Under the pieces are notes generated by a model. That model had not been told where the DNA came from, did not search any database, and worked only from the letters and a program-made list of their open reading frames with translations. A stretch of DNA of 53,200 bases from an uncultured Desulfobacteraceae bacterium (GTDB lineage: Bacteria > Desulfobacterota > Desulfobacteria > Desulfobacterales > Desulfatirhabdiaceae): assembly GCA_903953895.1 (NCBI GenBank), contig CAJBLH010000249.1:1-53200 (forward strand), in the 5' to 3' direction. The position numbers were made by a program, and so were the translations under genes. Positions within the stretch are counted from its first letter, which is position 1. Each line of letters starts with the position of its first letter. Below are positions 1 to 53,200 of this stretch, one piece after another.

Positions 1-1014
1 CTGTTCAGTGTGTTGAACAACCTGGAGGATATCACCCTGGATCCGGATTATGCCGCCATATGCGGCTATACCCATGATGAATTGCTGACGATTTTTTCAG
101 AGCGGCTGCAAGGGGTGGACATTCCAAAATTACAGAAATGGTATGATGGCTACAACTTCATGGGGGATCATGTCTATAATCCATTCGATATTCTGCTGTT
201 TCTCAAGCATCAGCAATTTCAAAACTACTGGTTCGAAACGGGCACACCGACATTTTTGATGAAGCTCATTCAGGAAAGACAGTATTCCGCTCTGGAAATC
301 GAGTCCATTCAGACATCCGAAGCGATCATCGGCAGTTTCGATGTAGATATGATCGAGCTGGAAACGCTTCTGTTTCAAACCGGATACCTGACCATCAAGC
401 ATCATGAAATCATCCTGGGGAACACCGTGTTTCGCCTCGGTTATCCCAATGCAGAAGTGAAAATTAGCTTCACTGCATATTTACTGAACTATTTAACCCG
501 CTCCCGAAAAGACAGCGAACGGAACAAATATGCGCTGTACCAGGCGTTATTGCTGCCGGATTTTGAAAAAATCCGCACCGTGTTTCATGCATTTTTTGCA
601 TCCATCCCCCATGACTGGTACCGTAAAAACGAGATTGCCGGATACGAAGGCTACTACGCCTCGGTCTTCTACTGTTATTTCACCGCCCTGGGCCTGGATG
701 TGACGGCAGAGGACGCCACCAATCATGGCCGGATCGATCTGACGGTCAAGCTGGAAGGAAAGGTGTTCATTCTGGAATTCAAGGTGGTGGATCTGGACAC
801 CGGAAAAAACAGTGCGCTGGCGCAGATCAAAGCAAAAGCCTATCACGAAAAATACCGCGGCAAGGCAGACGAATTGTATCTGATCGGGGTGGAATTCAAC
901 CGCACGGAGCGCAATATCGTGAGGTTCGAACATGAAAAGCTTGACTCACCAACCGGTAAAATGTCTCTTTCTGTATTGAAAATCGTACACATGTTAACAA
1001 ATGAGAAACAATGA
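1..1014 (+). CDS. AAA-ATPase-like / PD-(D/E)XK nuclease family protein, C-terminal part
   Basis: The frame is open from the first base, so the gene starts upstream of the window and only its last 337 codons are seen. The segment around WYDGYNF and YNPFDILLFL resembles the C-terminal half of the AAA-ATPase-like family (DUF1703 type). The last third carries a PD-(D/E)XK core: GRIDLTV with the acidic residue, then FILEFKVV with the E-x-K pair. Proteins of this family are common and multicopy in Desulfobacterota and Bacteroidota. Their role is unknown and a nuclease activity is only inferred from the motif. The Walker A part lies outside the window. Confidence 0.8.
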   Translation: MFSVLNNLEDITLDPDYAAICGYTHDELLTIFSERLQGVDIPKLQKWYDGYNFMGDHVYNPFDILLFLKHQQFQNYWFETGTPTFLMKLIQERQYSALEIESIQTSEAIIGSFDVDMIELETLLFQTGYLTIKHHEIILGNTVFRLGYPNAEVKISFTAYLLNYLTRSRKDSERNKYALYQALLLPDFEKIRTVFHAFFASIPHDWYRKNEIAGYEGYYASVFYCYFTALGLDVTAEDATNHGRIDLTVKLEGKVFILEFKVVDLDTGKNSALAQIKAKAYHEKYRGKADELYLIGVEFNRTERNIVRFEHEKLDSPTGKMSLSVLKIVHMLTNEKQ

Positions 1015-1224
1015 TCACATAGTTAGAGACAAACATTTTTCAGGATGTCTCTCTATATGGAAAAGACTGCAACAAAGCCTATTACCCGAAACAACAGAAC
1101 CATATCTCTAAATTCTTATTTTACGGATGAGAAAATCATGCTATGCCAGCCTTAAGGCGGCAAGGTATTTTATCGCTGCTGGTCGCCAAACTGGGCGAAT
1201 GTTAATCAGAAAGGGGAACGATAA

Positions 1225-1479
1225 ATGGATGCCACGCTAACCGCCATAGAAATGGCAGGAACGGTCGATGAATGTCACCAATTGCAACTGGACGGCCTCC
1301 TTCCCATCCACGGGCCTAAGCGCGTGCGGGTCATTGTCCTGTATTCGCCGATTGATGAATGGAATGAAAAGGAATGGTTGGATACGGCGACGCTCAATCC
1401 TTCCTTCGACTTTTTAAAAGACCCTGAAGAAGACATCTATACTTTGAGCGACGGTAAACCTTACTATGACGAAACATAA
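1225..1479 (+). CDS. antitoxin of a MazEF/PemIK-like type II toxin-antitoxin pair
   Basis: An 84-residue acidic protein directly upstream of a MazF-like toxin, with which it overlaps by 14 bases. The pattern RVRVIVL, then WLDTA..NP.FDFLKDPEEDIYTL, ending in an acidic tail, matches a family of small antitoxins found next to PemK/MazF toxins. An N-terminal beta-rich DNA-binding part and a C-terminal toxin-binding tail are expected for such proteins but cannot be proven here. The ribosome-binding site AAAGGGG lies just before the ATG. The pair is probably autoregulated by the antitoxin. Confidence 0.75.
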   Translation: MDATLTAIEMAGTVDECHQLQLDGLLPIHGPKRVRVIVLYSPIDEWNEKEWLDTATLNPSFDFLKDPEEDIYTLSDGKPYYDET

Positions 1480-1831
1480 AGTTGTTCTGGTTCCATTTCC
1501 CTTTGATGACCTTTCCAGCACCAAGGTTCGTCCAGCAGTCCGCCTTACTGATTTAATCGGCCCGCATGGCCATCTTATCCTGGCTTTCATCACAAGCCGC
1601 ATTCCAACCAGTCCACTGGATACTGATTTGGTCATTGACTCGAGTGATCTCGATTTTGCCTCGACCGGGCTCAGGGTTTCATCTGCACTACAACTGCATC
1701 GGTTGATGACAGGCACAAAATCATTACTTCAGCGAGAACTTGGCGCATTATCGCCTGCGATGCAAGCCCAAGTTCAGGACCGACTCCGCAATTTATTTGA
1801 CTTGAATTCCTCACACCTTGCCAACATCTGA
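1466..1831 (+). CDS. MazF/PemK-like endoribonuclease toxin
   Basis: A 121-residue protein with the PemK/MazF signature: VVLVPFPFDDLSSTKVRPA near the N terminus, followed by ..ILAFITS..P and LRVSSALQLHRLMT. In the family this SH3-like fold cleaves mRNA, and the conserved Arg of KxRPA is part of the active site. It is translated from an ATG inside the antitoxin gene, the usual coupling for such pairs. Its 3' end overlaps the start assigned to the following molybdoenzyme gene by 14 bases, which is unusual for unrelated functions and suggests the pair inserted just in front of that operon. Confidence 0.82.
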   Translation: MTKHKVVLVPFPFDDLSSTKVRPAVRLTDLIGPHGHLILAFITSRIPTSPLDTDLVIDSSDLDFASTGLRVSSALQLHRLMTGTKSLLQRELGALSPAMQAQVQDRLRNLFDLNSSHLANI

Positions 1832-4121
1832 TATTCCAGCCGTCGGAAATTCCTTTCCCCGTTTCGAAGCCCGGTCCAAAGTGAGCGGAGTGGAAAAATA
1901 CGCAGTGGACGCCTATCCGCCGGAGCTGCTCTGGGTCGGAGCCAAACGGGCCGGAATCGCTCATGGCCGGATTCTGTCAGTTCGCACAGCCGATGCCGAA
2001 CAGGTTCCCGGTGTGGTGAAAGTGCTGACCCGAAAGGATGTTCCCGGAACCAACCGGCAGGGCATCATCCACAAGGATCAGCCGGTGCTGGCCGGCCAAA
2101 AAGTCCGCCATTGCGGAGATCCCGTCGCTCTGGTGCTGGCCGAAAACCGGGATGCCCTCAAACTGGCGCTGTCCACGATCCGGCTCGATGTGGAGCCGCT
2201 GCTGGGTGTGTTCGATCCGGAATCGGCACTGGCGCCCGATGCACCCAAAGTCCACGAAACCGGCAACACACTGATGGAAGCCGTGATCCGAAAAGGCGAT
2301 CCGGAAAAGGTGTTTTCGGAATGCGATATCATTCTTGAAGATTGTTTCGAAGTGCCGTTTCAGGAACATGCTTTTCTGGAAACCGAAAACGGTGTGGCGC
2401 AGCTCAAACCGGACGGCATGCTGGAAATGACGGTTTCCACCCAGGCGCCGTTTCGGGATCGCATGGAAATCGGTCATGCATTGGGGATCGATTTTTCGAA
2501 AATCCATGTGATCAGTCCTTACCTGGGAGGCGGATTCGGCGGCAAGGACGGGGCCACGGTTCAGTGTCTGCTGGCCCTGGCTGCCATGCATGCCGACGGC
2601 CGGCCCGTCAAAATGGGGTGGGATCGGGAAGAAAGTTTTGTGGCCGGATACAAACGGCATGCGGCGAAGCTGTATTATAAACTGGGGGCATCGGCGGACG
2701 GAATGCTCCAGTGTCTCGAATGCCGCTTGTATTATGACACCGGCGCCTATGCCCATCTGGGCGGCGAAGTTCTGGAACTTGGCATGGAACATGCCGGCGG
2801 GCCGTATCGGATACCCCATGTGAAGATTCAGGGATGGTGCATCTATACCAACAACCCCATCGGCGGGGCGATGCGCGGATTCGGCGTCTGTCAGGTGGCT
2901 TTTGCCATCGAGCAGATGATGAACCGCCTGGCGGAAAAACTGGGCATGGACCCTCTGGAACTCCGGCTGAAAAACGCCCTGTGTCGGGGAGATCGGAACA
3001 GTTCGGGGGTGACCCTGGTCCATTCCACCGGGATGATCCCCTGTCTGAAAACGATCCAGACCCATCCTTTGTGGACGAATCGTGTGGCGTGGAAAGCGAA
3101 AGCCGGCCGGTTCAAACGCCGGGGTGTCGGTGTCTGCGCCGTATTCAATGCCATGGGCTACGGTCGGGGGCTGCCGGATTCGGCCATTGCCAAAGTGGAG
3201 CTGACGCAGGCCGGCCGGATTCGGGTCTATTGCGGGGTGGCCGACATGGGGCAGGGCAATGCGTCTGCATTTGTCCAGATGGCCGGAGACATCCTGTGTC
3301 AGAATACGGAAAACCTCGAACTGGTACTGCCCGATACGGAACGAACTTTTCCATCCGGATCGTCATCGGCCGGCCGCACGACTTACACCTACGGCAATGC
3401 ATTGATCAATGCCTGCCGACAAATGAAAGAAAAGCTGATCCATCGGGCATCGTTGTTTCTGTTTCTGGATCGAACGGATGGTCTGGTGCTGCTGCCCGGC
3501 CGGGTCTCTCATCTGCCGTCGGGCCGGGAAATTCCCTTTTCGGTGCTGGGAGCCATGTTCCCGGAATCCGACCGGATATCCATCGATCACCATGTCATGG
3601 CTGTGGCGCTGGATGGAAATCTGGACGCTACCGGCTTCAAAATCGGTTTTCCCCATGTGTTCTTTTCGTATTCGGCGCATCTTGTCGGTATCGAGATCGA
3701 TGAGCTGACGGGCCGGATTTCAGTCCTGTTCTATCTGGCGGTGACCGATGCCGGCCGGATCGTCAATCCCCAGGGAGTGACTCAGCAGGTTCAGGGCGGT
3801 GTGGCGCAGGGGCTTGGATATGCCTTGTGTGAAGAGGTTGGGCTGCAAGACGGCCGGATTGTGAATCCATCGTTTACCGATTATATCCTTCCGACAGCAC
3901 TCGATATTCCGGATATTATCTCCCAGACGGTGGAAATCGACGAGCCGACCGGCCCGTTCGGTATGAAAGGGGTGGGGGAAGTCTGTATGAACGGCCCGCT
4001 GCCGGCGGTTGCGGGTGCTGTTCAGGATGCCGTTGGTGCATGGTGTCTTCGATCTCCGATTTCAGCCGGGCAGATCATGGAATTTTTGAAAAGGAAACGA
4101 AATGCGGGGGGGACATCGTGA
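1818..4121 (+). CDS. xanthine dehydrogenase family protein, molybdopterin-binding large subunit
   Basis: 767 residues, the usual size of the large subunit of xanthine dehydrogenase/CO dehydrogenase-type molybdenum hydroxylases. The N terminus (FPRFEARSKVSGVEKYAVD) is the a/b hammerhead domain. GGGFGGKDG near residue 240, GGAMRGFG near 350 and the GMKGVGE motif with the catalytic Glu near 721 bind the cofactor and drive hydroxylation. The only plausible start is TTG at 1818, inside mazF; no ATG precedes the conserved core. The stop overlaps the start of the next gene (GTGA), so the two subunits are translationally coupled. Substrate is unknown: a purine, a nicotinate-like heterocycle or an aldehyde are all possible. 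Confidence 0.88.
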   Translation: MPTSDIPAVGNSFPRFEARSKVSGVEKYAVDAYPPELLWVGAKRAGIAHGRILSVRTADAEQVPGVVKVLTRKDVPGTNRQGIIHKDQPVLAGQKVRHCGDPVALVLAENRDALKLALSTIRLDVEPLLGVFDPESALAPDAPKVHETGNTLMEAVIRKGDPEKVFSECDIILEDCFEVPFQEHAFLETENGVAQLKPDGMLEMTVSTQAPFRDRMEIGHALGIDFSKIHVISPYLGGGFGGKDGATVQCLLALAAMHADGRPVKMGWDREESFVAGYKRHAAKLYYKLGASADGMLQCLECRLYYDTGAYAHLGGEVLELGMEHAGGPYRIPHVKIQGWCIYTNNPIGGAMRGFGVCQVAFAIEQMMNRLAEKLGMDPLELRLKNALCRGDRNSSGVTLVHSTGMIPCLKTIQTHPLWTNRVAWKAKAGRFKRRGVGVCAVFNAMGYGRGLPDSAIAKVELTQAGRIRVYCGVADMGQGNASAFVQMAGDILCQNTENLELVLPDTERTFPSGSSSAGRTTYTYGNALINACRQMKEKLIHRASLFLFLDRTDGLVLLPGRVSHLPSGREIPFSVLGAMFPESDRISIDHHVMAVALDGNLDATGFKIGFPHVFFSYSAHLVGIEIDELTGRISVLFYLAVTDAGRIVNPQGVTQQVQGGVAQGLGYALCEEVGLQDGRIVNPSFTDYILPTALDIPDIISQTVEIDEPTGPFGMKGVGEVCMNGPLPAVAGAVQDAVGAWCLRSPISAGQIMEFLKRKRNAGGTS

Positions 4122-5611
4122 GCATTCACTGCAAATTCAATGGAATGGAAATGGATATCGATGTGCCGTCCGACCGGCGGGTGGTGGACGTCCTGCGGGA
4201 AGACCTGGGGCTGATCGGAACCAAGGAAGGCTGTGGCGCCGGAGAGTGCGGGGCCTGCACCATTCTGGTGGATGGCGACCCCAGGTTGTCCTGTCTGTTG
4301 ACGGCCGCCCAGCTTCAGGATAAGACCGTGACGACCATCGAGGGAATCGGTGTTCCCGATGGGCTGCATCCGGTTCAGGAAGCATTCGTCGAACACGGTG
4401 CTGTCCAGTGCGGTTTCTGCACACCGGGGATGGTGTTGTCATCCGTTCATCTCTTGAGTCAAAACCCGGAACCCGATCGGGATCAGATTCGAAAAGCACT
4501 CAGCGGCCATCTGTGTCGGTGTACTGGTTATGTCAAGATCGTCGATGCGGTGGAGGCGGTTGGGAAACAGGGGGCAGGGGGAAGAAATCAGGGGGCAGGA
4601 GGCCGGGGACAAGGGGCAGGAATCAGAAGAATCGATGGAGAAAAAAATGATATTTCATCCGGTTTCAGCGCTCAGGTTTCTGTCGATCGGTCCTTGACTT
4701 CAGACACCTCATGTCAAATTGCCGGTTCCCATCTTCCGCCTCCCAATCTCCAATCGTTGGCGCCTGTTCTCTTGCCGAGGTCATTGGACGAGTTATGGGG
4801 CATGATGCGGGATTGTCCGGATGCGGCGGTATATGCCGGTGGTACCGATCTGCTGGTCAAGATACGAAGTGGCGTGATGTCCCGGAAACGGCTGATCTGT
4901 CTGGAGAGAATACTGGAACTGAAAGGCGTTGAAGACCGGGGGAATCGGGTCGTGATTCGGGCGGCTACGACATTTTCGGAACTGCTTCGGGATTCGATTG
5001 TCGCAACGCATTTTCCGGTTCTGGCGGAGGCTGTATCGGAGCTGGGTTCTCCCCTGATTCGCCATATGGGAACCATCGGTGGCAACATCTGCACGGCATC
5101 TCCTGCCGGAGATACGCTGCCACCGCTGGTTGCCATGAAGGCCGACGTCTGTTTATCTTCCGGCAAAGGGATTCGAAGCCTTCCCATCGAGCGGTTCATC
5201 GTGGGCCCCGGACAGACCGTATTGGAATCCGGCGAGATTTTGTCTGCGATTCACATCGAAAAACCCCATCCGCAATCCATCCAGCATTTCGAAAAAGTCG
5301 GACGCCGGAATGCCCTGGCCTGTTCGCTGGCCAGCATGGCGGCCGTTGTCCGGCTGTCTGAGGACGGAAAGGTTTCGGCGGCATCTCTGGCATGGGGCAG
5401 TGTCGGGCCGACGGTCGTCACGAGTTCCGAAGCCGTCGATGCATTGATCGGTCGGCCGCTTTCCCTCGAATCGTTATCCGAGGCTGCCGCCATCGCCCGG
5501 CAGGCGGTTCGCCCGATAACGGATATTCGGGCAACGGCCGACTACCGCCGTGAAGTTGCAGGGAACTTGTTGTTGCGTCTTTGTGATCTGGTATACTGCA
5601 AAAGGGCATAA
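4118..5611 (+). CDS. xanthine dehydrogenase family protein, fused 2Fe-2S and FAD subunit
   Basis: The GTG at 4118 overlaps the stop of the preceding gene and gives 497 residues. Residues 1-145 are the two-cluster 2Fe-2S domain: C39, C44, C47 and C59 for the plant-type cluster, and C98, C101, C133, C135 (CGFC, CRC) for the second. A G-, Q- and R-rich linker follows at about 143-175. Residues about 205-497 are the CoxM-type FAD domain, with YAGGTDLLVK and GTIGGNICTASPAGD binding the flavin. It passes electrons from the Mo centre of the partner to an acceptor. In many bacteria these are two genes. The linker lies in a G-rich repeat (4566-4625), suggesting that it joined two genes or grew by repeat expansion. 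Confidence 0.86.
   Translation: MSIHCKFNGMEMDIDVPSDRRVVDVLREDLGLIGTKEGCGAGECGACTILVDGDPRLSCLLTAAQLQDKTVTTIEGIGVPDGLHPVQEAFVEHGAVQCGFCTPGMVLSSVHLLSQNPEPDRDQIRKALSGHLCRCTGYVKIVDAVEAVGKQGAGGRNQGAGGRGQGAGIRRIDGEKNDISSGFSAQVSVDRSLTSDTSCQIAGSHLPPPNLQSLAPVLLPRSLDELWGMMRDCPDAAVYAGGTDLLVKIRSGVMSRKRLICLERILELKGVEDRGNRVVIRAATTFSELLRDSIVATHFPVLAEAVSELGSPLIRHMGTIGGNICTASPAGDTLPPLVAMKADVCLSSGKGIRSLPIERFIVGPGQTVLESGEILSAIHIEKPHPQSIQHFEKVGRRNALACSLASMAAVVRLSEDGKVSAASLAWGSVGPTVVTSSEAVDALIGRPLSLESLSEAAAIARQAVRPITDIRATADYRREVAGNLLLRLCDLVYCKRA
4566..4625 (+). repeat. G-rich degenerate tandem repeat inside the 2Fe-2S/FAD gene
   Basis: Five runs of 4-5 G separated by short CA, CAGGA or ACAA spacers lie on the coding strand. 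In frame they encode the linker around QGAGGRNQGAGGRGQGAG. Related units occur at 26447-26503, 33885-33905 and 35763-35797. The run spacing would permit a G-quadruplex. Confidence 0.65.
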
Positions 5612-5630
5612 TCTGCACGTTCCTGTTGCT

Positions 5631-5651
5631 CCCTCCCCCAGCGGGGGAGGG
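5631..5651. repeat. G/C-rich palindrome after the xanthine dehydrogenase operon
   Basis: Perfect 9-bp arms (CCCTCCCCC and GGGGGAGGG) with an AGC loop, followed by a G-rich tail to about 5667. It could slow or stop transcription, but no T run follows, so it looks more like a dispersed palindromic element than an intrinsic terminator. Similar elements lie at 16502-16542 and 43065-43093. Confidence 0.6.
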
Positions 5652-5695
5652 TTGGGGTGGGGGTTCAACAGTTAAGATTATGACCGTTGACAGTA

Positions 5696-5972
5696 TAGTG
5701 AATTGACTAACTGAACAACGGAGGTTTCCATTGAAGAATACACTATTCTGGCGGACATCTGCCCAAAACCGTTTATGAGCTGGAACGCTGGAAAAAAATG
5801 AAAGAAGATCAATCGGCGTTTATGATATTCGCAAAACAGTGCCGTCATCTGGGCGGGGTATTTCTGGTGAGCTGTTTTGGAAATCAATCCACTGGCGACT
5901 CTTTCCAATGGCCAGTCCGTGGATGAAATGCTGACTGCTCTCAAAAAGCAGATCCTGCCGCAGGGTGGTTGA
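5696..5972 (+). pseudogene. chimeric remnant: second arsR leader fused to a ttrA-like fragment
   Basis: Bases 5696-5744 match the leader and first codons of the arsR gene at 10854-10902 in 48 of 49 positions, including the GGAGG site and TTG start. Bases 5756-5799 match the catalytic subunit gene at 15649-15692 in 42 of 44 positions (HLPKTVYELERWKK). In the intact locus these segments are about 4.7 kb apart. A further open stretch ends at TGA 5970-5972 with INPLATLSNGQSVDEMLTAL, which I do not recognise; it looks like the C terminus of a lost gene. The simplest reading is a duplicated module that suffered a large internal deletion. Confidence 0.75.
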
Positions 5973-5996
5973 CAACTGTGAACCCGATATTTTTGC

Positions 5997-6033
5997 TTGA
6001 CGAGCAAGACAGGCAGTTTTATATATCGATATA
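5997..6033 (+). promoter_or_regulatory. promoter and probable operator of the first arsR gene
   Basis: TTGACG at 5997-6002, a 17-base spacer and TATATA at 6020-6025 form a good sigma-70-like promoter. A perfect 12-bp palindrome (TATATCGATATA, 6022-6033) overlaps the -10 element, and its half CGATATA recurs at 6037-6043. A repressor bound here would block transcription, which fits autoregulation by the ArsR protein encoded 21 bases downstream. Confidence 0.55.
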
Positions 6034-6053
6034 AAGCGATATAGGAATATGCT

Positions 6054-6443
6054 ATGAAAGAATTTATCAAGGTCATGAAAGCGCTATCAGACCCCAGTCG
6101 GGTAAAAATTCTCAAGATGCTCCAGCAGCGAATGCTCTGCGTATGCGAAATTCAGACCGCTTTGGGCCTTGCGCAGTCAACAACCAGCAAACATCTTAAA
6201 CTGCTTGAAAACGCCGGGTTGGTGGTGTCGTCCCGGGATGGGCTCTGGATCAACTACCGGTTGTCCGACGGCGCTCAGAGTGAATATGCGGCTGGCCTCA
6301 AACACAGCCTTGAGCGATGGCTGGATAGTGATCCGCAGATTGCCGAGCTTATCGAAAAACTTTCACAGATTCATCGTGAGGATATTTTGAATTCAACCAA
6401 AATCTGCAGGCAGGAGTCCCCCCATGCTGCTCGAAAATTATGA
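6054..6443 (+). CDS. arsR: ArsR/SmtB family metalloregulator
   Basis: 129 residues with the winged-helix core of the ArsR family (ALSDPSRVKILKML, then STTSKHLKLLENAGLV as recognition helix and wing). C29 and C31 in LCVCEI are at the position used by As(III)/Sb(III)-sensing ArsR proteins, where metalloid binding releases DNA. It probably represses its own transcript from the palindrome overlapping its promoter. Its end overlaps the next Fe-S gene by 20 bases, so both are co-transcribed. Whether it senses arsenic or another thiophile such as persulfide is not shown by sequence. Confidence 0.88.
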   Translation: MKEFIKVMKALSDPSRVKILKMLQQRMLCVCEIQTALGLAQSTTSKHLKLLENAGLVVSSRDGLWINYRLSDGAQSEYAAGLKHSLERWLDSDPQIAELIEKLSQIHREDILNSTKICRQESPHAARKL

Positions 6444-6948
6444 ATTGGAGATTTTCAACTCAAAATGCAATCCCGGTGCCCTGTCCGTCCACTGTTTTGC
6501 GCATCTGTCGCAGGATGTTTCAGATGCCCTGCCTTACCTGAATACGCTTCTGGGCGGTTTTGAATATCTGCAGGATCCGCCGTCGGTCACTTTCAAGGCC
6601 CAAGGCAAGCTCATTACGGTTCACGGTCGCAAAATTGCGGTCAACGCGCTCAAGGACGAGGCGGAAGCCCGAAAAATTATCGAATGGCTCAAGCGGGAAA
6701 TTAACGATGCCTGGGATCGGCGGGATCAGATCGAACCCAGTACGCAGTCCACCCCTCGGCCTAAACTGATAGATATCCTGAGACTTCTGCCCAAAACCAA
6801 CTGCAAGGCATGCGGGGAGCCCACATGTATGGTGTTTGCCGCCCGGGTTGTCGAAGGCGCCAAAGGCATCCAAAGCTGTACCGCGCTTGCTCCGGATGCG
6901 AAATCGGCGCTGGATGCCTATCTGAGCCGGTTCCATTTTCTGGATTGA
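6424..6948 (+). CDS. putative 4Fe-4S (Fes domain) protein downstream of arsR
   Basis: 174 residues. The first ~110 residues form an unrecognised alpha/beta region. The C-terminal part has CKACGEPTCMVFA and then SC, the C-x2-C-x4-C...C arrangement of the Fes-type 4Fe-4S domain (PF04060) found in corrinoid Fe-S proteins and RnfB. A role as a small electron carrier or regulator in an ArsR-controlled operon is inferred. The ATG lies within arsR, and spacing suggests translational coupling. No methyltransferase or corrinoid domain is present. Confidence 0.75.
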   Translation: MLLENYELEIFNSKCNPGALSVHCFAHLSQDVSDALPYLNTLLGGFEYLQDPPSVTFKAQGKLITVHGRKIAVNALKDEAEARKIIEWLKREINDAWDRRDQIEPSTQSTPRPKLIDILRLLPKTNCKACGEPTCMVFAARVVEGAKGIQSCTALAPDAKSALDAYLSRFHFLD

Positions 6949-6977
6949 GGCCGGAACCGAAGCCCTGTTTTTCCTTT

Positions 6978-7376
6978 ATGAACAGGCTTCAGGAAGAAAC
7001 GTCCGGCAAGCCCTGTCCGTTGCGTACGGGAGAATTGCTGCGTCATGTGCTGTTTCCCACGGATTTTTCCTCTGTGGGAAACGGGGCGGTCATGGTTGTG
7101 AAGAAGCTGATTCCCCTGGGTGTTGCCGAAATGACGATTCTGCATGCTCTCGAGGTGATGGAACCCTGTCCGGCGGCAGTGATGGCGCCAGCGGAGGAGG
7201 CCGCAATTTCGCTTCAGGAAATACTGGACCGTATCGTTGAACCGACCGAGGTCAAGGCGGCTGTCAAGGCAGGAATGATGCAGACGCTGGGTGCAGTGTT
7301 TCAGGAAGGGGAGCTTCTTGCCGAGGAATTGAATATGGCCAGGGAAATTGCATCGCAGTATCAAATTCATCAATAG
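6978..7376 (+). CDS. UspA-like protein with a divergent C-terminal half
   Basis: The ATG at 6978 gives 132 residues. ELLRHVLFPTDFSSVGNGAV..MTILHALEV is the first half of a universal stress protein fold, with the first strand and DFS motif. The expected C-terminal nucleotide-binding half, G-x2-G-x9-G-(S/T), is missing. It is replaced by an acidic helical segment (EILDRIVEPTEVKAAVKAG..TLGAVFQEGELLAEEL) that I do not recognise. The gene may be a truncated usp fused to another fragment, consistent with the damage seen on both sides. It starts 29 bases after the Fe-S gene and could share its transcript. Confidence 0.5.
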   Translation: MNRLQEETSGKPCPLRTGELLRHVLFPTDFSSVGNGAVMVVKKLIPLGVAEMTILHALEVMEPCPAAVMAPAEEAAISLQEILDRIVEPTEVKAAVKAGMMQTLGAVFQEGELLAEELNMAREIASQYQIHQ

Positions 7377-7487
7377 ACAGGGCTTTCAATATAATCTTAA
7401 GGAAACTCGTTAAGTCGTGCCAGTTCCACTAGAATATGAATTCCATATTTGAGAGTTGTGATATTACTAACCTTTTGGATGTTGAAA

Positions 7488-7880
7488 ATGAAAAGATTGC
7501 ACGTTGCGGGATTGTTGCTGAGCATGTTTGCGTTGTTGCTGCCATTAACCGATATGAGAGCTGCAGAAACGCCATCCGTGAAAGATATCAAGGCGGAATG
7601 GTATTTTCCAGAGTGGCTCGGAACAAGCCCGTATCCTCCTGTTTTCGAGATAAAAGATACAGAGAACAAGTATGGCCGCTATGCTGCGGCAACCAAACCG
7701 ATCACGATCAAGGATCTGATCAAATTTCACGGCCATTTTTGCGGCGGGCTCGTGGAGAGCGCCGCGTCCTTGCGGGTTGCCTTTGATGTGCTTTTTCCCG
7801 ATGGCATTATCGATCGCACTGATCTGCGCATCGTATCCAACAATCTTTCTGAAGATGATTTTCACGATCTGTATCGGTAG
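7488..7880 (+). pseudogene. FmdE family protein, C-terminally truncated, with signal peptide
   Basis: The ATG at 7488 yields MKRLHVAGLLLSMFALLLP..., a clear Sec signal peptide, so the product is exported. The body contains TIKDLIKFHGHFCGGLVESA, the conserved His/Cys motif of the FmdE domain (PF02663), which binds metal. The protein stops after RIVSNN and about ten unrelated residues, well before the family's usual end including the zinc-binding tail. The break coincides with the start of an unrelated ATPase frame. It is probably a gene cut by rearrangement. Function, if any, is unknown. Confidence 0.65.
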
Positions 7881-7998
7881 GGGGTTTCTCCGAAAAGATG
7901 AAAGGTGTCAATATCAAGATGTTCCGATTGCAAATCATCCAGACGATCGGCATAATGCATCGGAACCGAAAGACAATAATATTATCGTTCAGGAGGTA

Positions 7999-9588
7999 AT
8001 CACCACGAGACGTTTTCATTCCTATGGTCCGGTGGATAAGGATATCCACTTCAGTGTGCCGCGGGCGAAACTGGTGGAAAACTGCCTGCATCATATCATC
8101 GGTGAGCCGGGGAAGGGCGGCCATTATTTCACGATCTGGGCGCCCCGGCAGACCGGCAAGACATGGCTGATGCATCAGGTGAAAGAACGGGTCGAGCGAG
8201 ACTATCCGGATCAATTCATTGTGGGCACCATGTCGATGCAGGGGGTGTTTATGCAGCCGGAAGACCCTCTGAACGATTTTTTATGGCGGGCCCCCTTGTT
8301 GATGCAGGAATATCTGAATGTCGATATCGGTACGGTGGATACCTGGGAGAGATTCAAATGGCTTTTTTCGAAAAGGGCGGGGATATTTTCAAGACCGGTC
8401 ATTTTGTTTATCGATGAATTCGACAGTCTGCCGTCCCCTGTTGTCGATCGGCTTGTCACCCTGTTTCGGGATGTTTATTTGAATCGAAACAATTATCTGT
8501 TGAACGGTCTGGCGCTGATCGGCGTTAAGGCGGTCCTGGGGGTGGACAGTATGCGGGGATCGCCGTTCAACATTCAGCGGAGTCTGCATGTCACGAACTT
8601 TTCCCCGGAGGAGGTGGCGGATCTCTTCGGCCAGTATCAGGCGGAATCCGGCCAGACGGTGGAAAAGGAGGTGGTCGGGAAGGTGTTTGATGTCACCCAC
8701 GGTCAGCCCGGCCTGGTCGGCTGGTTCGGTGAGCTTCTGACCGAAAAATACAACCCCGGCATGGCGCTTCCGATGGGTCGGGAAGTCTGGGAGACGGTTT
8801 ATCGTCGGGCATTGTTCGTGGAATTGAACAATACGGTGCTGAACCTGCTGGCCAAAGCCCGTGGGCCGTACCGTGACCGGGTGATGGACCTGTTCGTCAC
8901 ATCGGACATTGCCTTCAACTTGCGGGTGGAATGGTGCCATTACCTGTATATGAACGGCATCATCGATTACACGACCCAAACAGATTCACAAGGCAGCAAC
9001 CGGGAAATCTGCCGGTTTTCCTCGCCGTTCATCCAACAATGCCTCTACGATGCGCTGACCGGTGATATCGTAGGGGATCGCCTGCCCATCCCGGCGCTGG
9101 AGATACTGGATAATTTGTCGGATGTATTCGAAGCCGGGTTGAATCTTCCGTCCCTGCTGTCCCGTTACAAGTCTTACCTGACCCGCATGAAAGCCAGGGG
9201 ACTGAACCCCTTCAAAGATCAGCCCCGGCGGGCGGATCTGCATTACACGGAAGCGGTCGGGCATTTCCATCTGTATGCCTGGCTGCAGTTCGCCGTCGGC
9301 AAGCGGTGTGTGGTCAGTCCGGAATTTCCGACCGGCAACGGCAAGGTGGACATTCACCTGAACTGTGACGGTAACCGGGGGATCGTCGAGGTGAAAAGCT
9401 TTGTCGGTGTTGCCGAGATTCCAAAATCGCAATGTCAGGCCGCAGCCTATGCCGGAAGTCTGGGGATGGAATCCGTGACGCTGGCCCTGTTTGTCCCCGC
9501 TGATGACGAGGCCGTTTTGGACATACTGACCACCCGGACGGAACACAGCGGGATCATGGTGAATGTGGTGGCGATTGGATGGACGTGA
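7999..9588 (+). CDS. AAA-like ATPase with C-terminal PD-(D/E)XK domain
   Basis: About 530 residues. Walker A is APRQTGKTW and Walker B is VILFIDEFDS. The C terminus has KVDIHLNCDGNRGIVEVKSF, a PD-(D/E)XK core (D, then E-x-K). Such ATPase-nuclease fusions are multicopy in Desulfobacterota, with unknown role. The start is odd: a strong AGGAGG sits at 7991-7996, but no ATG, GTG or TTG lies in frame after the FmdE stop. ATC at 7999 or ACG at 8005 (8 bases after the site) are the only candidates, so the original start may have mutated. Homologues are expected to begin close to the RRFHSYGPV motif. Confidence 0.75.
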   Translation: MTTRRFHSYGPVDKDIHFSVPRAKLVENCLHHIIGEPGKGGHYFTIWAPRQTGKTWLMHQVKERVERDYPDQFIVGTMSMQGVFMQPEDPLNDFLWRAPLLMQEYLNVDIGTVDTWERFKWLFSKRAGIFSRPVILFIDEFDSLPSPVVDRLVTLFRDVYLNRNNYLLNGLALIGVKAVLGVDSMRGSPFNIQRSLHVTNFSPEEVADLFGQYQAESGQTVEKEVVGKVFDVTHGQPGLVGWFGELLTEKYNPGMALPMGREVWETVYRRALFVELNNTVLNLLAKARGPYRDRVMDLFVTSDIAFNLRVEWCHYLYMNGIIDYTTQTDSQGSNREICRFSSPFIQQCLYDALTGDIVGDRLPIPALEILDNLSDVFEAGLNLPSLLSRYKSYLTRMKARGLNPFKDQPRRADLHYTEAVGHFHLYAWLQFAVGKRCVVSPEFPTGNGKVDIHLNCDGNRGIVEVKSFVGVAEIPKSQCQAAAYAGSLGMESVTLALFVPADDEAVLDILTTRTEHSGIMVNVVAIGWT

Positions 9589-9600
9589 TACGGCATTTGC

Positions 9601-9626
9601 CCCGGCAATGAATTGCCGGGCTATTT
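9601..9626 (+). terminator. intrinsic terminator of the ATPase gene
   Basis: An 8-bp perfect stem (CCCGGCAA / TTGCCGGG) with a TGAA loop, followed by CTATTTT, lies 12 bases after the ATPase stop. Confidence 0.65.
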
Positions 9627-9663
9627 TCGATCATCTCTACGAGATTCGATTGCGGGGACCTGG

Positions 9664-9780
9664 TTAAAAGTTGGACGCTGAACTCCTCATCCCGGGAATG
9701 TTCTCCGGAACCGAATACGCCAGCGGCGGCAGATCGCCTTCAATCTGGGCAAGCCGTGCGGCAATTTTGAGTACATCGAA
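9664..9780 (-). pseudogene. possible coding remnant, unrecognised
   Basis: The minus strand encodes 38 residues before a stop, including KIAARLAQIEGDLPPLAYSV and PENIPGM. The codon use and composition look like real protein, but no start codon or rest of a gene is present. It may be the tail of a lost gene. I do not recognise the family. Confidence 0.25.
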
Positions 9781-9873
9781 GGTCTAAATATTCATTTTGG
9801 TGAATATGGAATTTCTTATATCCCATGCCAAGAAGGATTTTGTGAAAAGTTATAAAGTTTATTGTGAATATAA

Positions 9874-10683
9874 TTAGTGGATTGATGATTGTCCTGAGTC
9901 TGAAGCCAAAAGTCGTTCCAGAATGGGTTTCAAATCGACAACACGATAAGCGATGTTCTGAAATCGATCAACCTTGAATCGGTCCGAGACAATGACAAAC
10001 GGCAGCTTGAAATCATCGGGATGATTGCTGCCGTGAACCGTTTCATGGCCGGCATGGTCACTGGTGATGATAATCAGATAATCGCCTTTTTGCAGGATGG
10101 TGTCGATCAGGGAGCGGAGCATTTCATCGATAAAAGACAGCTCCTCGAAATATTCCTGTGACATCCAGCCTTTTACCGGGCCGACGCTATCCAGTCCACT
10201 GACATGGAGAAATATGAAATGATTTCCCGGCTGTTGAATGGGTGAAAATGCCTTGTCAACCGCATTGTCTTTGGAAAACCGGTGATCCTTGACTGCCGGG
10301 TTCACAAGAAATCCAAGTTTTTCTTTGGAATAATAATAACCGGTCCAAAAACCGTAAGACCCGGCAAGGTCGAAAATGGTATTTTTTGCAATCGTCGGTT
10401 CACCGGGCTGCCAGTTGTTATCCGACTTTCCACTTTCAGCAGGACTGAGACCCGTAAACATTGCGGTATGGGAGACCAGGGTCAAAGGCGGATCTGTACT
10501 CATGCCGTTCCGTGTATAGGCGCCTTGGGTCATCTGGGCGTAAATGGCCGGCGTCGTTTTGGCGGAAAGCGCATCGGGATGCAGCGCATCGATTGACACA
10601 ATCAATACATTGCTCAAGGGCGCGGCAAATGCGGAAACTGTCCATAAAAAAACAAAAATGAATCCAACGATTGACTTATTCAT
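9874..10683 (-). CDS. exported alkaline-phosphatase-superfamily phosphodiesterase/nucleotide pyrophosphatase
   Basis: 269 residues from the ATG at 10683, preceded by GGTGG. An N-terminal signal peptide (SIVGFIFVFLWTVSAFA) places it in the periplasm. VLIVSIDALHPDAL holds the first metal-binding Asp. SHTAMFTGLSP carries the nucleophile Thr, and ITSDHAGHETVHG provides the Asp-His metal ligands typical of type I phosphodiesterase/NPP enzymes. It is short for the family and likely a monofunctional hydrolase of phosphodiester or phosphonate substrates. It is transcribed away from the second arsR gene across a shared ~200-base regulatory region. Confidence 0.8.
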   Translation of the reverse strand: MNKSIVGFIFVFLWTVSAFAAPLSNVLIVSIDALHPDALSAKTTPAIYAQMTQGAYTRNGMSTDPPLTLVSHTAMFTGLSPAESGKSDNNWQPGEPTIAKNTIFDLAGSYGFWTGYYYSKEKLGFLVNPAVKDHRFSKDNAVDKAFSPIQQPGNHFIFLHVSGLDSVGPVKGWMSQEYFEELSFIDEMLRSLIDTILQKGDYLIIITSDHAGHETVHGSNHPDDFKLPFVIVSDRFKVDRFQNIAYRVVDLKPILERLLASDSGQSSIH

Positions 10684-10798
10684 ATAACCACCATGGTATG
10701 TCATTACAGTCAGGCGCTTCAGCCACAACTTTTCAGAAATACAATCATTTTCTCAGGGTTTTCTTCCACTATCAATGAAAATAACCGATTTTCTTTCA

Positions 10799-10836
10799 TG
10801 TCAAGTGTATTTCCTGTGGCCGAAATACACTTGACA
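10799..10836. promoter_or_regulatory. 15-bp inverted repeat between the phosphodiesterase and arsR genes
   Basis: Perfect 15-bp arms (TGTCAAGTGTATTTC at 10799-10813 and its complement at 10822-10836) flank an 8-base spacer. The right arm ends in TTGACA (10831-10836), which can serve as the -35 element of the arsR transcript. No T run follows on either side, so an operator for a dimeric regulator of one or both divergent genes is more likely than a terminator. Confidence 0.55.
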
Positions 10837-10850
10837 GCAATTTTCATAAC

Positions 10851-10870
10851 AGTTAGTGAATTGTCTAACT
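10851..10870. promoter_or_regulatory. probable ArsR operator
   Basis: A dyad AGTTAG-N8-CTAACT lies just downstream of TTGACA and over the expected -10 position, 18 bases before the TTG start of arsR. A degenerate copy remains in the remnant at 5693-5713. Binding by the downstream ArsR is inferred from position. Confidence 0.5.
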
Positions 10871-10888
10871 GAACAACGGAGGTTTCCA

Positions 10889-11161
10889 TTGAAGAATACA
10901 CTCGCTTTGTTTAAGTCCCTATCCGATCAAAATCGCCTTCGGGTGGTAGCCGCTCTGCTTTCCTTTTCAGAACTCTGCGCCTGTCAGATCAAAGAACTGT
11001 TACAAATTACCGGTGCAACTGTATCCCGCCACATGGCGTTGCTGATTCAGGCCGGGCTGGTCGATAGCCGAAAAGATGGCAAATGGGTGTATTACCGGCT
11101 TCGAAATGGTCAGCCGGAAGTCAATGCCTTGCTTCAGTGGGTGGAACAAGACGAAAATTGA
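10889..11161 (+). CDS. arsR: ArsR/SmtB family regulator of the molybdoenzyme operon
   Basis: 90 residues. The TTG at 10889 is chosen because GGAGG stands 6 bases before it and the protein then starts exactly at the first family helix (LFKSLSDQNRLRVVAALL). C30 and C32 in ELCACQI form the metalloid-sensing pair of ArsR-type repressors. The recognition helix is GATVSRHMALLIQAGLV. It is followed after 39 bases by the TtrB-like subunit on the same strand, so it likely controls the respiratory operon as well as itself. An As/Sb or reactive-sulfur inducer would fit the context. Confidence 0.87.
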   Translation: MKNTLALFKSLSDQNRLRVVAALLSFSELCACQIKELLQITGATVSRHMALLIQAGLVDSRKDGKWVYYRLRNGQPEVNALLQWVEQDEN

Positions 11162-11200
11162 TTTTCATTTATCATTCACTTCAAAAGAAAGGAGTATGGT

Positions 11201-11953
11201 ATGGCAAGAATCTTACCTGGTGAAGATCTGCTGATCCGAATGCAACGGGATCTGAAGCGCTCCCTGGCGGCAGACATGTCTTCCATCAAATGGTCCATGA
11301 TCATCGACCAGGCAAAATGTGCGGGCTGCCATGCCTGCACCATCGGCTGTGTTTCGGAAAACAAACTGCCGCCCGGGGTTGTTTATCGTCCGGTGATCGA
11401 GGAGGAAGTCGGTACTTACCCGAATGTCCGGCGCAGGTTTCTGCCCCGGCCCTGCATGCATTGTCAGAACCCGCCCTGCACCAAAGTCTGTCCGGTGCAG
11501 GCCACCTATCAGAATCAGCAGGGGGTGGTCGTGGTCGATTACACCCGGTGCATCGGATGCCGCTACTGTCTGGTGGCCTGTCCCTATTCGGCCCGCACAT
11601 CGGATTTCGGCGAATGGTACACCACCGATACCCCGGATGCCGAAGGCAAAATGGTCGGTCGTGCCAAAGCTTCGGAGAGTTACGAAGCGATTCCTGCAAC
11701 CGAATACGGCAAACAGTGGCCTAAACGCGGGCATGGTTCACCGGTCGGAAACGCCCGCAAATGCCATTTCTGTCTCCACCGTGTGGCGGTCGGCATGCTG
11801 CCGGCCTGTGTCACCACGTGCGTGGGAAGGGCCACTTTTTTTGGCAACCGCAACGACAGCCAGTCGCTGATATCCGAACTGCTGGGGTCTCCCCGGGTTC
11901 ACCGGCTGAAAGAAGAGCTTGGCACCAAACCGTCCGTCTATTATTTGCAATAA
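11201..11953 (+). CDS. TtrB/ArrB-like four-cluster 4Fe-4S electron-transfer subunit
   Basis: 250 residues with four cysteine clusters: [35 protein letters not shown] and CHFC...CVTTC. This is the DMSO-reductase-family FeS subunit that wires the Mo subunit to a membrane anchor. A 34-residue N-terminal extension without a signal peptide precedes the first cluster, so export would be by hitchhiking with the Tat-borne catalytic subunit. AAAGGAG precedes the ATG. It is the first of three genes in the order B-C-A, the order known for ttrBCA and srdBCA. Confidence 0.88.
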
Positions 11954-11966
11954 GGGAGGGCAGATC

Positions 11967-13193
11967 ATGAAATCAAAATATTTCAATATCCTGGCTGTTA
12001 TTGCCGTGTTGGGACTGATCATCGGATGCTTCGGCATGGCGGATCGGCTCATGTACGGCCATCTCCATGCCGGCTATGGGTCTTATGTGCCCTGGGGGCT
12101 GTGGGTCGTGTTTTATCTCTTTTTTGTGGGGCTGACCGCCGGCGCATTCCTGATCACCATCATGACCTATGTTTTCGGCGTTACCCGGCTGAAAAATGTC
12201 GGAACGCTTTCTGCATTCACGGTTCTGGTGGCCCTGATGTGCGAGCTGATTTTCGTCTCTCTGGATCTGGGGCATTTTGGGCGGATCTATCGGTTTCTCA
12301 TCACGCCTAATTTTTCCTCCCTGATGACCTGGTTTGTCATTTTCACCAATCTGATGCTGATTATCTATCTCTTGGAGTGCTTTTTCCTGATCCGTGAAAA
12401 ACTGGTGCTGTGGTCCACAGAAAACCGCAGCGGCAAAGCCTTTTACCGGCTGCTTGCCCTGGGAAAAACCGAATATACCGCCTCAGACCGGGAGAGCGAC
12501 AATCGCATCGTAAGACTGCTTTCCATCATCAGCCTGCCTGCCGGCCTATTGTTTTACGGCACCAACGGCGCTTTTTTCGCGATTCTGCAAAACCGCCCGA
12601 TCTGGAACAGCGCCATGACCCCGTTGCTGTTCATTCTGGCCGCCCTGCTGTCGGGTGGTGCGCTGATCACTTTTCTGATCGCTGTATTCCATTCCGATGA
12701 CGAAATCACCCGTATTCTGGGACGTGCGGTTTTCTTCATTCTGGTCGTTTTTCTGCTGATGGAATTCATTCAGTTCTTCGTGGGATATAAAACCGGGATG
12801 ACGTCGATCCTGACCAGTCTGGATCTGATCGTCACCGGCCCTTACGCCTGGACTTTCTGGCTGGTTCATCTGCTTATCGGAAGCCTGATTCCACTGATTC
12901 TGTTCATTACCGGCATCAACAATCCCAAAGCCATTGCCTGGGCCTGCCTGCTGATCGTTGTCACTTTCGTATCGGTGCGGTTCAATTTTCTGATTCCGGA
13001 TCTGGCGGTGTATAAACTCGAGGGCCTTGAGCAGACATTTTCCCATCCGCGGCTGCGGACACATTATACCCCGAGTGTCAACGAGTGGCTGGTCAGTGTG
13101 TGGATCGTTTCTCTGGGAGTACTGGTGTTCATTTCCGGCATTCGCTGGCTGCCCATTTTATCATCGGAAAAAGGAGGTGTGAATCATGTTTGA
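11967..13193 (+). CDS. NrfD/PsrC/TtrC-like quinol-oxidising membrane anchor
   Basis: 408 residues from the ATG at 11967, preceded by GGGAGG. About ten hydrophobic segments begin with KYFNILAVIAVLGLIIGCFG, and SYVPWGLWVVFYLFFVGLTAGAF-type sequence marks the NrfD family. Such subunits exchange electrons between the quinone pool and the FeS subunit. It overlaps the catalytic subunit gene by 8 bases. The lack of haem-ligand patterns is normal for NrfD. Confidence 0.87.
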   Translation: MKSKYFNILAVIAVLGLIIGCFGMADRLMYGHLHAGYGSYVPWGLWVVFYLFFVGLTAGAFLITIMTYVFGVTRLKNVGTLSAFTVLVALMCELIFVSLDLGHFGRIYRFLITPNFSSLMTWFVIFTNLMLIIYLLECFFLIREKLVLWSTENRSGKAFYRLLALGKTEYTASDRESDNRIVRLLSIISLPAGLLFYGTNGAFFAILQNRPIWNSAMTPLLFILAALLSGGALITFLIAVFHSDDEITRILGRAVFFILVVFLLMEFIQFFVGYKTGMTSILTSLDLIVTGPYAWTFWLVHLLIGSLIPLILFITGINNPKAIAWACLLIVVTFVSVRFNFLIPDLAVYKLEGLEQTFSHPRLRTHYTPSVNEWLVSVWIVSLGVLVFISGIRWLPILSSEKGGVNHV

Positions 13194-16100
13194 TGATACC
13201 CCAGGGGATGCCCTGACAACGGTTTGTGAAAAAAATGTTTCGCGGCGGGAATTCATCAAATGCTCGGCCCTGCTGGGCGGTTCGCTGGCCGCCGCCTCAT
13301 ACCTGATTCCGCTGATGGACGGTGGAGAAAGAGGCATGGCGTTTGCCGACGATCTCATGGGGAACGCCTACACCCATCATCTGCCGGAAAATCAGATTTT
13401 TTCCGCCTGCCAGCAGTGCAACACCCAATGTGGCATCAAGGTGAAAATCCAGGATGGCGTGGTCAAAAAAATCGACGGGAATCCGTTCAGCCCGTGGTGT
13501 ATGACACCCCAGATCCCTTATACCACCCCCATGACCGAAGCGGCAACCATCGACGGGTCGCTTTGCCCCAAGGGTCAGGCAGGTATTCAAGCGCTGTATG
13601 ATCCGTATCGGCTGGTAAAGGTGTTGAAGCGCGCCGGAAAACGCGGAGAGAACAAATGGCAGATCGTTTCCTTCGATCAGGCCGTCACGGAAATCACGGC
13701 CGGCGGCAATCTGTTTGGAGAAGGCCCGGTTGAAGGTTTCAAGGATATCTGCACCCTGAAAGACCCGGGGGTTGCCAAGGCGCTGAGTGAAGATGCCGCA
13801 GCGGTCGCGGCCAAAAAGATGACGCTGGAGGATTTCAAAACCAAACATGCCGCGAATCTGGCCTATCTGATCGATCCGGATCATCCGGATATGGGCCCGA
13901 AGAACAATCAGCTCTGTTTCATGTGGGGCCGCCTGAAAGATGGCCGGGGCGATATCCTGAAGGATTTTTTCGGAAAAGCGCTGGGCACCGTCAATACCCA
14001 CGGCCATACCACCGTCTGTCAGGGGTCTTTGTATTTCACCGGAAAAGCCATGAGCGACCAGTTCATCGAAGGCAAATGGGACGGCGGCGACAAATTCTAC
14101 TGGCAGGCAGACACCGGCAATGCGGAATTCGTGATCTTTGTGGGATCAAACCCCTATGAAGCCAACTATGGCCCGCCGCTTCGCATTCAGAAAATCACCG
14201 AAGGGGTGGTGGACGGGCGGATGAAAATTGTCGTCGTAGATCCAAGGTGTTCCAAAACCGCCTCACGTGCCTGGAAATGGCTTCCGGTCGATCCCATCAA
14301 CGGGGTTACCGGTGTGGCCATGGGCATGATTCAATGGATACTGGAAAATAAACGATTCGATGCCCGGTATCTGCAAAACGCCAACAAAGGGGCAGCCAAA
14401 GCTGATGGCGAGCCCACCTGGAGCCAGGCGGCCTGGCTGGTTAAAATCGGAGAAAACGGCAAACCCGGTAAATATCTGAGGGGATCGGATCTGGGTGCCG
14501 AAATTGAAAAAAGGCCCAGAGCAAAGGCCGAAGACGGCGAATGGGAGTTTGACGCCTTCGTAACGTTGTCCAACAGCCAGCCCGTCCTGTTCGATCCCAA
14601 CAGCGAAACCGTTCCGGCTGAAGGAGAACTATTGGTCGATACCGAAATCAACGGTATCCGTGTCAAAAGTGTCCTTCAGATCATCCGGGAGACAGCCAAC
14701 GCCAGACCGCTCAAAGAATGGGCGGCTCTGGCCGGCATCGACCCCGACGACATCGTCGATATCGCCAAGGAATTCACCAGCCACGGCAAAAAGGCAGTGG
14801 CGGATATTCATCGCGGCGTCTCCCAGCAGACATCCGGTTTTTACAATGTGCTGTCCTGGTACACGCTCAATGCCCTGATCGGAAACACGGGATGGCAGGG
14901 TGGACTCAGCAAATCCACCACGTATGACCGGATGGGCAGCCGCCCGGGCAAGCCGTATGATCTGGGGAAAATCTGGAAAAAAGCCATCAAGGGCTGGGGG
15001 GTCAGCACCATCCGCCATGGGGTAGCTTACGACAAGACCACCCTGTTTGACGGCTATCCGTCCAAACGCACCTGGTATCCGTTCTGCAGCGACATCTATC
15101 AGGAAATCATCCCCAGCATCGGGGATCAGTACCCGTACCCGATCAAAGCTCTGTTCCTGTACATGGGCGCACCAGTCTATTCGCTTCCGGCCGGGCATAA
15201 ACTGATCGAAATTCTCTCCGATACGAAAAAACTGCCGCTGTTCATCGTCTCGGATATCGTCATCGGCGAAACCAGCATGTACGCCGATTATATTTTCCCG
15301 GACACCACGTATCTGGAAAGATGGGAGTTTGCCGGGTCTCATCCTTCCGTTGCCCCCAAGGTTTTTCCGATCCGCCAGCCGGTTGTGGCGCCGTTGACGG
15401 AAACTGTCCGGGTGTTCGGAGAAGATGTCCCCCTGAATGTCGAGGCTTTTGTTCTGGGGGTTGCCGAGAAACTGAATCTGCCCGGTTATGGAAAAGATGT
15501 CTTTGGTCCGGGCCAGAACATGACCCGTGAAGAAGATATGTACCTGCGCATGGTGGCCAATGTGGCATTCGGCGACAAGGAAGATGGCTCGGACAAGGTC
15601 AAGGCGGCTAGCGAGGAAGAACAGCAGATTTTTGACAAATCCCGCAAGCATCTGCCCAAAACCGTTTATGACCTGGAACGGTGGAAAAAAATCATCGGGC
15701 CGGAACTTTGGCCGCATGCCGTTACAGTACTTCTCCGTGGCGGCCGGTTTCAGGCATACAAAGACGCGTATAAAAATGATCAGTTGGCCAACCAGTACAA
15801 TAAGCTGATCGGTATTTACATGGAAAAGTTCGTTACTACCAAACATTCCATGACAGGAAAGTCTTATCTACCGCATGCCGACTATGTAGCCTGTCCAGCC
15901 GACTGCACCGGAAAGCTCATCGACGACAAAAGTCAGGGGTATGATATGACGATGATCACCTATAAAACCATCACTCAGACCAAAAGCCGGACATCCGGTG
16001 ACTACTGGCTCTCTGCAGTCTATCCGGAAAATTTCGTGGAAATTTCCAGTCATGATGCCCGAAGGCTCGATCTTCACAGCGGCGATCGGGTGAAAGTGGT

Positions 16101-16416
16101 TTCTGCGTCCAATCCGGATGGCGTCTGGGAGCTGGGCTTCGGAAGCCTGATTCCCATGATCGGTAAAGTCAAGGTCATTGAAGGTATTCGTCCGGGGGTC
16201 ATGGCGTTTTCTCTGGGTCATGGCCACTGGGGATATGGCGCCAGGCCGGTTGTCATTGACGGCGTCACGATTCCCGGAGATGCCCGAAGAGGTGCTGGAT
16301 TTCATGCCAATGCCGCCATGCGGGTTGACCCGGTTCTGAAAAACACCACGTTATGCGATACGGTCGGCGGCAGTGCGGTGTTTTACAACAGCCAGGTCAA
16401 ACTGATGAAGGTGTAA
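13186..16416 (+). CDS. Tat-exported TtrA/ArrA/SrdA-type molybdopterin oxidoreductase
   Basis: 1076 residues, close to the length of tetrathionate reductase TtrA and longer than most ArrA or PhsA. The Tat signal is SRREFIK at 19-25 with a following hydrophobic stretch, so it works in the periplasm. C75, C78, C82 and C127 bind the 4Fe-4S cluster; the 44-residue gap before the last Cys (in SLCPKGQAG) is characteristic of the Ttr/Arr clade. C278 in HTTVCQGSLYF is the likely Mo ligand. It probably reduces or oxidises a sulfur or metalloid oxyanion; tetrathionate, arsenate and selenate are candidates. A fragment matching residues 822-836 survives near 5.76 kb. Confidence 0.85.
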   Translation: MFDDTPGDALTTVCEKNVSRREFIKCSALLGGSLAAASYLIPLMDGGERGMAFADDLMGNAYTHHLPENQIFSACQQCNTQCGIKVKIQDGVVKKIDGNPFSPWCMTPQIPYTTPMTEAATIDGSLCPKGQAGIQALYDPYRLVKVLKRAGKRGENKWQIVSFDQAVTEITAGGNLFGEGPVEGFKDICTLKDPGVAKALSEDAAAVAAKKMTLEDFKTKHAANLAYLIDPDHPDMGPKNNQLCFMWGRLKDGRGDILKDFFGKALGTVNTHGHTTVCQGSLYFTGKAMSDQFIEGKWDGGDKFYWQADTGNAEFVIFVGSNPYEANYGPPLRIQKITEGVVDGRMKIVVVDPRCSKTASRAWKWLPVDPINGVTGVAMGMIQWILENKRFDARYLQNANKGAAKADGEPTWSQAAWLVKIGENGKPGKYLRGSDLGAEIEKRPRAKAEDGEWEFDAFVTLSNSQPVLFDPNSETVPAEGELLVDTEINGIRVKSVLQIIRETANARPLKEWAALAGIDPDDIVDIAKEFTSHGKKAVADIHRGVSQQTSGFYNVLSWYTLNALIGNTGWQGGLSKSTTYDRMGSRPGKPYDLGKIWKKAIKGWGVSTIRHGVAYDKTTLFDGYPSKRTWYPFCSDIYQEIIPSIGDQYPYPIKALFLYMGAPVYSLPAGHKLIEILSDTKKLPLFIVSDIVIGETSMYADYIFPDTTYLERWEFAGSHPSVAPKVFPIRQPVVAPLTETVRVFGEDVPLNVEAFVLGVAEKLNLPGYGKDVFGPGQNMTREEDMYLRMVANVAFGDKEDGSDKVKAASEEEQQIFDKSRKHLPKTVYDLERWKKIIGPELWPHAVTVLLRGGRFQAYKDAYKNDQLANQYNKLIGIYMEKFVTTKHSMTGKSYLPHADYVACPADCTGKLIDDKSQGYDMTMITYKTITQTKSRTSGDYWLSAVYPENFVEISSHDARRLDLHSGDRVKVVSASNPDGVWELGFGSLIPMIGKVKVIEGIRPGVMAFSLGHGHWGYGARPVVIDGVTIPGDARRGAGFHANAAMRVDPVLKNTTLCDTVGGSAVFYNSQVKLMKV

Positions 16417-16501
16417 GGCAACTCGCATGAAATAATCGTCTAGATCGTTGTGTTTTACCATGAAGCTAACCTTGATAATCGTTTTGCTTACATCGCTATA
16501 C

Positions 16502-16542
16502 CCCCCCGACCCTCCCCGGCTCGGGGAGGTCGGGAGGGGGGG
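16502..16542. repeat. long C/G-rich palindrome
   Basis: Imperfect arms rich in C then G, with a core CCTCCCCG / CGGGGAGG around a GCT loop, lie in the gap between the catalytic subunit and the flavoprotein gene. No T run follows. It could attenuate transcription between the two halves of the module. Confidence 0.6.
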
Positions 16543-16638
16543 CTGGCGAAACGATGATCATGGGGTTTTATTGCGTTATGGCAGGTTATATGTATTGTTT
16601 GGAATATTGGCGGATAAACTCTATGGGAGAACCACGAG

Positions 16639-17871
16639 ATGCGAAAAATCTTGATTTTAGGAGCCGGAGCCGGCGGTACCATTGTCGCCAACATGCTGCG
16701 CAAAGAACTTGACGAATCCGAGTGGCAGATCACCATCATCGATCGGGATGAACGTCATCACTACCAGGCCGGATATCTGTTCATCCCTTTCGGGGTATAT
16801 GGTGAGCAGGATGTTTTGAAACCCAAGAAAGAATTTATTCCCCAGGGTGTTGATTTTATCGTCGACAAGGTGGTGAAAATCGACCCCGGAGCGCGGCGCG
16901 TAGAAACCCTCAAGGGGCATTACGAATACGACTGGCTGGTGATTGCAACCGGCTGCGATATTCAGCCTTCTGAGATCCCCGGCATGCTGGATGGCTGGAG
17001 AAAAGATATCTTCGACTTTTACACGCTGGAGGGATCTCTGGCGCTGCGTAAGCGTCTGAAATATTTCACCTCCGGTAAGGTGGTTCTCAATATTGCCGAA
17101 GTTCCCTACAAATGCCCCATCGCACCCCTGGAATTCGTGTTCATGGCGGACTGGTTCTTTACCGTAACCGGCGTAAGGGACAAGGTAGAAATTGAATTTG
17201 TCACACCGCTCGACAATGTATTCACCAAACCGGTAGCGGCCAAAGCCCTGGCAAGTGTGGCTGAAAAGAAAAACATCAAGGTAACGCCTTTTTTTGATCT
17301 GGCTCAGGTCAATGCCGCAGAAAAAACCATCGAATCCCACAAAGGGCAAAAAGTCGGCTACGACCTGCTGGTGGCCATCCCGCCCAATATGGGCGCCAAA
17401 GCCCTGATCGATTCGAACATCAGCGACCCCGTGGGGTTTGTGCCCACAGACAAGCATACGCTGAAATCCGGCAATTTTGACCGGATATACGTGATCGGAG
17501 ACACGACCAATGTTCCCACTTCCAAGGCCGGCTCCGTAGCCCATTATATGGCCTACACCCTGGTCGAGAATCTGGTGCGTGAAATTGACGGGCATGCACC
17601 CCTGCCCAAATTTGACGGACATGCCACCTGTTTTCTGGCATCCGGCTTTGAAAAGGCGATTCTGCTGGACTTCAACTATGCGGTCGAGCCCTTGCCGGGC
17701 AGTTTTCCATTTCCGGGAATGGGCCCCTTCAGCCTGCTTCAGGAAAGCCTCAGCAATTATTGGGGCAAAATGATGTTTCGCTGGGTTTACTGGAATTTGA
17801 TGATGAAAGGGCTGGATTTGCCCCTGGAACCGCAAATGAACCTGGCCGGCAAAATCCGCCCGTCTGCATAA
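16639..17871 (+). CDS. sulfide:quinone oxidoreductase-like FAD flavoprotein
   Basis: 410 residues. The N-terminal dinucleotide fold is ILILGAGAGGTIVANML. A second FAD contact is RIYVIGDTTNVP near 283-293. C159 (in PYKCPIAPLE) and C331 (in HATCFLASGF) occupy the positions of the redox-active cysteine pair of SQR-type enzymes. The C-terminal amphipathic region (PFSLLQESLSNYWGKMMFRW) could bind the membrane. It likely passes electrons between sulfide or polysulfide and the quinone pool, complementing the NrfD anchor upstream. A related non-SQR disulfide oxidoreductase remains possible. Confidence 0.8.
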   Translation: MRKILILGAGAGGTIVANMLRKELDESEWQITIIDRDERHHYQAGYLFIPFGVYGEQDVLKPKKEFIPQGVDFIVDKVVKIDPGARRVETLKGHYEYDWLVIATGCDIQPSEIPGMLDGWRKDIFDFYTLEGSLALRKRLKYFTSGKVVLNIAEVPYKCPIAPLEFVFMADWFFTVTGVRDKVEIEFVTPLDNVFTKPVAAKALASVAEKKNIKVTPFFDLAQVNAAEKTIESHKGQKVGYDLLVAIPPNMGAKALIDSNISDPVGFVPTDKHTLKSGNFDRIYVIGDTTNVPTSKAGSVAHYMAYTLVENLVREIDGHAPLPKFDGHATCFLASGFEKAILLDFNYAVEPLPGSFPFPGMGPFSLLQESLSNYWGKMMFRWVYWNLMMKGLDLPLEPQMNLAGKIRPSA

Positions 17872-17885
17872 AGGAGGTATTCTCC

Positions 17886-18542
17886 ATGACAAATGAAGAA
17901 TTGATTGTACAACGCCTGGACCATCTGGAAAGCCAGGTCCAACCTTTGACGGCGTTTGCTAAAGCCGCAGGCGAGTTGCGTGAAGAACTGGCCCCGCGGG
18001 TCAGCGAGGCAGTGTCGGCGCTGATCACTGAATTGGCTGATGTCGAGGCCGATTTTCGAATGGAGGATCTGGTTTTTTTAGTCAAAAAACTGATGCGTAA
18101 CATCAATAACCTGAATTTTGCGCTGGATCAATTCAAAAATCTGGTTGATTTTGCCTTGATTGCCGAGCCGCTGCTGAAAACCAGCGTACCGCAACTGATT
18201 TCCTACGTCGATCTTCTCGAGCAAAACGGCGTGTTCCGTCTGATCACTGTCGGTACAGATGTGCTGAAGAAAGTCGGTTCAACGTATTCAGTTGAAGATA
18301 TGCGGCAAATCGGTGATGGGTTGGTGCATGTGATCGGTATCCTGAAAAAATTGACCGCGCCGGCAGCAATTGAACTCCTGGACCGGGCGGCCGATCTGCC
18401 TGCCCGGGTGGATGTCAGCCGGGCGCAGCCGGTTGGTTTTTGGGGAATCATCGGAGCCATGGGCGACAAGGAAATTCAGCAGGGACTGGGGGTCTTGATG
18501 GAACTCACAAAGGGCTTGGCCGCGCTGAAAACAGAGACATAG
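17886..18542 (+). CDS. DUF1641 family protein
   Basis: The ATG at 17886, preceded by AAGGAGG, gives 218 residues, mainly helical and with no membrane segment. DUF1641 proteins typically sit next to SQR-like flavoproteins, as here with a 14-base gap, and are thought to be accessory to them. Biochemical function is unknown. The C-terminal sequence PVGFWGIIGAMGDKEIQQGLG is the most conserved-looking part and resembles the signature of the family. Confidence 0.75.
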   Translation: MTNEELIVQRLDHLESQVQPLTAFAKAAGELREELAPRVSEAVSALITELADVEADFRMEDLVFLVKKLMRNINNLNFALDQFKNLVDFALIAEPLLKTSVPQLISYVDLLEQNGVFRLITVGTDVLKKVGSTYSVEDMRQIGDGLVHVIGILKKLTAPAAIELLDRAADLPARVDVSRAQPVGFWGIIGAMGDKEIQQGLGVLMELTKGLAALKTET

Positions 18543-18604
18543 CTCTCCCGATAAAGCCAACACCGGGCCATATTTATCCATGTTTTGCCCAAATTAGGGG
18601 GGCG

Positions 18605-19525
18605 ATGAATATGCTTCCTGCATCAGATTGTATCGCAGTTGAAAAACGGCATAGCCCTGATCCTGAGTTGCGAAAAGTCATCGAATCGGCTTGCATGGCA
18701 CTGAGTTGTCAATGCTGGACCTGCGGTTCCTGCGATGTTGAGTGTCCGGTCAATATCGCCACTGGCCGCCTCCGGCCCCAGAGAATCGTGAGGCTGGCCA
18801 GTCTGGGCTTTATCGAGGAATTGCTGGATTCGCCTGAAATCTGGTATTGTCTGACCTGCCGGCGCTGCCTTCAGATTTGCCCGAACCAGGTCGGACCGTG
18901 CGATATAATCAATTATGCAAGGCAGGAGGCGATTTCCAGGGGCGTTGTGAACTATTCGTCCGTAGGCCGTCTCCATCTGCTTTTCACCCAATTTCAGAGA
19001 GTGCGCTGGCGTGCCGTTGCGCAGTGCCTGAATAATAATTCTGACGTCCTGTCACGGGAACAAATCGACCAGTGGCTTGCAGAACCAGTTCCGGAAACCG
19101 GTCATGTGATTTCACCCCAAGGCATTCTTCCCGGCGGGTCTTTTTTTGCAATTTCCGCCGCCGCAACCCGGTCCGCTGCCTGCTTCACCTGTGGCGAGTG
19201 CAGCAGCGCCTGTCCGGTATCTGGGGAACGAAGCATTTTCGATATCCGGTTCATTATTCGCATGGTCAACCTCGGACTGGCAGAGGAATTGCTGAGATCT
19301 CCGTCCATCTGGCTGTGCCTGTTTTGTGGCTGTTGCACGGATGCGTGCGGCCAGCAGATCGACGGCCGCCAGATCATTCAACGCCTTCAGGCCGCCGCCG
19401 CCTCAGGTGGATGGGTGACGCCGATTGCTGTCTTTCGCATGAAAGATGCCGAAACACTGATTCTTTCACGTTTTCTGGATATGGTGGATGAAATTTTCGG
19501 TTTCAAGCGTCCGGACTCCTTCTGA
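18605..19525 (+). CDS. tandem HdrC-like 4Fe-4S protein
   Basis: 306 residues from the ATG at 18605, after an AGGGGGG site. Two HdrC-type modules are joined. The first has CWTCGSCDVECPV and CLTCRRCLQICP; the second has CFTCGECSSACPV and CLFCGCCTDACG. Each module resembles the two-cluster subunit of heterodisulfide reductase. Both contain the spacer R-x2-R-(L/M)-x2-LG-x2-EELL, evidence of internal duplication. It probably relays electrons between the flavoprotein and a soluble partner. No HdrA or HdrB gene is present nearby. Confidence 0.82.
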   Translation: MNMLPASDCIAVEKRHSPDPELRKVIESACMALSCQCWTCGSCDVECPVNIATGRLRPQRIVRLASLGFIEELLDSPEIWYCLTCRRCLQICPNQVGPCDIINYARQEAISRGVVNYSSVGRLHLLFTQFQRVRWRAVAQCLNNNSDVLSREQIDQWLAEPVPETGHVISPQGILPGGSFFAISAAATRSAACFTCGECSSACPVSGERSIFDIRFIIRMVNLGLAEELLRSPSIWLCLFCGCCTDACGQQIDGRQIIQRLQAAAASGGWVTPIAVFRMKDAETLILSRFLDMVDEIFGFKRPDSF

Positions 19526-19568
19526 GCCGTTTTTCGCCTCCGCGTAACCAGGTTTTCATCATAAAAAG

Positions 19569-20002
19569 ATGATCGTGAGTCAGAATTTCAAATTCGAAAC
19601 CCTTTGCCTGCATGCCGGCCAGCATCCCGGTTCGATCACGACACCCAGAGGCGTTCCTGTTCACAGAACCTCATCGTATGTGTTCAAAAGCACCCGATAT
19701 GCATCCGATCTTTTTGTCCTCAGGGAGCCCGGCAATATCTACCCCCGAATCATGAATCCGACCCAAGATGTTCTGGAACAGCGCGTCGCGGTCCTTGAAA
19801 ACGGCGCCGCAGCCCTGGCCTTTGCATCGCCGCTGCAGTATACTATGCCACCATCAACCTCTGTGCCGCCGGAGACAAAATCACCTTCGCCAGCAATCTT
19901 TATGGCGGTACCTACACGATGTTTGACTGCATTCTGCCGCAGTTCAGGGTTGCTGTTAAATTTGTGGATACAAGAGACACCGGCAATTTTGGCGGTGGGT
20001 GA
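19569..20002 (+). pseudogene. metY: O-acetylhomoserine sulfhydrylase (metY) fragment, frameshifted
   Basis: The first ~85 codons match the N terminus of MetY-type PLP enzymes (FETLCLHAGQ, SSYVFKSTRYASDLF, YPRIMNPTQDVLE). At about 19829 a small deletion shifts the frame; the other frame then continues as NLCAAGDKITFASNLYGGTY and stops at 20000-20002. The PLP-binding lysine and the whole C-terminal two thirds are missing. It is a dead gene that follows the doubled HdrC gene on the same strand. Confidence 0.8.
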
Positions 20003-20143
20003 GATTAGCTTAATCTTAAATAATTCAAGCCGTTCTTTTTGAGTACTGGTGCCCTTATAACGCCAAATGTAAGTCAATTTCAGACACCACCCTCTGATTG
20101 TGCTACTCAAAGAATAGGCGACTTTCGCCGCCTCCTGCCTGTG

Positions 20144-21439
20144 TCAACGTCCGACGGCATGATCCAGCTCTGCCACCTGCTGGTGATATTGGTAGGCGGT
20201 CAGCACCAGATTGCTCTTGGCCTGTGTCAGGGCCAGTTCCGCATCACTGTATTCGATGGCGTTTCCGACCCCGTTCCGGTATCTGCCATCCGCCAGATCC
20301 ATGTTTTCCTGAGCCTGTTTCACCGCCTGCTCCGAGGTGACAATGGCTTCGATGGAGGCATTCAGTCCAAGATACGCAACGGAAACCTCATTTAAGACCT
20401 GAAGTTCAGCCTGCTTCAGTCTGGCAGTCAGTTTATCGATTTCGGCACGGAATTCGGCAATTTTTCCCTGGATTCTGAAACCGGTAAAAAGGGGCCAGGA
20501 AATATTGACGCCCATCTGCCAGTAATCTTGAAGGGGAAACTCATTGTTTTCCAGACTGCCGGCAGCGTTTGCGGTAATCGAAGGCCAGTGTACGGCCTCA
20601 GATGACTTTAAAAGGGCCTGAGTCGCCTTGATCAGATCTTTGATGACCGCGATTTCCGGTCTGCGGTCACCGGCTTCCCGGATCAGCGTTTCTACCTCCA
20701 TCATCTCGGCAGTCGTTTGGATCGCAACGTCGGCCAGTGCATACGGGCCCGATACCGGAGGCCCGCCAAGAAGGGTTTCAAGATCATATCTGGAGGCTTG
20801 CAACGCAAATTCCGCACGGATCAGATTCAAACGGCTGCTGGCATATTCTGTTTCACTTTTGGTGACATCGATTTTTGGGCGGATACCGGCCTGGTAAAAC
20901 GCTTTGGCCTGATTGAGATGTTCTTCCTGGATTCGAATGGATTCCTGGCTGACTTTGACCAGGTTTTGTCGCTTCAGGACTTCATAATAGATTTTTTTGG
21001 TATCCCGAACCGTATCGGCAATGGTCTTGACCACTCCTTTTTCACTGGCAGAAAGACTGTACCGGCTTGAATCCACTTTGCCGCTGGTCTGCCCGAAATC
21101 ATACAGATACTGAGATACGGAAACACCCATTTGATAGTAATCGTACTGACCGCGAAAGTCCATTTGGGTAAATACATTGGTGTTCCACTGATTCAGGCGG
21201 TTATATCCGGTAACAGCCGATACCTGGGGATAATAAGCGGATGTCGCCTGGGTAACTCTGGCGCGGGATGCCTCGACTTCCTGCTGAGAGATGGTAATTC
21301 CGGGATTTTTATGAATGGCGGTTTCGACGATCTGATCCAGCGTCAACACATTCTCCTGCGCAAAGGAGATGGAAATGGATGACGCCATCAGCAACAGAAT
21401 CATCCAGGCGACAGCCGCACGAACAGGCCAAGCATTCAT
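20144..21439 (-). CDS. TolC family outer-membrane efflux channel
   Basis: 431 residues with an N-terminal signal peptide (WMILLLMASSISISFA). LTLDQIVETAIHKNPGI is the usual opening of the OEP domain, and the two halves carry long helical repeats with A/Q-rich heptads and the GxxxALEYxDAEL-like segment (GNAIEYSDAELAL). It forms the outer-membrane tunnel of a tripartite efflux or type I secretion system. No adaptor or inner-membrane pump gene is adjacent. An AGGAGG site precedes the ATG. It lies 174 bases downstream of the deaminase gene and probably has its own promoter. Confidence 0.87.
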   Translation of the reverse strand: MNAWPVRAAVAWMILLLMASSISISFAQENVLTLDQIVETAIHKNPGITISQQEVEASRARVTQATSAYYPQVSAVTGYNRLNQWNTNVFTQMDFRGQYDYYQMGVSVSQYLYDFGQTSGKVDSSRYSLSASEKGVVKTIADTVRDTKKIYYEVLKRQNLVKVSQESIRIQEEHLNQAKAFYQAGIRPKIDVTKSETEYASSRLNLIRAEFALQASRYDLETLLGGPPVSGPYALADVAIQTTAEMMEVETLIREAGDRRPEIAVIKDLIKATQALLKSSEAVHWPSITANAAGSLENNEFPLQDYWQMGVNISWPLFTGFRIQGKIAEFRAEIDKLTARLKQAELQVLNEVSVAYLGLNASIEAIVTSEQAVKQAQENMDLADGRYRNGVGNAIEYSDAELALTQAKSNLVLTAYQYHQQVAELDHAVGR

Positions 21440-21473
21440 CGGGTGTATCCTCCTTAAATCTAAAAAAACCTAA

Positions 21474-21508
21474 ATAACCATGAAACACACGAAAGACACG
21501 AAAAAGAA
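21474..21508. repeat. short dispersed repeat (ATGAAACACACGAAAGACAC type)
   Basis: An A-rich unit with CACACGAAAGACACG lies upstream of the TolC gene. A degenerate relative occurs at 53033-53055 upstream of the last molybdoenzyme gene. Similar CACGAA-repeats are widespread between genes of environmental bacteria; the role is unknown. Confidence 0.35.
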
Positions 21509-21612
21509 AGACGGTTCGAATCGATATGTGGGCAGCTTATTGGAATTGATTGACATAAATAAACAATCATGAATCTTTTCTCAAGGCTCACCCCCAAGCG
21601 TGAAAATGACAT

Positions 21613-22932
21613 TCATCCGCTGGAAAGCCATTGATTGACAAGTACTGCTTTTTCATTTGCGCGGAACAGGATATCTTTCAGGTTCAACGTCAGCAGGCGG
21701 CGATCTTCCATAACAAGCCTGCCGTTGATGATCGTATGACGGACATCTGCTCCGCCGGCTGCATACACCAGATGAGAGTAAGGATTATACATGGGTGTCA
21801 GATGCGGCTTTCGGGTGTCTACGATGATGATGTCGGCTTTTTTGCCGGGTTCCAGAGATCCGGTGATATCGCCGAATCCAAGGGCTTTGGCCCCTTCACA
21901 GGTGGCCATTTTCAGGACGGTGACGGCATTTAGAGCCGTCGGGTCTGTCAGCGCTATTTTCTGAAGCTTGGCGACCGAATCCATTTCCAGAAGCATGTCC
22001 AGGTTGTTGTTGGAGGCGCATCCATCGGTGCCCAGTCCCACCGTGACGCCGCCTGCGATCAGCCGGGTGACCGGGGCGATTCCGGATGCCAGCTTCATGT
22101 TGCTTTCGGGGTTGGTGATTACATTGACGCGATAGCCGATGATGCGATCAATTTCGGAATCATCCAGGTGAACACAGTGATCGGCAATGATGTTCGGGCC
22201 CAGAATGCCAAGGGACTCCATATGCTCGAAAGGTTTTTTTCCGTATTTTGTCTGGATTTCAGCCAGTTCTGCAAGGGTTTCGGCCACATGGATAACCAGC
22301 GGCACCCCGTGCTTTTGGGCCATGGCATGGCCGGTTTTCAGAAGATCCGGGCTGCACGTGTACAGTGCGTGGGCTTCAACGGCAATGGACACCAGCGGAT
22401 CATCTTTCCATTTATGAATCAGGCGTTCGGTGTATTCAAACCCTTTTTCAATCGGCCCGTAATTGGGAGAAGGAAAATCGTACAGCACTTCACCGACCAG
22501 GCTTCTCATGCCTGACTCTTTGGCTGCCCGTGCCACCTCACCTTCAAAAAGATACATGTCGCAGAATGTCGTGGTGCCGGATAGAATCATTTCAGCACAG
22601 GCCAGAAGTGATCCGGTGTAAACAAAGTCGGCATCCATCCGGCTTTCTGCAGGGAAAATATAACCGGAAAGCCATTCCATGAGAGGCAGGTCATCGGCGA
22701 GTCCTCTGAAAAGGGTCATGGCCGCATGGGTGTGGCCATTGACAAGACCGGGCAAAATGATGCCACCATCAGCGTCGATGATTCGGCAAGCGGTAAGGAG
22801 GGGAGCCACGCCCGACCCGATACGGGTGATTGTATCACCTTGAATGGCGATGAAGCCTTTTTCGATGACCGTCAGCCGGGGGTCCATGGTTAGAATCATG
22901 CCGTTTTGAATCAAGATGTCATAAGTTTCCAT
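21613..22932 (-). CDS. MtaD-like 5-methylthioadenosine/S-adenosylhomocysteine deaminase
   Basis: 439 residues of the amidohydrolase superfamily. GLVNGHTHAAMTLFRG holds the first metal-binding His pair. VEAHALYTCSPDLL, IHVAET and GTDGCASNNNLDM supply the remaining metal and catalytic residues (His, Glu, Asp). The pattern fits MtaD/SAH deaminases, which convert adenosine derivatives to inosine derivatives; related TrzA/AtzB enzymes cannot be fully excluded. It follows a nucleoside-type ABC transporter by 18 bases, so imported or recycled purine nucleosides are likely substrates. Confidence 0.82.
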   Translation of the reverse strand: METYDILIQNGMILTMDPRLTVIEKGFIAIQGDTITRIGSGVAPLLTACRIIDADGGIILPGLVNGHTHAAMTLFRGLADDLPLMEWLSGYIFPAESRMDADFVYTGSLLACAEMILSGTTTFCDMYLFEGEVARAAKESGMRSLVGEVLYDFPSPNYGPIEKGFEYTERLIHKWKDDPLVSIAVEAHALYTCSPDLLKTGHAMAQKHGVPLVIHVAETLAELAEIQTKYGKKPFEHMESLGILGPNIIADHCVHLDDSEIDRIIGYRVNVITNPESNMKLASGIAPVTRLIAGGVTVGLGTDGCASNNNLDMLLEMDSVAKLQKIALTDPTALNAVTVLKMATCEGAKALGFGDITGSLEPGKKADIIIVDTRKPHLTPMYNPYSHLVYAAGGADVRHTIINGRLVMEDRRLLTLNLKDILFRANEKAVLVNQWLSSG

Positions 22933-22950
22933 GACGATGGGGTGACCTTC

Positions 22951-23931
22951 TTATTGTTGGTGAAAAGATTTGCCCAGAGCCGTGGGAGCGGCAGCAGAAA
23001 AAAAACGAAGGATCGATTTCAGCCAGGGCCTGTTCTGGGCCAGGATCCGGACGGATTCCTGCTGGCTCGCGTACATGAGGACCAGGATGAAAATCATCAG
23101 CGGAAATGGTGCTGTCTGAAAGACCTGGGCAGGAATGGAGGGGAACCAGCCCTGAAAATAAATCCCCATTACCTGAAGCAGCGCAAACAGATAGGCGCCC
23201 GCCGCAGCCTTGACCGGGTTCCAGCCGCCGAAAATGACCAGGGCCAGGGCGATCCAGCCGGTGCCTTCAGCGCCTTGGGGCCTTCCCCAGCCCGGCTTGG
23301 CGGAAAGGGAAAAGACGGCGCCGGCAAGGCCGACCAGAAGGCCGCCGATGATAGCGTGAATCATCTGGACTCCATGGGGATGGATACCCCTGGCATAGGA
23401 CGCCACCGGGTTTTCACCGACGGATCGAAGCTTCAAGCCGTAGGACGTGTGATAAACGTACCACCCGGACAGACCGATCGCCAGGAGGCTTCCGTATACC
23501 GTGATGTTGTGCTGAAACAAAACCGGGCCGATAAATGGGATGTCTGATAAATACGGAACGGGCAGGGGAGTCACCTGCGGGCCGTGAATCCGGGAATAGG
23601 GATTTCCCAGAAAATACGCCAGATCCCGTGTCATCAGGGCCAGTACGAATCCCACGGCAACCTGGGACAGCTTCAGATAAATGCTGAATACGGCAATGAT
23701 CGCTGCAACGGCTGCGCCCGTCATTGCACCAGCGGCAAAGCCGGCGGCCAGGCTCTGCGTTTTGTAGGAAACCACGAAAGCAGCCATTGCGGAAAGCAGG
23801 ATGGAGCCATCCAAAGAGAGATTGATCAAACCGGATTTTTCCGTGATGGTTTCCCCGATAGCGGCCAGGACGATGGGAGCCGCCCCTGCGACAACACCAG
23901 CAAGTATCATTGCGGAATCCATTTCAGTCAT
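22951..23931 (-). CDS. BMP-type nucleoside ABC transporter, permease 2
   Basis: The ATG at 23931 overlaps the stop of permease 1 (ATGA), giving 326 residues with about nine membrane segments. GETITEKSGLINLSLDGSI is the conserved N-terminal motif of the NupQ/YufQ-type branched permeases of the basic membrane protein (BMP) transporter family. SVGENPVASYARGI is the EAA-like cytoplasmic loop that meets the ATPase. It forms the heterodimeric channel with the upstream permease. Confidence 0.87.
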   Translation of the reverse strand: MTEMDSAMILAGVVAGAAPIVLAAIGETITEKSGLINLSLDGSILLSAMAAFVVSYKTQSLAAGFAAGAMTGAAVAAIIAVFSIYLKLSQVAVGFVLALMTRDLAYFLGNPYSRIHGPQVTPLPVPYLSDIPFIGPVLFQHNITVYGSLLAIGLSGWYVYHTSYGLKLRSVGENPVASYARGIHPHGVQMIHAIIGGLLVGLAGAVFSLSAKPGWGRPQGAEGTGWIALALVIFGGWNPVKAAAGAYLFALLQVMGIYFQGWFPSIPAQVFQTAPFPLMIFILVLMYASQQESVRILAQNRPWLKSILRFFSAAAPTALGKSFHQQ

Positions 23932-24977
23932 GACGCTGCCCGCCTTTTTCGCCAGGCATGAACCCCCAGGGTGACAAGCACCATCGCCCCCTGAATCACG
24001 CCGCTGAGGGATGAGTCGAGTTGAAGCACCATGGGCAGTTGGATGCTGCCGACATTCAGACAGGCAAAAAACAAGGAGATAATGGCGGTCATCCCTGCGC
24101 GAAACCCTGCCAGCATCACAACCAGAAGTGCCAGGTAACCATATCCGCTGGATATCGACGGAATCAGACGGTGATACACCGCAACCACCTGAATGCATCC
24201 GGCAAGCCCGGACAGTCCCCCGGCAAGACTCATGGCCAGCAGCATATATCGGTCGGGATGAAGCCCGAACAGTACGGATGCGGTTGCATTGTTGCCGATG
24301 GCCGTCAAGTTGAGGCCGATGCGGGTGAAACGAAGTATGTAGGCAGTTATGCAAAGAGCCAGGATTGTCAGCATGATGCCGGTCGGTGGCACATTGACGG
24401 CAAATGCCTGAGGCAGCCAGAGGGTCTGAGGAAACGTTTCGGTGCCGCTCATGGAGGCGATGCCGGGTTGTTTCCAGTGGCCGAAAATCAGCCATAGAAT
24501 CAATCCCTGCGCCATAAAATTAAGTCCGAGACCGGCAAAAATTTCATTGACCCCGCATTTGGTTTTCAGAAATCCGGACACAACGGCCCACAGGGCGCCG
24601 CCGACCAGACCGGCAGGAAATGACAGCCATAAAAAAAGAATCTCGTTTTCAGAGCCCACTCCCCATTTCAGGATTCCGGTCGCAAACACGGCGCCCATGA
24701 TCATCTGGCCTTCAATGCCGATGTTCCACAGACCGATTTTGAAGGTGTAGAGCAGTCCGCAGGCGCATAATGTCAGGGGAATCCATGCTTTGACGCTGTG
24801 ACCGAATTTCACCCAGGAACCAAAAGCTCCCATAAAAATATGATAATAGGTGCTGACGGGCGGCGCACCGGTTGCGAGCAGAATCAACGTGGTAAAAGCC
24901 CCAATGCAGATCAGGGTGATGGACCAGTCAACGACTGCGGTCAGCAGGCGTTTGTGCGTTAGTGAAATAATGTTCAT
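23928..24977 (-). CDS. BMP-type nucleoside ABC transporter, permease 1
   Basis: 349 residues with about eight to nine hydrophobic helices. LYTFKIGLWNIGIEGQMIMGA is the family signature of NupP/YufP permeases, and AIGNNATASVLFGLHPDR is the cytoplasmic coupling loop. Its ATG follows the stop of the ATPase gene without any gap, and its own stop overlaps permease 2. Confidence 0.88.
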   Translation of the reverse strand: MNIISLTHKRLLTAVVDWSITLICIGAFTTLILLATGAPPVSTYYHIFMGAFGSWVKFGHSVKAWIPLTLCACGLLYTFKIGLWNIGIEGQMIMGAVFATGILKWGVGSENEILFLWLSFPAGLVGGALWAVVSGFLKTKCGVNEIFAGLGLNFMAQGLILWLIFGHWKQPGIASMSGTETFPQTLWLPQAFAVNVPPTGIMLTILALCITAYILRFTRIGLNLTAIGNNATASVLFGLHPDRYMLLAMSLAGGLSGLAGCIQVVAVYHRLIPSISSGYGYLALLVVMLAGFRAGMTAIISLFFACLNVGSIQLPMVLQLDSSLSGVIQGAMVLVTLGVHAWRKRRAAS

Positions 24978-26438
24978 TCAGTGCTTTCCGGCAATCGCCC
25001 TTCCCAGCTCATGAATGTTCGTTTGTTTCGTATCGACATCCATGGTCAGACGTCCGTCGAAAAATACCAGGATGCGATGGGCGATCATCAGAATCTCATC
25101 GAGTTCGGTTGATGAAAAGACAATGCCGGCCTGGCGCAGGCGATGACGCTGCAACTGCTCCCATATCCAATGGGTGGATTCCACATCCAGACCACGGGTG
25201 GGATTTTCAAGAAGCAGCAGACGCGGCGTTTCAGGCAGCAGCGACAGCAGCAGACGCTGCTGGTTGCCTCCGGAAAGGGTTTCCACTGGTGAGTTGGGCG
25301 TTCCCTTGATATGAAACCAGTTGATCTGCTGTTCCGCTTTTTGGAGTGATTCCGACCACTGAAGACCGAACCCCTTTCGGTTATTTTGCAGGGCTATGTG
25401 TTCGGCAATGCTCAGACCCGGAATCAAACCTTCTTCCAGACGGGCTGTCGGCATGAACACCACCCCTTTGTCTTTGAATGCATAATGATTTCTGCCGTCA
25501 ATCCGGATGCCGTTCAACATAATGGCCCCTTGTGTGGGTTTTTTCATGCCTGCGGCCAGTCGGAGAAACTGCTCCTGTCCACTGCCTTCCAGCCCGGCAA
25601 GGCCGACGATCTCGCCTTCCCGAATCTGGGTGCTGCAGTTGCGAAGTCCGCAGCGGCCTCCGATGGTGGAAACCGTATCCATAACCAGAATCGGATATCC
25701 TGGCGGAATCGGTGACAGGAGCGGCGGCAGGGGAGGGGTTCCAAAAATCATTTTTAAAAGGGCTTCCGTGGAAAACGGTCGGGTCATGTTCCCGGATAGC
25801 ATTCCGTGACGAAGGACAGTGACCCGGCTGCACAGGTTTTCGACATCTTCGAGCTTATGAGAGACCAGGATAACGCTTTTTCCTTCGGCGGCAAGGGCTT
25901 TCAGGGCATTGAACAGGACATCTTTTTGAAGGTCGGAAATGCCGGTTGTGGGTTCATCGAGAATCAGCACATCAACGCCTATGGCAAGCAGTCTGATGAG
26001 TTCCAGTTGCTGCCTTTCTCCGATGGTCAGGCTTTTGACCGGAGCATCGGGGTTCAGCGAAAAACCCAACTGTTCCGATAACCGGTTTAACCGGCATTGA
26101 AACGCTTGTTTCCGGATTCGAACAGTTGATGTCTGGCCAAGTATGAAATTGTCGAGAACCGTCAGTGAGGGAAAATCCAGCGGGTCCTGGTATAACATGC
26201 CCAGCCCCAGTTTCATGGCCTGTTCCGGACTGCAGTAATCCGCAGGCTGTCCGTTGATCAGAATCGTTCCCCGGCTTTTTCGGATGATGCCGGCCATGAT
26301 CTTCATCAGGGTGCTTTTGCCGGCTCCGTTTTCTCCTAGAATTCCATGAATGGTACCGGGTTCGATGGTCAGACTGATGCCGTAATTCGCCCTGGATACG
26401 CCATAATATTTATGGATGTCGTGGAGTTCGATGCGCAT
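24978..26438 (-). CDS. BMP-type nucleoside ABC transporter, ATP-binding protein
   Basis: 486 residues from the ATG at 26438. There are two nucleotide-binding domains, as in RbsA/NupO. The first has Walker A GENGAGKST, signature TIGERQQLEL and Walker B VDVLILDEPT. The second has a degenerate P-loop (GLEGSGQEQ), signature LSGGNQQRLLL and LLLLENPTRGLD. The first site therefore keeps the full catalytic set. A longer reading through the G-rich repeat upstream is possible but would add an unsupported N-terminal tail. Confidence 0.88.
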   Translation of the reverse strand: MRIELHDIHKYYGVSRANYGISLTIEPGTIHGILGENGAGKSTLMKIMAGIIRKSRGTILINGQPADYCSPEQAMKLGLGMLYQDPLDFPSLTVLDNFILGQTSTVRIRKQAFQCRLNRLSEQLGFSLNPDAPVKSLTIGERQQLELIRLLAIGVDVLILDEPTTGISDLQKDVLFNALKALAAEGKSVILVSHKLEDVENLCSRVTVLRHGMLSGNMTRPFSTEALLKMIFGTPPLPPLLSPIPPGYPILVMDTVSTIGGRCGLRNCSTQIREGEIVGLAGLEGSGQEQFLRLAAGMKKPTQGAIMLNGIRIDGRNHYAFKDKGVVFMPTARLEEGLIPGLSIAEHIALQNNRKGFGLQWSESLQKAEQQINWFHIKGTPNSPVETLSGGNQQRLLLSLLPETPRLLLLENPTRGLDVESTHWIWEQLQRHRLRQAGIVFSSTELDEILMIAHRILVFFDGRLTMDVDTKQTNIHELGRAIAGKH

Positions 26439-26446
26439 AAAATAAG

Positions 26447-26503
26447 GTGACAGGGGGCAGGTGACAGGGTGCAGGGCTTTACCTGCCACCTGTCCCCTTT
26501 GTT
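26447..26503. repeat. G-rich tandem repeat arranged as an imperfect hairpin
   Basis: GGTGACAGGGGGCAGGTGAC and GGTGCAGGG units are followed by the complementary ACCTGCCACCTGTCCCC, giving a long imperfect stem. It fills the gap between the BMP gene stop and the ATPase start. It belongs to the same family as the copies inside the xanthine dehydrogenase and megasynthase genes. Confidence 0.6.
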
Positions 26504-26504
26504 T

Positions 26505-27689
26505 TTATTTTGTGCTGCTCTGGCCGGTCATGCCTTCAAGCAGTTGTTTCATATACCAGATCTGCTGATCCGTGGCGATTTCACCGGATTTGAGGTAGGT
26601 GGCGCCGTCCTGGTAATTCAGGGGCCCTTTGAACAGGTTGAGTTTTCCGGAACCAATATCTGCGATAAATCCATCCAGAGACTGTTTGGCGGCAGGTGAA
26701 AGCGCCGGGCCTGACTGAAATCCGACAGTGGTGGTGTCTGGATTATTCAGATTCTTCCAGTCCGGTTCCAGCCATATCCATTCGGATTTCCAGTTTCCGG
26801 CCAGGGATGACTTGATGCGTTGGACATATCCCGGCCCCCAGTTGAAATAAGGAATGCCCAGGCAGGCTTCAGATGCGCCTTCACAAGCGCCGATATAGTC
26901 ATATGGAAGCGCCCAGACCTCTTTTCCCTCCTGACGTTTCTGCCGGGCAACAACAATGGCCTCGGTCGTATCAATCCCGGAAACCACCACATCGTGACCG
27001 GTATTGAAAAAGTTTTGAACCACCTGGGTCGGATCGGCTGTCACACCGGGAATATTGAACCAGAAACCTATCCAGGTTACCTGGAACTTCAGATCTTCCG
27101 GTTTTCTCTTCAATACGGTTTCCCAGGCATACTTGGCCCCGAGATAGCAGGAGACGCTTAGCCGCCGGGTTTCTTCATTGATCAACGGACCCAAATAGCC
27201 AATTTTTCCGGTTTTGGATGTCATGGCGGCCGCAAAGCCGGCCATCATCTTTCCATATTCCATTTTTCCAAAAAGATTGGATAGGTTTTTCGGGGCTTTG
27301 CGGGTTAATACATCATCTCCTGAAATATGCAGGAAATGAATCTTCGGATGCAGCAGTGCGGCTTCCCGAATGCCGTCCTTCATGTCATCGGAGTTGGCGA
27401 TGACAAGTTTGGCCCCTTTTTCCACCATGTCATCCACCAGTTGGGGGATCGTCACTCCGGGTCGGTCTGCGGGATTGACCTTGTCGATGTAGATCATTTT
27501 AACGCCTGGAATCATTTTTTCGGCATATTTACCGCCATCATAATGCGCCTGGCTGTATCCCCGGTCATTATAGGGCCCAACCAGCAGCAGCCCGAAAGTA
27601 AAAGGTGTTTCCGCAGAGAGGGCGGTGGCGGATGAGGTAAGGCAGCATAAACAAAGTAGTCCAATCCACAGTCCCAGAGATTTTTTCAT
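26505..27689 (-). CDS. BMP family periplasmic substrate-binding protein
   Basis: The ATG at 27689, with GGAGC upstream, gives 394 residues. A Sec signal (LGLWIGLLCLCCLTSSATALSA) directs it to the periplasm. FTFGLLLVGPYNDRGYSQAHYDG and VTADPTQVVQNFFNTGHDVVVSG are typical of basic membrane protein (BMP/Med) family receptors for purine nucleosides. A true lipobox is not evident. It is the first gene of the transporter-deaminase operon. Confidence 0.87.
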   Translation of the reverse strand: MKKSLGLWIGLLCLCCLTSSATALSAETPFTFGLLLVGPYNDRGYSQAHYDGGKYAEKMIPGVKMIYIDKVNPADRPGVTIPQLVDDMVEKGAKLVIANSDDMKDGIREAALLHPKIHFLHISGDDVLTRKAPKNLSNLFGKMEYGKMMAGFAAAMTSKTGKIGYLGPLINEETRRLSVSCYLGAKYAWETVLKRKPEDLKFQVTWIGFWFNIPGVTADPTQVVQNFFNTGHDVVVSGIDTTEAIVVARQKRQEGKEVWALPYDYIGACEGASEACLGIPYFNWGPGYVQRIKSSLAGNWKSEWIWLEPDWKNLNNPDTTTVGFQSGPALSPAAKQSLDGFIADIGSGKLNLFKGPLNYQDGATYLKSGEIATDQQIWYMKQLLEGMTGQSSTK

Positions 27690-27720
27690 AATTGCTCCAT
27701 TATTGGATGAAAATCGAACA

Positions 27721-29415
27721 TCACCGAAGATTCTTTTCTGCCCATTCGGCCAGATATTCCCGGTGGATTTTGGCATTGTGCCGAATATCCACGGGGAAAT
27801 CCGGATGAAACAGAAAGGTATCGATATCTTTGATCAACAGGTTTTTGGCTGCCATATTCAAAAGCTCTCGTTTCAGCTCATTTTCGTAGGATGCACCTTC
27901 CTCACGGGTCTGAACGATGATGACGGGTTTTTGTTTGGGCGCTTTTCCGACGCCCACCAGGGCGCTTCGCAGCACATCGGGATGGTTGTTGAAAATGGCT
28001 TCGCAGGGAATGGTGTAAAGTGTTCCCGAAGGGGTCTGAACCCGATGGCTTTTTCTGCCGCAGAACCAGATCCGTCCTTTGGTGTCGGCCCATGCTAGAT
28101 CCCCCATCCGGTGCCAGAACTCTTTGCCGTCGCGAATTTTGGCCAGGCTGTCCGCTTCATGGTTTTCAAAATAACTCTGGGTGACCAGATCGCCTTTTAC
28201 CACGATTTCACCGATCTCCGCGGGCGGCAGGACAAGTTCATCGCTCCATCGGGCGATGGGTGTGTCCGTGATTTTGATGATGCGGACTTGCAGATCGTCA
28301 ATAGGCCGGCCCACACAGATGCCATAGCCTTTTTCGCTGAGGTTCCGGGTTTCAGAGAGGATTTCCCGACTGGAAATGGACAGAATCGGTACAGCTTCGG
28401 TGGCTCCGTATGGGGTATGAATTTCGGCATTATCACAGAGCAGGTGGCTGAACTGCTCGATATTTGCCGGAGATACAGGAGCGCCGGCAGAGACCACCCG
28501 CTTCAGGGAAGGCAGCTTGATTTCAGATTGTTTGCCGAAACTTCCCACCCGGTCCAGCAGCGCCGGGGAGGCAAACATATTGGTAACGCCCTGATTGATG
28601 ATGGCTTCGATGATTTGTTCCGGATCCACCTTGGCGGGTTGCGTGGGGTCCATATCCGGAATGATGGCGGTCATGCCGAGTGCAGGATCGAACAGTGCAA
28701 AGAGGGGAAATGTCGGCAGGTCGATTTCATCGCCGGATATTTGAAAATGAGACTGAATGTGGCGGATCTGAGCATCGAAATTTCCGTGTGTATAAACGGC
28801 GCCTTTGGCGGGGCCGGTGCTGCCGGTGGTAAACAAAATGGCGGCGGTTTCATCTTTGTGTGTGGCCACTATGGGAAAAGGTTGCCACGGGGTCAGCCGG
28901 AGGTTTTTCAGGGAGTGCCCTCCCCAGAACCAGCGGGAGCCCACGGTAATACATGTTTTGACGCTTCTGAAACTGCCCGGATGCAGCATTCTGAAAGCAT
29001 GGGCTTTGGAGATGCCGATAAAGGCTTCGGCTTTGCTGACTTTCAGGCAGGAAAGCATTCGCGGGATTCCCATGCCCGGGTCCACAACAACCGGGATGGC
29101 GCCGGTTTTGAACAGGGCGAATGTCAGGGTGAAAAAATTAAGACTTGGCGGAACCATCAGCACCGTGCGGGTTCCCCGTGTAATGCCGATGGAATCTAGA
29201 CCATGCGCCAGGCAGTCGGATTCCATATCCAATTGTCTGAATGTCAATTGCGAATAGGCGACTCTTCCATCCTCATCCCTTCCGGAAGGAGATACCACAG
29301 CACGTTTATATGGCTGTATTTTCGCCATCTGGGTCAGATGGAAAGCGATGTTCATCATTTTGGAATCAGATTGGGGCTGAATTGATTGTATCATCCTGGA
29401 GACCGTTATGCTCAC
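27721..29415 (-). CDS. oleC: OleC: beta-lactone synthetase (AMP-dependent ligase family)
   Basis: 564 residues. AILFTTGSTGPAKGAVYTHG is the P-loop-like A3 motif, TPYGATEA is A5 and WHRMGDLAWAD with GRIWFCGRKSHRV are A7/A8. FPVDIRHNAKIHREYLAEW at the C terminus is typical of OleC rather than of acyl-CoA ligases. OleC cyclises 2-alkyl-3-hydroxy acids to beta-lactones with ATP. The gene is last in a minus-strand run behind oleA and oleB. Possible starts are GTG 29415, ATG 29394 or ATG 29358; none has a strong ribosome-binding site. Confidence 0.88.
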   Translation of the reverse strand: MSITVSRMIQSIQPQSDSKMMNIAFHLTQMAKIQPYKRAVVSPSGRDEDGRVAYSQLTFRQLDMESDCLAHGLDSIGITRGTRTVLMVPPSLNFFTLTFALFKTGAIPVVVDPGMGIPRMLSCLKVSKAEAFIGISKAHAFRMLHPGSFRSVKTCITVGSRWFWGGHSLKNLRLTPWQPFPIVATHKDETAAILFTTGSTGPAKGAVYTHGNFDAQIRHIQSHFQISGDEIDLPTFPLFALFDPALGMTAIIPDMDPTQPAKVDPEQIIEAIINQGVTNMFASPALLDRVGSFGKQSEIKLPSLKRVVSAGAPVSPANIEQFSHLLCDNAEIHTPYGATEAVPILSISSREILSETRNLSEKGYGICVGRPIDDLQVRIIKITDTPIARWSDELVLPPAEIGEIVVKGDLVTQSYFENHEADSLAKIRDGKEFWHRMGDLAWADTKGRIWFCGRKSHRVQTPSGTLYTIPCEAIFNNHPDVLRSALVGVGKAPKQKPVIIVQTREEGASYENELKRELLNMAAKNLLIKDIDTFLFHPDFPVDIRHNAKIHREYLAEWAEKNLR

Positions 29416-29473
29416 GATGTATTTTTACGGCAAAGGTAACCGGCGATCTTCAATGGTTATCCCTGATAAGTGA

Positions 29474-30409
29474 TTAAAGGTTCGGAAGGTTACAACATGA
29501 TACCGGACTTTTCAAGAAGTTTAAAATTTCAACAAATGTTCTTTCCGGCTCATCCTCCAGGAGGTAATGGCCTGCATCCGGGAATCGGTGAATCCGGGCT
29601 TGGGGAAACCGTCGTTGCCATTCCAGCAAATAATCCGAATCAAAAACAAAATCGTGCATGCCCCACAGAATCAGCATCGGAATGGGTGACAACCGGTGAA
29701 GATGACGGTCTATCCATTGGAGCAGCGGATAGCTTGGATCGGATGGAACCATCGGAATATCATCCACGAATTTAAATGTGGCCAGCCGGTTGTTCCAGGA
29801 ATTGTAGGGCGCACAAAGCCCTTTTTTGATGTGACGGCCAAGCGCCTTTCGCGGCGCCATGACAAGGGCTGCACGGCAGAATAGATTTCCGCCCAAAACA
29901 GCGATTCTGGCAAGTGGTGCAAACCGTTTGAGTACCCGAAGTCTGAAGGGAAGTTTTTTGCCTTTCGGCGGAGAAAATGCAGCCGTATTCATCAGGATGA
30001 TCCGTGAGATGCGGCCCGGATGGCGCAGGGCGTAGCCGATGCCGATCGCACCCCCCCAGTCGTGAAGGATCAGGGTGATGGGCTTATCCAGCGCCAGATT
30101 ATCGAGCAGCCGTTCCAGATCATGAATCCGGCTCGACAGCCGGAAGTCATATTGTTCTTCATCCGGTTTGTCCGACAGCCCGCAGCCCATATGATCGACG
30201 ATGATGGTTCGGTAATCTGCGGAAAGCCGCCGGACGAGATTTCGAAAATAAAATGACCAGGTGGGATTTCCGTGGACCATGACGATCGGATCTCCCTGGC
30301 CTTCATCGAGGTAGTGATAGCGAAGTCCGTTGATGATCAGAAAATGGGATGCAAACGGATACAGATGGTGCAGTCCGCTCATGTCGATGGCGTGTGTTGA
30401 AATCGTCAT
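29474..30409 (-). CDS. oleB: OleB: beta-lactone decarboxylase (haloalkane-dehalogenase-like)
   Basis: 311 residues of the alpha/beta-hydrolase fold. The oxyanion region is HGNPTW (46-51), the nucleophile Asp117 lies in HDWGG and the catalytic His281 in DAGHY. This haloalkane-dehalogenase-like set is the one used by OleB to open the lactone and release CO2 to give a cis-alkene. AAGGACG precedes the ATG, and only 7 bases separate it from the oleA stop, so the two are co-translated. A true haloalkane dehalogenase is unlikely given the neighbours. Confidence 0.87.
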   Translation of the reverse strand: MTISTHAIDMSGLHHLYPFASHFLIINGLRYHYLDEGQGDPIVMVHGNPTWSFYFRNLVRRLSADYRTIIVDHMGCGLSDKPDEEQYDFRLSSRIHDLERLLDNLALDKPITLILHDWGGAIGIGYALRHPGRISRIILMNTAAFSPPKGKKLPFRLRVLKRFAPLARIAVLGGNLFCRAALVMAPRKALGRHIKKGLCAPYNSWNNRLATFKFVDDIPMVPSDPSYPLLQWIDRHLHRLSPIPMLILWGMHDFVFDSDYLLEWQRRFPQARIHRFPDAGHYLLEDEPERTFVEILNFLKSPVSCCNLPNL

Positions 30410-30416
30410 ATCGTCC

Positions 30417-31457
30417 TTACCATTCCAGACCCAGCATCATGCAGTTCAATCCACTGCCAATGCCAAAAAATCCGACCAGATCAGCTTTTTCCAGAAATCC
30501 CCGCTCCGATGCAATGGCAGCGGTGATGGGAAGGGAAGCAGTTCCGATATTGCCAAGAAACGGATAGGTGACAAAATCTTTGTCTTTGGAAATCCTCAGG
30601 GCATCCAGAATGGTTTTCTGGTGGGTGGCGCCTACCTGGTGGCAGATGATTTTATCGGGTTTGTCGGTCGTCCACTGCATCTCTTCGCGGAACATGCGAT
30701 AGGTCTCAACACCCAGCGTTACGCCGTGCTGAAGCACACCGATGGAATCGGTTTCCATGATCTGGGGCATGGTGGCCGGAATGCCGGTATCCGGTCCCCA
30801 GCGGCAGAGATCGTGATGCTGGGCCGCGTTTCGAATGGTTCCGCCCAGGAGCCGGTGCCCCTGACTCGAAAGGGATTCATGGCTTAAAATGACGGCGATG
30901 GCACCCGACCCGCCGGTCAGGGTAGCCACGGTTTTTCGAAAAATGTCCATATCCCGGGTTTCCAGCATACGCTGAATGCTCAAGTCCATGATCTGCCGGC
31001 TGGATTCACACGACACCACCATGCCTGCCTGAATCTGACCCAGTTCAATGGCGCTGGCGATCAGAATTATCCCGTTCAGGACACCGAGGCAGGCATTGGA
31101 AACATCATGGATCAGAGTCTCGGGTCCCAGCCCCAGCGCATGACAGACAGCGCAGGCGGTGGCCGGTTCAAGCTGATCCCGGCAGACGCCGCCGTAAACC
31201 AACATACCGATCTGGTCCGGGGAAAGATTTGATGACTGAAGCGCTTTTTTGCCGGCCAGGGCAGCGCCTTCATACATGGGAAACCCCGGATCCCAATATC
31301 GGCGTTCGCGAATGCCGGTAATCATTTCAAGCTGGCCTTTTTGGAAATGAAGAGCCTGGTAAAGCGGTTCCAGTCGCTTTTCGATATCATCAGAGGACAG
31401 GACATTCGGGGCCAGCTCATAGCCCATGCTGTCCAGATAAACCGTATTGAATTTCAT
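30417..31457 (-). CDS. oleA: OleA: head-to-head acyl-CoA/acyl-ACP condensing thiolase
   Basis: 346 residues of the KAS III/thiolase family. Cys123 (VSNACLGV) is the nucleophile. Glu97 (QLEPATA) matches the second-chain Glu that deprotonates the donor in OleA. His273 (CHQVGATHQ) and Asn303 (GNIGTAS) complete the site. OleA condenses two fatty acyl chains head to head to a 2-alkyl-3-keto acid. The gene begins 34 bases after the stop of the PUFA-synthase-like gene, suggesting that long unsaturated chains made by that enzyme are its substrates. Confidence 0.88.
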   Translation of the reverse strand: MKFNTVYLDSMGYELAPNVLSSDDIEKRLEPLYQALHFQKGQLEMITGIRERRYWDPGFPMYEGAALAGKKALQSSNLSPDQIGMLVYGGVCRDQLEPATACAVCHALGLGPETLIHDVSNACLGVLNGIILIASAIELGQIQAGMVVSCESSRQIMDLSIQRMLETRDMDIFRKTVATLTGGSGAIAVILSHESLSSQGHRLLGGTIRNAAQHHDLCRWGPDTGIPATMPQIMETDSIGVLQHGVTLGVETYRMFREEMQWTTDKPDKIICHQVGATHQKTILDALRISKDKDFVTYPFLGNIGTASLPITAAIASERGFLEKADLVGFFGIGSGLNCMMLGLEW

Positions 31458-31491
31458 AAATCTACCATGAACTCCCTGTGAAAAAAATGAT

Positions 31492-34400
31492 TCACGATAC
31501 AGACACCAGCCGGATGCCGAATTGTTTCATTTCATAAATCGTCAAACCATCTACGTAGAGAAACCCGTTTGCAATGATCATGGGAAGTGGTGCTTCTTCG
31601 ATTCGGGTGACGATTGCTTCCACCTTTACCTGTTTGTTTCCGGGGATAACCTGACCCCGGTAGATCCAGGTATGCTGAACTCCGGTAACCAGCGAAAATC
31701 GGCAGCGTGAAGCCAGATGGGGCCATTTGTCAATGGCGATGAACTTCAGAAGCTGGATGAACGCTTCAATTCCCAGAGAGCCGGGCCAGACCGGGTCATG
31801 ATAGAAATGGGCTTTGAAAAACCATTCCGATGGATCGACTTTTTTGGAACCCTGGATAAATCCCAGACCCGACGGGCCGCCTGCCGGGTCATACAGATCG
31901 ATGGAATCCACCATGCGAATGGCCCGGCCGGGCATGGCCAATGGCCCAATCGATGGCGGACAAAAGGCGCCTGGTTCCGGAAAGAATGGAGGTACATCCT
32001 CGAGAGGATGCGGTTGCCGGGCAGCACCCTGATCTTGGACCGGCTGATACCCTCTGTCATCTGTTTGGGCCAGGCCTTTTTGCTGGGCCAGGGCCGATTC
32101 CGTAAAAAAGCCGAATGTGGTCTCTCCCGCATAGATCACGCCACCGGCAGAAGCCACAGAAAAATCAAAAGATTCGATGATCATGTCAGCGGCGGAAGAT
32201 ACCTGGGTCAACCGGCATTTCATGGTCAGAACGCCAGCATCTGGAAACGAATCCTGAGAGATTCTGCCGCTACCGCCTAAATTTCGAAAGCGCAGATCCT
32301 TTGGGCTGGTAAGCGCCGAACCGGCATAAGCGGCCAACCAGCCGCAAGGCTGAAGTGCGATTTCCAGAAGTACGGCATAGGGCATGACGCCGGACCGGTC
32401 TGCCGAAAAATACCAGTCTGAAGGCGATACCGTGTATTCCGCTGTGATCCAGCCGCCTGGTTTCAGCACAAAGGCCGGCGGTTCCGTTCTGATGATGCGA
32501 TCGACAAACAAAAATGGCGGCCCGGGCAGCCGCGCCAGAAATCTGTCTTTGTCAAAATCCCGGAATGTCTCGCCGAAGGCATCTGACGGCTTGCCGACAG
32601 CCAGGGCCAGTATCTGTTCCCGGTCATAACGGCAGTTTTTGCGGTCGGGATGAGAGTCAGGCGGGTACACCCTGCCCCCTTTTTCCCAGAAAGGTTCGAT
32701 TTCTCCGCGGGTGACGCCGGTCATTTTAAGAGAAATATCCCGGAACATGACAATGTGCTGGCCGTCTGCAAACATGTGGGCATCGGCGATGACATAAGGT
32801 TCGGGGGTATAACCGAGTTCTCGGATTTCGACCTGGTACACCACATGACGGGTTTGGGGTGTCACCGGTCCCCGGCATTTCAGGATGCTTTTTACGCCGG
32901 CCACCGGTTCATAGCAAACACCGGGCTTGTCCGTCACCCAGCCCATGCGCTGAATGAACACGCGAAGGGTGTGGGCGCAGCATTCATACATCAGGGTTCC
33001 CGGCATGACCGGATCATCCATGAAGTGACAGGTTAAAAACCAGTCATCCGGATGGATGTCGGCCTGAGCCTGAATCATTCCAAGGCCATAACGTCCGCCG
33101 ACCGGGTCCAGGGTCAGCACCCGGTCGATCAGGCGCATCCTGCCGCCGGGAAGCCGAAGCGATTCTGAAAGCGTCATGTCGGCAAAATGCGTATCAAAAC
33201 AGGCGGCAAGATTGCCGGATCTCAAGGCGTTCACCTGAGTGTCCGAAAACGTTTCCACTGATCGGGGCGCCAGTTGTTTCCAGTCGGAAGGAATTTTTCC
33301 GGGTGCTGGTTGAAGTTCCGGCTCCGTGAGAATGATGCCGCCGGAATTGCGGACTTCCGTGTCGGTGAAGAATCCGGCACATCCATTTTCCATGGTGATC
33401 AACAGTTCGTTTCCAATAAAACCCTGGAAATGAAAAAAGAAAAGCCAGGTTTCCCCCTGACGGACGAATCGCTCGATCTCGATTTCGTACCGGATGACAT
33501 CTCCCGGTGACGGCAGTCCACGATGGAACTGAACCGCAGCATCCAGCAGGCGATAAGTGCGGAGTCCCTTGACTTGGAGATCGATACCCAGATAGGCGCA
33601 TAGAAACAGATCCGCCTGACCTGCTTCAACCGAGATGCACACGGGGGCATGGTTGCCATCCAGATACCAGGCCCCGGGAACGACGTCATGTTCGGTCACG
33701 ACACGCCCGGGGCCGAGAGAACCTTTTTGGCCGTCTACGCTCAGGATGCGGTCCACGAGCATCAGGGGCTCATCGGGAAGTCGGACTCTGGCTGGATACG
33801 TATCGACATCGGCGAACTCCGGCCCCAGGACTTTTGCCGCCGAACCGATGGCAAATTCCATGCAGAGGGAACGGGGATAGGAGACGGGCAGGGGGCAGGG
33901 GGCAAAATCGCTGCTGCCTGCAAGGTGCATACGGGCAAGAGGCCGGTCGCCCATACCGATTTCCGGGTGTACCATCTGGTGCTGGAGCAGCTTGGTTTGC
34001 AGAGCAAAACCATCGGCATAATCCCGGCTCAATGCATTAGAAAAATTCAGAAATGCCGTGTGGGCATCGGCGGTGGCGGAGGCATTTCGGATGACGGCAT
34101 CCACGATATCCGAGGGATACAAAACCGGGGCCGCCAGGGTGAGGGGGGCGGGTGTCTGAAAGACCGGATGGCTGCTATGCTCAGTGCCTGTGGATTCGCG
34201 GGCGAATCTGTCGGATGCGGACAGAGCAGTCGGCTGTATATCGGGCGCCTGCGGAAATTTGGGGTGGAAAGGGTTGCCTCCGGCCTTAAGGATCAGTTGA
34301 CGGCCGGTGGTTGGGGCGGTTTCCGGATAAGAATGTTCACCGTAAAGGGGTTCCAGATTCATGATAATCCGTTCTGTGGCCAGTGTTCCCAGAAGCTTCA

Positions 34401-37400
34401 GGATGGAAAGCACTTCGTCATCTGCGCGGGAGCTTGCCGAAAGCGCCAGATGCGGGCGATCCTCCAGGATGCGGGGGATCATCCGGGTGCAACTGGAGTG
34501 AGGTCCCATTTCCAGAAAAATGCGGACACCATCGGCATAGGCCTGGTGAATGGTTGCCGGAAAATCAAACCCCGATATGGCCTGTCGGGTGATGGAATCG
34601 GCGGCGCTTTCTGTATTCAAGGTATACGTACGATTCAGCGCGCAACTGTAGAATCGGATATCCGGGGGCTGAACGGTCGGAAACCGGTGAAGTTCGCGGT
34701 AGGCCTTCCGAACCGGGCCAGCAGCATCGCAGTGGACTGTCACGACACCGTCCAGAAAGACGGCTTCGCATTTCAATGCAGCGATCACGCCTTCAACATC
34801 CGGCTGGTTGCCGCCGATGACACATTCCTCCGGCGTATTGACGATCAGCAGCCGGGCATGGGCAAACAGGGGCAATACGCTGTTGACGGCATCCGAGGGC
34901 CGGTTGACAGCCGCGACCTTCCAGACAAAAGATGCGGATGATTCGATATTCCAGGCTTTTCTGGCAGCAAGGCACGGACCGGTCAGTTCGGTTTGAAACA
35001 GCGGGCTTTTCGCCAGCCGAGACAGCATTTCCCCGCGATCCGGCCAGGCGCCAAGAGCAAAAAGCCCGGCGGTTTCTCCCAAACTGTATCCGATGACCGA
35101 CTGCGGACGGATGCCAAAACTGTGGATCAGGCGGGTCATGATGCCGCCATAAACCACCTGGCCGTAGATTGGAATCAGGGAATTGGCTGAAATGGCGTTC
35201 ATGGCCTCGGTTTCCCATCCGGTGTCCCAGGATTGTCTGAAAGGAACATAGGCGGCGGGCGCCATCTGGGTTTTCAGTGCAGGCGTTTCTGCATCCATCC
35301 CGCGAAGAATCTCCGGCCAGGTTACCGCCAGCGCCCTTCCCATGCCCACATAATGATTTCCGGAGCCAGGAAAGACAAAGGCGATATCCCCCGATCCTCC
35401 CATGGGTCGGGGTGAAAAAGCCAAGCCGGATCGGCCGCCGATACGCCGATGAACTCCGGCCGACACCACCTCGCGCGCCTCGTCAATCAAGGTTTTGATC
35501 TGTTCGGGCGTTTCCGCGATCAGACTGACGGCCAGTTGATTCCGGGCGGACAGGGGATGTTGGCGGAACCACGACCGGGCAGCTTGCTCGATCGGAGATC
35601 CCGCGTTCTGAATGTGCTGATCCAGCAGATTCAGCCCCCGGATCAGGTCATCTCTGTCCATTCCTTCAATAATGAACAGGGCGCTGCCACCCAATCCCAA
35701 AGGTCTTTTTCTCTCCCACTCCGAAGTCAGGATGCAGGTATCCTGCCGCCGGAATTCCATTTCCACCCCCTGTCCCCTGTCCCCTGCCCCCTCTTCCCTG
35801 ATGTCTGTTTCATGGCTTTCCAGAACCACATGACTGCATGCACCGATAGCAGAAAAGGCGGCGCAGCAGGCCCTACGCGGACCATCCTGGCGGTTTCTGA
35901 TCCAGTACTGTGGAAAACCGGGAAAATGAAAGTGGGGGCGCCACCACGGGTCTTCGGTGGCTCGGGTATAACCGACCAATGGCGGAAGAATTTCCTGATA
36001 CAGGCACAAACAGGTCTTGACCAAGGAGGCCATGCCGGCGGCAGCACCGGCATGGCCGATAACGGATTTGACGGAACCCACGGCGATGCAGGCTGACGGA
36101 TCTTGAAAAACGGCGTTCATCGCCTTGGCTTCAAGAAAATCCTCCTGCGGTCGGCTGCTGCCGTGGGCTTCATAAAAGCCGATGGTTTCAGGTGGGATAC
36201 CTGCTTCATTCAGGCTCTGCTGCAGCGACCGGACGTATGCGTTGTGATCATCCGGAGATTCAGCACAGGCGACACCCAAACCTTTGATAACGGCATAGAT
36301 GCGGTCTCCGTCGGCCAGCGCCTGATCCCGTTTTTTCAGAATCAATGCGGCTGCGCCTTCTCCCGGAAGGGCGCCGTCCGCTGCTCTGTCGAAGGGACGG
36401 CTGCTGCCGGAGGGAGAAAAGGCGGTGATGCCGTTTGCGATCAGAATGCTCCGGATATCGCCGGCCATATCTACGGCGCCAACCAGCATGGCATCGGTTT
36501 CGTTTTTCTGGAGCAGACGAGCGGCAATGTCCAGAGCGGAAAATCCTGATGCGGCATCGCTGGAAACCGTAAAACTGGGAGCCCCCAGGCCGAATTCCCG
36601 AGCCACCCGGCTGGCGACAATGCCGGCCAGGGCTCCAAGGGTACGAGGGGCGTTTAAGGCCGGCCCAAAATCTTCTTTCAGGGATTCAAGCCAGGCAGCT
36701 TTCCGGGTGCTGTCAAGAGAGATTCCTGCCTGCTGCAGCCAGTCCGCATGCGTCTTGCTCAGGCTCCACCGGACGTGGTAATCGGTTGCCTCCATATCAA
36801 ATCCCATGCCGATGATCGCTCCCATGCGGGGCCGAAGCTTTCGGGATGTATAACCGGCATCGGACATGGCTCTTCGGGCAACCTGGAGCATGAGAAGATG
36901 CTGAAGCAGAATTTCCGGGATTTCATTGGGCGGAATATGCAACTGGCTCAGTTCAAGCGTGATTTCATCGATGTATCCTCCAGGAATGTCCGGAAAATCC
37001 ACAAATGCGGCGGCAATGGCGTCACAACCTTTCCACCGCAATTCGGGACGTTTTTGAATCCCGGATTTGCCCGACAAAACCGCTTCCTGAAAAGCCCTTA
37101 ATGTATGGAAGTTTCCAAAGCAGGCATCCATGCCGACGACGGCGATATCCAATGCCCGTGGTTTCATGGTACGGGAAATCGCGGCTTGCGGCTTGCGACT
37201 TGTGAATTCATTATTCTGAATTTCTGAAAGATTCGTTGTCCATTCCTCCAGAAGCACATGCCCGTTGATGCCGCCAAATCCAAAGGCGCTGACGGCGGCA
37301 CGGCGGGGGATGTCGGGATTTCTGCGGTTCCACGGTCCCGGCTGCGTCTGCACATGGAAAGGGCTGCCGTGAAGCGGGCTGTTTTCTGCTGCTGCGGAAA

Positions 37401-38592
37401 AATTCAGGGATGGCGGCAATGTCTGATGCTGGATGGCCAGAAGAATTTTGATGAGCCCGGCGGCGCCGGCTGCGGTCAACAGATGCCCGATCATGGATTT
37501 TATGGAACCTATGGGGCAGGAAGGTGATGTCGATCCGGTGTTCTCCCACAGTAGTTTCAGGCTTTGTAGTTCTGTGGCGTCTCCGACCGGTGTTCCGGCG
37601 CCGTGGCATTCAATGATATCCACATCGGTCGGCCGCCAGCCGGAAGCCTGGTAGGCCGCCTGCATGGCCCGCAACTGGCCTTCGGTGTCCGGGGCCAACA
37701 GGTTTCCGCGCATATCGTTGGATAGCCCGATTCCACGGATGACACCATAAACGGTATCGCCGTCTTTCAGCGCATCATCGAGGCGCTTTAAAACGAGAAT
37801 TCCGGCGCCCTCGCCCACCACAAGCCCGTCTGCATGGGCATCGAACGGGGAGCAGCGTCCGGATGATGACAGCGCCCGCAGTTGACTGAATCCCACCTGG
37901 GTGTACAGACAGTCGGGCCGGGACACGCCGCCGGCCAGAACCGCATCGCAGCGATGATCACCGAGCATGTCGCAGGCCAGTTTGACGGCATACAGGGAGG
38001 AAGCGCATGCTGCATCCAGGGTAAACGCCGGGCCGCAAATTCCCAGCGATTGAGCCAGAACAGCGGCGGGAAAGGCCGTTACCTGGCCGGCCAGACAACG
38101 ATCGATCGTCAGAGACGATAACGAGTCAGGATTATTTCGAAACAGGGCGGATTTGAACGCTATCCCAAGAATCTCCTGAGCCAGGCGGGAGGATGCCTCG
38201 GTTGGCAGTGCAATGGCCGCAAGGATGATACCGATGCGGGTTTTATCAATGGCCTGGGACTGAAATGATAAAAAAGCCTGCCGGCCGGCCTGAAGGACCA
38301 AGTGATACATCGGATCGAGCGAACGCAAGCGGTTTTCGGAAACGGCAAAGCCGCTGGCATCGAAATGAAAATCATCGATCAGACAGCCGCGCCGGTGAAA
38401 AGCCTTGTCTGGAGCGGGTAGAGAAGATACCATATCCGCCGGATGCGCCACCCACCGGTTTTCTGGAATATCCTTACAGGTGTCTTTTTTCTCGACGATA
38501 TTACGCCAGAACAGGTCCAGTGTATTTGCGCCGGGAAACACACCGGCCATTGATACCACCGCAATAGGGGGAAAATCTTTCAATCGGGTCAC
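31492..38592 (-). CDS. PfaC-like PUFA/polyketide synthase subunit: KS-CLF-AT-DH'-DH-DH'-DH
   Basis: The GTG at 38592, 4-9 bases after AAGAAG, gives 2366 residues. KS (1-450) has Cys196, His330 and His370. A second KS-like domain (470-925) lost the Cys (VSSDAASG; Ala at 680 by ungapped alignment), so it is a chain-length factor. An acyltransferase (1065-1400) has Ser1170 in GYSLGE and His1365. Then come four FabA-like hotdog domains. DH2 (His1856, Glu1870) and DH4 (His2262, Glu2276) keep the catalytic pair; DH1 and DH3 lack it. KS-CLF plus paired DH is the hallmark of PfaC, and the AT resembles PfaB. No ACP, KR or ER is present, so a partner elsewhere is needed. Confidence 0.88.
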   Translation of the reverse strand: MTRLKDFPPIAVVSMAGVFPGANTLDLFWRNIVEKKDTCKDIPENRWVAHPADMVSSLPAPDKAFHRRGCLIDDFHFDASGFAVSENRLRSLDPMYHLVLQAGRQAFLSFQSQAIDKTRIGIILAAIALPTEASSRLAQEILGIAFKSALFRNNPDSLSSLTIDRCLAGQVTAFPAAVLAQSLGICGPAFTLDAACASSLYAVKLACDMLGDHRCDAVLAGGVSRPDCLYTQVGFSQLRALSSSGRCSPFDAHADGLVVGEGAGILVLKRLDDALKDGDTVYGVIRGIGLSNDMRGNLLAPDTEGQLRAMQAAYQASGWRPTDVDIIECHGAGTPVGDATELQSLKLLWENTGSTSPSCPIGSIKSMIGHLLTAAGAAGLIKILLAIQHQTLPPSLNFSAAAENSPLHGSPFHVQTQPGPWNRRNPDIPRRAAVSAFGFGGINGHVLLEEWTTNLSEIQNNEFTSRKPQAAISRTMKPRALDIAVVGMDACFGNFHTLRAFQEAVLSGKSGIQKRPELRWKGCDAIAAAFVDFPDIPGGYIDEITLELSQLHIPPNEIPEILLQHLLMLQVARRAMSDAGYTSRKLRPRMGAIIGMGFDMEATDYHVRWSLSKTHADWLQQAGISLDSTRKAAWLESLKEDFGPALNAPRTLGALAGIVASRVAREFGLGAPSFTVSSDAASGFSALDIAARLLQKNETDAMLVGAVDMAGDIRSILIANGITAFSPSGSSRPFDRAADGALPGEGAAALILKKRDQALADGDRIYAVIKGLGVACAESPDDHNAYVRSLQQSLNEAGIPPETIGFYEAHGSSRPQEDFLEAKAMNAVFQDPSACIAVGSVKSVIGHAGAAAGMASLVKTCLCLYQEILPPLVGYTRATEDPWWRPHFHFPGFPQYWIRNRQDGPRRACCAAFSAIGACSHVVLESHETDIREEGAGDRGQGVEMEFRRQDTCILTSEWERKRPLGLGGSALFIIEGMDRDDLIRGLNLLDQHIQNAGSPIEQAARSWFRQHPLSARNQLAVSLIAETPEQIKTLIDEAREVVSAGVHRRIGGRSGLAFSPRPMGGSGDIAFVFPGSGNHYVGMGRALAVTWPEILRGMDAETPALKTQMAPAAYVPFRQSWDTGWETEAMNAISANSLIPIYGQVVYGGIMTRLIHSFGIRPQSVIGYSLGETAGLFALGAWPDRGEMLSRLAKSPLFQTELTGPCLAARKAWNIESSASFVWKVAAVNRPSDAVNSVLPLFAHARLLIVNTPEECVIGGNQPDVEGVIAALKCEAVFLDGVVTVHCDAAGPVRKAYRELHRFPTVQPPDIRFYSCALNRTYTLNTESAADSITRQAISGFDFPATIHQAYADGVRIFLEMGPHSSCTRMIPRILEDRPHLALSASSRADDEVLSILKLLGTLATERIIMNLEPLYGEHSYPETAPTTGRQLILKAGGNPFHPKFPQAPDIQPTALSASDRFARESTGTEHSSHPVFQTPAPLTLAAPVLYPSDIVDAVIRNASATADAHTAFLNFSNALSRDYADGFALQTKLLQHQMVHPEIGMGDRPLARMHLAGSSDFAPCPLPVSYPRSLCMEFAIGSAAKVLGPEFADVDTYPARVRLPDEPLMLVDRILSVDGQKGSLGPGRVVTEHDVVPGAWYLDGNHAPVCISVEAGQADLFLCAYLGIDLQVKGLRTYRLLDAAVQFHRGLPSPGDVIRYEIEIERFVRQGETWLFFFHFQGFIGNELLITMENGCAGFFTDTEVRNSGGIILTEPELQPAPGKIPSDWKQLAPRSVETFSDTQVNALRSGNLAACFDTHFADMTLSESLRLPGGRMRLIDRVLTLDPVGGRYGLGMIQAQADIHPDDWFLTCHFMDDPVMPGTLMYECCAHTLRVFIQRMGWVTDKPGVCYEPVAGVKSILKCRGPVTPQTRHVVYQVEIRELGYTPEPYVIADAHMFADGQHIVMFRDISLKMTGVTRGEIEPFWEKGGRVYPPDSHPDRKNCRYDREQILALAVGKPSDAFGETFRDFDKDRFLARLPGPPFLFVDRIIRTEPPAFVLKPGGWITAEYTVSPSDWYFSADRSGVMPYAVLLEIALQPCGWLAAYAGSALTSPKDLRFRNLGGSGRISQDSFPDAGVLTMKCRLTQVSSAADMIIESFDFSVASAGGVIYAGETTFGFFTESALAQQKGLAQTDDRGYQPVQDQGAARQPHPLEDVPPFFPEPGAFCPPSIGPLAMPGRAIRMVDSIDLYDPAGGPSGLGFIQGSKKVDPSEWFFKAHFYHDPVWPGSLGIEAFIQLLKFIAIDKWPHLASRCRFSLVTGVQHTWIYRGQVIPGNKQVKVEAIVTRIEEAPLPMIIANGFLYVDGLTIYEMKQFGIRLVSVS
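33885..33905. repeat. G-rich repeat unit inside the megasynthase gene
   Basis: GACGGGCAGGGGGCAGGGGG on the plus strand; read on the coding strand it gives the APCPLPV segment at residues 1564-1570, in the linker before the first dehydratase domain. Confidence 0.5.
35763..35797. repeat. G-rich repeat inside the megasynthase gene (C-rich on plus strand)
   Basis: CCCCCTGTCCCCTGTCCCCT and a further unit; on the coding strand it encodes EEGAGDRGQG at residues 933-942, exactly in the linker between the chain-length factor and the acyltransferase. Confidence 0.6.
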
Positions 38593-38909
38593 AAATTCTT
38601 CTTTGAAAAAGGTTAATGATCGCGCTATATACCCCTTTTCCGGTTTTGTTTGCAATACCCCATTATTCTCACAGCAAAGGCGCAAAGATCGGAAAGGGAG
38701 TTGAAAAATATCAAATGATTGAAACGATGATCGAGGCCGAGGTTTTGTTTAGAATCGTTTCTGTTGTATAAACGATAAAAACATGAAATAATCATTCACA
38801 GGACAATCCGGATACGCGTCTTTTTCGCCTGATGAAATCGTGAAAAAAACTGTTCACAAAGCCGAATGTCTTGAAGGTGTCAATCATCTTAAAAGAAAGG
38901 AGCAATGCA
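38593..38909. other. divergent intergenic region upstream of the megasynthase operon
   Basis: About 317 A/T-rich bases separate the megasynthase start (minus) from the small repeat protein (plus). Promoters for both must lie here, but no clear -35/-10 or -24/-12 pair was seen. The stretch ACAGCAAAGGCGCAAAG at 38670-38686 resembles a common dispersed intergenic repeat. Confidence 0.4.
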
Positions 38910-39401
38910 ATGGCAGTTTCAGGAATATCTTCAAATCTTGCTTCATATCAGACAAATCAGAACAGCCCCCTTGCCAAGCTCAAGGAAGAATTCGATAAAA
39001 TAGGGAAGGCTTTGAAATCGGGTAATGTTACCGATGCAAAAGATGCACTTACCCAAATTCAAAAAGGTCTTTCAGCAAAAACTGGCAGCGGCATCAATCC
39101 CGTGAGTTCCGATATCGCCAGCCTAGGTAAGACTCTGGACTCCGGAGATATCAAAGCCGCTCAACAAGCATTTTCCAGGATTCAGGAAAAGCTATTTCAG
39201 GGCCGGCCTCCCATGAGAAGCGGAAACGAAAATGCCTATCAGACTCCGGGTGCTGGTGTCGCTTCATCGGGCCCAAGTGCTTATGATAAAACGGTACGTG
39301 CTCAAGCACAGGTAGCAGCTCAGAATGTATCGGAACTGATATCCACATCAAATCCCGCAAGAAATCCCTTGTTGGGAGCTTTCGTTAACACCATGGTGTA
39401 A
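38910..39401 (+). CDS. hypothetical protein with two SGD/AAQ-type helical repeats
   Basis: 163 residues from the ATG at 38910, preceded by AAAGGAG. Two repeats are visible: LKEEFDKIGKALKSGNVTDA and, about 40 residues later, IASLGKTLDSGDIKAAQQAF. Repeats of this type (LGxALxSGDxxxAQxAFxxLQ) occur in small uncharacterised proteobacterial proteins. The N terminus (MAVSGISSNLASYQTNQN) has no signal peptide and looks like that of exported or filament-associated proteins, but function is unknown. It stands alone, convergent with the ATPase gene. Confidence 0.65.
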   Translation: MAVSGISSNLASYQTNQNSPLAKLKEEFDKIGKALKSGNVTDAKDALTQIQKGLSAKTGSGINPVSSDIASLGKTLDSGDIKAAQQAFSRIQEKLFQGRPPMRSGNENAYQTPGAGVASSGPSAYDKTVRAQAQVAAQNVSELISTSNPARNPLLGAFVNTMV

Positions 39402-39438
39402 TCGAGGCAAACCGTGAAATATTCTTTTTATTTTCCAT

Positions 39439-41220
39439 CTATCCCTTCAGCTCCGGCAGCCGCCTCAATCCAGCATACTCCAGCAGCTCATCCATCTCCT
39501 GACGAGATGACCACAAAATGCCCTTTTCCCGGGCATATGTTTCGGCTTCCCCGGTCAGGCCATCATGGGCAAACAGCCAGAGCCTTACGGCATCCGGTTC
39601 TTTTTCCGCTTTCACGGCTTCACCCTGCTCCCACAGCGCGGTCAGCACGTCCAAAGCCACCTTTTTTCCCTGTATCCATTTGCTCTGATACACCCACTGC
39701 TCCCCCCAGGCTGCGCCCAGAACATCGATTTCCTGCCCCTTACCCGACCTCAGCCTGTGCCGGTGTGCAATATGAATGAACGTATGGGGCATCTGAATGT
39801 CTTCCGCGGTGTGGAAAAACCGCGCCGGCAGTTTTTTCCGCTGGGTATTCCACAAAATCTGGCTCATGTGAACCTCTGCCAGATAGCCCCGGTATTCCCG
39901 GAATCTGCGTTCTTGTTTCCGAAAGCGCCGGATCAGTTCTTCCTGTACCACATGGGCATGCTGCCCTTCCACCTCAATTTTTCCCCAGACTTTCAGAAAC
40001 TCCAGAAGAATCGGGTCATCCACCTTGCGAAACCATCCGCCTAGCTCCAGATATTCCACCAGATCCCCGCGGGACAGCTTGATCAGTACATCCCGGATGG
40101 TTTCAAGGGGCACATGCCGACCTTCGCGATCCATGAGTTGTTTTTGGATCTGTTCCAGCTTCAGCTCTCCCCGCCGGCTTTCATCGGTGTTTTCATCCAG
40201 GGCTGACAGATACAGTACCCATTTGGTGATTTTATGTTCGTTGATGCGCTCGATCCATTGGGTCACCTGATCGTGCAATTCCCCCCAGATAAACCCGGAA
40301 GACAGATCCACTGCCAGTATCCGATTAAGGGTTTCTTCGTCAGATATCGAAGTAACGGTTTTTGCCGCCTGTTTGACCACCGCCGTAATGTAAAAGGGAT
40401 TGCCGCCGCATCTGTTCGAGATGACTGGCGCCATCAGGTCGGCAACATCGGCGTGGTAGAACACTGCGACTTTTCGGGCCAGTTCCGCTCCCCAGTAACC
40501 GGTCATTTCGCTGATGGGTTTGCTGTCAAATCTTCCGAACAACGCCCGTTTGCCAATAATCTCCCGGCTTAAAATCGTCATGGCGGAGCCTGTGACAAAA
40601 TGGGGGCAGGTCGGGGATTCCACGGCCTCCTGCATGTAACCAACGATGCTGAAGTCATACTGGGGCAGACGGGTGTTCTGAAATTCATCCAGAAACATGA
40701 CGATCGTTATATCATCATAATCCGATATTCGCCGGGGGAAAATGACGGCTTCCTCTTCAGGGACAGTGATATCTTTTTGCTGAAACGATTCAAACTGTCT
40801 CAGTGCACCATCCAGTCCAACGGTTATTTTCAGTTTGGATCGGATAAACGGAACAATCTCTTGCCGCGTGATTTCGCGGGTCAGAATAATCTTTGGATCA
40901 CGCAGATGAAATGCCGTCATCCATCGCAGAATATTCTCCACATACCCGACAGCGAATTCCCATCGGTCGGTTTTTTCTTCCTTGAAACTGTAATACACGG
41001 GGATGACGGTATATGGGTCATTCGGGTCCTGTTCGATAAACAGGCGATTGATCACGCGCTTGAAGATTTCGGTTTTTCCCATGCGGCGTCTTCCCAGCAG
41101 CACCGTGGATGTGGTCCTGCGGTGAGCGGCTTCTCTGGCGGCGTGATACAGATAGTCCAGAAATTCTGTCCGATCGGTATAAACATCTTCCGGAACAAGG
41201 GGTCTGATGACGTATTTCAT
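39439..41220 (-). CDS. ATPase with Walker motifs and a C-terminal PD-(D/E)XK-like domain
   Basis: 593 residues from the ATG at 41220, after GAAAGGATCG. Walker A is LGRRRMGKTEI and Walker B is IVMFLDEFQN, followed by an arginine-finger-like and winged-helix region (DREGRHVPLETIRDVLIKLS). Near residue 505, GQEIDVLGAAWGEQWVYQSKW looks like a nuclease core with D and Q-x-K. It resembles the archaeal-type ATPase family also common in Desulfobacterota. Its role is unknown. It belongs to a different subfamily from the ATPase gene at 8.0-9.6 kb. Confidence 0.78.
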   Translation of the reverse strand: MKYVIRPLVPEDVYTDRTEFLDYLYHAAREAAHRRTTSTVLLGRRRMGKTEIFKRVINRLFIEQDPNDPYTVIPVYYSFKEEKTDRWEFAVGYVENILRWMTAFHLRDPKIILTREITRQEIVPFIRSKLKITVGLDGALRQFESFQQKDITVPEEEAVIFPRRISDYDDITIVMFLDEFQNTRLPQYDFSIVGYMQEAVESPTCPHFVTGSAMTILSREIIGKRALFGRFDSKPISEMTGYWGAELARKVAVFYHADVADLMAPVISNRCGGNPFYITAVVKQAAKTVTSISDEETLNRILAVDLSSGFIWGELHDQVTQWIERINEHKITKWVLYLSALDENTDESRRGELKLEQIQKQLMDREGRHVPLETIRDVLIKLSRGDLVEYLELGGWFRKVDDPILLEFLKVWGKIEVEGQHAHVVQEELIRRFRKQERRFREYRGYLAEVHMSQILWNTQRKKLPARFFHTAEDIQMPHTFIHIAHRHRLRSGKGQEIDVLGAAWGEQWVYQSKWIQGKKVALDVLTALWEQGEAVKAEKEPDAVRLWLFAHDGLTGEAETYAREKGILWSSRQEMDELLEYAGLRRLPELKG

Positions 41221-41252
41221 AATGGTCGATCCTTTCAGTATGTCATATACCT

Positions 41253-41351
41253 TCACGTGCCGCATGTCAGACCTGTCAGATCCGCATAGCGCCGGCTGAT
41301 TTCCTTCTCCGAATCCATCACATACAGAATGTCGTTATAGAGCAGTGTCAA
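41253..41351 (-). pseudogene. possible small coding remnant upstream of the ATPase
   Basis: From a TTG, 32 residues read LTLLYNDILYVMDSEKEI and then SRRYADLTGLTCGT before a stop, with protein-like composition. No ribosome-binding site is visible. It may be the tail of a lost gene or a short leader ORF; the family is not recognised. Confidence 0.25.
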
Positions 41352-41427
41352 TTTTCGAGATACTGATAAATTGATAGATGAAGTGAATGAAAGTCAATAT
41401 GACGGGTGACAGCATTCGCGGATACAA

Positions 41428-41973
41428 TCAATTTGTAGCATTGGAAAGGTTTTTCGAATAGTCGAGCAATTTTTTATACTCCGCGCTCAGATACTCACGC
41501 TCCTGCAAGAGTACCCGGTAACGATCGGAGTCCGCCGCGCTGCCGCCGGCGCGATCCAATTCAGAAATGGCGGATTGTTGCGCTTTTAATTTTTGTTTCT
41601 GGTCTTTAATTTTACGTTGTAAAGCGGCAATTTCATTTTTTTGTTTATCAGACTTGGCTTTCAACAGGTTAACATCAGACTCCAAACGGGAAATATCTTC
41701 CTCCATCCTGGTCACGCGTTGCTGCTCCAATGTTAACTTGTAATCGCGCAACTGAACCTCGCTTTCCAGCGTATCGGACTGTTCCTTTAGCTCCTGATTA
41801 ACAGCCTGCTGACGGTTTAATTCATCCTGACGGTCCTGAATCCGCGCATCATAGGCTCCGGAGTTGAGACCGTACAATCCTCCAAAAAGCCCTCCCTGCC
41901 TGGGATCATTGCTTCCTGCACAGGCGGTCAAGACGGCAGGCAATAGAATCATAAATATAAGCATTCGCCGCAT
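41428..41973 (-). CDS. coiled-coil lipoprotein
   Basis: 181 residues with a lipoprotein signal: MLIFMILLPAVLTACAG, with the lipobox LTAC and Cys18. Residues about 45-150 form a long, highly charged coiled coil (RIQDRQDELNRQQ.. to QKQKLKAQQSAISEL). It is probably anchored to the outer or inner membrane and spans the periplasm. GAGGAAAT precedes the ATG. It is the second gene of a pair with the glycine-zipper lipoprotein, separated by two bases, so both likely act together. Function is not known. Confidence 0.75.
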   Translation of the reverse strand: MRRMLIFMILLPAVLTACAGSNDPRQGGLFGGLYGLNSGAYDARIQDRQDELNRQQAVNQELKEQSDTLESEVQLRDYKLTLEQQRVTRMEEDISRLESDVNLLKAKSDKQKNEIAALQRKIKDQKQKLKAQQSAISELDRAGGSAADSDRYRVLLQEREYLSAEYKKLLDYSKNLSNATN

Positions 41974-41975
41974 AG

Positions 41976-42671
41976 CTATTTCCTCAACGCAGTTGATTCA
42001 TTCAGTTTGGCCATTTCTACACTTTGGGCGTCAAGTATGGCAATATTCTCTTTCAGTGCGATGACTTCCTGATTGAGTTTTTCCAGCTTCGCCTGATTTT
42101 GTGCCATACGTTGCCGATCCTGGCCCAGAGCCGCCAGTTCCTTGTTCAGGCTGCTTTTACGCTTCTCAGCGTCACTGATCCATTTTTTTATTTCATTTTG
42201 TTTGCTTTGCAGTTCGCTGGCTCGAGTTTGACTATTGATGGATTGGGCATTGATATCTGCGATTTGCTGATCTAATATCTGGATTTTTGTTGCTGTTTGC
42301 TTGTTGAATTCTTCCAGATCGCTGTTGTATTTCGCAAACACCTGTATCTCACCGTCCAGACGGTCTTCCTCATCGACATATTGTTGTTTGCGGCTTGCTA
42401 CCGTACTGCCCAGCGCGTACCCGCCAGCGCCTCCCACCAAGGCCCCGATGCCGGCGCCGACCAACATGCCGTTATTTCCCCCCACAACTTTGCCCAGAAT
42501 AGCACCTAAAATGGCTCCCACCCCGATTCCAAGGGCAGTTCCCTGTGCTTCGGTATTGTTGGCATCTTCACTGGCTGAACTAGCGCCAGGTGTCGTTCCT
42601 GTCGTGGCGCATCCTGAAAGCAGCGCCGATACAACCGCCACAGCCATCAGTTGATGAAAACATTTTTTCAC
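41976..42671 (-). CDS. glycine-zipper, coiled-coil lipoprotein
   Basis: 231 residues from a GTG at 42671 after AAGGAGG. The signal ends in the lipobox LSGC (Cys21). A glycine-zipper segment, rich in GxxxG (GIGVGAILGAILGKVVGGNN), lies at about 47-95 and may insert in a membrane. A long coiled coil follows (EEFNKQTATKIQILDQQIAD and beyond). The zipper plus coiled coil resembles cell-envelope stress proteins, but no specific family is recognised. Confidence 0.78.
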   Translation of the reverse strand: MKKCFHQLMAVAVVSALLSGCATTGTTPGASSASEDANNTEAQGTALGIGVGAILGAILGKVVGGNNGMLVGAGIGALVGGAGGYALGSTVASRKQQYVDEEDRLDGEIQVFAKYNSDLEEFNKQTATKIQILDQQIADINAQSINSQTRASELQSKQNEIKKWISDAEKRKSSLNKELAALGQDRQRMAQNQAKLEKLNQEVIALKENIAILDAQSVEMAKLNESTALRK

Positions 42672-42705
42672 GATAGTTCCTCCTTAATAAAAAGAATCAA
42701 TGATC

Positions 42706-43061
42706 TCATTGATCCGTCCCTTCACAGACACATGCCATGGTCGGCAGTTTGAACGGTTCCAGCGCCTCCCGGATAGCCGTCACAAAACGGTGCAAGTCCT
42801 GGGTAGGAACATGTTTTCTCAGAGGGATCAAGTCGTTGAACAATTGAGCGCGCAGTCCCCTGCTGATTTCGAGTTGAATTCCCATCCCGCGGCCACCGAT
42901 GTTGCAGATATTGGCGGGGTTTCCGCCCGGATATTTCGTGACATCGACAACCGCATTGAACCCTGCGTGGTTGAGGTGATGGCAGATGCGTTGTCGCAGT
43001 TCGATATCCATTCCTCCGAGGTAAACGACGACTTCTGTACACTGCAGGCAGTCTTGGGAAA
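42706..43061 (-). pseudogene. poly-gamma-glutamate hydrolase family protein, C-terminal remnant
   Basis: The frame reads VVYLGGMDIELRQRICHHL and then PANICNIGGRGMGIQLEISR, matching the C-terminal part of the phage-derived poly-gamma-glutamate hydrolase family (PF05908), including the conserved G-x-G-x-Q-x-E-x-SRG. The N-terminal ~110 residues with the zinc-binding HxxE are missing. The break coincides with a G/C palindrome at 43065-43093, after which the next gene ends. ATG 43011 would give a 101-residue fragment without a usable ribosome-binding site. Confidence 0.65.
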
Positions 43062-43064
43062 GTT

Positions 43065-43093
43065 CCTTACCTCTCCCTGTGGGAGAGGTAAGG
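43065..43093. repeat. 13-bp-arm palindrome at the broken end of the hydrolase remnant
   Basis: Perfect arms CCTTACCTCTCCC and GGGAGAGGTAAGG with a TGT loop. Related C/G-rich palindromes stand at 5631-5651 and 16502-16542. It lies just past the stop of the large oxidoreductase gene and could also act in 3' end formation. Confidence 0.65.
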
Positions 43094-43103
43094 GGCGAGG
43101 ATT

Positions 43104-45290
43104 CTAAAAATGCAGATTGTGATTGGTCAAAGTATGTACCGGCGTAAATTCGTCGAGATAGGCTGCCGATGATTTTCGGGCGCAGTCGTCACACATCGGG
43201 CGGATGCCATCAAACTGAATGACGGATCGTGTTTTTTTCCGGATATACTCGAGATATCTAACTGGCGCCATGTCCGCCCCGCATGTTTTGCAGCAAGTCA
43301 ATTTCTGACGATTCAGGATCGTGCCGCAAAGAGAAAGAATTCTTTCTCCTTTCCGGTCTTCAATTCTCATGGCCTGGGTGGGGCAGTTGGCGGCGCAGGC
43401 GCCACAGAGAATGCATCGCTCCTCGGTGAGTCTGAAATCGGTCGGGCCAGGATGATCGAAATCGATATAGCCCATTTTCAAAGCCTCGATTCCCATCTTG
43501 TCGCGGCATATTTCCACACAGCGCCCGCAGCGTAAGCAGATATCGCATCGCAGGCACCTTCTGGCCTCTTCCCGAACCATGTTTTCCGAATATCCAAGTT
43601 CCACCTGCTGAAACGTAGTACGCCTGCGATCGATGGCAAGGACCGGCATATGAGGACGCTTCAAAACCATTTTGGTGACGGCCGGAACTTCCAGCCAGTC
43701 GATTCTGCCCCGTCTGACCGGAACCGGCGGCATCAGGGGCTGTGGAATGCCAGATAGATACCGGTCAATGGCATCGGCAGCTCGTTTGCCGCCGCCGATG
43801 GCCTCGATGACGGTGGCCGGGCCGGTGACCGCATCGCCGGCGGCAAAGATGCCGGGAATGGCGGTTTCCATACTGACCTTGCCGGCATCCAGCGTATTTC
43901 TTCGGGTCCATTTCAAGGCGGGGAGCGTTGACAGGCATTCCTGGTCTACTTGCTGACCGATGGCGGAAATCACGACATCGGTTTCGATCAGATAATCGCT
44001 GCCCTCGACTGGAACCGGATATTTGCGGTTGCTGTCTTCCTGAGCGATCATTTCAGCCCGGATGCAGCGAAGGGCAGTGACCCGGCTGTTTTCACCGATA
44101 ATCTCTGCGGGGATGGTTAAAAATGAGATATGGATGCCTTCTTCCTCGGCCTGCTCCACTTCCTCGATATCCGCCGGCATTTCATCCCGGGTTCTGCGAT
44201 AGGCCAGAGTCACCTCGTCACATCCGAGTCTCAGGCAGGTTCTGGCGGCATCGATGGCTACATTTCCGCCGCCGATGACGACAACTTTTTTCCCGGGAAT
44301 TTTTCGCTCTCCCAGCGCCACCCGTTTCAGCACATCGATAGCCTGAAGGACTTGCACATAATTTTTTTCCCCGGGGATATTCAACTGAAAGGATTTATGG
44401 GCGCCGATGGCAAAAAAGAAGGCTTTCATGCCTTCGGCTTTTAGATCATCGAGATTAACGTCTTTTCCGAATTCCGTGTTAAAACGAAATTCGACGCCGA
44501 GATCCTCCAACGTGGCCACTTCCCGATCGATCACTTCTCGGGGCAGCCGGTACCGGGGGATTCCGATCATCATCATGCCACCGGCAACGGGCAGGGATTC
44601 GATAACGGTGACCCCATATCCCTTGAGCGCCAGATAGTAGGCAGCGCTCATCCCTCCAGGTCCGGCGCCGATGATGCAGACTTTCCGTCCCTTGTCAGCG
44701 GCTTTGTCCGGATTTCGGTACAATCTTTCAGACATCGCCCTTTCGGCGGCAAATGCCTTTAAAAATTTGATGGAAACCGGCTCATCGATCCGACCCCGCA
44801 CACACATGAATTCGCAGGGTCGTGTACAGACCAGGCCACACACCCAGGGAAAAGGATTATCCTGCCGGATCACATCGATGGCCTCGGCGTCCCGGCCCAT
44901 CCCGATCAGTGTGACGTAAGTCGGGATATCGATTCCGGCCGGGCAGGTGATCTGGCAGGGCGCCGGCGCCAGCTTGACGCAGGCGCCGGTGGCGCAGTTA
45001 TGGGTTTCTACATGGCTGACAAACACCTCATGATGTGTGGTCAGCGTATTTCGGACCAAATTGGCCACTTGTCGGCAGATTTCATCCGGACCTTCGTCTC
45101 CCAATTTATCAGCCAGTACTTTCAGCGAAGGCAGGTGATCCTGTCCGGCCCTTCCCCAGGCGATATCCCGCATCAGGGCCAGGATTTCCTCGGCACGTCG
45201 GCGACTTCTGGGATGTTTCAGGGATCCGGAATGAATGAAATGATCCAGTTCGGAAATGGTGGCATTCACCGGACAACCGATATCAGGCAT
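43104..45290 (-). CDS. FAD-dependent, 4Fe-4S pyridine-nucleotide oxidoreductase (GltD/NfnB-like)
   Basis: 728 residues from ATG 45290 (GAGAGGG upstream). Residues 1-95 resemble the NuoF-type 4Fe-4S helical region. A GltD-like cluster domain (CQITCPAGIDIPTY, CGLVCTRPCEFMC) follows. VCIIGAGPGGMSAAYYLALKGYG binds FAD and VVVIGGGNVAIDAARTC binds NAD(P). The C terminus has two ferredoxin clusters (CLRCDICLRCGRCVEIC and CILCGACAANC) plus a zinc-ribbon-like end. It likely couples NAD(P)H to ferredoxins such as the one encoded 11 bases upstream. Confidence 0.86.
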   Translation of the reverse strand: MPDIGCPVNATISELDHFIHSGSLKHPRSRRRAEEILALMRDIAWGRAGQDHLPSLKVLADKLGDEGPDEICRQVANLVRNTLTTHHEVFVSHVETHNCATGACVKLAPAPCQITCPAGIDIPTYVTLIGMGRDAEAIDVIRQDNPFPWVCGLVCTRPCEFMCVRGRIDEPVSIKFLKAFAAERAMSERLYRNPDKAADKGRKVCIIGAGPGGMSAAYYLALKGYGVTVIESLPVAGGMMMIGIPRYRLPREVIDREVATLEDLGVEFRFNTEFGKDVNLDDLKAEGMKAFFFAIGAHKSFQLNIPGEKNYVQVLQAIDVLKRVALGERKIPGKKVVVIGGGNVAIDAARTCLRLGCDEVTLAYRRTRDEMPADIEEVEQAEEEGIHISFLTIPAEIIGENSRVTALRCIRAEMIAQEDSNRKYPVPVEGSDYLIETDVVISAIGQQVDQECLSTLPALKWTRRNTLDAGKVSMETAIPGIFAAGDAVTGPATVIEAIGGGKRAADAIDRYLSGIPQPLMPPVPVRRGRIDWLEVPAVTKMVLKRPHMPVLAIDRRRTTFQQVELGYSENMVREEARRCLRCDICLRCGRCVEICRDKMGIEALKMGYIDFDHPGPTDFRLTEERCILCGACAANCPTQAMRIEDRKGERILSLCGTILNRQKLTCCKTCGADMAPVRYLEYIRKKTRSVIQFDGIRPMCDDCARKSSAAYLDEFTPVHTLTNHNLHF

Positions 45291-45301
45291 TTTCCCTCTC
45301 T

Positions 45302-45805
45302 TTACTCCATTGCGGCTATGATGGCTGCATGACGTTGCCGACGGATCTGCCCCATGGATTCCGCAGGACCGAATTCCAGGCAATGCGTGGTGCAGATCGT
45401 AACACAGGCCGGTTTCAATCCGTTATCGATGCGGTCTTTACAGAAATCGCATTTGACAACCTTGCCGATTTCGGGGTTCCATTGTGGCGCACCCCATGGA
45501 CAAGCCGTGATACAGGTTTTACAACCCACACACAGGGCATGATCCACAAAAACAATGCCGTCCTGCAGCCGTTTCTGCATGGCACCGGTCGGGCAGGCCG
45601 CCACACACCAGGGATTTTCACAGTGAAAGCAGGGCATGAATACGTACGAAGCCCTGGGAAGACCGCCGATAAATCGGGGACCGATGGTCATGATCTGACA
45701 GAGTTTGGGGCCGGCCGGCAGCAATTTGGTGCTTTTACATTGTATCTCGCAACTGTGGCATCCGATGCATTTCTTTTTATCCTGAAACAAGTAAAATTTG
45801 CTCAT
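45302..45805 (-). CDS. HycB/FdhB-like four-cluster ferredoxin
   Basis: 167 residues with four cysteine clusters (CIGCHSCEIQC, CFHCENPWCVAAC, CVGCKTCITAC, CDFC..CVTIC). It is a cytoplasmic electron-transfer protein typical of formate dehydrogenase or aldehyde oxidoreductase complexes. It is paralogous to the gene at 48.4-48.9 kb, sharing KVVKCDFCKDRID and PACVT.C. AAGGATA precedes the ATG. The large flavoprotein follows after 11 bases, so the pair probably forms a complex. Confidence 0.85.
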   Translation of the reverse strand: MSKFYLFQDKKKCIGCHSCEIQCKSTKLLPAGPKLCQIMTIGPRFIGGLPRASYVFMPCFHCENPWCVAACPTGAMQKRLQDGIVFVDHALCVGCKTCITACPWGAPQWNPEIGKVVKCDFCKDRIDNGLKPACVTICTTHCLEFGPAESMGQIRRQRHAAIIAAME

Positions 45806-45866
45806 TATCCTTCTCCCTGACGCTATCCTTCTTTCGCCATAGTCCTAAATTCGATTAATAAAATAA

Positions 45867-45900
45867 GGGGGAAAGTTCCATTTTCCGGAACCCTCCCCCG
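45867..45900. terminator. hairpin terminator after the small TSUP gene
   Basis: Arms GGGGGAAAGTTCC and GGAACCCTCCCCC pair except at two positions. On the minus strand it is followed by CTTATTTTATT, and on the plus strand by GCTTTTTATC, so it could stop transcription in both directions. It lies between the TSUP gene end and the ferredoxin start. Confidence 0.55.
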
Positions 45901-45979
45901 CTTTTTATCAGAATTCAGGTGTGAAGACAAACTATAAAGGTTAGACCGTGAGACAGTCGCCTTTCGCCGTGGAATGGAG

Positions 45980-46369
45980 TTAATACAGACCCAGAAGATT
46001 CAGTCCGAGAAGAACCAATCCGGCTACAGCAACGCGTTTAACCATTAGCGGACTGATGCGTTTGGCGATCTGGGGGGCGATATATCCGCCGAGAATGGCT
46101 GCTGGAAACATGATCAGAAAAAACGTCATGTCGAAGTTTCCGAACTGATAATGCCGCATGGTTCCCATCACGGTGTTGAAGAAAATGGCGGTCAATGAAC
46201 TGCCAACCACCAGATACATGGGAAGGCCCAGACCCACCGTCATCAGGGGAACCATAAAAGGGCCGCCGCCGAAACCGAACATCGACGCCACAATGGCCAG
46301 CAAAAATGCACCGATACATCCAAAAATAATATTAATCTTAAATTCCTGTCCCCAAAATTCAACGATCAT
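45980..46369 (-). CDS. half-size TSUP (TauE/SafE) transporter
   Basis: 129 residues with about four membrane helices. FGCIGAFLLAIVASMFGFGGGPFMVPLM carries the GxGGG motif of TSUP family sulfite/anion exporters, but only one of the two repeat halves is present. AAGGAG precedes the ATG. It follows the larger half-transporter gene by 75 bases, so the two likely assemble into a complete carrier for a sulfur oxyanion or organic anion. Confidence 0.8.
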   Translation of the reverse strand: MIVEFWGQEFKINIIFGCIGAFLLAIVASMFGFGGGPFMVPLMTVGLGLPMYLVVGSSLTAIFFNTVMGTMRHYQFGNFDMTFFLIMFPAAILGGYIAPQIAKRISPLMVKRVAVAGLVLLGLNLLGLY

Positions 46370-46444
46370 GATTGATGCTCCTTATATCTGTTTATGAATG
46401 AAAATAGTCATATGAGATTTGATGCAATTGCAATTGAAGCGATC

Positions 46445-47761
46445 TTATTTGGCCTTTGCGGCAGCTTCCGCCCGTTTCTTGAATTCCGTCAGGATGGCCT
46501 GTTCCTTCTTGTTTTTGGCCATATAGCCCGGTGTGGTCTGCCAAAACATTAATGCGGCCAGAATCAGCAGAATCCATCCGAAAACGAATTTAAACTGATC
46601 CAGAGTGATGAGCTCGGTCAGTTTGGGGCCGATAAAGCCGCCGGCCAGCATGGCGATGCCCATGGTGATTCCCAGTTTCCAGTTGATAAACTTGATCTTG
46701 GAATAATTGTAGATACCACTGGCTTGTGAAAAGGCGACGGTAGGCATAACGGTTCCGGCAACCACGGTATGCGGCAGCGGCCACAGGGAGATCAGAATGG
46801 GATTTAAAAGAAATCCGCCGCCCGCACCCATGAGAACGCCGAATATGCCGATGGCCAGAGTCAGCAGAAACGGCCAGATGATGTTCAGGCTGGTGCCGGC
46901 GTTGGACAGATACATCATGGGAAAGCCGATATTGTTTTCAACGACGGCCGGCTGGCTGCGAAGTGCTTTATCCGCATAGGCCACGATGAAATATTTTCCC
47001 GGGGCAGCACCCTGAGGAATATTGACTTTGGCGGTGAAGGAGCCATCCGCATTCTGTTCGATGGATGGGCTGATCAGCACACCGATACTCCGGAAGCGAG
47101 CCTTGGTCAACTGCATGGCCCGTCTGCGGGTCTCTTTGTCGTCCAGATCCGGCAGCTTTTCGCCTCTTGAGCCGATGATGCTTGCCATAATCGTGGACTG
47201 ATAGGCATCGATTGCGATTTTTGATGGCGCCATATAAGCAACGTCCGCGCCCATTTCTTTCAGTGCTTCGGAGTAGGCCCATCCGCTACCTTTGGCTTTA
47301 TAGGCATCGAATATCTCTTTTTTATCTTTGGGTGCATAGATCTTGTAGCTAGCGGGCAAGGCATGGGTCAGGTAGAGTTTATAAGGAATTTTTCCGTCTT
47401 TGTCGGGTTTGGAGTCAAAAAAAGAAGACCGGACTTGTTTTTCGGCCCAGACTTCCAGAAAAACCGGTTTGCCGGCAACGCCCTGACCTTTTACCGTGAC
47501 AGCGCCGCCGTTGTCAACGGTGGTTTTATCGATGGAGAGGGTCACTGCAGGCGGTGGTGCGGGAGCAGGCGCCGGGGGTGCTACAGAAACTGGAGGAACC
47601 ATTACGGTATCAGCTCCTGGCGTGGATGGCGCGGCAGCGGTTTCAGGCTGCGCGGACTGAGGGGGAGTTGCCGGGTCTTGCGCCTCGCCGGGCTGAATAT
47701 AATAAGACCCGATTGCCAGAAGAAACAACACAAGGATGATGACGTTTTTTTTGGTAATCAT
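46445..47761 (-). CDS. half-size TSUP transporter with exported N-terminal domain
   Basis: 438 residues. An N-terminal membrane anchor (IILVLFLLAIGSYYI) is followed by a Pro/Ala-rich stretch (about 30-75) and a ~200-residue beta-rich extracytoplasmic domain. Four membrane helices then start at about 290, with the TSUP motif GAGGGFLLNPILI. Only one repeat half is present. The next gene supplies a second half. The large exported domain is unusual for TSUP and may bind the substrate or a partner in the periplasm. AAAAGGAAAA precedes the ATG. Confidence 0.8.
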   Translation of the reverse strand: MITKKNVIILVLFLLAIGSYYIQPGEAQDPATPPQSAQPETAAAPSTPGADTVMVPPVSVAPPAPAPAPPPAVTLSIDKTTVDNGGAVTVKGQGVAGKPVFLEVWAEKQVRSSFFDSKPDKDGKIPYKLYLTHALPASYKIYAPKDKKEIFDAYKAKGSGWAYSEALKEMGADVAYMAPSKIAIDAYQSTIMASIIGSRGEKLPDLDDKETRRRAMQLTKARFRSIGVLISPSIEQNADGSFTAKVNIPQGAAPGKYFIVAYADKALRSQPAVVENNIGFPMMYLSNAGTSLNIIWPFLLTLAIGIFGVLMGAGGGFLLNPILISLWPLPHTVVAGTVMPTVAFSQASGIYNYSKIKFINWKLGITMGIAMLAGGFIGPKLTELITLDQFKFVFGWILLILAALMFWQTTPGYMAKNKKEQAILTEFKKRAEAAAKAK

Positions 47762-47868
47762 AATTTTCCTTTTTACTGTGTTTATTCTATAATGAAAGAT
47801 AGTGGTTATCGTTTGATTAAAGTCTCAGGCTCTGAATATTTCAAGAATGTGTTTCCACTGCATGAAGT

Positions 47869-48213
47869 TTAGCGTTTCGATCCTGAAATCTGCGCCTGAA
47901 CCAAAGCTCCGGACGACAGATCGGCGGTAAAAAAATGAGTCACCTCCTTCTGGCTTGCGCCGATAAACTGGAAGGCTTCCCCTTTCCGGATCCGCTGCTG
48001 AAGCTGTTGGTTTTCCCGCAGCAGAAAACTGGGTTCGATGCCTTTTTGAAGCAGACACACCAGATCGAAGCTGCGCTGCCGGAAAACCTCCAGTGCAGTC
48101 GAGGCATTCGAAATAGTTTCGATCTCGCAGGCGATGTCCGCACCAACCACTCTGCTCAGCAGCCGAAGCATATCCATTTCATCATCAACGATCAATATCC
48201 TGGGCTTTTTCAT
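47869..48213 (-). pseudogene. decayed NtrC-type response regulator
   Basis: The first ~52 residues are a receiver domain start (RILIVDDEMDMLRLLSRVVG... RQRSFDLV). The sequence then jumps to FLLRENQQLQQRI and GASQKE, the linker and opening of a sigma-54 AAA domain, and ends after about 25 more codons. The phosphorylated Asp region, most of the receiver and all of the AAA and HTH parts are missing. It is the internally deleted relic of a regulator similar to the one at 50.9 kb. Confidence 0.75.
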
Positions 48214-48236
48214 CGTCTCAATATGGGGGTCTCGGC

Positions 48237-48323
48237 ACGCTTCGGCTGTATTTCGACAGCATGCGGGATAGTACCTGGGAAGAGGTGGAATATCCCAAGA
48301 TGATGGGGTGCATGTTGGGCTGA
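48237..48323 (+). pseudogene. possible short coding remnant
   Basis: A 28-codon stretch reads LYFDSMRDSTWEEVEYPKMM before a stop, with protein-like composition but no start or ribosome-binding site. The family is not recognised. Confidence 0.2.
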
Positions 48324-48418
48324 TCTTTGGAAAGTCTTCGAGATGGATGCCAAGCCCTAAAAAATATCATGAAGTATTAAGGGGTAAGTTATGATTTCGC
48401 TGTATTCTTAACCCTTTT

Positions 48419-48931
48419 TTACAGCCACCTCTTTTTCTCGATCAGTGATTTGGCATAGTCCATACGGGTTTTCCGCGTTCCCGTATTGGGTCTGCCGAAG
48501 CTGAGCGCGTGGGCTGTACAGGCCGTGACGCACGCCGGTTTTTCGTCCGCATCGATTCTATCTCGGCAGTAATCGCACTTCACCACTTTTCCGCTCGACT
48601 CATCCCATTGGGGAACCCGCCATGGGCATGCATCGATGCAGGCTTTGCATCCCACGCACAGTTTGGTTTCGACAAAAACGATGCCGTCTTCTTTTCGTTT
48701 TTTAATGGCGTCTGTCGGGCAGGCAGCCATGCACCATGGCTCTTGGCAGTGAAAGCAGGCCCTGAAAGCGGACAAAATCTGAATGGCGCCGTCTTCGCAC
48801 ATCGGCTCTGAAGTGATCAACAATCCCATCTTGACATCTGAAGTGGTCTGATGGGCCACCTGGCAGTGTACTTCACACGCCTTGCAGGCTATGCATCGTC
48901 TTGGGTCAAATTGAATATGGCTGTTGTTCAT
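48419..48931 (-). CDS. HycB-like four-cluster ferredoxin, second copy
   Basis: 170 residues with clusters CIACKACEVHC, CFHCQEPWCMAAC, CVGCKACIDAC and CDYC..CVTAC. Its length and cluster order match the ferredoxin at 45.3 kb, and both carry the KxxxDGIVFV and RID motifs, so they are paralogues. It likely delivers electrons to a molybdo- or tungstoenzyme. It diverges from the histidine kinase gene across a 442-base gap that probably holds its promoter. Confidence 0.84.
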   Translation of the reverse strand: MNNSHIQFDPRRCIACKACEVHCQVAHQTTSDVKMGLLITSEPMCEDGAIQILSAFRACFHCQEPWCMAACPTDAIKKRKEDGIVFVETKLCVGCKACIDACPWRVPQWDESSGKVVKCDYCRDRIDADEKPACVTACTAHALSFGRPNTGTRKTRMDYAKSLIEKKRWL

Positions 48932-49373
48932 CTTGGGTACCGGCTTATGGCTGGGGTTACAGGTTGAAATCGTATCATCTGAACCTATAAAACTGATGGC
49001 GTTGTGTCAAGGGTTCTTTTCTGATAAAGGAAAAAATCCACTGCGATTAAGGATCAGGGGAAGATAACCTTAAGTCGGGTAATTTGATCGCTGATGGGCC
49101 ATCGATCTTTATTTTCTCCTTGACACAGGATGATGATTTTATTACATGAACAATATTTATTTTATTAACATATTATATTTTTTTAATTTGTCTATTTGTT
49201 TTTCTTCCCTCTAACGTTTATATAGACTTTCAGAAAATTCATTTCGCAAGGCAGCAGGGAGGAGATGATGCTGTAGTGAATCTCCGACCGATAACGCAGC
49301 GAAATTATTTTTCTTAATGTCTGTATCCGCGCCTAGTGAATCGCCTGACTGCTGTAGAAATTAAAGGTGATGC
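48932..49373. other. A/T-rich divergent regulatory region
   Basis: No gene was found in this 442-base gap. TTGACA at about 49118, followed at 17 bases by TACATG, could be a promoter on the plus strand. Bases 49130-49210 are strongly A/T-rich. No sigma-54 -24/-12 element was recognised on either strand. Confidence 0.4.
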
Positions 49374-50894
49374 ATGATTGATTCAAGCATACCGGAATAT
49401 TGTCTTATTTTGAATGTTGCCGTGATTGCAACCAGCGAGAGATGTCTGTCCGTCATGAGAAAACTGGATGTCATCAAGCCTTCACGGCTGCGGGTCAGGC
49501 TCGTGGCCATCGCTCCAACCACCAAGTCTGCGTCCTGCGATAAATATGCCGAAAAAATGGGACTCAGGGTATTTTATAACTATGTCGATTTATTTACTTT
49601 AGAGTATCTTGATCTGATTCTTGAGCTGACAGGCAACAACGACGTTCTGGCTGATATTTCGGATCGCAAGCCCGCCACCATCGGCGTTCTGGATGAGAAT
49701 TCCTCTGAGCAGTTATTGAATATCGCTCACCTTTACGACCAGATCGGTCGCGAGGGTTCCGAGATCACGGAGGCCACTTCCTTTGCCGCGACTTTGCTGG
49801 AGGCTTCTCCGGACGGTGTCCTCTTGATCGACCGGAATTATCGCATCATCAACAGCAATAATTCATATCTGGTAACCTGCGGGCAGGATAGAAAGGCCAT
49901 CCTTGGTAAATTCTGCTATCAGGTGATGAATCAATCGATTGCGCCCTGTTCCGATCTGGATAGCTGCTGCTCGGTACTGGAAACCATTAAAACCGGAAAA
50001 CCCGCCCGCAGAGTTCGTGATTGGCGCCTGTCCGATGGAAGCACCCTGATTTGCCAGATTACATCCTATCCAATATTCAACCGCTTCAATGAAATGGTGC
50101 AATTTGTCATAACTGTCAGGGATATCACTCAGGAACTCAGGGAAAGAATCGTTGAAGAAACAGATGCCATTAAAAAAGATCTTACCCGGGTCATTAAGGA
50201 AGACCGGCTATCCTCTCTGGGAAGGCTTGTGGCTTCCGTCTGCCACGAGATCAATAATCCGATAACCAGCATTGTGACATTTACCAAATTGGTGTTGTCC
50301 TATCTCAAGGAAATTGATTTGCCGGATCGGTTCCCGGATCTTGAACGTTATCTGGAACTGTCGTACCGCGAAGCGTTGCGATGCGGCGGCATCGTTAAAA
50401 ATCTGCTGACATTCGCCCGCCAAAACAATATCGAGCCAACCCGAATCGACATTTCAGAAATGATCGATACCATCCTGCTGTTGACCAGCCATCAGCTCGA
50501 GCTTGCCAATGTCGTATGCACGGTTGAACTTCCTTGTGCGCTGTTTACCGCCTGGGGCGATTATGGTCAGATTCAGCAATGCCTGCTCAATCTGATCTTC
50601 AATGCCATTGATGCCATGCCTGAAGGCGGAAGTCTTCTCATTAAAGGTGAAGATGTCGAGAGTACGGAATTTATCTGGCTTGAAGTGACAGATATCGGCC
50701 ATGGCATCGATTCGGCAAATTTGCAGCACATATTTGAGCCTTTTTTTACAACCAAAACCGCTGGAAAAGGAGTCGGATTGGGACTGGCCATGGTGTACGG
50801 CATCATTCACGAACACCAGGGAACCATCGAAGTAGAGAGTACGCCCGGCAAAGGAACCACGTTTCGTTTGAAACTCCCCAAAAAAGCGATTTAG
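49374..50894 (+). CDS. PAS-domain sensor histidine kinase with an N-terminal nucleotide-binding-like domain
   Basis: 506 residues, no membrane segment. Residues 10-120 form an alpha/beta domain (LILNVAVIATSERCLSVMRK.. to YLDLILELTGNN), like a small dinucleotide-binding fold. A PAS domain (about 140-255) has Cys181 and a Cys-rich C-x5-CC motif (192-199), suggesting metal or redox sensing. His291 in CHEINNP is the phosphorylated residue. The ATPase has N box LIFNAID, G1 DIGHGI and G2 GVGLGLAMVYG. It pairs with the response regulator 18 bases downstream. Confidence 0.86.
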   Translation: MIDSSIPEYCLILNVAVIATSERCLSVMRKLDVIKPSRLRVRLVAIAPTTKSASCDKYAEKMGLRVFYNYVDLFTLEYLDLILELTGNNDVLADISDRKPATIGVLDENSSEQLLNIAHLYDQIGREGSEITEATSFAATLLEASPDGVLLIDRNYRIINSNNSYLVTCGQDRKAILGKFCYQVMNQSIAPCSDLDSCCSVLETIKTGKPARRVRDWRLSDGSTLICQITSYPIFNRFNEMVQFVITVRDITQELRERIVEETDAIKKDLTRVIKEDRLSSLGRLVASVCHEINNPITSIVTFTKLVLSYLKEIDLPDRFPDLERYLELSYREALRCGGIVKNLLTFARQNNIEPTRIDISEMIDTILLLTSHQLELANVVCTVELPCALFTAWGDYGQIQQCLLNLIFNAIDAMPEGGSLLIKGEDVESTEFIWLEVTDIGHGIDSANLQHIFEPFFTTKTAGKGVGLGLAMVYGIIHEHQGTIEVESTPGKGTTFRLKLPKKAI

Positions 50895-50912
50895 GAGAAA
50901 AGGAGTAACGGC

Positions 50913-52268
50913 ATGAAGTCATCCACTCACATTATGATCGTGGACGATGAGGAGACGATCTGTGAAGCGCTCTTTGCCTGGTTCGTCAAAGACGGATACA
51001 AGGTGTCAACCGCATTTTCCGGTGAACAGGCATTGGAATGTCTTCAGGAAAACAGTATCGATATTTTCCTGGTGGATGTCAAGATGCCGGGGATGAGCGG
51101 CATTGAACTTCTGTCCCGAATCAAGGAAAAACAGCCGGAAGCGGCGGTCATCATGATGACCGCCCATGGTTCGATTTCAGCGGCAGTGGAAGCCATGAAG
51201 CTTGGCGCAAGCGACTACCTGTGCAAACCGTTTGATCCGGATGCGCTGTCATTGCTCATGGAACGCGTCATGATGCAAAAATCGCTGCAAAAAGAGAACA
51301 GCGCCTTAAAAGAAAGACTTCTCGAGCAGCAGGAAGCGGCGGCCGACATTTTTATTGTGCATTCAGAGCCGATGCGGCAGATATTCTCGACAGTGGATGA
51401 AGTGGCGCCGTCTTCCGCTCCCATCTTTATCACCGGTGAAACCGGCGTGGGGAAGGATATTGTCGCCAGGGCCATCCACTTCAGGAGTCAGCGGACATAC
51501 GGACCCTTTGTGGCGGTTAATTGCGGCGCATTATCCGAGTCACTCTTGGAAAGCGAGCTGTTCGGCCATGAAAAAGGCGCCTTTACCGGCGCTATGAAAG
51601 CCCGGCGGGGGCGCCTGGAAATGGCGGATACGGGCACCCTGTTTCTGGATGAAATCGGAGAAATTTCAACCAAAATGCAGGTGGTCCTGTTGCGAGTGCT
51701 GGAGGAAAAACAATTTTTGCGGCTGGGTGGAAGCCAGCCCGTATCATCGGATTTCAGGTTGATCACGGCCACCCACCGGGATATCCCTATTTTAATCAAA
51801 GAAAAACAATTTCGGGAAGACTTTTATTACAGGATCAATGTTATTGCAATCAACATCCCTCCCTTGCGTGAACGGCTGGACGATATTCCTGTACTGGCCG
51901 ATCATTTTCTAAAGCGGTATGTCGAAGAAACCGGAAAACACCTGGAAGGCTTTACCCAAAAAGCACTGGATCATCTCAGGGTCTATCCCTGGCCCGGCAA
52001 TGTCAGAGAGTTGAAAAATGTTATCGAACGGGCGGTTGTCATCGCCAAGGGCCGAATCATCGGTACCGAGGAGCTGAAGTTCCTGGACCCAGGAAAAATG
52101 CCTTGTGAAACATCGCTGACGACGCTCGATGAACTGGAGCTGAATCATATCCGCTCCATGCTTTCGTCATGTGACGGAAATATCAGTCATGCGGCAAAGA
52201 AGTTGGGTGTCAACCGGAGTACCCTGTCTCGCAAAATGAAGCAATATCATTTGACTGCCCGAAATTAA
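50913..52268 (+). CDS. sigma-54-dependent NtrC-family response regulator
   Basis: 451 residues. Receiver 1-120 has the acidic pocket VDDEE and phospho-Asp55 (LVDVKMPG). The AAA+ domain (about 140-375) has Walker A GETGVGKD, the sigma-54 contact GAFTGA and Walker B GTLFLDEIGE. The Fis-type HTH at the end is NISHAAKKLGVNRSTLSRKM. It activates RNA polymerase with sigma-54 after phosphorylation by the upstream kinase. Neighbouring ferredoxin, TSUP and molybdoenzyme genes are the expected targets, but no -24/-12 site was spotted. Confidence 0.9.
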   Translation: MKSSTHIMIVDDEETICEALFAWFVKDGYKVSTAFSGEQALECLQENSIDIFLVDVKMPGMSGIELLSRIKEKQPEAAVIMMTAHGSISAAVEAMKLGASDYLCKPFDPDALSLLMERVMMQKSLQKENSALKERLLEQQEAAADIFIVHSEPMRQIFSTVDEVAPSSAPIFITGETGVGKDIVARAIHFRSQRTYGPFVAVNCGALSESLLESELFGHEKGAFTGAMKARRGRLEMADTGTLFLDEIGEISTKMQVVLLRVLEEKQFLRLGGSQPVSSDFRLITATHRDIPILIKEKQFREDFYYRINVIAINIPPLRERLDDIPVLADHFLKRYVEETGKHLEGFTQKALDHLRVYPWPGNVRELKNVIERAVVIAKGRIIGTEELKFLDPGKMPCETSLTTLDELELNHIRSMLSSCDGNISHAAKKLGVNRSTLSRKMKQYHLTARN

Positions 52269-52306
52269 AAATCCGGTTTTAGATTCCGAAAGAGACGCTA
52301 CATCGT

Positions 52307-52888
52307 TTGAATGCTAAACGACTTACATCATCTGGGGATTCCCATCTGGATCTGATCCCGATGGGCAGTATCGATACAACGACAGTATCCGTTATTGCAG
52401 CCAATCTTCAGACAATCCTCGGACTCAATACACGGGTTCTGGCGGTTCAACCGGTGCCAGAGTATGCGTTCCTTGCCCGCAGGGGGCAATATGATGGCGG
52501 AAAAATCCTTCAGGCGCTCACGGCCGTTCCCGCAGGCTCCCAATTCCGACTGGCAGTGGTTGCCGTGGATATTTTCACACCCATTCTGACATTTGTTTTC
52601 GGAGAATCGCAACTGGGCGGCATAGCGGCGGTCATTTCTGTGTTTCGCACCAAGAGCAACAATCGGAAAACGTCTTATGATCGGGCTGCAAAAATTGCTA
52701 TCCATGAAGTCGGGCATCTGTTGGGTATTGTCCACTGCCGGGCGCCGGATTGTCTGATGGGGTTTTCAAACAATCTGGATAAGCTGGATGCACTGCCGTT
52801 AAGATTTTGTGATGCCTGTGAATTCGAAGCCGGAAGACTGCTGATGCATTTGTTCGGCAAGCCTGGTGAAAGGCGCCGCCCGGGATGA
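52307..52888 (+). CDS. archaemetzincin-like metalloprotease
   Basis: 193 residues from a TTG at 52307; ATG at 52361 is an alternative but would remove the first beta strand. HEVGHLLGIVH is the zinc-binding HExxHxxGxxH motif, followed by CxxxxC(L)MGFSNN and CDAC. That cysteine pattern (C-x4-C-x-M ... C-x2-C) is specific to archaemetzincins (AmzA), which bind a second zinc. The substrate is unknown. It lies 38 bases behind the response regulator gene and may be a member of its transcript. Confidence 0.82.
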   Translation: MNAKRLTSSGDSHLDLIPMGSIDTTTVSVIAANLQTILGLNTRVLAVQPVPEYAFLARRGQYDGGKILQALTAVPAGSQFRLAVVAVDIFTPILTFVFGESQLGGIAAVISVFRTKSNNRKTSYDRAAKIAIHEVGHLLGIVHCRAPDCLMGFSNNLDKLDALPLRFCDACEFEAGRLLMHLFGKPGERRRPG

Positions 52889-53106
52889 ACCGTGTAACAG
52901 CGCCACCGGTACCTGGATATTCGGTCGATGGATATTTTTGGGCAGGGAAGTTCGGCAGGTCTCCTATACGGGCGGTCTTGTTTATTGTTCTTGAAAGTCA
53001 TCGGGGATTTTGTTATGCGTGCACATATTTTTAACCATGAGACACGGAAAAAATGTTTTTCGCGTAGTTTCACCCAATGTATTTTGTGCTGAAAAAGGAC
53101 GTAGCC

Positions 53107-53200
53107 ATGTCAGAAAAGACCATCTTCAGTATCTGCGGTATGTGTTCTGTTCACTGCCCTGTTCAGGTGAATGTTCAAAATGGTGAATGCCGATTTATAC
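53107..53200 (+). CDS. molybdopterin oxidoreductase, N-terminal fragment at window end
   Basis: The ATG at 53107 follows AAAGGA. The 31 visible residues, including FSICGMCSVHCPVQV, show the C-x2-C-x3-C start of a 4Fe-4S/bis-MGD oxidoreductase. The lack of a Tat signal suggests a cytoplasmic enzyme. The rest lies beyond the window, so the exact family (formate dehydrogenase-like, acetylene hydratase-like or other) is open. The two ferredoxins and the large flavoprotein upstream are plausible electron partners. Confidence 0.75.
   Translation, partial: MSEKTIFSICGMCSVHCPVQVNVQNGECRFI

Follow-up and report, generated by a model that had tools for sequence, protein, structure and literature searches.

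An ArsR-headed molybdoenzyme gene cluster joined to a type III sulfide:quinone reductase, a candidate module for metalloid oxyanion respiration

What does a respiratory molybdoenzyme do when its genes lie between a gene for an ArsR repressor and one for a sulfide:quinone reductase (SQR)? The question is raised by a contig of an uncultured Desulfobacteraceae bacterium (CAJBLH010000249.1), of which we analyzed positions 1 to 53,200, hereafter the window. A sequence-only reading had described genes in B-C-A order, followed on the same strand by genes for an SQR-like flavoprotein, a DUF1641 protein and a tandem HdrC. Open reading frames and protein models agree: the seven genes, encoding ArsR, B, C, A, SQR, DUF1641 protein and a tandem HdrC-like ferredoxin, are real and stand in that order on the plus strand (Table 1). 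Chance is ruled out because models exceed their cut-offs, the spacing is tight and homologs are encoded in other genomes.

Results

Table 1. Coordinates of the cluster genes and associated elements in the window
Feature	Position	Strand	Evidence
Possible operator ahead of arsR: perfect inverted repeat of 15 bp with a loop of 8 nt	10799..10836		
GTTA...CTAAC inverted repeat just upstream of arsR; candidate ArsR operator	10852..10869		
ArsR repressor, C-A-C motif (As(III)/Sb(III) type by motif)	10889..11161	+	models, motif, start site
B subunit, 4Fe-4S ferredoxin, DsrO/TtrB-like (below both cut-offs)	11201..11953	+	domain models
C subunit, NrfD-type membrane anchor, presumed quinol-oxidizing	11961..13193 (ORF open from 11919)	+	PF03916
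A subunit, Tat-type signal, Mo/W-bisPGD catalytic subunit, Cys278 at metal-ligand place, signature GHTTVCQGSLYF	13186..16416	+	
Intergenic stretch with GC-rich palindrome at 16501-16541	16417..16638	n/a	
Type III sulfide:quinone reductase, Cys159 and Cys331	16639..17871	+	NF049943
DUF1641 protein, constant partner of the cluster's SQR	17886..18542	+	PF07849
Tandem HdrC-like protein, four CxxCxxCxxxC motifs	18605..19525	+	4Fe-4S domains; motifs by eye

The arsR gene begins with a TTG codon at position 10889, with a GGAGG-like site ahead of it. Its product scores above the cut-off of the ArsR/SmtB metalloregulator model NF033788 (85.8 bits versus 55) and below that of the narrower E. coli-type model PRK10141 (68.8 bits of 97). 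The metalloid-type cysteine pair that the sequence-only reading had claimed is present in the motif ELCACQI, a Cys-x-Cys that we take to be the As/Sb site motif and a putative binding site. Of the two kinds of inducer that had been proposed, As/Sb fits this cysteine pair, whereas a BigR-kind sensor of reactive sulfur is a weak candidate (40 bits of 155 with the BigR model). Of the inverted repeats upstream, the 15-bp one was not seen in the three relatives compared. The GTTA...CTAAC repeat stands ahead of all four related arsR genes compared (one in the window, two in genome G006 and one in G001), an element additional to those of the first reading.

The B subunit is a ferredoxin-type Fe-S protein with four cysteine groups by eye, and C matches the NrfD model with 123 bits. 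The 1076-residue A subunit, with RRxFIK and CxxCxxxC motifs, had been assigned to the tetrathionate/selenate/arsenate reductase group. That assignment holds in so far as TtrA is the nearest curated model (NF011567, 449.8 bits of 1750); A stays below the TtrA and ArrA cut-offs (ArrA NF041714, 108.9 bits of 1600). With PsrA/PhsA also missed (NF012032, 183 bits of 694), we set aside a plain TtrA, ArrA or PhsA. A match to the TtrA model was present in each of the 25 aligned A proteins, a count that takes no account of individual scores. No ArrA above cut-off was found in the organism's own genome, and at the place that presumably corresponds, by ArrA numbering, to the ArrA R/KGRY motif, A reads WGRL (W247-G248-R249-L250). 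Over the initial 30 kb of the window TtrS gave no match; ArsR stands beside the genes instead. Structural comparison of A with Foldseek ranked ArrA (6cz7) first by E-value, and VIA-align placed formate dehydrogenases, PsrA, acetylene hydratase and ArrA all within about 1.5 Z; these matches show the superfamily fold only.

The A protein belongs to one supported clade (FastTree, local support 100), with outer rows on long branches, in a tree that took in no selenate (SrdA) or antimonate (AnrA) enzyme sequence. The active-site signature HTT[VI]CQGS[LI]YF is found in 82 of 90 aligned rows, the window A among them, and the active-site stretch differs from that of three TtrA-type plasmid rows. Members occur in MAGs and genomes labeled with more than 10 phyla. 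Of 80 clade loci, many of them short contigs, 22 have one or more ars genes in the neighborhood of A, versus none of 22 control loci; the rule was loose, accepting ArsR matches from 27 bits with a CxC pattern (8 of the 22 qualify by CxC ArsR alone), and the small control set includes short loci and was not phylum-matched. In 14 of the 80 loci there is a pump, pump ATPase or permease, and in 10 there is Acr3; the controls have none of these. In 57 genomes of one order there are 36 occurrences of Acr3 above cut-off, which would place it in about 0.28% of random 20-kb neighborhoods if the mean genome size is assumed to be 4.5 Mb. Among the sulfur genes sought near A (rhodanese, YeeE, OsmC, SQR), SQR alone matched, in 2 of the 80 loci. 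A distant plasmid relative is adjoined by genes for a non-CxC ArsR, YeeE and OsmC. No efflux pump is encoded in the window operon; one Acr3 was found in the genome, on another contig. Judged by neighboring genes, the clade's surroundings point to As/Sb rather than to tetrathionate or selenate.

Anaeromyxobacter sp. PSR-1 encodes two full-length A homologs, both inside the clade, with ars genes in the locus. A tetrathionate reductase homolog of this strain is reportedly the subject of a 2020 paper. Arsenate respiration has been published for the strain, in which arrAB was not detected (PMC4432346). To this extent, and weakly, A falls in a characterized clade with a known substrate, a placement that the sequence-only reading had named as counting against its proposal: the clade includes a published arsenate respirer without arr.

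The SQR passes the model of the type III selenoprotein subtype, NF049943 (644.7 bits, cut-off 525), and retains the HxxC/U site, the KCP site and the RWVYW stretch. Cys331 occupies the HxxU site, which reads HATC and so is the Cys form; U is found there in 6 of 43 SQR rows. The suggestion that this flavoprotein might link the quinone pool and sulfide is supported. The DUF1641 protein passes PF07849 (44.9 bits, cut-off 21); its structure model is of low confidence (pLDDT 53) and was left out of the reasoning. The last protein scores 115.6 bits of 160 with the HdrC model of CoB-CoM heterodisulfide reductase (TIGR03290), and no HdrB-type CCG motif was seen in it. Among the loci read, a tandem HdrC lies near A outside the window only in genome G014 (A, chaperone, HdrC2).

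The full seven-gene set was found only in the window, and we therefore reject a single conserved seven-gene operon. Independence of the blocks before and after 16.5 kb in most relatives, which the earlier reading had likewise counted against itself, was found in part. Of 12 relatives over cut-off, 9 have no A-type gene in the sequence read around SQR-DUF1641 (one stretch being only 3.3 kb), SQR is rare in the A loci, as noted above, and the tandem HdrC was found alone in the 13 loci read in the phylum. MetY/MetX/MetW-like genes, by eye, follow SQR-DUF1641 in G007 and G160; in the window, a MetY-like remnant is found downstream. Because the pair is mostly without an A gene and twice beside methionine-type genes, it may serve general sulfide handling.

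SQR-DUF1641 adjoins B-C-A in the window, G001, G007 and G160 (downstream) and in G348 (upstream), and at another locus DUF1641 alone lies upstream of B-C-A. An arsenic island with a related SQR contains ars genes, B-C-A, an SQR-like gene (515 bits), a weak DUF1641-like gene (26 bits), ArsR, Acr3 and ArsC, on one strand from B onward. In the same-genus genome G001, ArsR (78% at the nucleotide level) and SQR-DUF1641 (87%) match their window orthologs, and the B-C-A between them is of another type (A 46% at the amino acid level); the clusters of G001 and G160, with the other A type, also contain a rhodanese. In G006, whose A is 91% identical, the contig ends after just 58 bp that match SQR, and a search of the genome gave no SQR, so that the gene is lost, broken or misassembled there. 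The intergenic stretch after A has partial repeats elsewhere in its own genome, and its place is occupied by FmdE and a MoCF protein in the same-genus genome G002. At the genome level, an A match is present in 16 of 28 SQR genomes versus 77 of 395 overall, uncorrected for kinship and including TtrA-like matches of 31-35% identity.

Discussion

In our tentative reading, the cluster encodes a respiratory module under ArsR control that is fed by sulfide through SQR and whose substrate is a metalloid oxyanion, As(V) or Sb(V) being the most likely and thioarsenate a possibility; we hold this with slightly less than even confidence. As(III) or Sb(III) would release ArsR. Menaquinol would be oxidized by the NrfD subunit C, and electrons would pass via B to the exported molybdo/tungsto-enzyme A, which would reduce the oxyanion at its Cys-ligated metal. 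The type III SQR, with DUF1641, would oxidize sulfide at the membrane and refill the menaquinol pool, so that one operon would encode an electron path running from sulfide via menaquinone to As(V). The tandem HdrC may be a soluble four-cluster electron carrier that was added in the source lineage. Points against As(V)/Sb(V) are TtrA as closest curated model, WGRL at the R/KGRY place, an operon without an efflux pump, SQR-DUF1641 mostly without A, and the lost or broken SQR of G006.

It is quite unlikely, in our judgment, that the compound reduced by B-C-A is instead a sulfur oxyanion or of the sulfane type (tetrathionate, thiosulfate or polysulfide), with SQR and rhodanese recycling sulfide and ArsR answering reactive sulfur or being a bystander. 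The best curated model, the SQR in the cluster, the rhodanese of G001 and G160 and the plasmid relative with YeeE and OsmC would suit such an enzyme; however, A is 1300 bits short of the TtrA cut-off, its active-site stretch is unlike the TtrA-type plasmid rows, ars genes lie near A in far more clade loci than any of the four sulfur genes sought, and ArsR carries the CxC found in metalloid sensors, with a low BigR score. Alternatively, one transcript might carry two independent functions, reduction of As(V)/Sb(V) and sulfide handling by SQR-DUF1641, with electron coupling between them not under selection. The many SQR-DUF1641 pairs without A, the methionine-type genes beside the pair and the missing or cut SQR of G006 would be expected from this, but the adjacency recurs in several families, in two arrangements and with two A types, and the genome-level excess of A among SQR genomes, kinship uncorrected, runs the same way; we consider it unlikely.

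Reversal of the enzyme, giving an Arx-like, quinone-reducing arsenite (or antimonite) oxidase, seems very improbable. Induction of an As(III)-using enzyme by As(III) through ArsR would make sense, and both directions exist in related families in the available text of PMC10100899, but an adjacent menaquinone-reducing SQR would compete for the same pool and the published physiology of one clade organism is arsenate reduction. Within the favored metalloid-reductase reading, a bolder proposal, possible but doubtful, is that one operon encodes a full metalloid-inducible lithotrophic chain, from type III SQR through menaquinol to a non-Arr clade reducing As(V), Sb(V) or thioarsenate, in which ArsR and SQR-DUF1641 stay fixed and the B-C-A cartridge between them can be exchanged.

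The sulfide half and the oxyanion half are each known separately, and the pairing of both may be new: titles and abstract openings, in a search that most subscription journals lay outside, gave no molybdoenzyme operon with SQR, DUF1641 and HdrC. The clade, spread over many phyla, is a source of candidate genes for those arsenate respirers that lack arr, PSR-1 being one. Its pairing with SQR opens As(V)/Sb(V) reduction at the expense of sulfide to direct testing, a matter relevant to the release of arsenic in sulfidic water.

Among known systems, TtrBCA shares the B-C-A order and the subunit types, and differs in its A model score (450 of 1750 bits for the window A), its active-site stretch and its TtrRS, in place of which the window has ArsR. 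ArrAB is likewise a Cys-ligated Mo enzyme and gave the first Foldseek match; unlike it, the window A scores 109 bits against a cut-off of 1600, lacks R/KGRY, and comes with a separate NrfD subunit in B-C-A order. In some bacteria arr is under ArsR control. The type III SQR selenoprotein subtype has the model, HxxC/U, KCP and RWVYW in common with the window SQR, which has Cys for Sec and is joined to a molybdoenzyme operon.

TtrA homologs linked to arsenate respiration in the available texts (PSR-1; Melioribacter roseus MROS_1076; Pyrobaculum PAE1265) are TtrA-type molybdoenzymes like the window A; our clade placement covers the PSR-1 proteins alone. The PSR-1 locus, unlike the window, is without an SQR match, and the accessible parts of the M. 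roseus and Pyrobaculum accounts mention SQR for neither. In the available text, the M. roseus ttr locus has arsRPCB and a phosphonate-binding two-component system, surroundings like those of the A clade; on arsenate its ttrA transcript showed an increase that was not significant (PMC5492636). When the class was searched outward from an Ignavibacteriales locus, 2 of 119 genomes had a match at E 1e-150, the center itself being one of them. The overall reaction proposed here is that of sulfur oxidation coupled to arsenate reduction in MLMS-1 and mine-tailing bacteria, but there, as far as the available text goes, it is assigned to arrAB with sox or dsr and not to one operon with SQR (PMC11283718). 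That recent survey of sulfur-driven arsenate respiration sought, in the text available, arrAB with R/KGRY plus sox or dsr, a search that the A clade would escape.

Anatomy of the operon and its regulation

The analysis establishes the anatomy of the operon, the clade of its catalytic subunit, the arsenic-related surroundings of that clade and the repeated joining of two modules, B-C-A and SQR-DUF1641. The draft genome to which the window belongs, as contig C249, measures 5.5 Mb; its nearest relative is G006. The seven genes lie at the positions given by the sequence-only reading, and Pfam and NCBIfam models identify them as ArsR, Fe-S B subunit, NrfD, molybdopterin A subunit, type III SQR, DUF1641 and a tandem HdrC-like ferredoxin.

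Features of the operon and its flanks in the window
Feature	Position	Strand	Remark
Second ArsR	6054-6440		CVC metalloid motif
PF04060 Fe-S protein	6424-6948		Close homologue near the SQR-DUF1641 pair in G001 (same genus)
ArsR	10889-11161	+	Head of the operon
Fe-S B subunit			
NrfD (C subunit)			
Molybdopterin A subunit	13186-16416	+	
Repeat stretch	16414-16564		Contains a GC-rich palindrome; ten further contigs of this genome carry partial matches
Type III SQR	16639-17871	+	
DUF1641	17886-18542	+	
Tandem HdrC-like ferredoxin	18605-19525	+	
O-acetylhomoserine-sulfhydrylase-like remnant	19569-20042		Truncated; family named by eye
Match to another genome	19587-19990		Gene behind SQR-DUF1641 in G007
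OleA/B/C-like hydrocarbon cluster	27721-38685		By eye; adjoins a 2397-residue polyunsaturated-fatty-acid-type synthase

Upstream of arsR, a GTTA...CTAAC inverted repeat lies inside a block common to four related arsR genes, and a second, perfect 15-bp repeat occurs in the window only. This, together with the ELCACQI motif, points to an autoregulated repressor of the As(III)/Sb(III) type. Scans for promoters and terminators showed no excess of hits over shuffled sequence.

The A subunit clade and its genomic surroundings

The A subunit scores 450 bits with the TtrA model (cut-off 1750), 183 with PhsA (694) and 109 with ArrA (1600). The TtrA model was also matched by 25/25 aligned A proteins, and it ranks first by E-value over the set as a whole. 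The motif HTT[VI]CQGS[LI]YF around the metal-ligand cysteine is common to 82 of 90 aligned sequences; these 82 form a single clade with a local support of 100 (FastTree), several outer sequences being long-branched. The remaining eight comprise three TtrA-type plasmid sequences, one haloarchaeal sequence and four of an HT-IC--SHH type (G001, G007, the Citrobacter arsenatis plasmid and locus L152). The predicted structure of the A subunit is good (pLDDT 81) and informative for the superfamily fold only.

A scan of genome contigs confirmed 546 A loci, and the statements that follow on A loci concern the best 80, which are 50-91% identical. Their records are labelled Desulfobacteraceae, other Deltaproteobacteria, Myxococcota, Chloroflexota, Bacillota, Rokubacteria, NC10, Acidobacteriota, Ignavibacteriota, Planctomycetota, archaea and others. 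By a loose rule (at least one of ArsR with CxC, Acr3, ArsA, ArsB or an ArsP-type permease), 22/80 carry at least one ars gene, against 0/22 control loci centred on an SQR or HdrC gene that stands alone (Fisher p 0.003); a pump, pump ATPase or permease is present in 14/80. Across 57 genomes of the order, Acr3 scores over its cut-off 36 times, and because its background is about 0.28% per random 20 kb (assuming 4.5 Mb per genome), its presence in 10/80 A loci is far above chance. Function-blind clustering of 642 neighbouring ORFs from 79 of these loci, most clusters being named from one representative by Pfam, returned kinases and regulators (30 loci), phosphonate-type binding proteins (23), ArsR (16), ArsP permease (8) and a small thioredoxin (8). 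FmdE-like and MoCF-domain proteins also recur, mostly downstream of A (one cluster, 18/79 loci), suggesting a role in cofactor handling; between A and SQR the window has neither. No ArrA over cut-off was found in the window's genome. As evidence against an arsenic link, no pump lies beside the window operon, the sole Acr3 found in the genome being on contig C266.

Anaeromyxobacter sp. PSR-1 is an arsenate respirer in which, according to the available part of the published account, its authors did not find arrAB (PMC4432346). Its genome gave no ArrA match at E 1e-50; it encodes two full-length A homologues, both inside the A clade and on one contig together with Acr3 and ArsR, and one further match that is distant and partial (26 bits). 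In Melioribacter roseus, as described in the accessible text, a phosphonate-binding two-component system and arsRPCB adjoin the ttr locus; transcripts of both molybdoenzymes rose on arsenate, significantly for the Psr/Phs one only, and the authors favour the Psr/Phs enzyme as the main reductase (PMC5492636). A more distant A relative is placed between ars operons on the conjugative Citrobacter arsenatis plasmid (NZ_CP037863), where the B-C-A molybdoenzyme has a C-E-L-S-H-H active-site stretch; tblastn also found matches at this 31% level on plasmids of E. coli, Salmonella and Enterobacter.

Repeated joining of the two modules

The window SQR passes the model for the selenoprotein subtype of type III SQR, for which the available text gives the motif HxxU (PMC13188914); this site is U in 6/43 aligned SQR sequences and C in the window. 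Sec-coded type III SQRs were seen at loci L195, L190, L192, L194, L199 and L208. SQR and DUF1641 are adjacent in 12/12 relatives over the SQR cut-off, and nine of these lack an A gene in the stretch read (only 3.3 kb in G044), two of the nine having different NrfD and Fe-S genes. SQR over cut-off occurs in 28/395 sampled genomes, 16 of which have an A match, compared with 77/395 overall; SQR hits were obtained in only 2/80 A loci, and one of the two is distant and lies on the opposite strand.

SQR lies downstream of B-C-A in the window, G001, G007 and G160, and in G002 and G006 the contig ends shortly behind A, within the start of an SQR, of which only 58 bp match in G006. The reverse arrangement is seen in G348, where a Sec-coded SQR is followed directly by DUF1641 and then by a B-C-A operon whose A falls in the window's clade (L195, L237). 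DUF1641 alone precedes B-C-A at L097, and at L088 the order is B-C-A, an SQR-like gene (515 bits), a weak DUF1641-like gene (26 bits, without a Pfam match), ArsR, Acr3 and ArsC, with more ars-type genes upstream.

Between G001 and the window, nucleotide identity is 78% for ArsR and 87% for SQR-DUF1641, whereas the B-C-A between them in G001 is of the other active-site type, its A being 46% identical in amino acids. B-C-A appears from this comparison to be a cartridge swapped between matching ArsR and SQR-DUF1641 genes. The G001 cluster also holds rhodanese and FmdE; G160 has the same order with rhodanese, FmdE and MoCF, then MetY, MetX and MetW (by eye), and in G002 FmdE and MoCF are still present between an A of 91% identity and the SQR start. 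The A-SQR gap of the window spans 222 bp and contains dispersed repeats as well as a GC-rich palindrome. On contig C221 of G006, a second arsR stands immediately before an A gene of which just the final part is present (92% identical); this is either a decayed operon duplicate or an assembly join.

The tandem HdrC was found in 16/395 genomes of the phylum, including the window's own, and none of the 13 neighbourhoods that were read has A or SQR near it. Apart from the window, linkage was seen only in G014, where an A-type gene and a chaperone precede the tandem HdrC. The gene is most readily viewed as having been added in the window's lineage.

Proposed function and comparison with known systems

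We infer that the A-clade enzyme would reduce As(V) or Sb(V), with SQR supplying the B-C-A enzyme with electrons from sulfide. Such a reaction fits the known physiology of sulfide-dependent arsenate reducers such as MLMS-1; the source that describes it assigns the reaction, for the bacteria it studied, to arr together with sox or dsr (PMC11283718).
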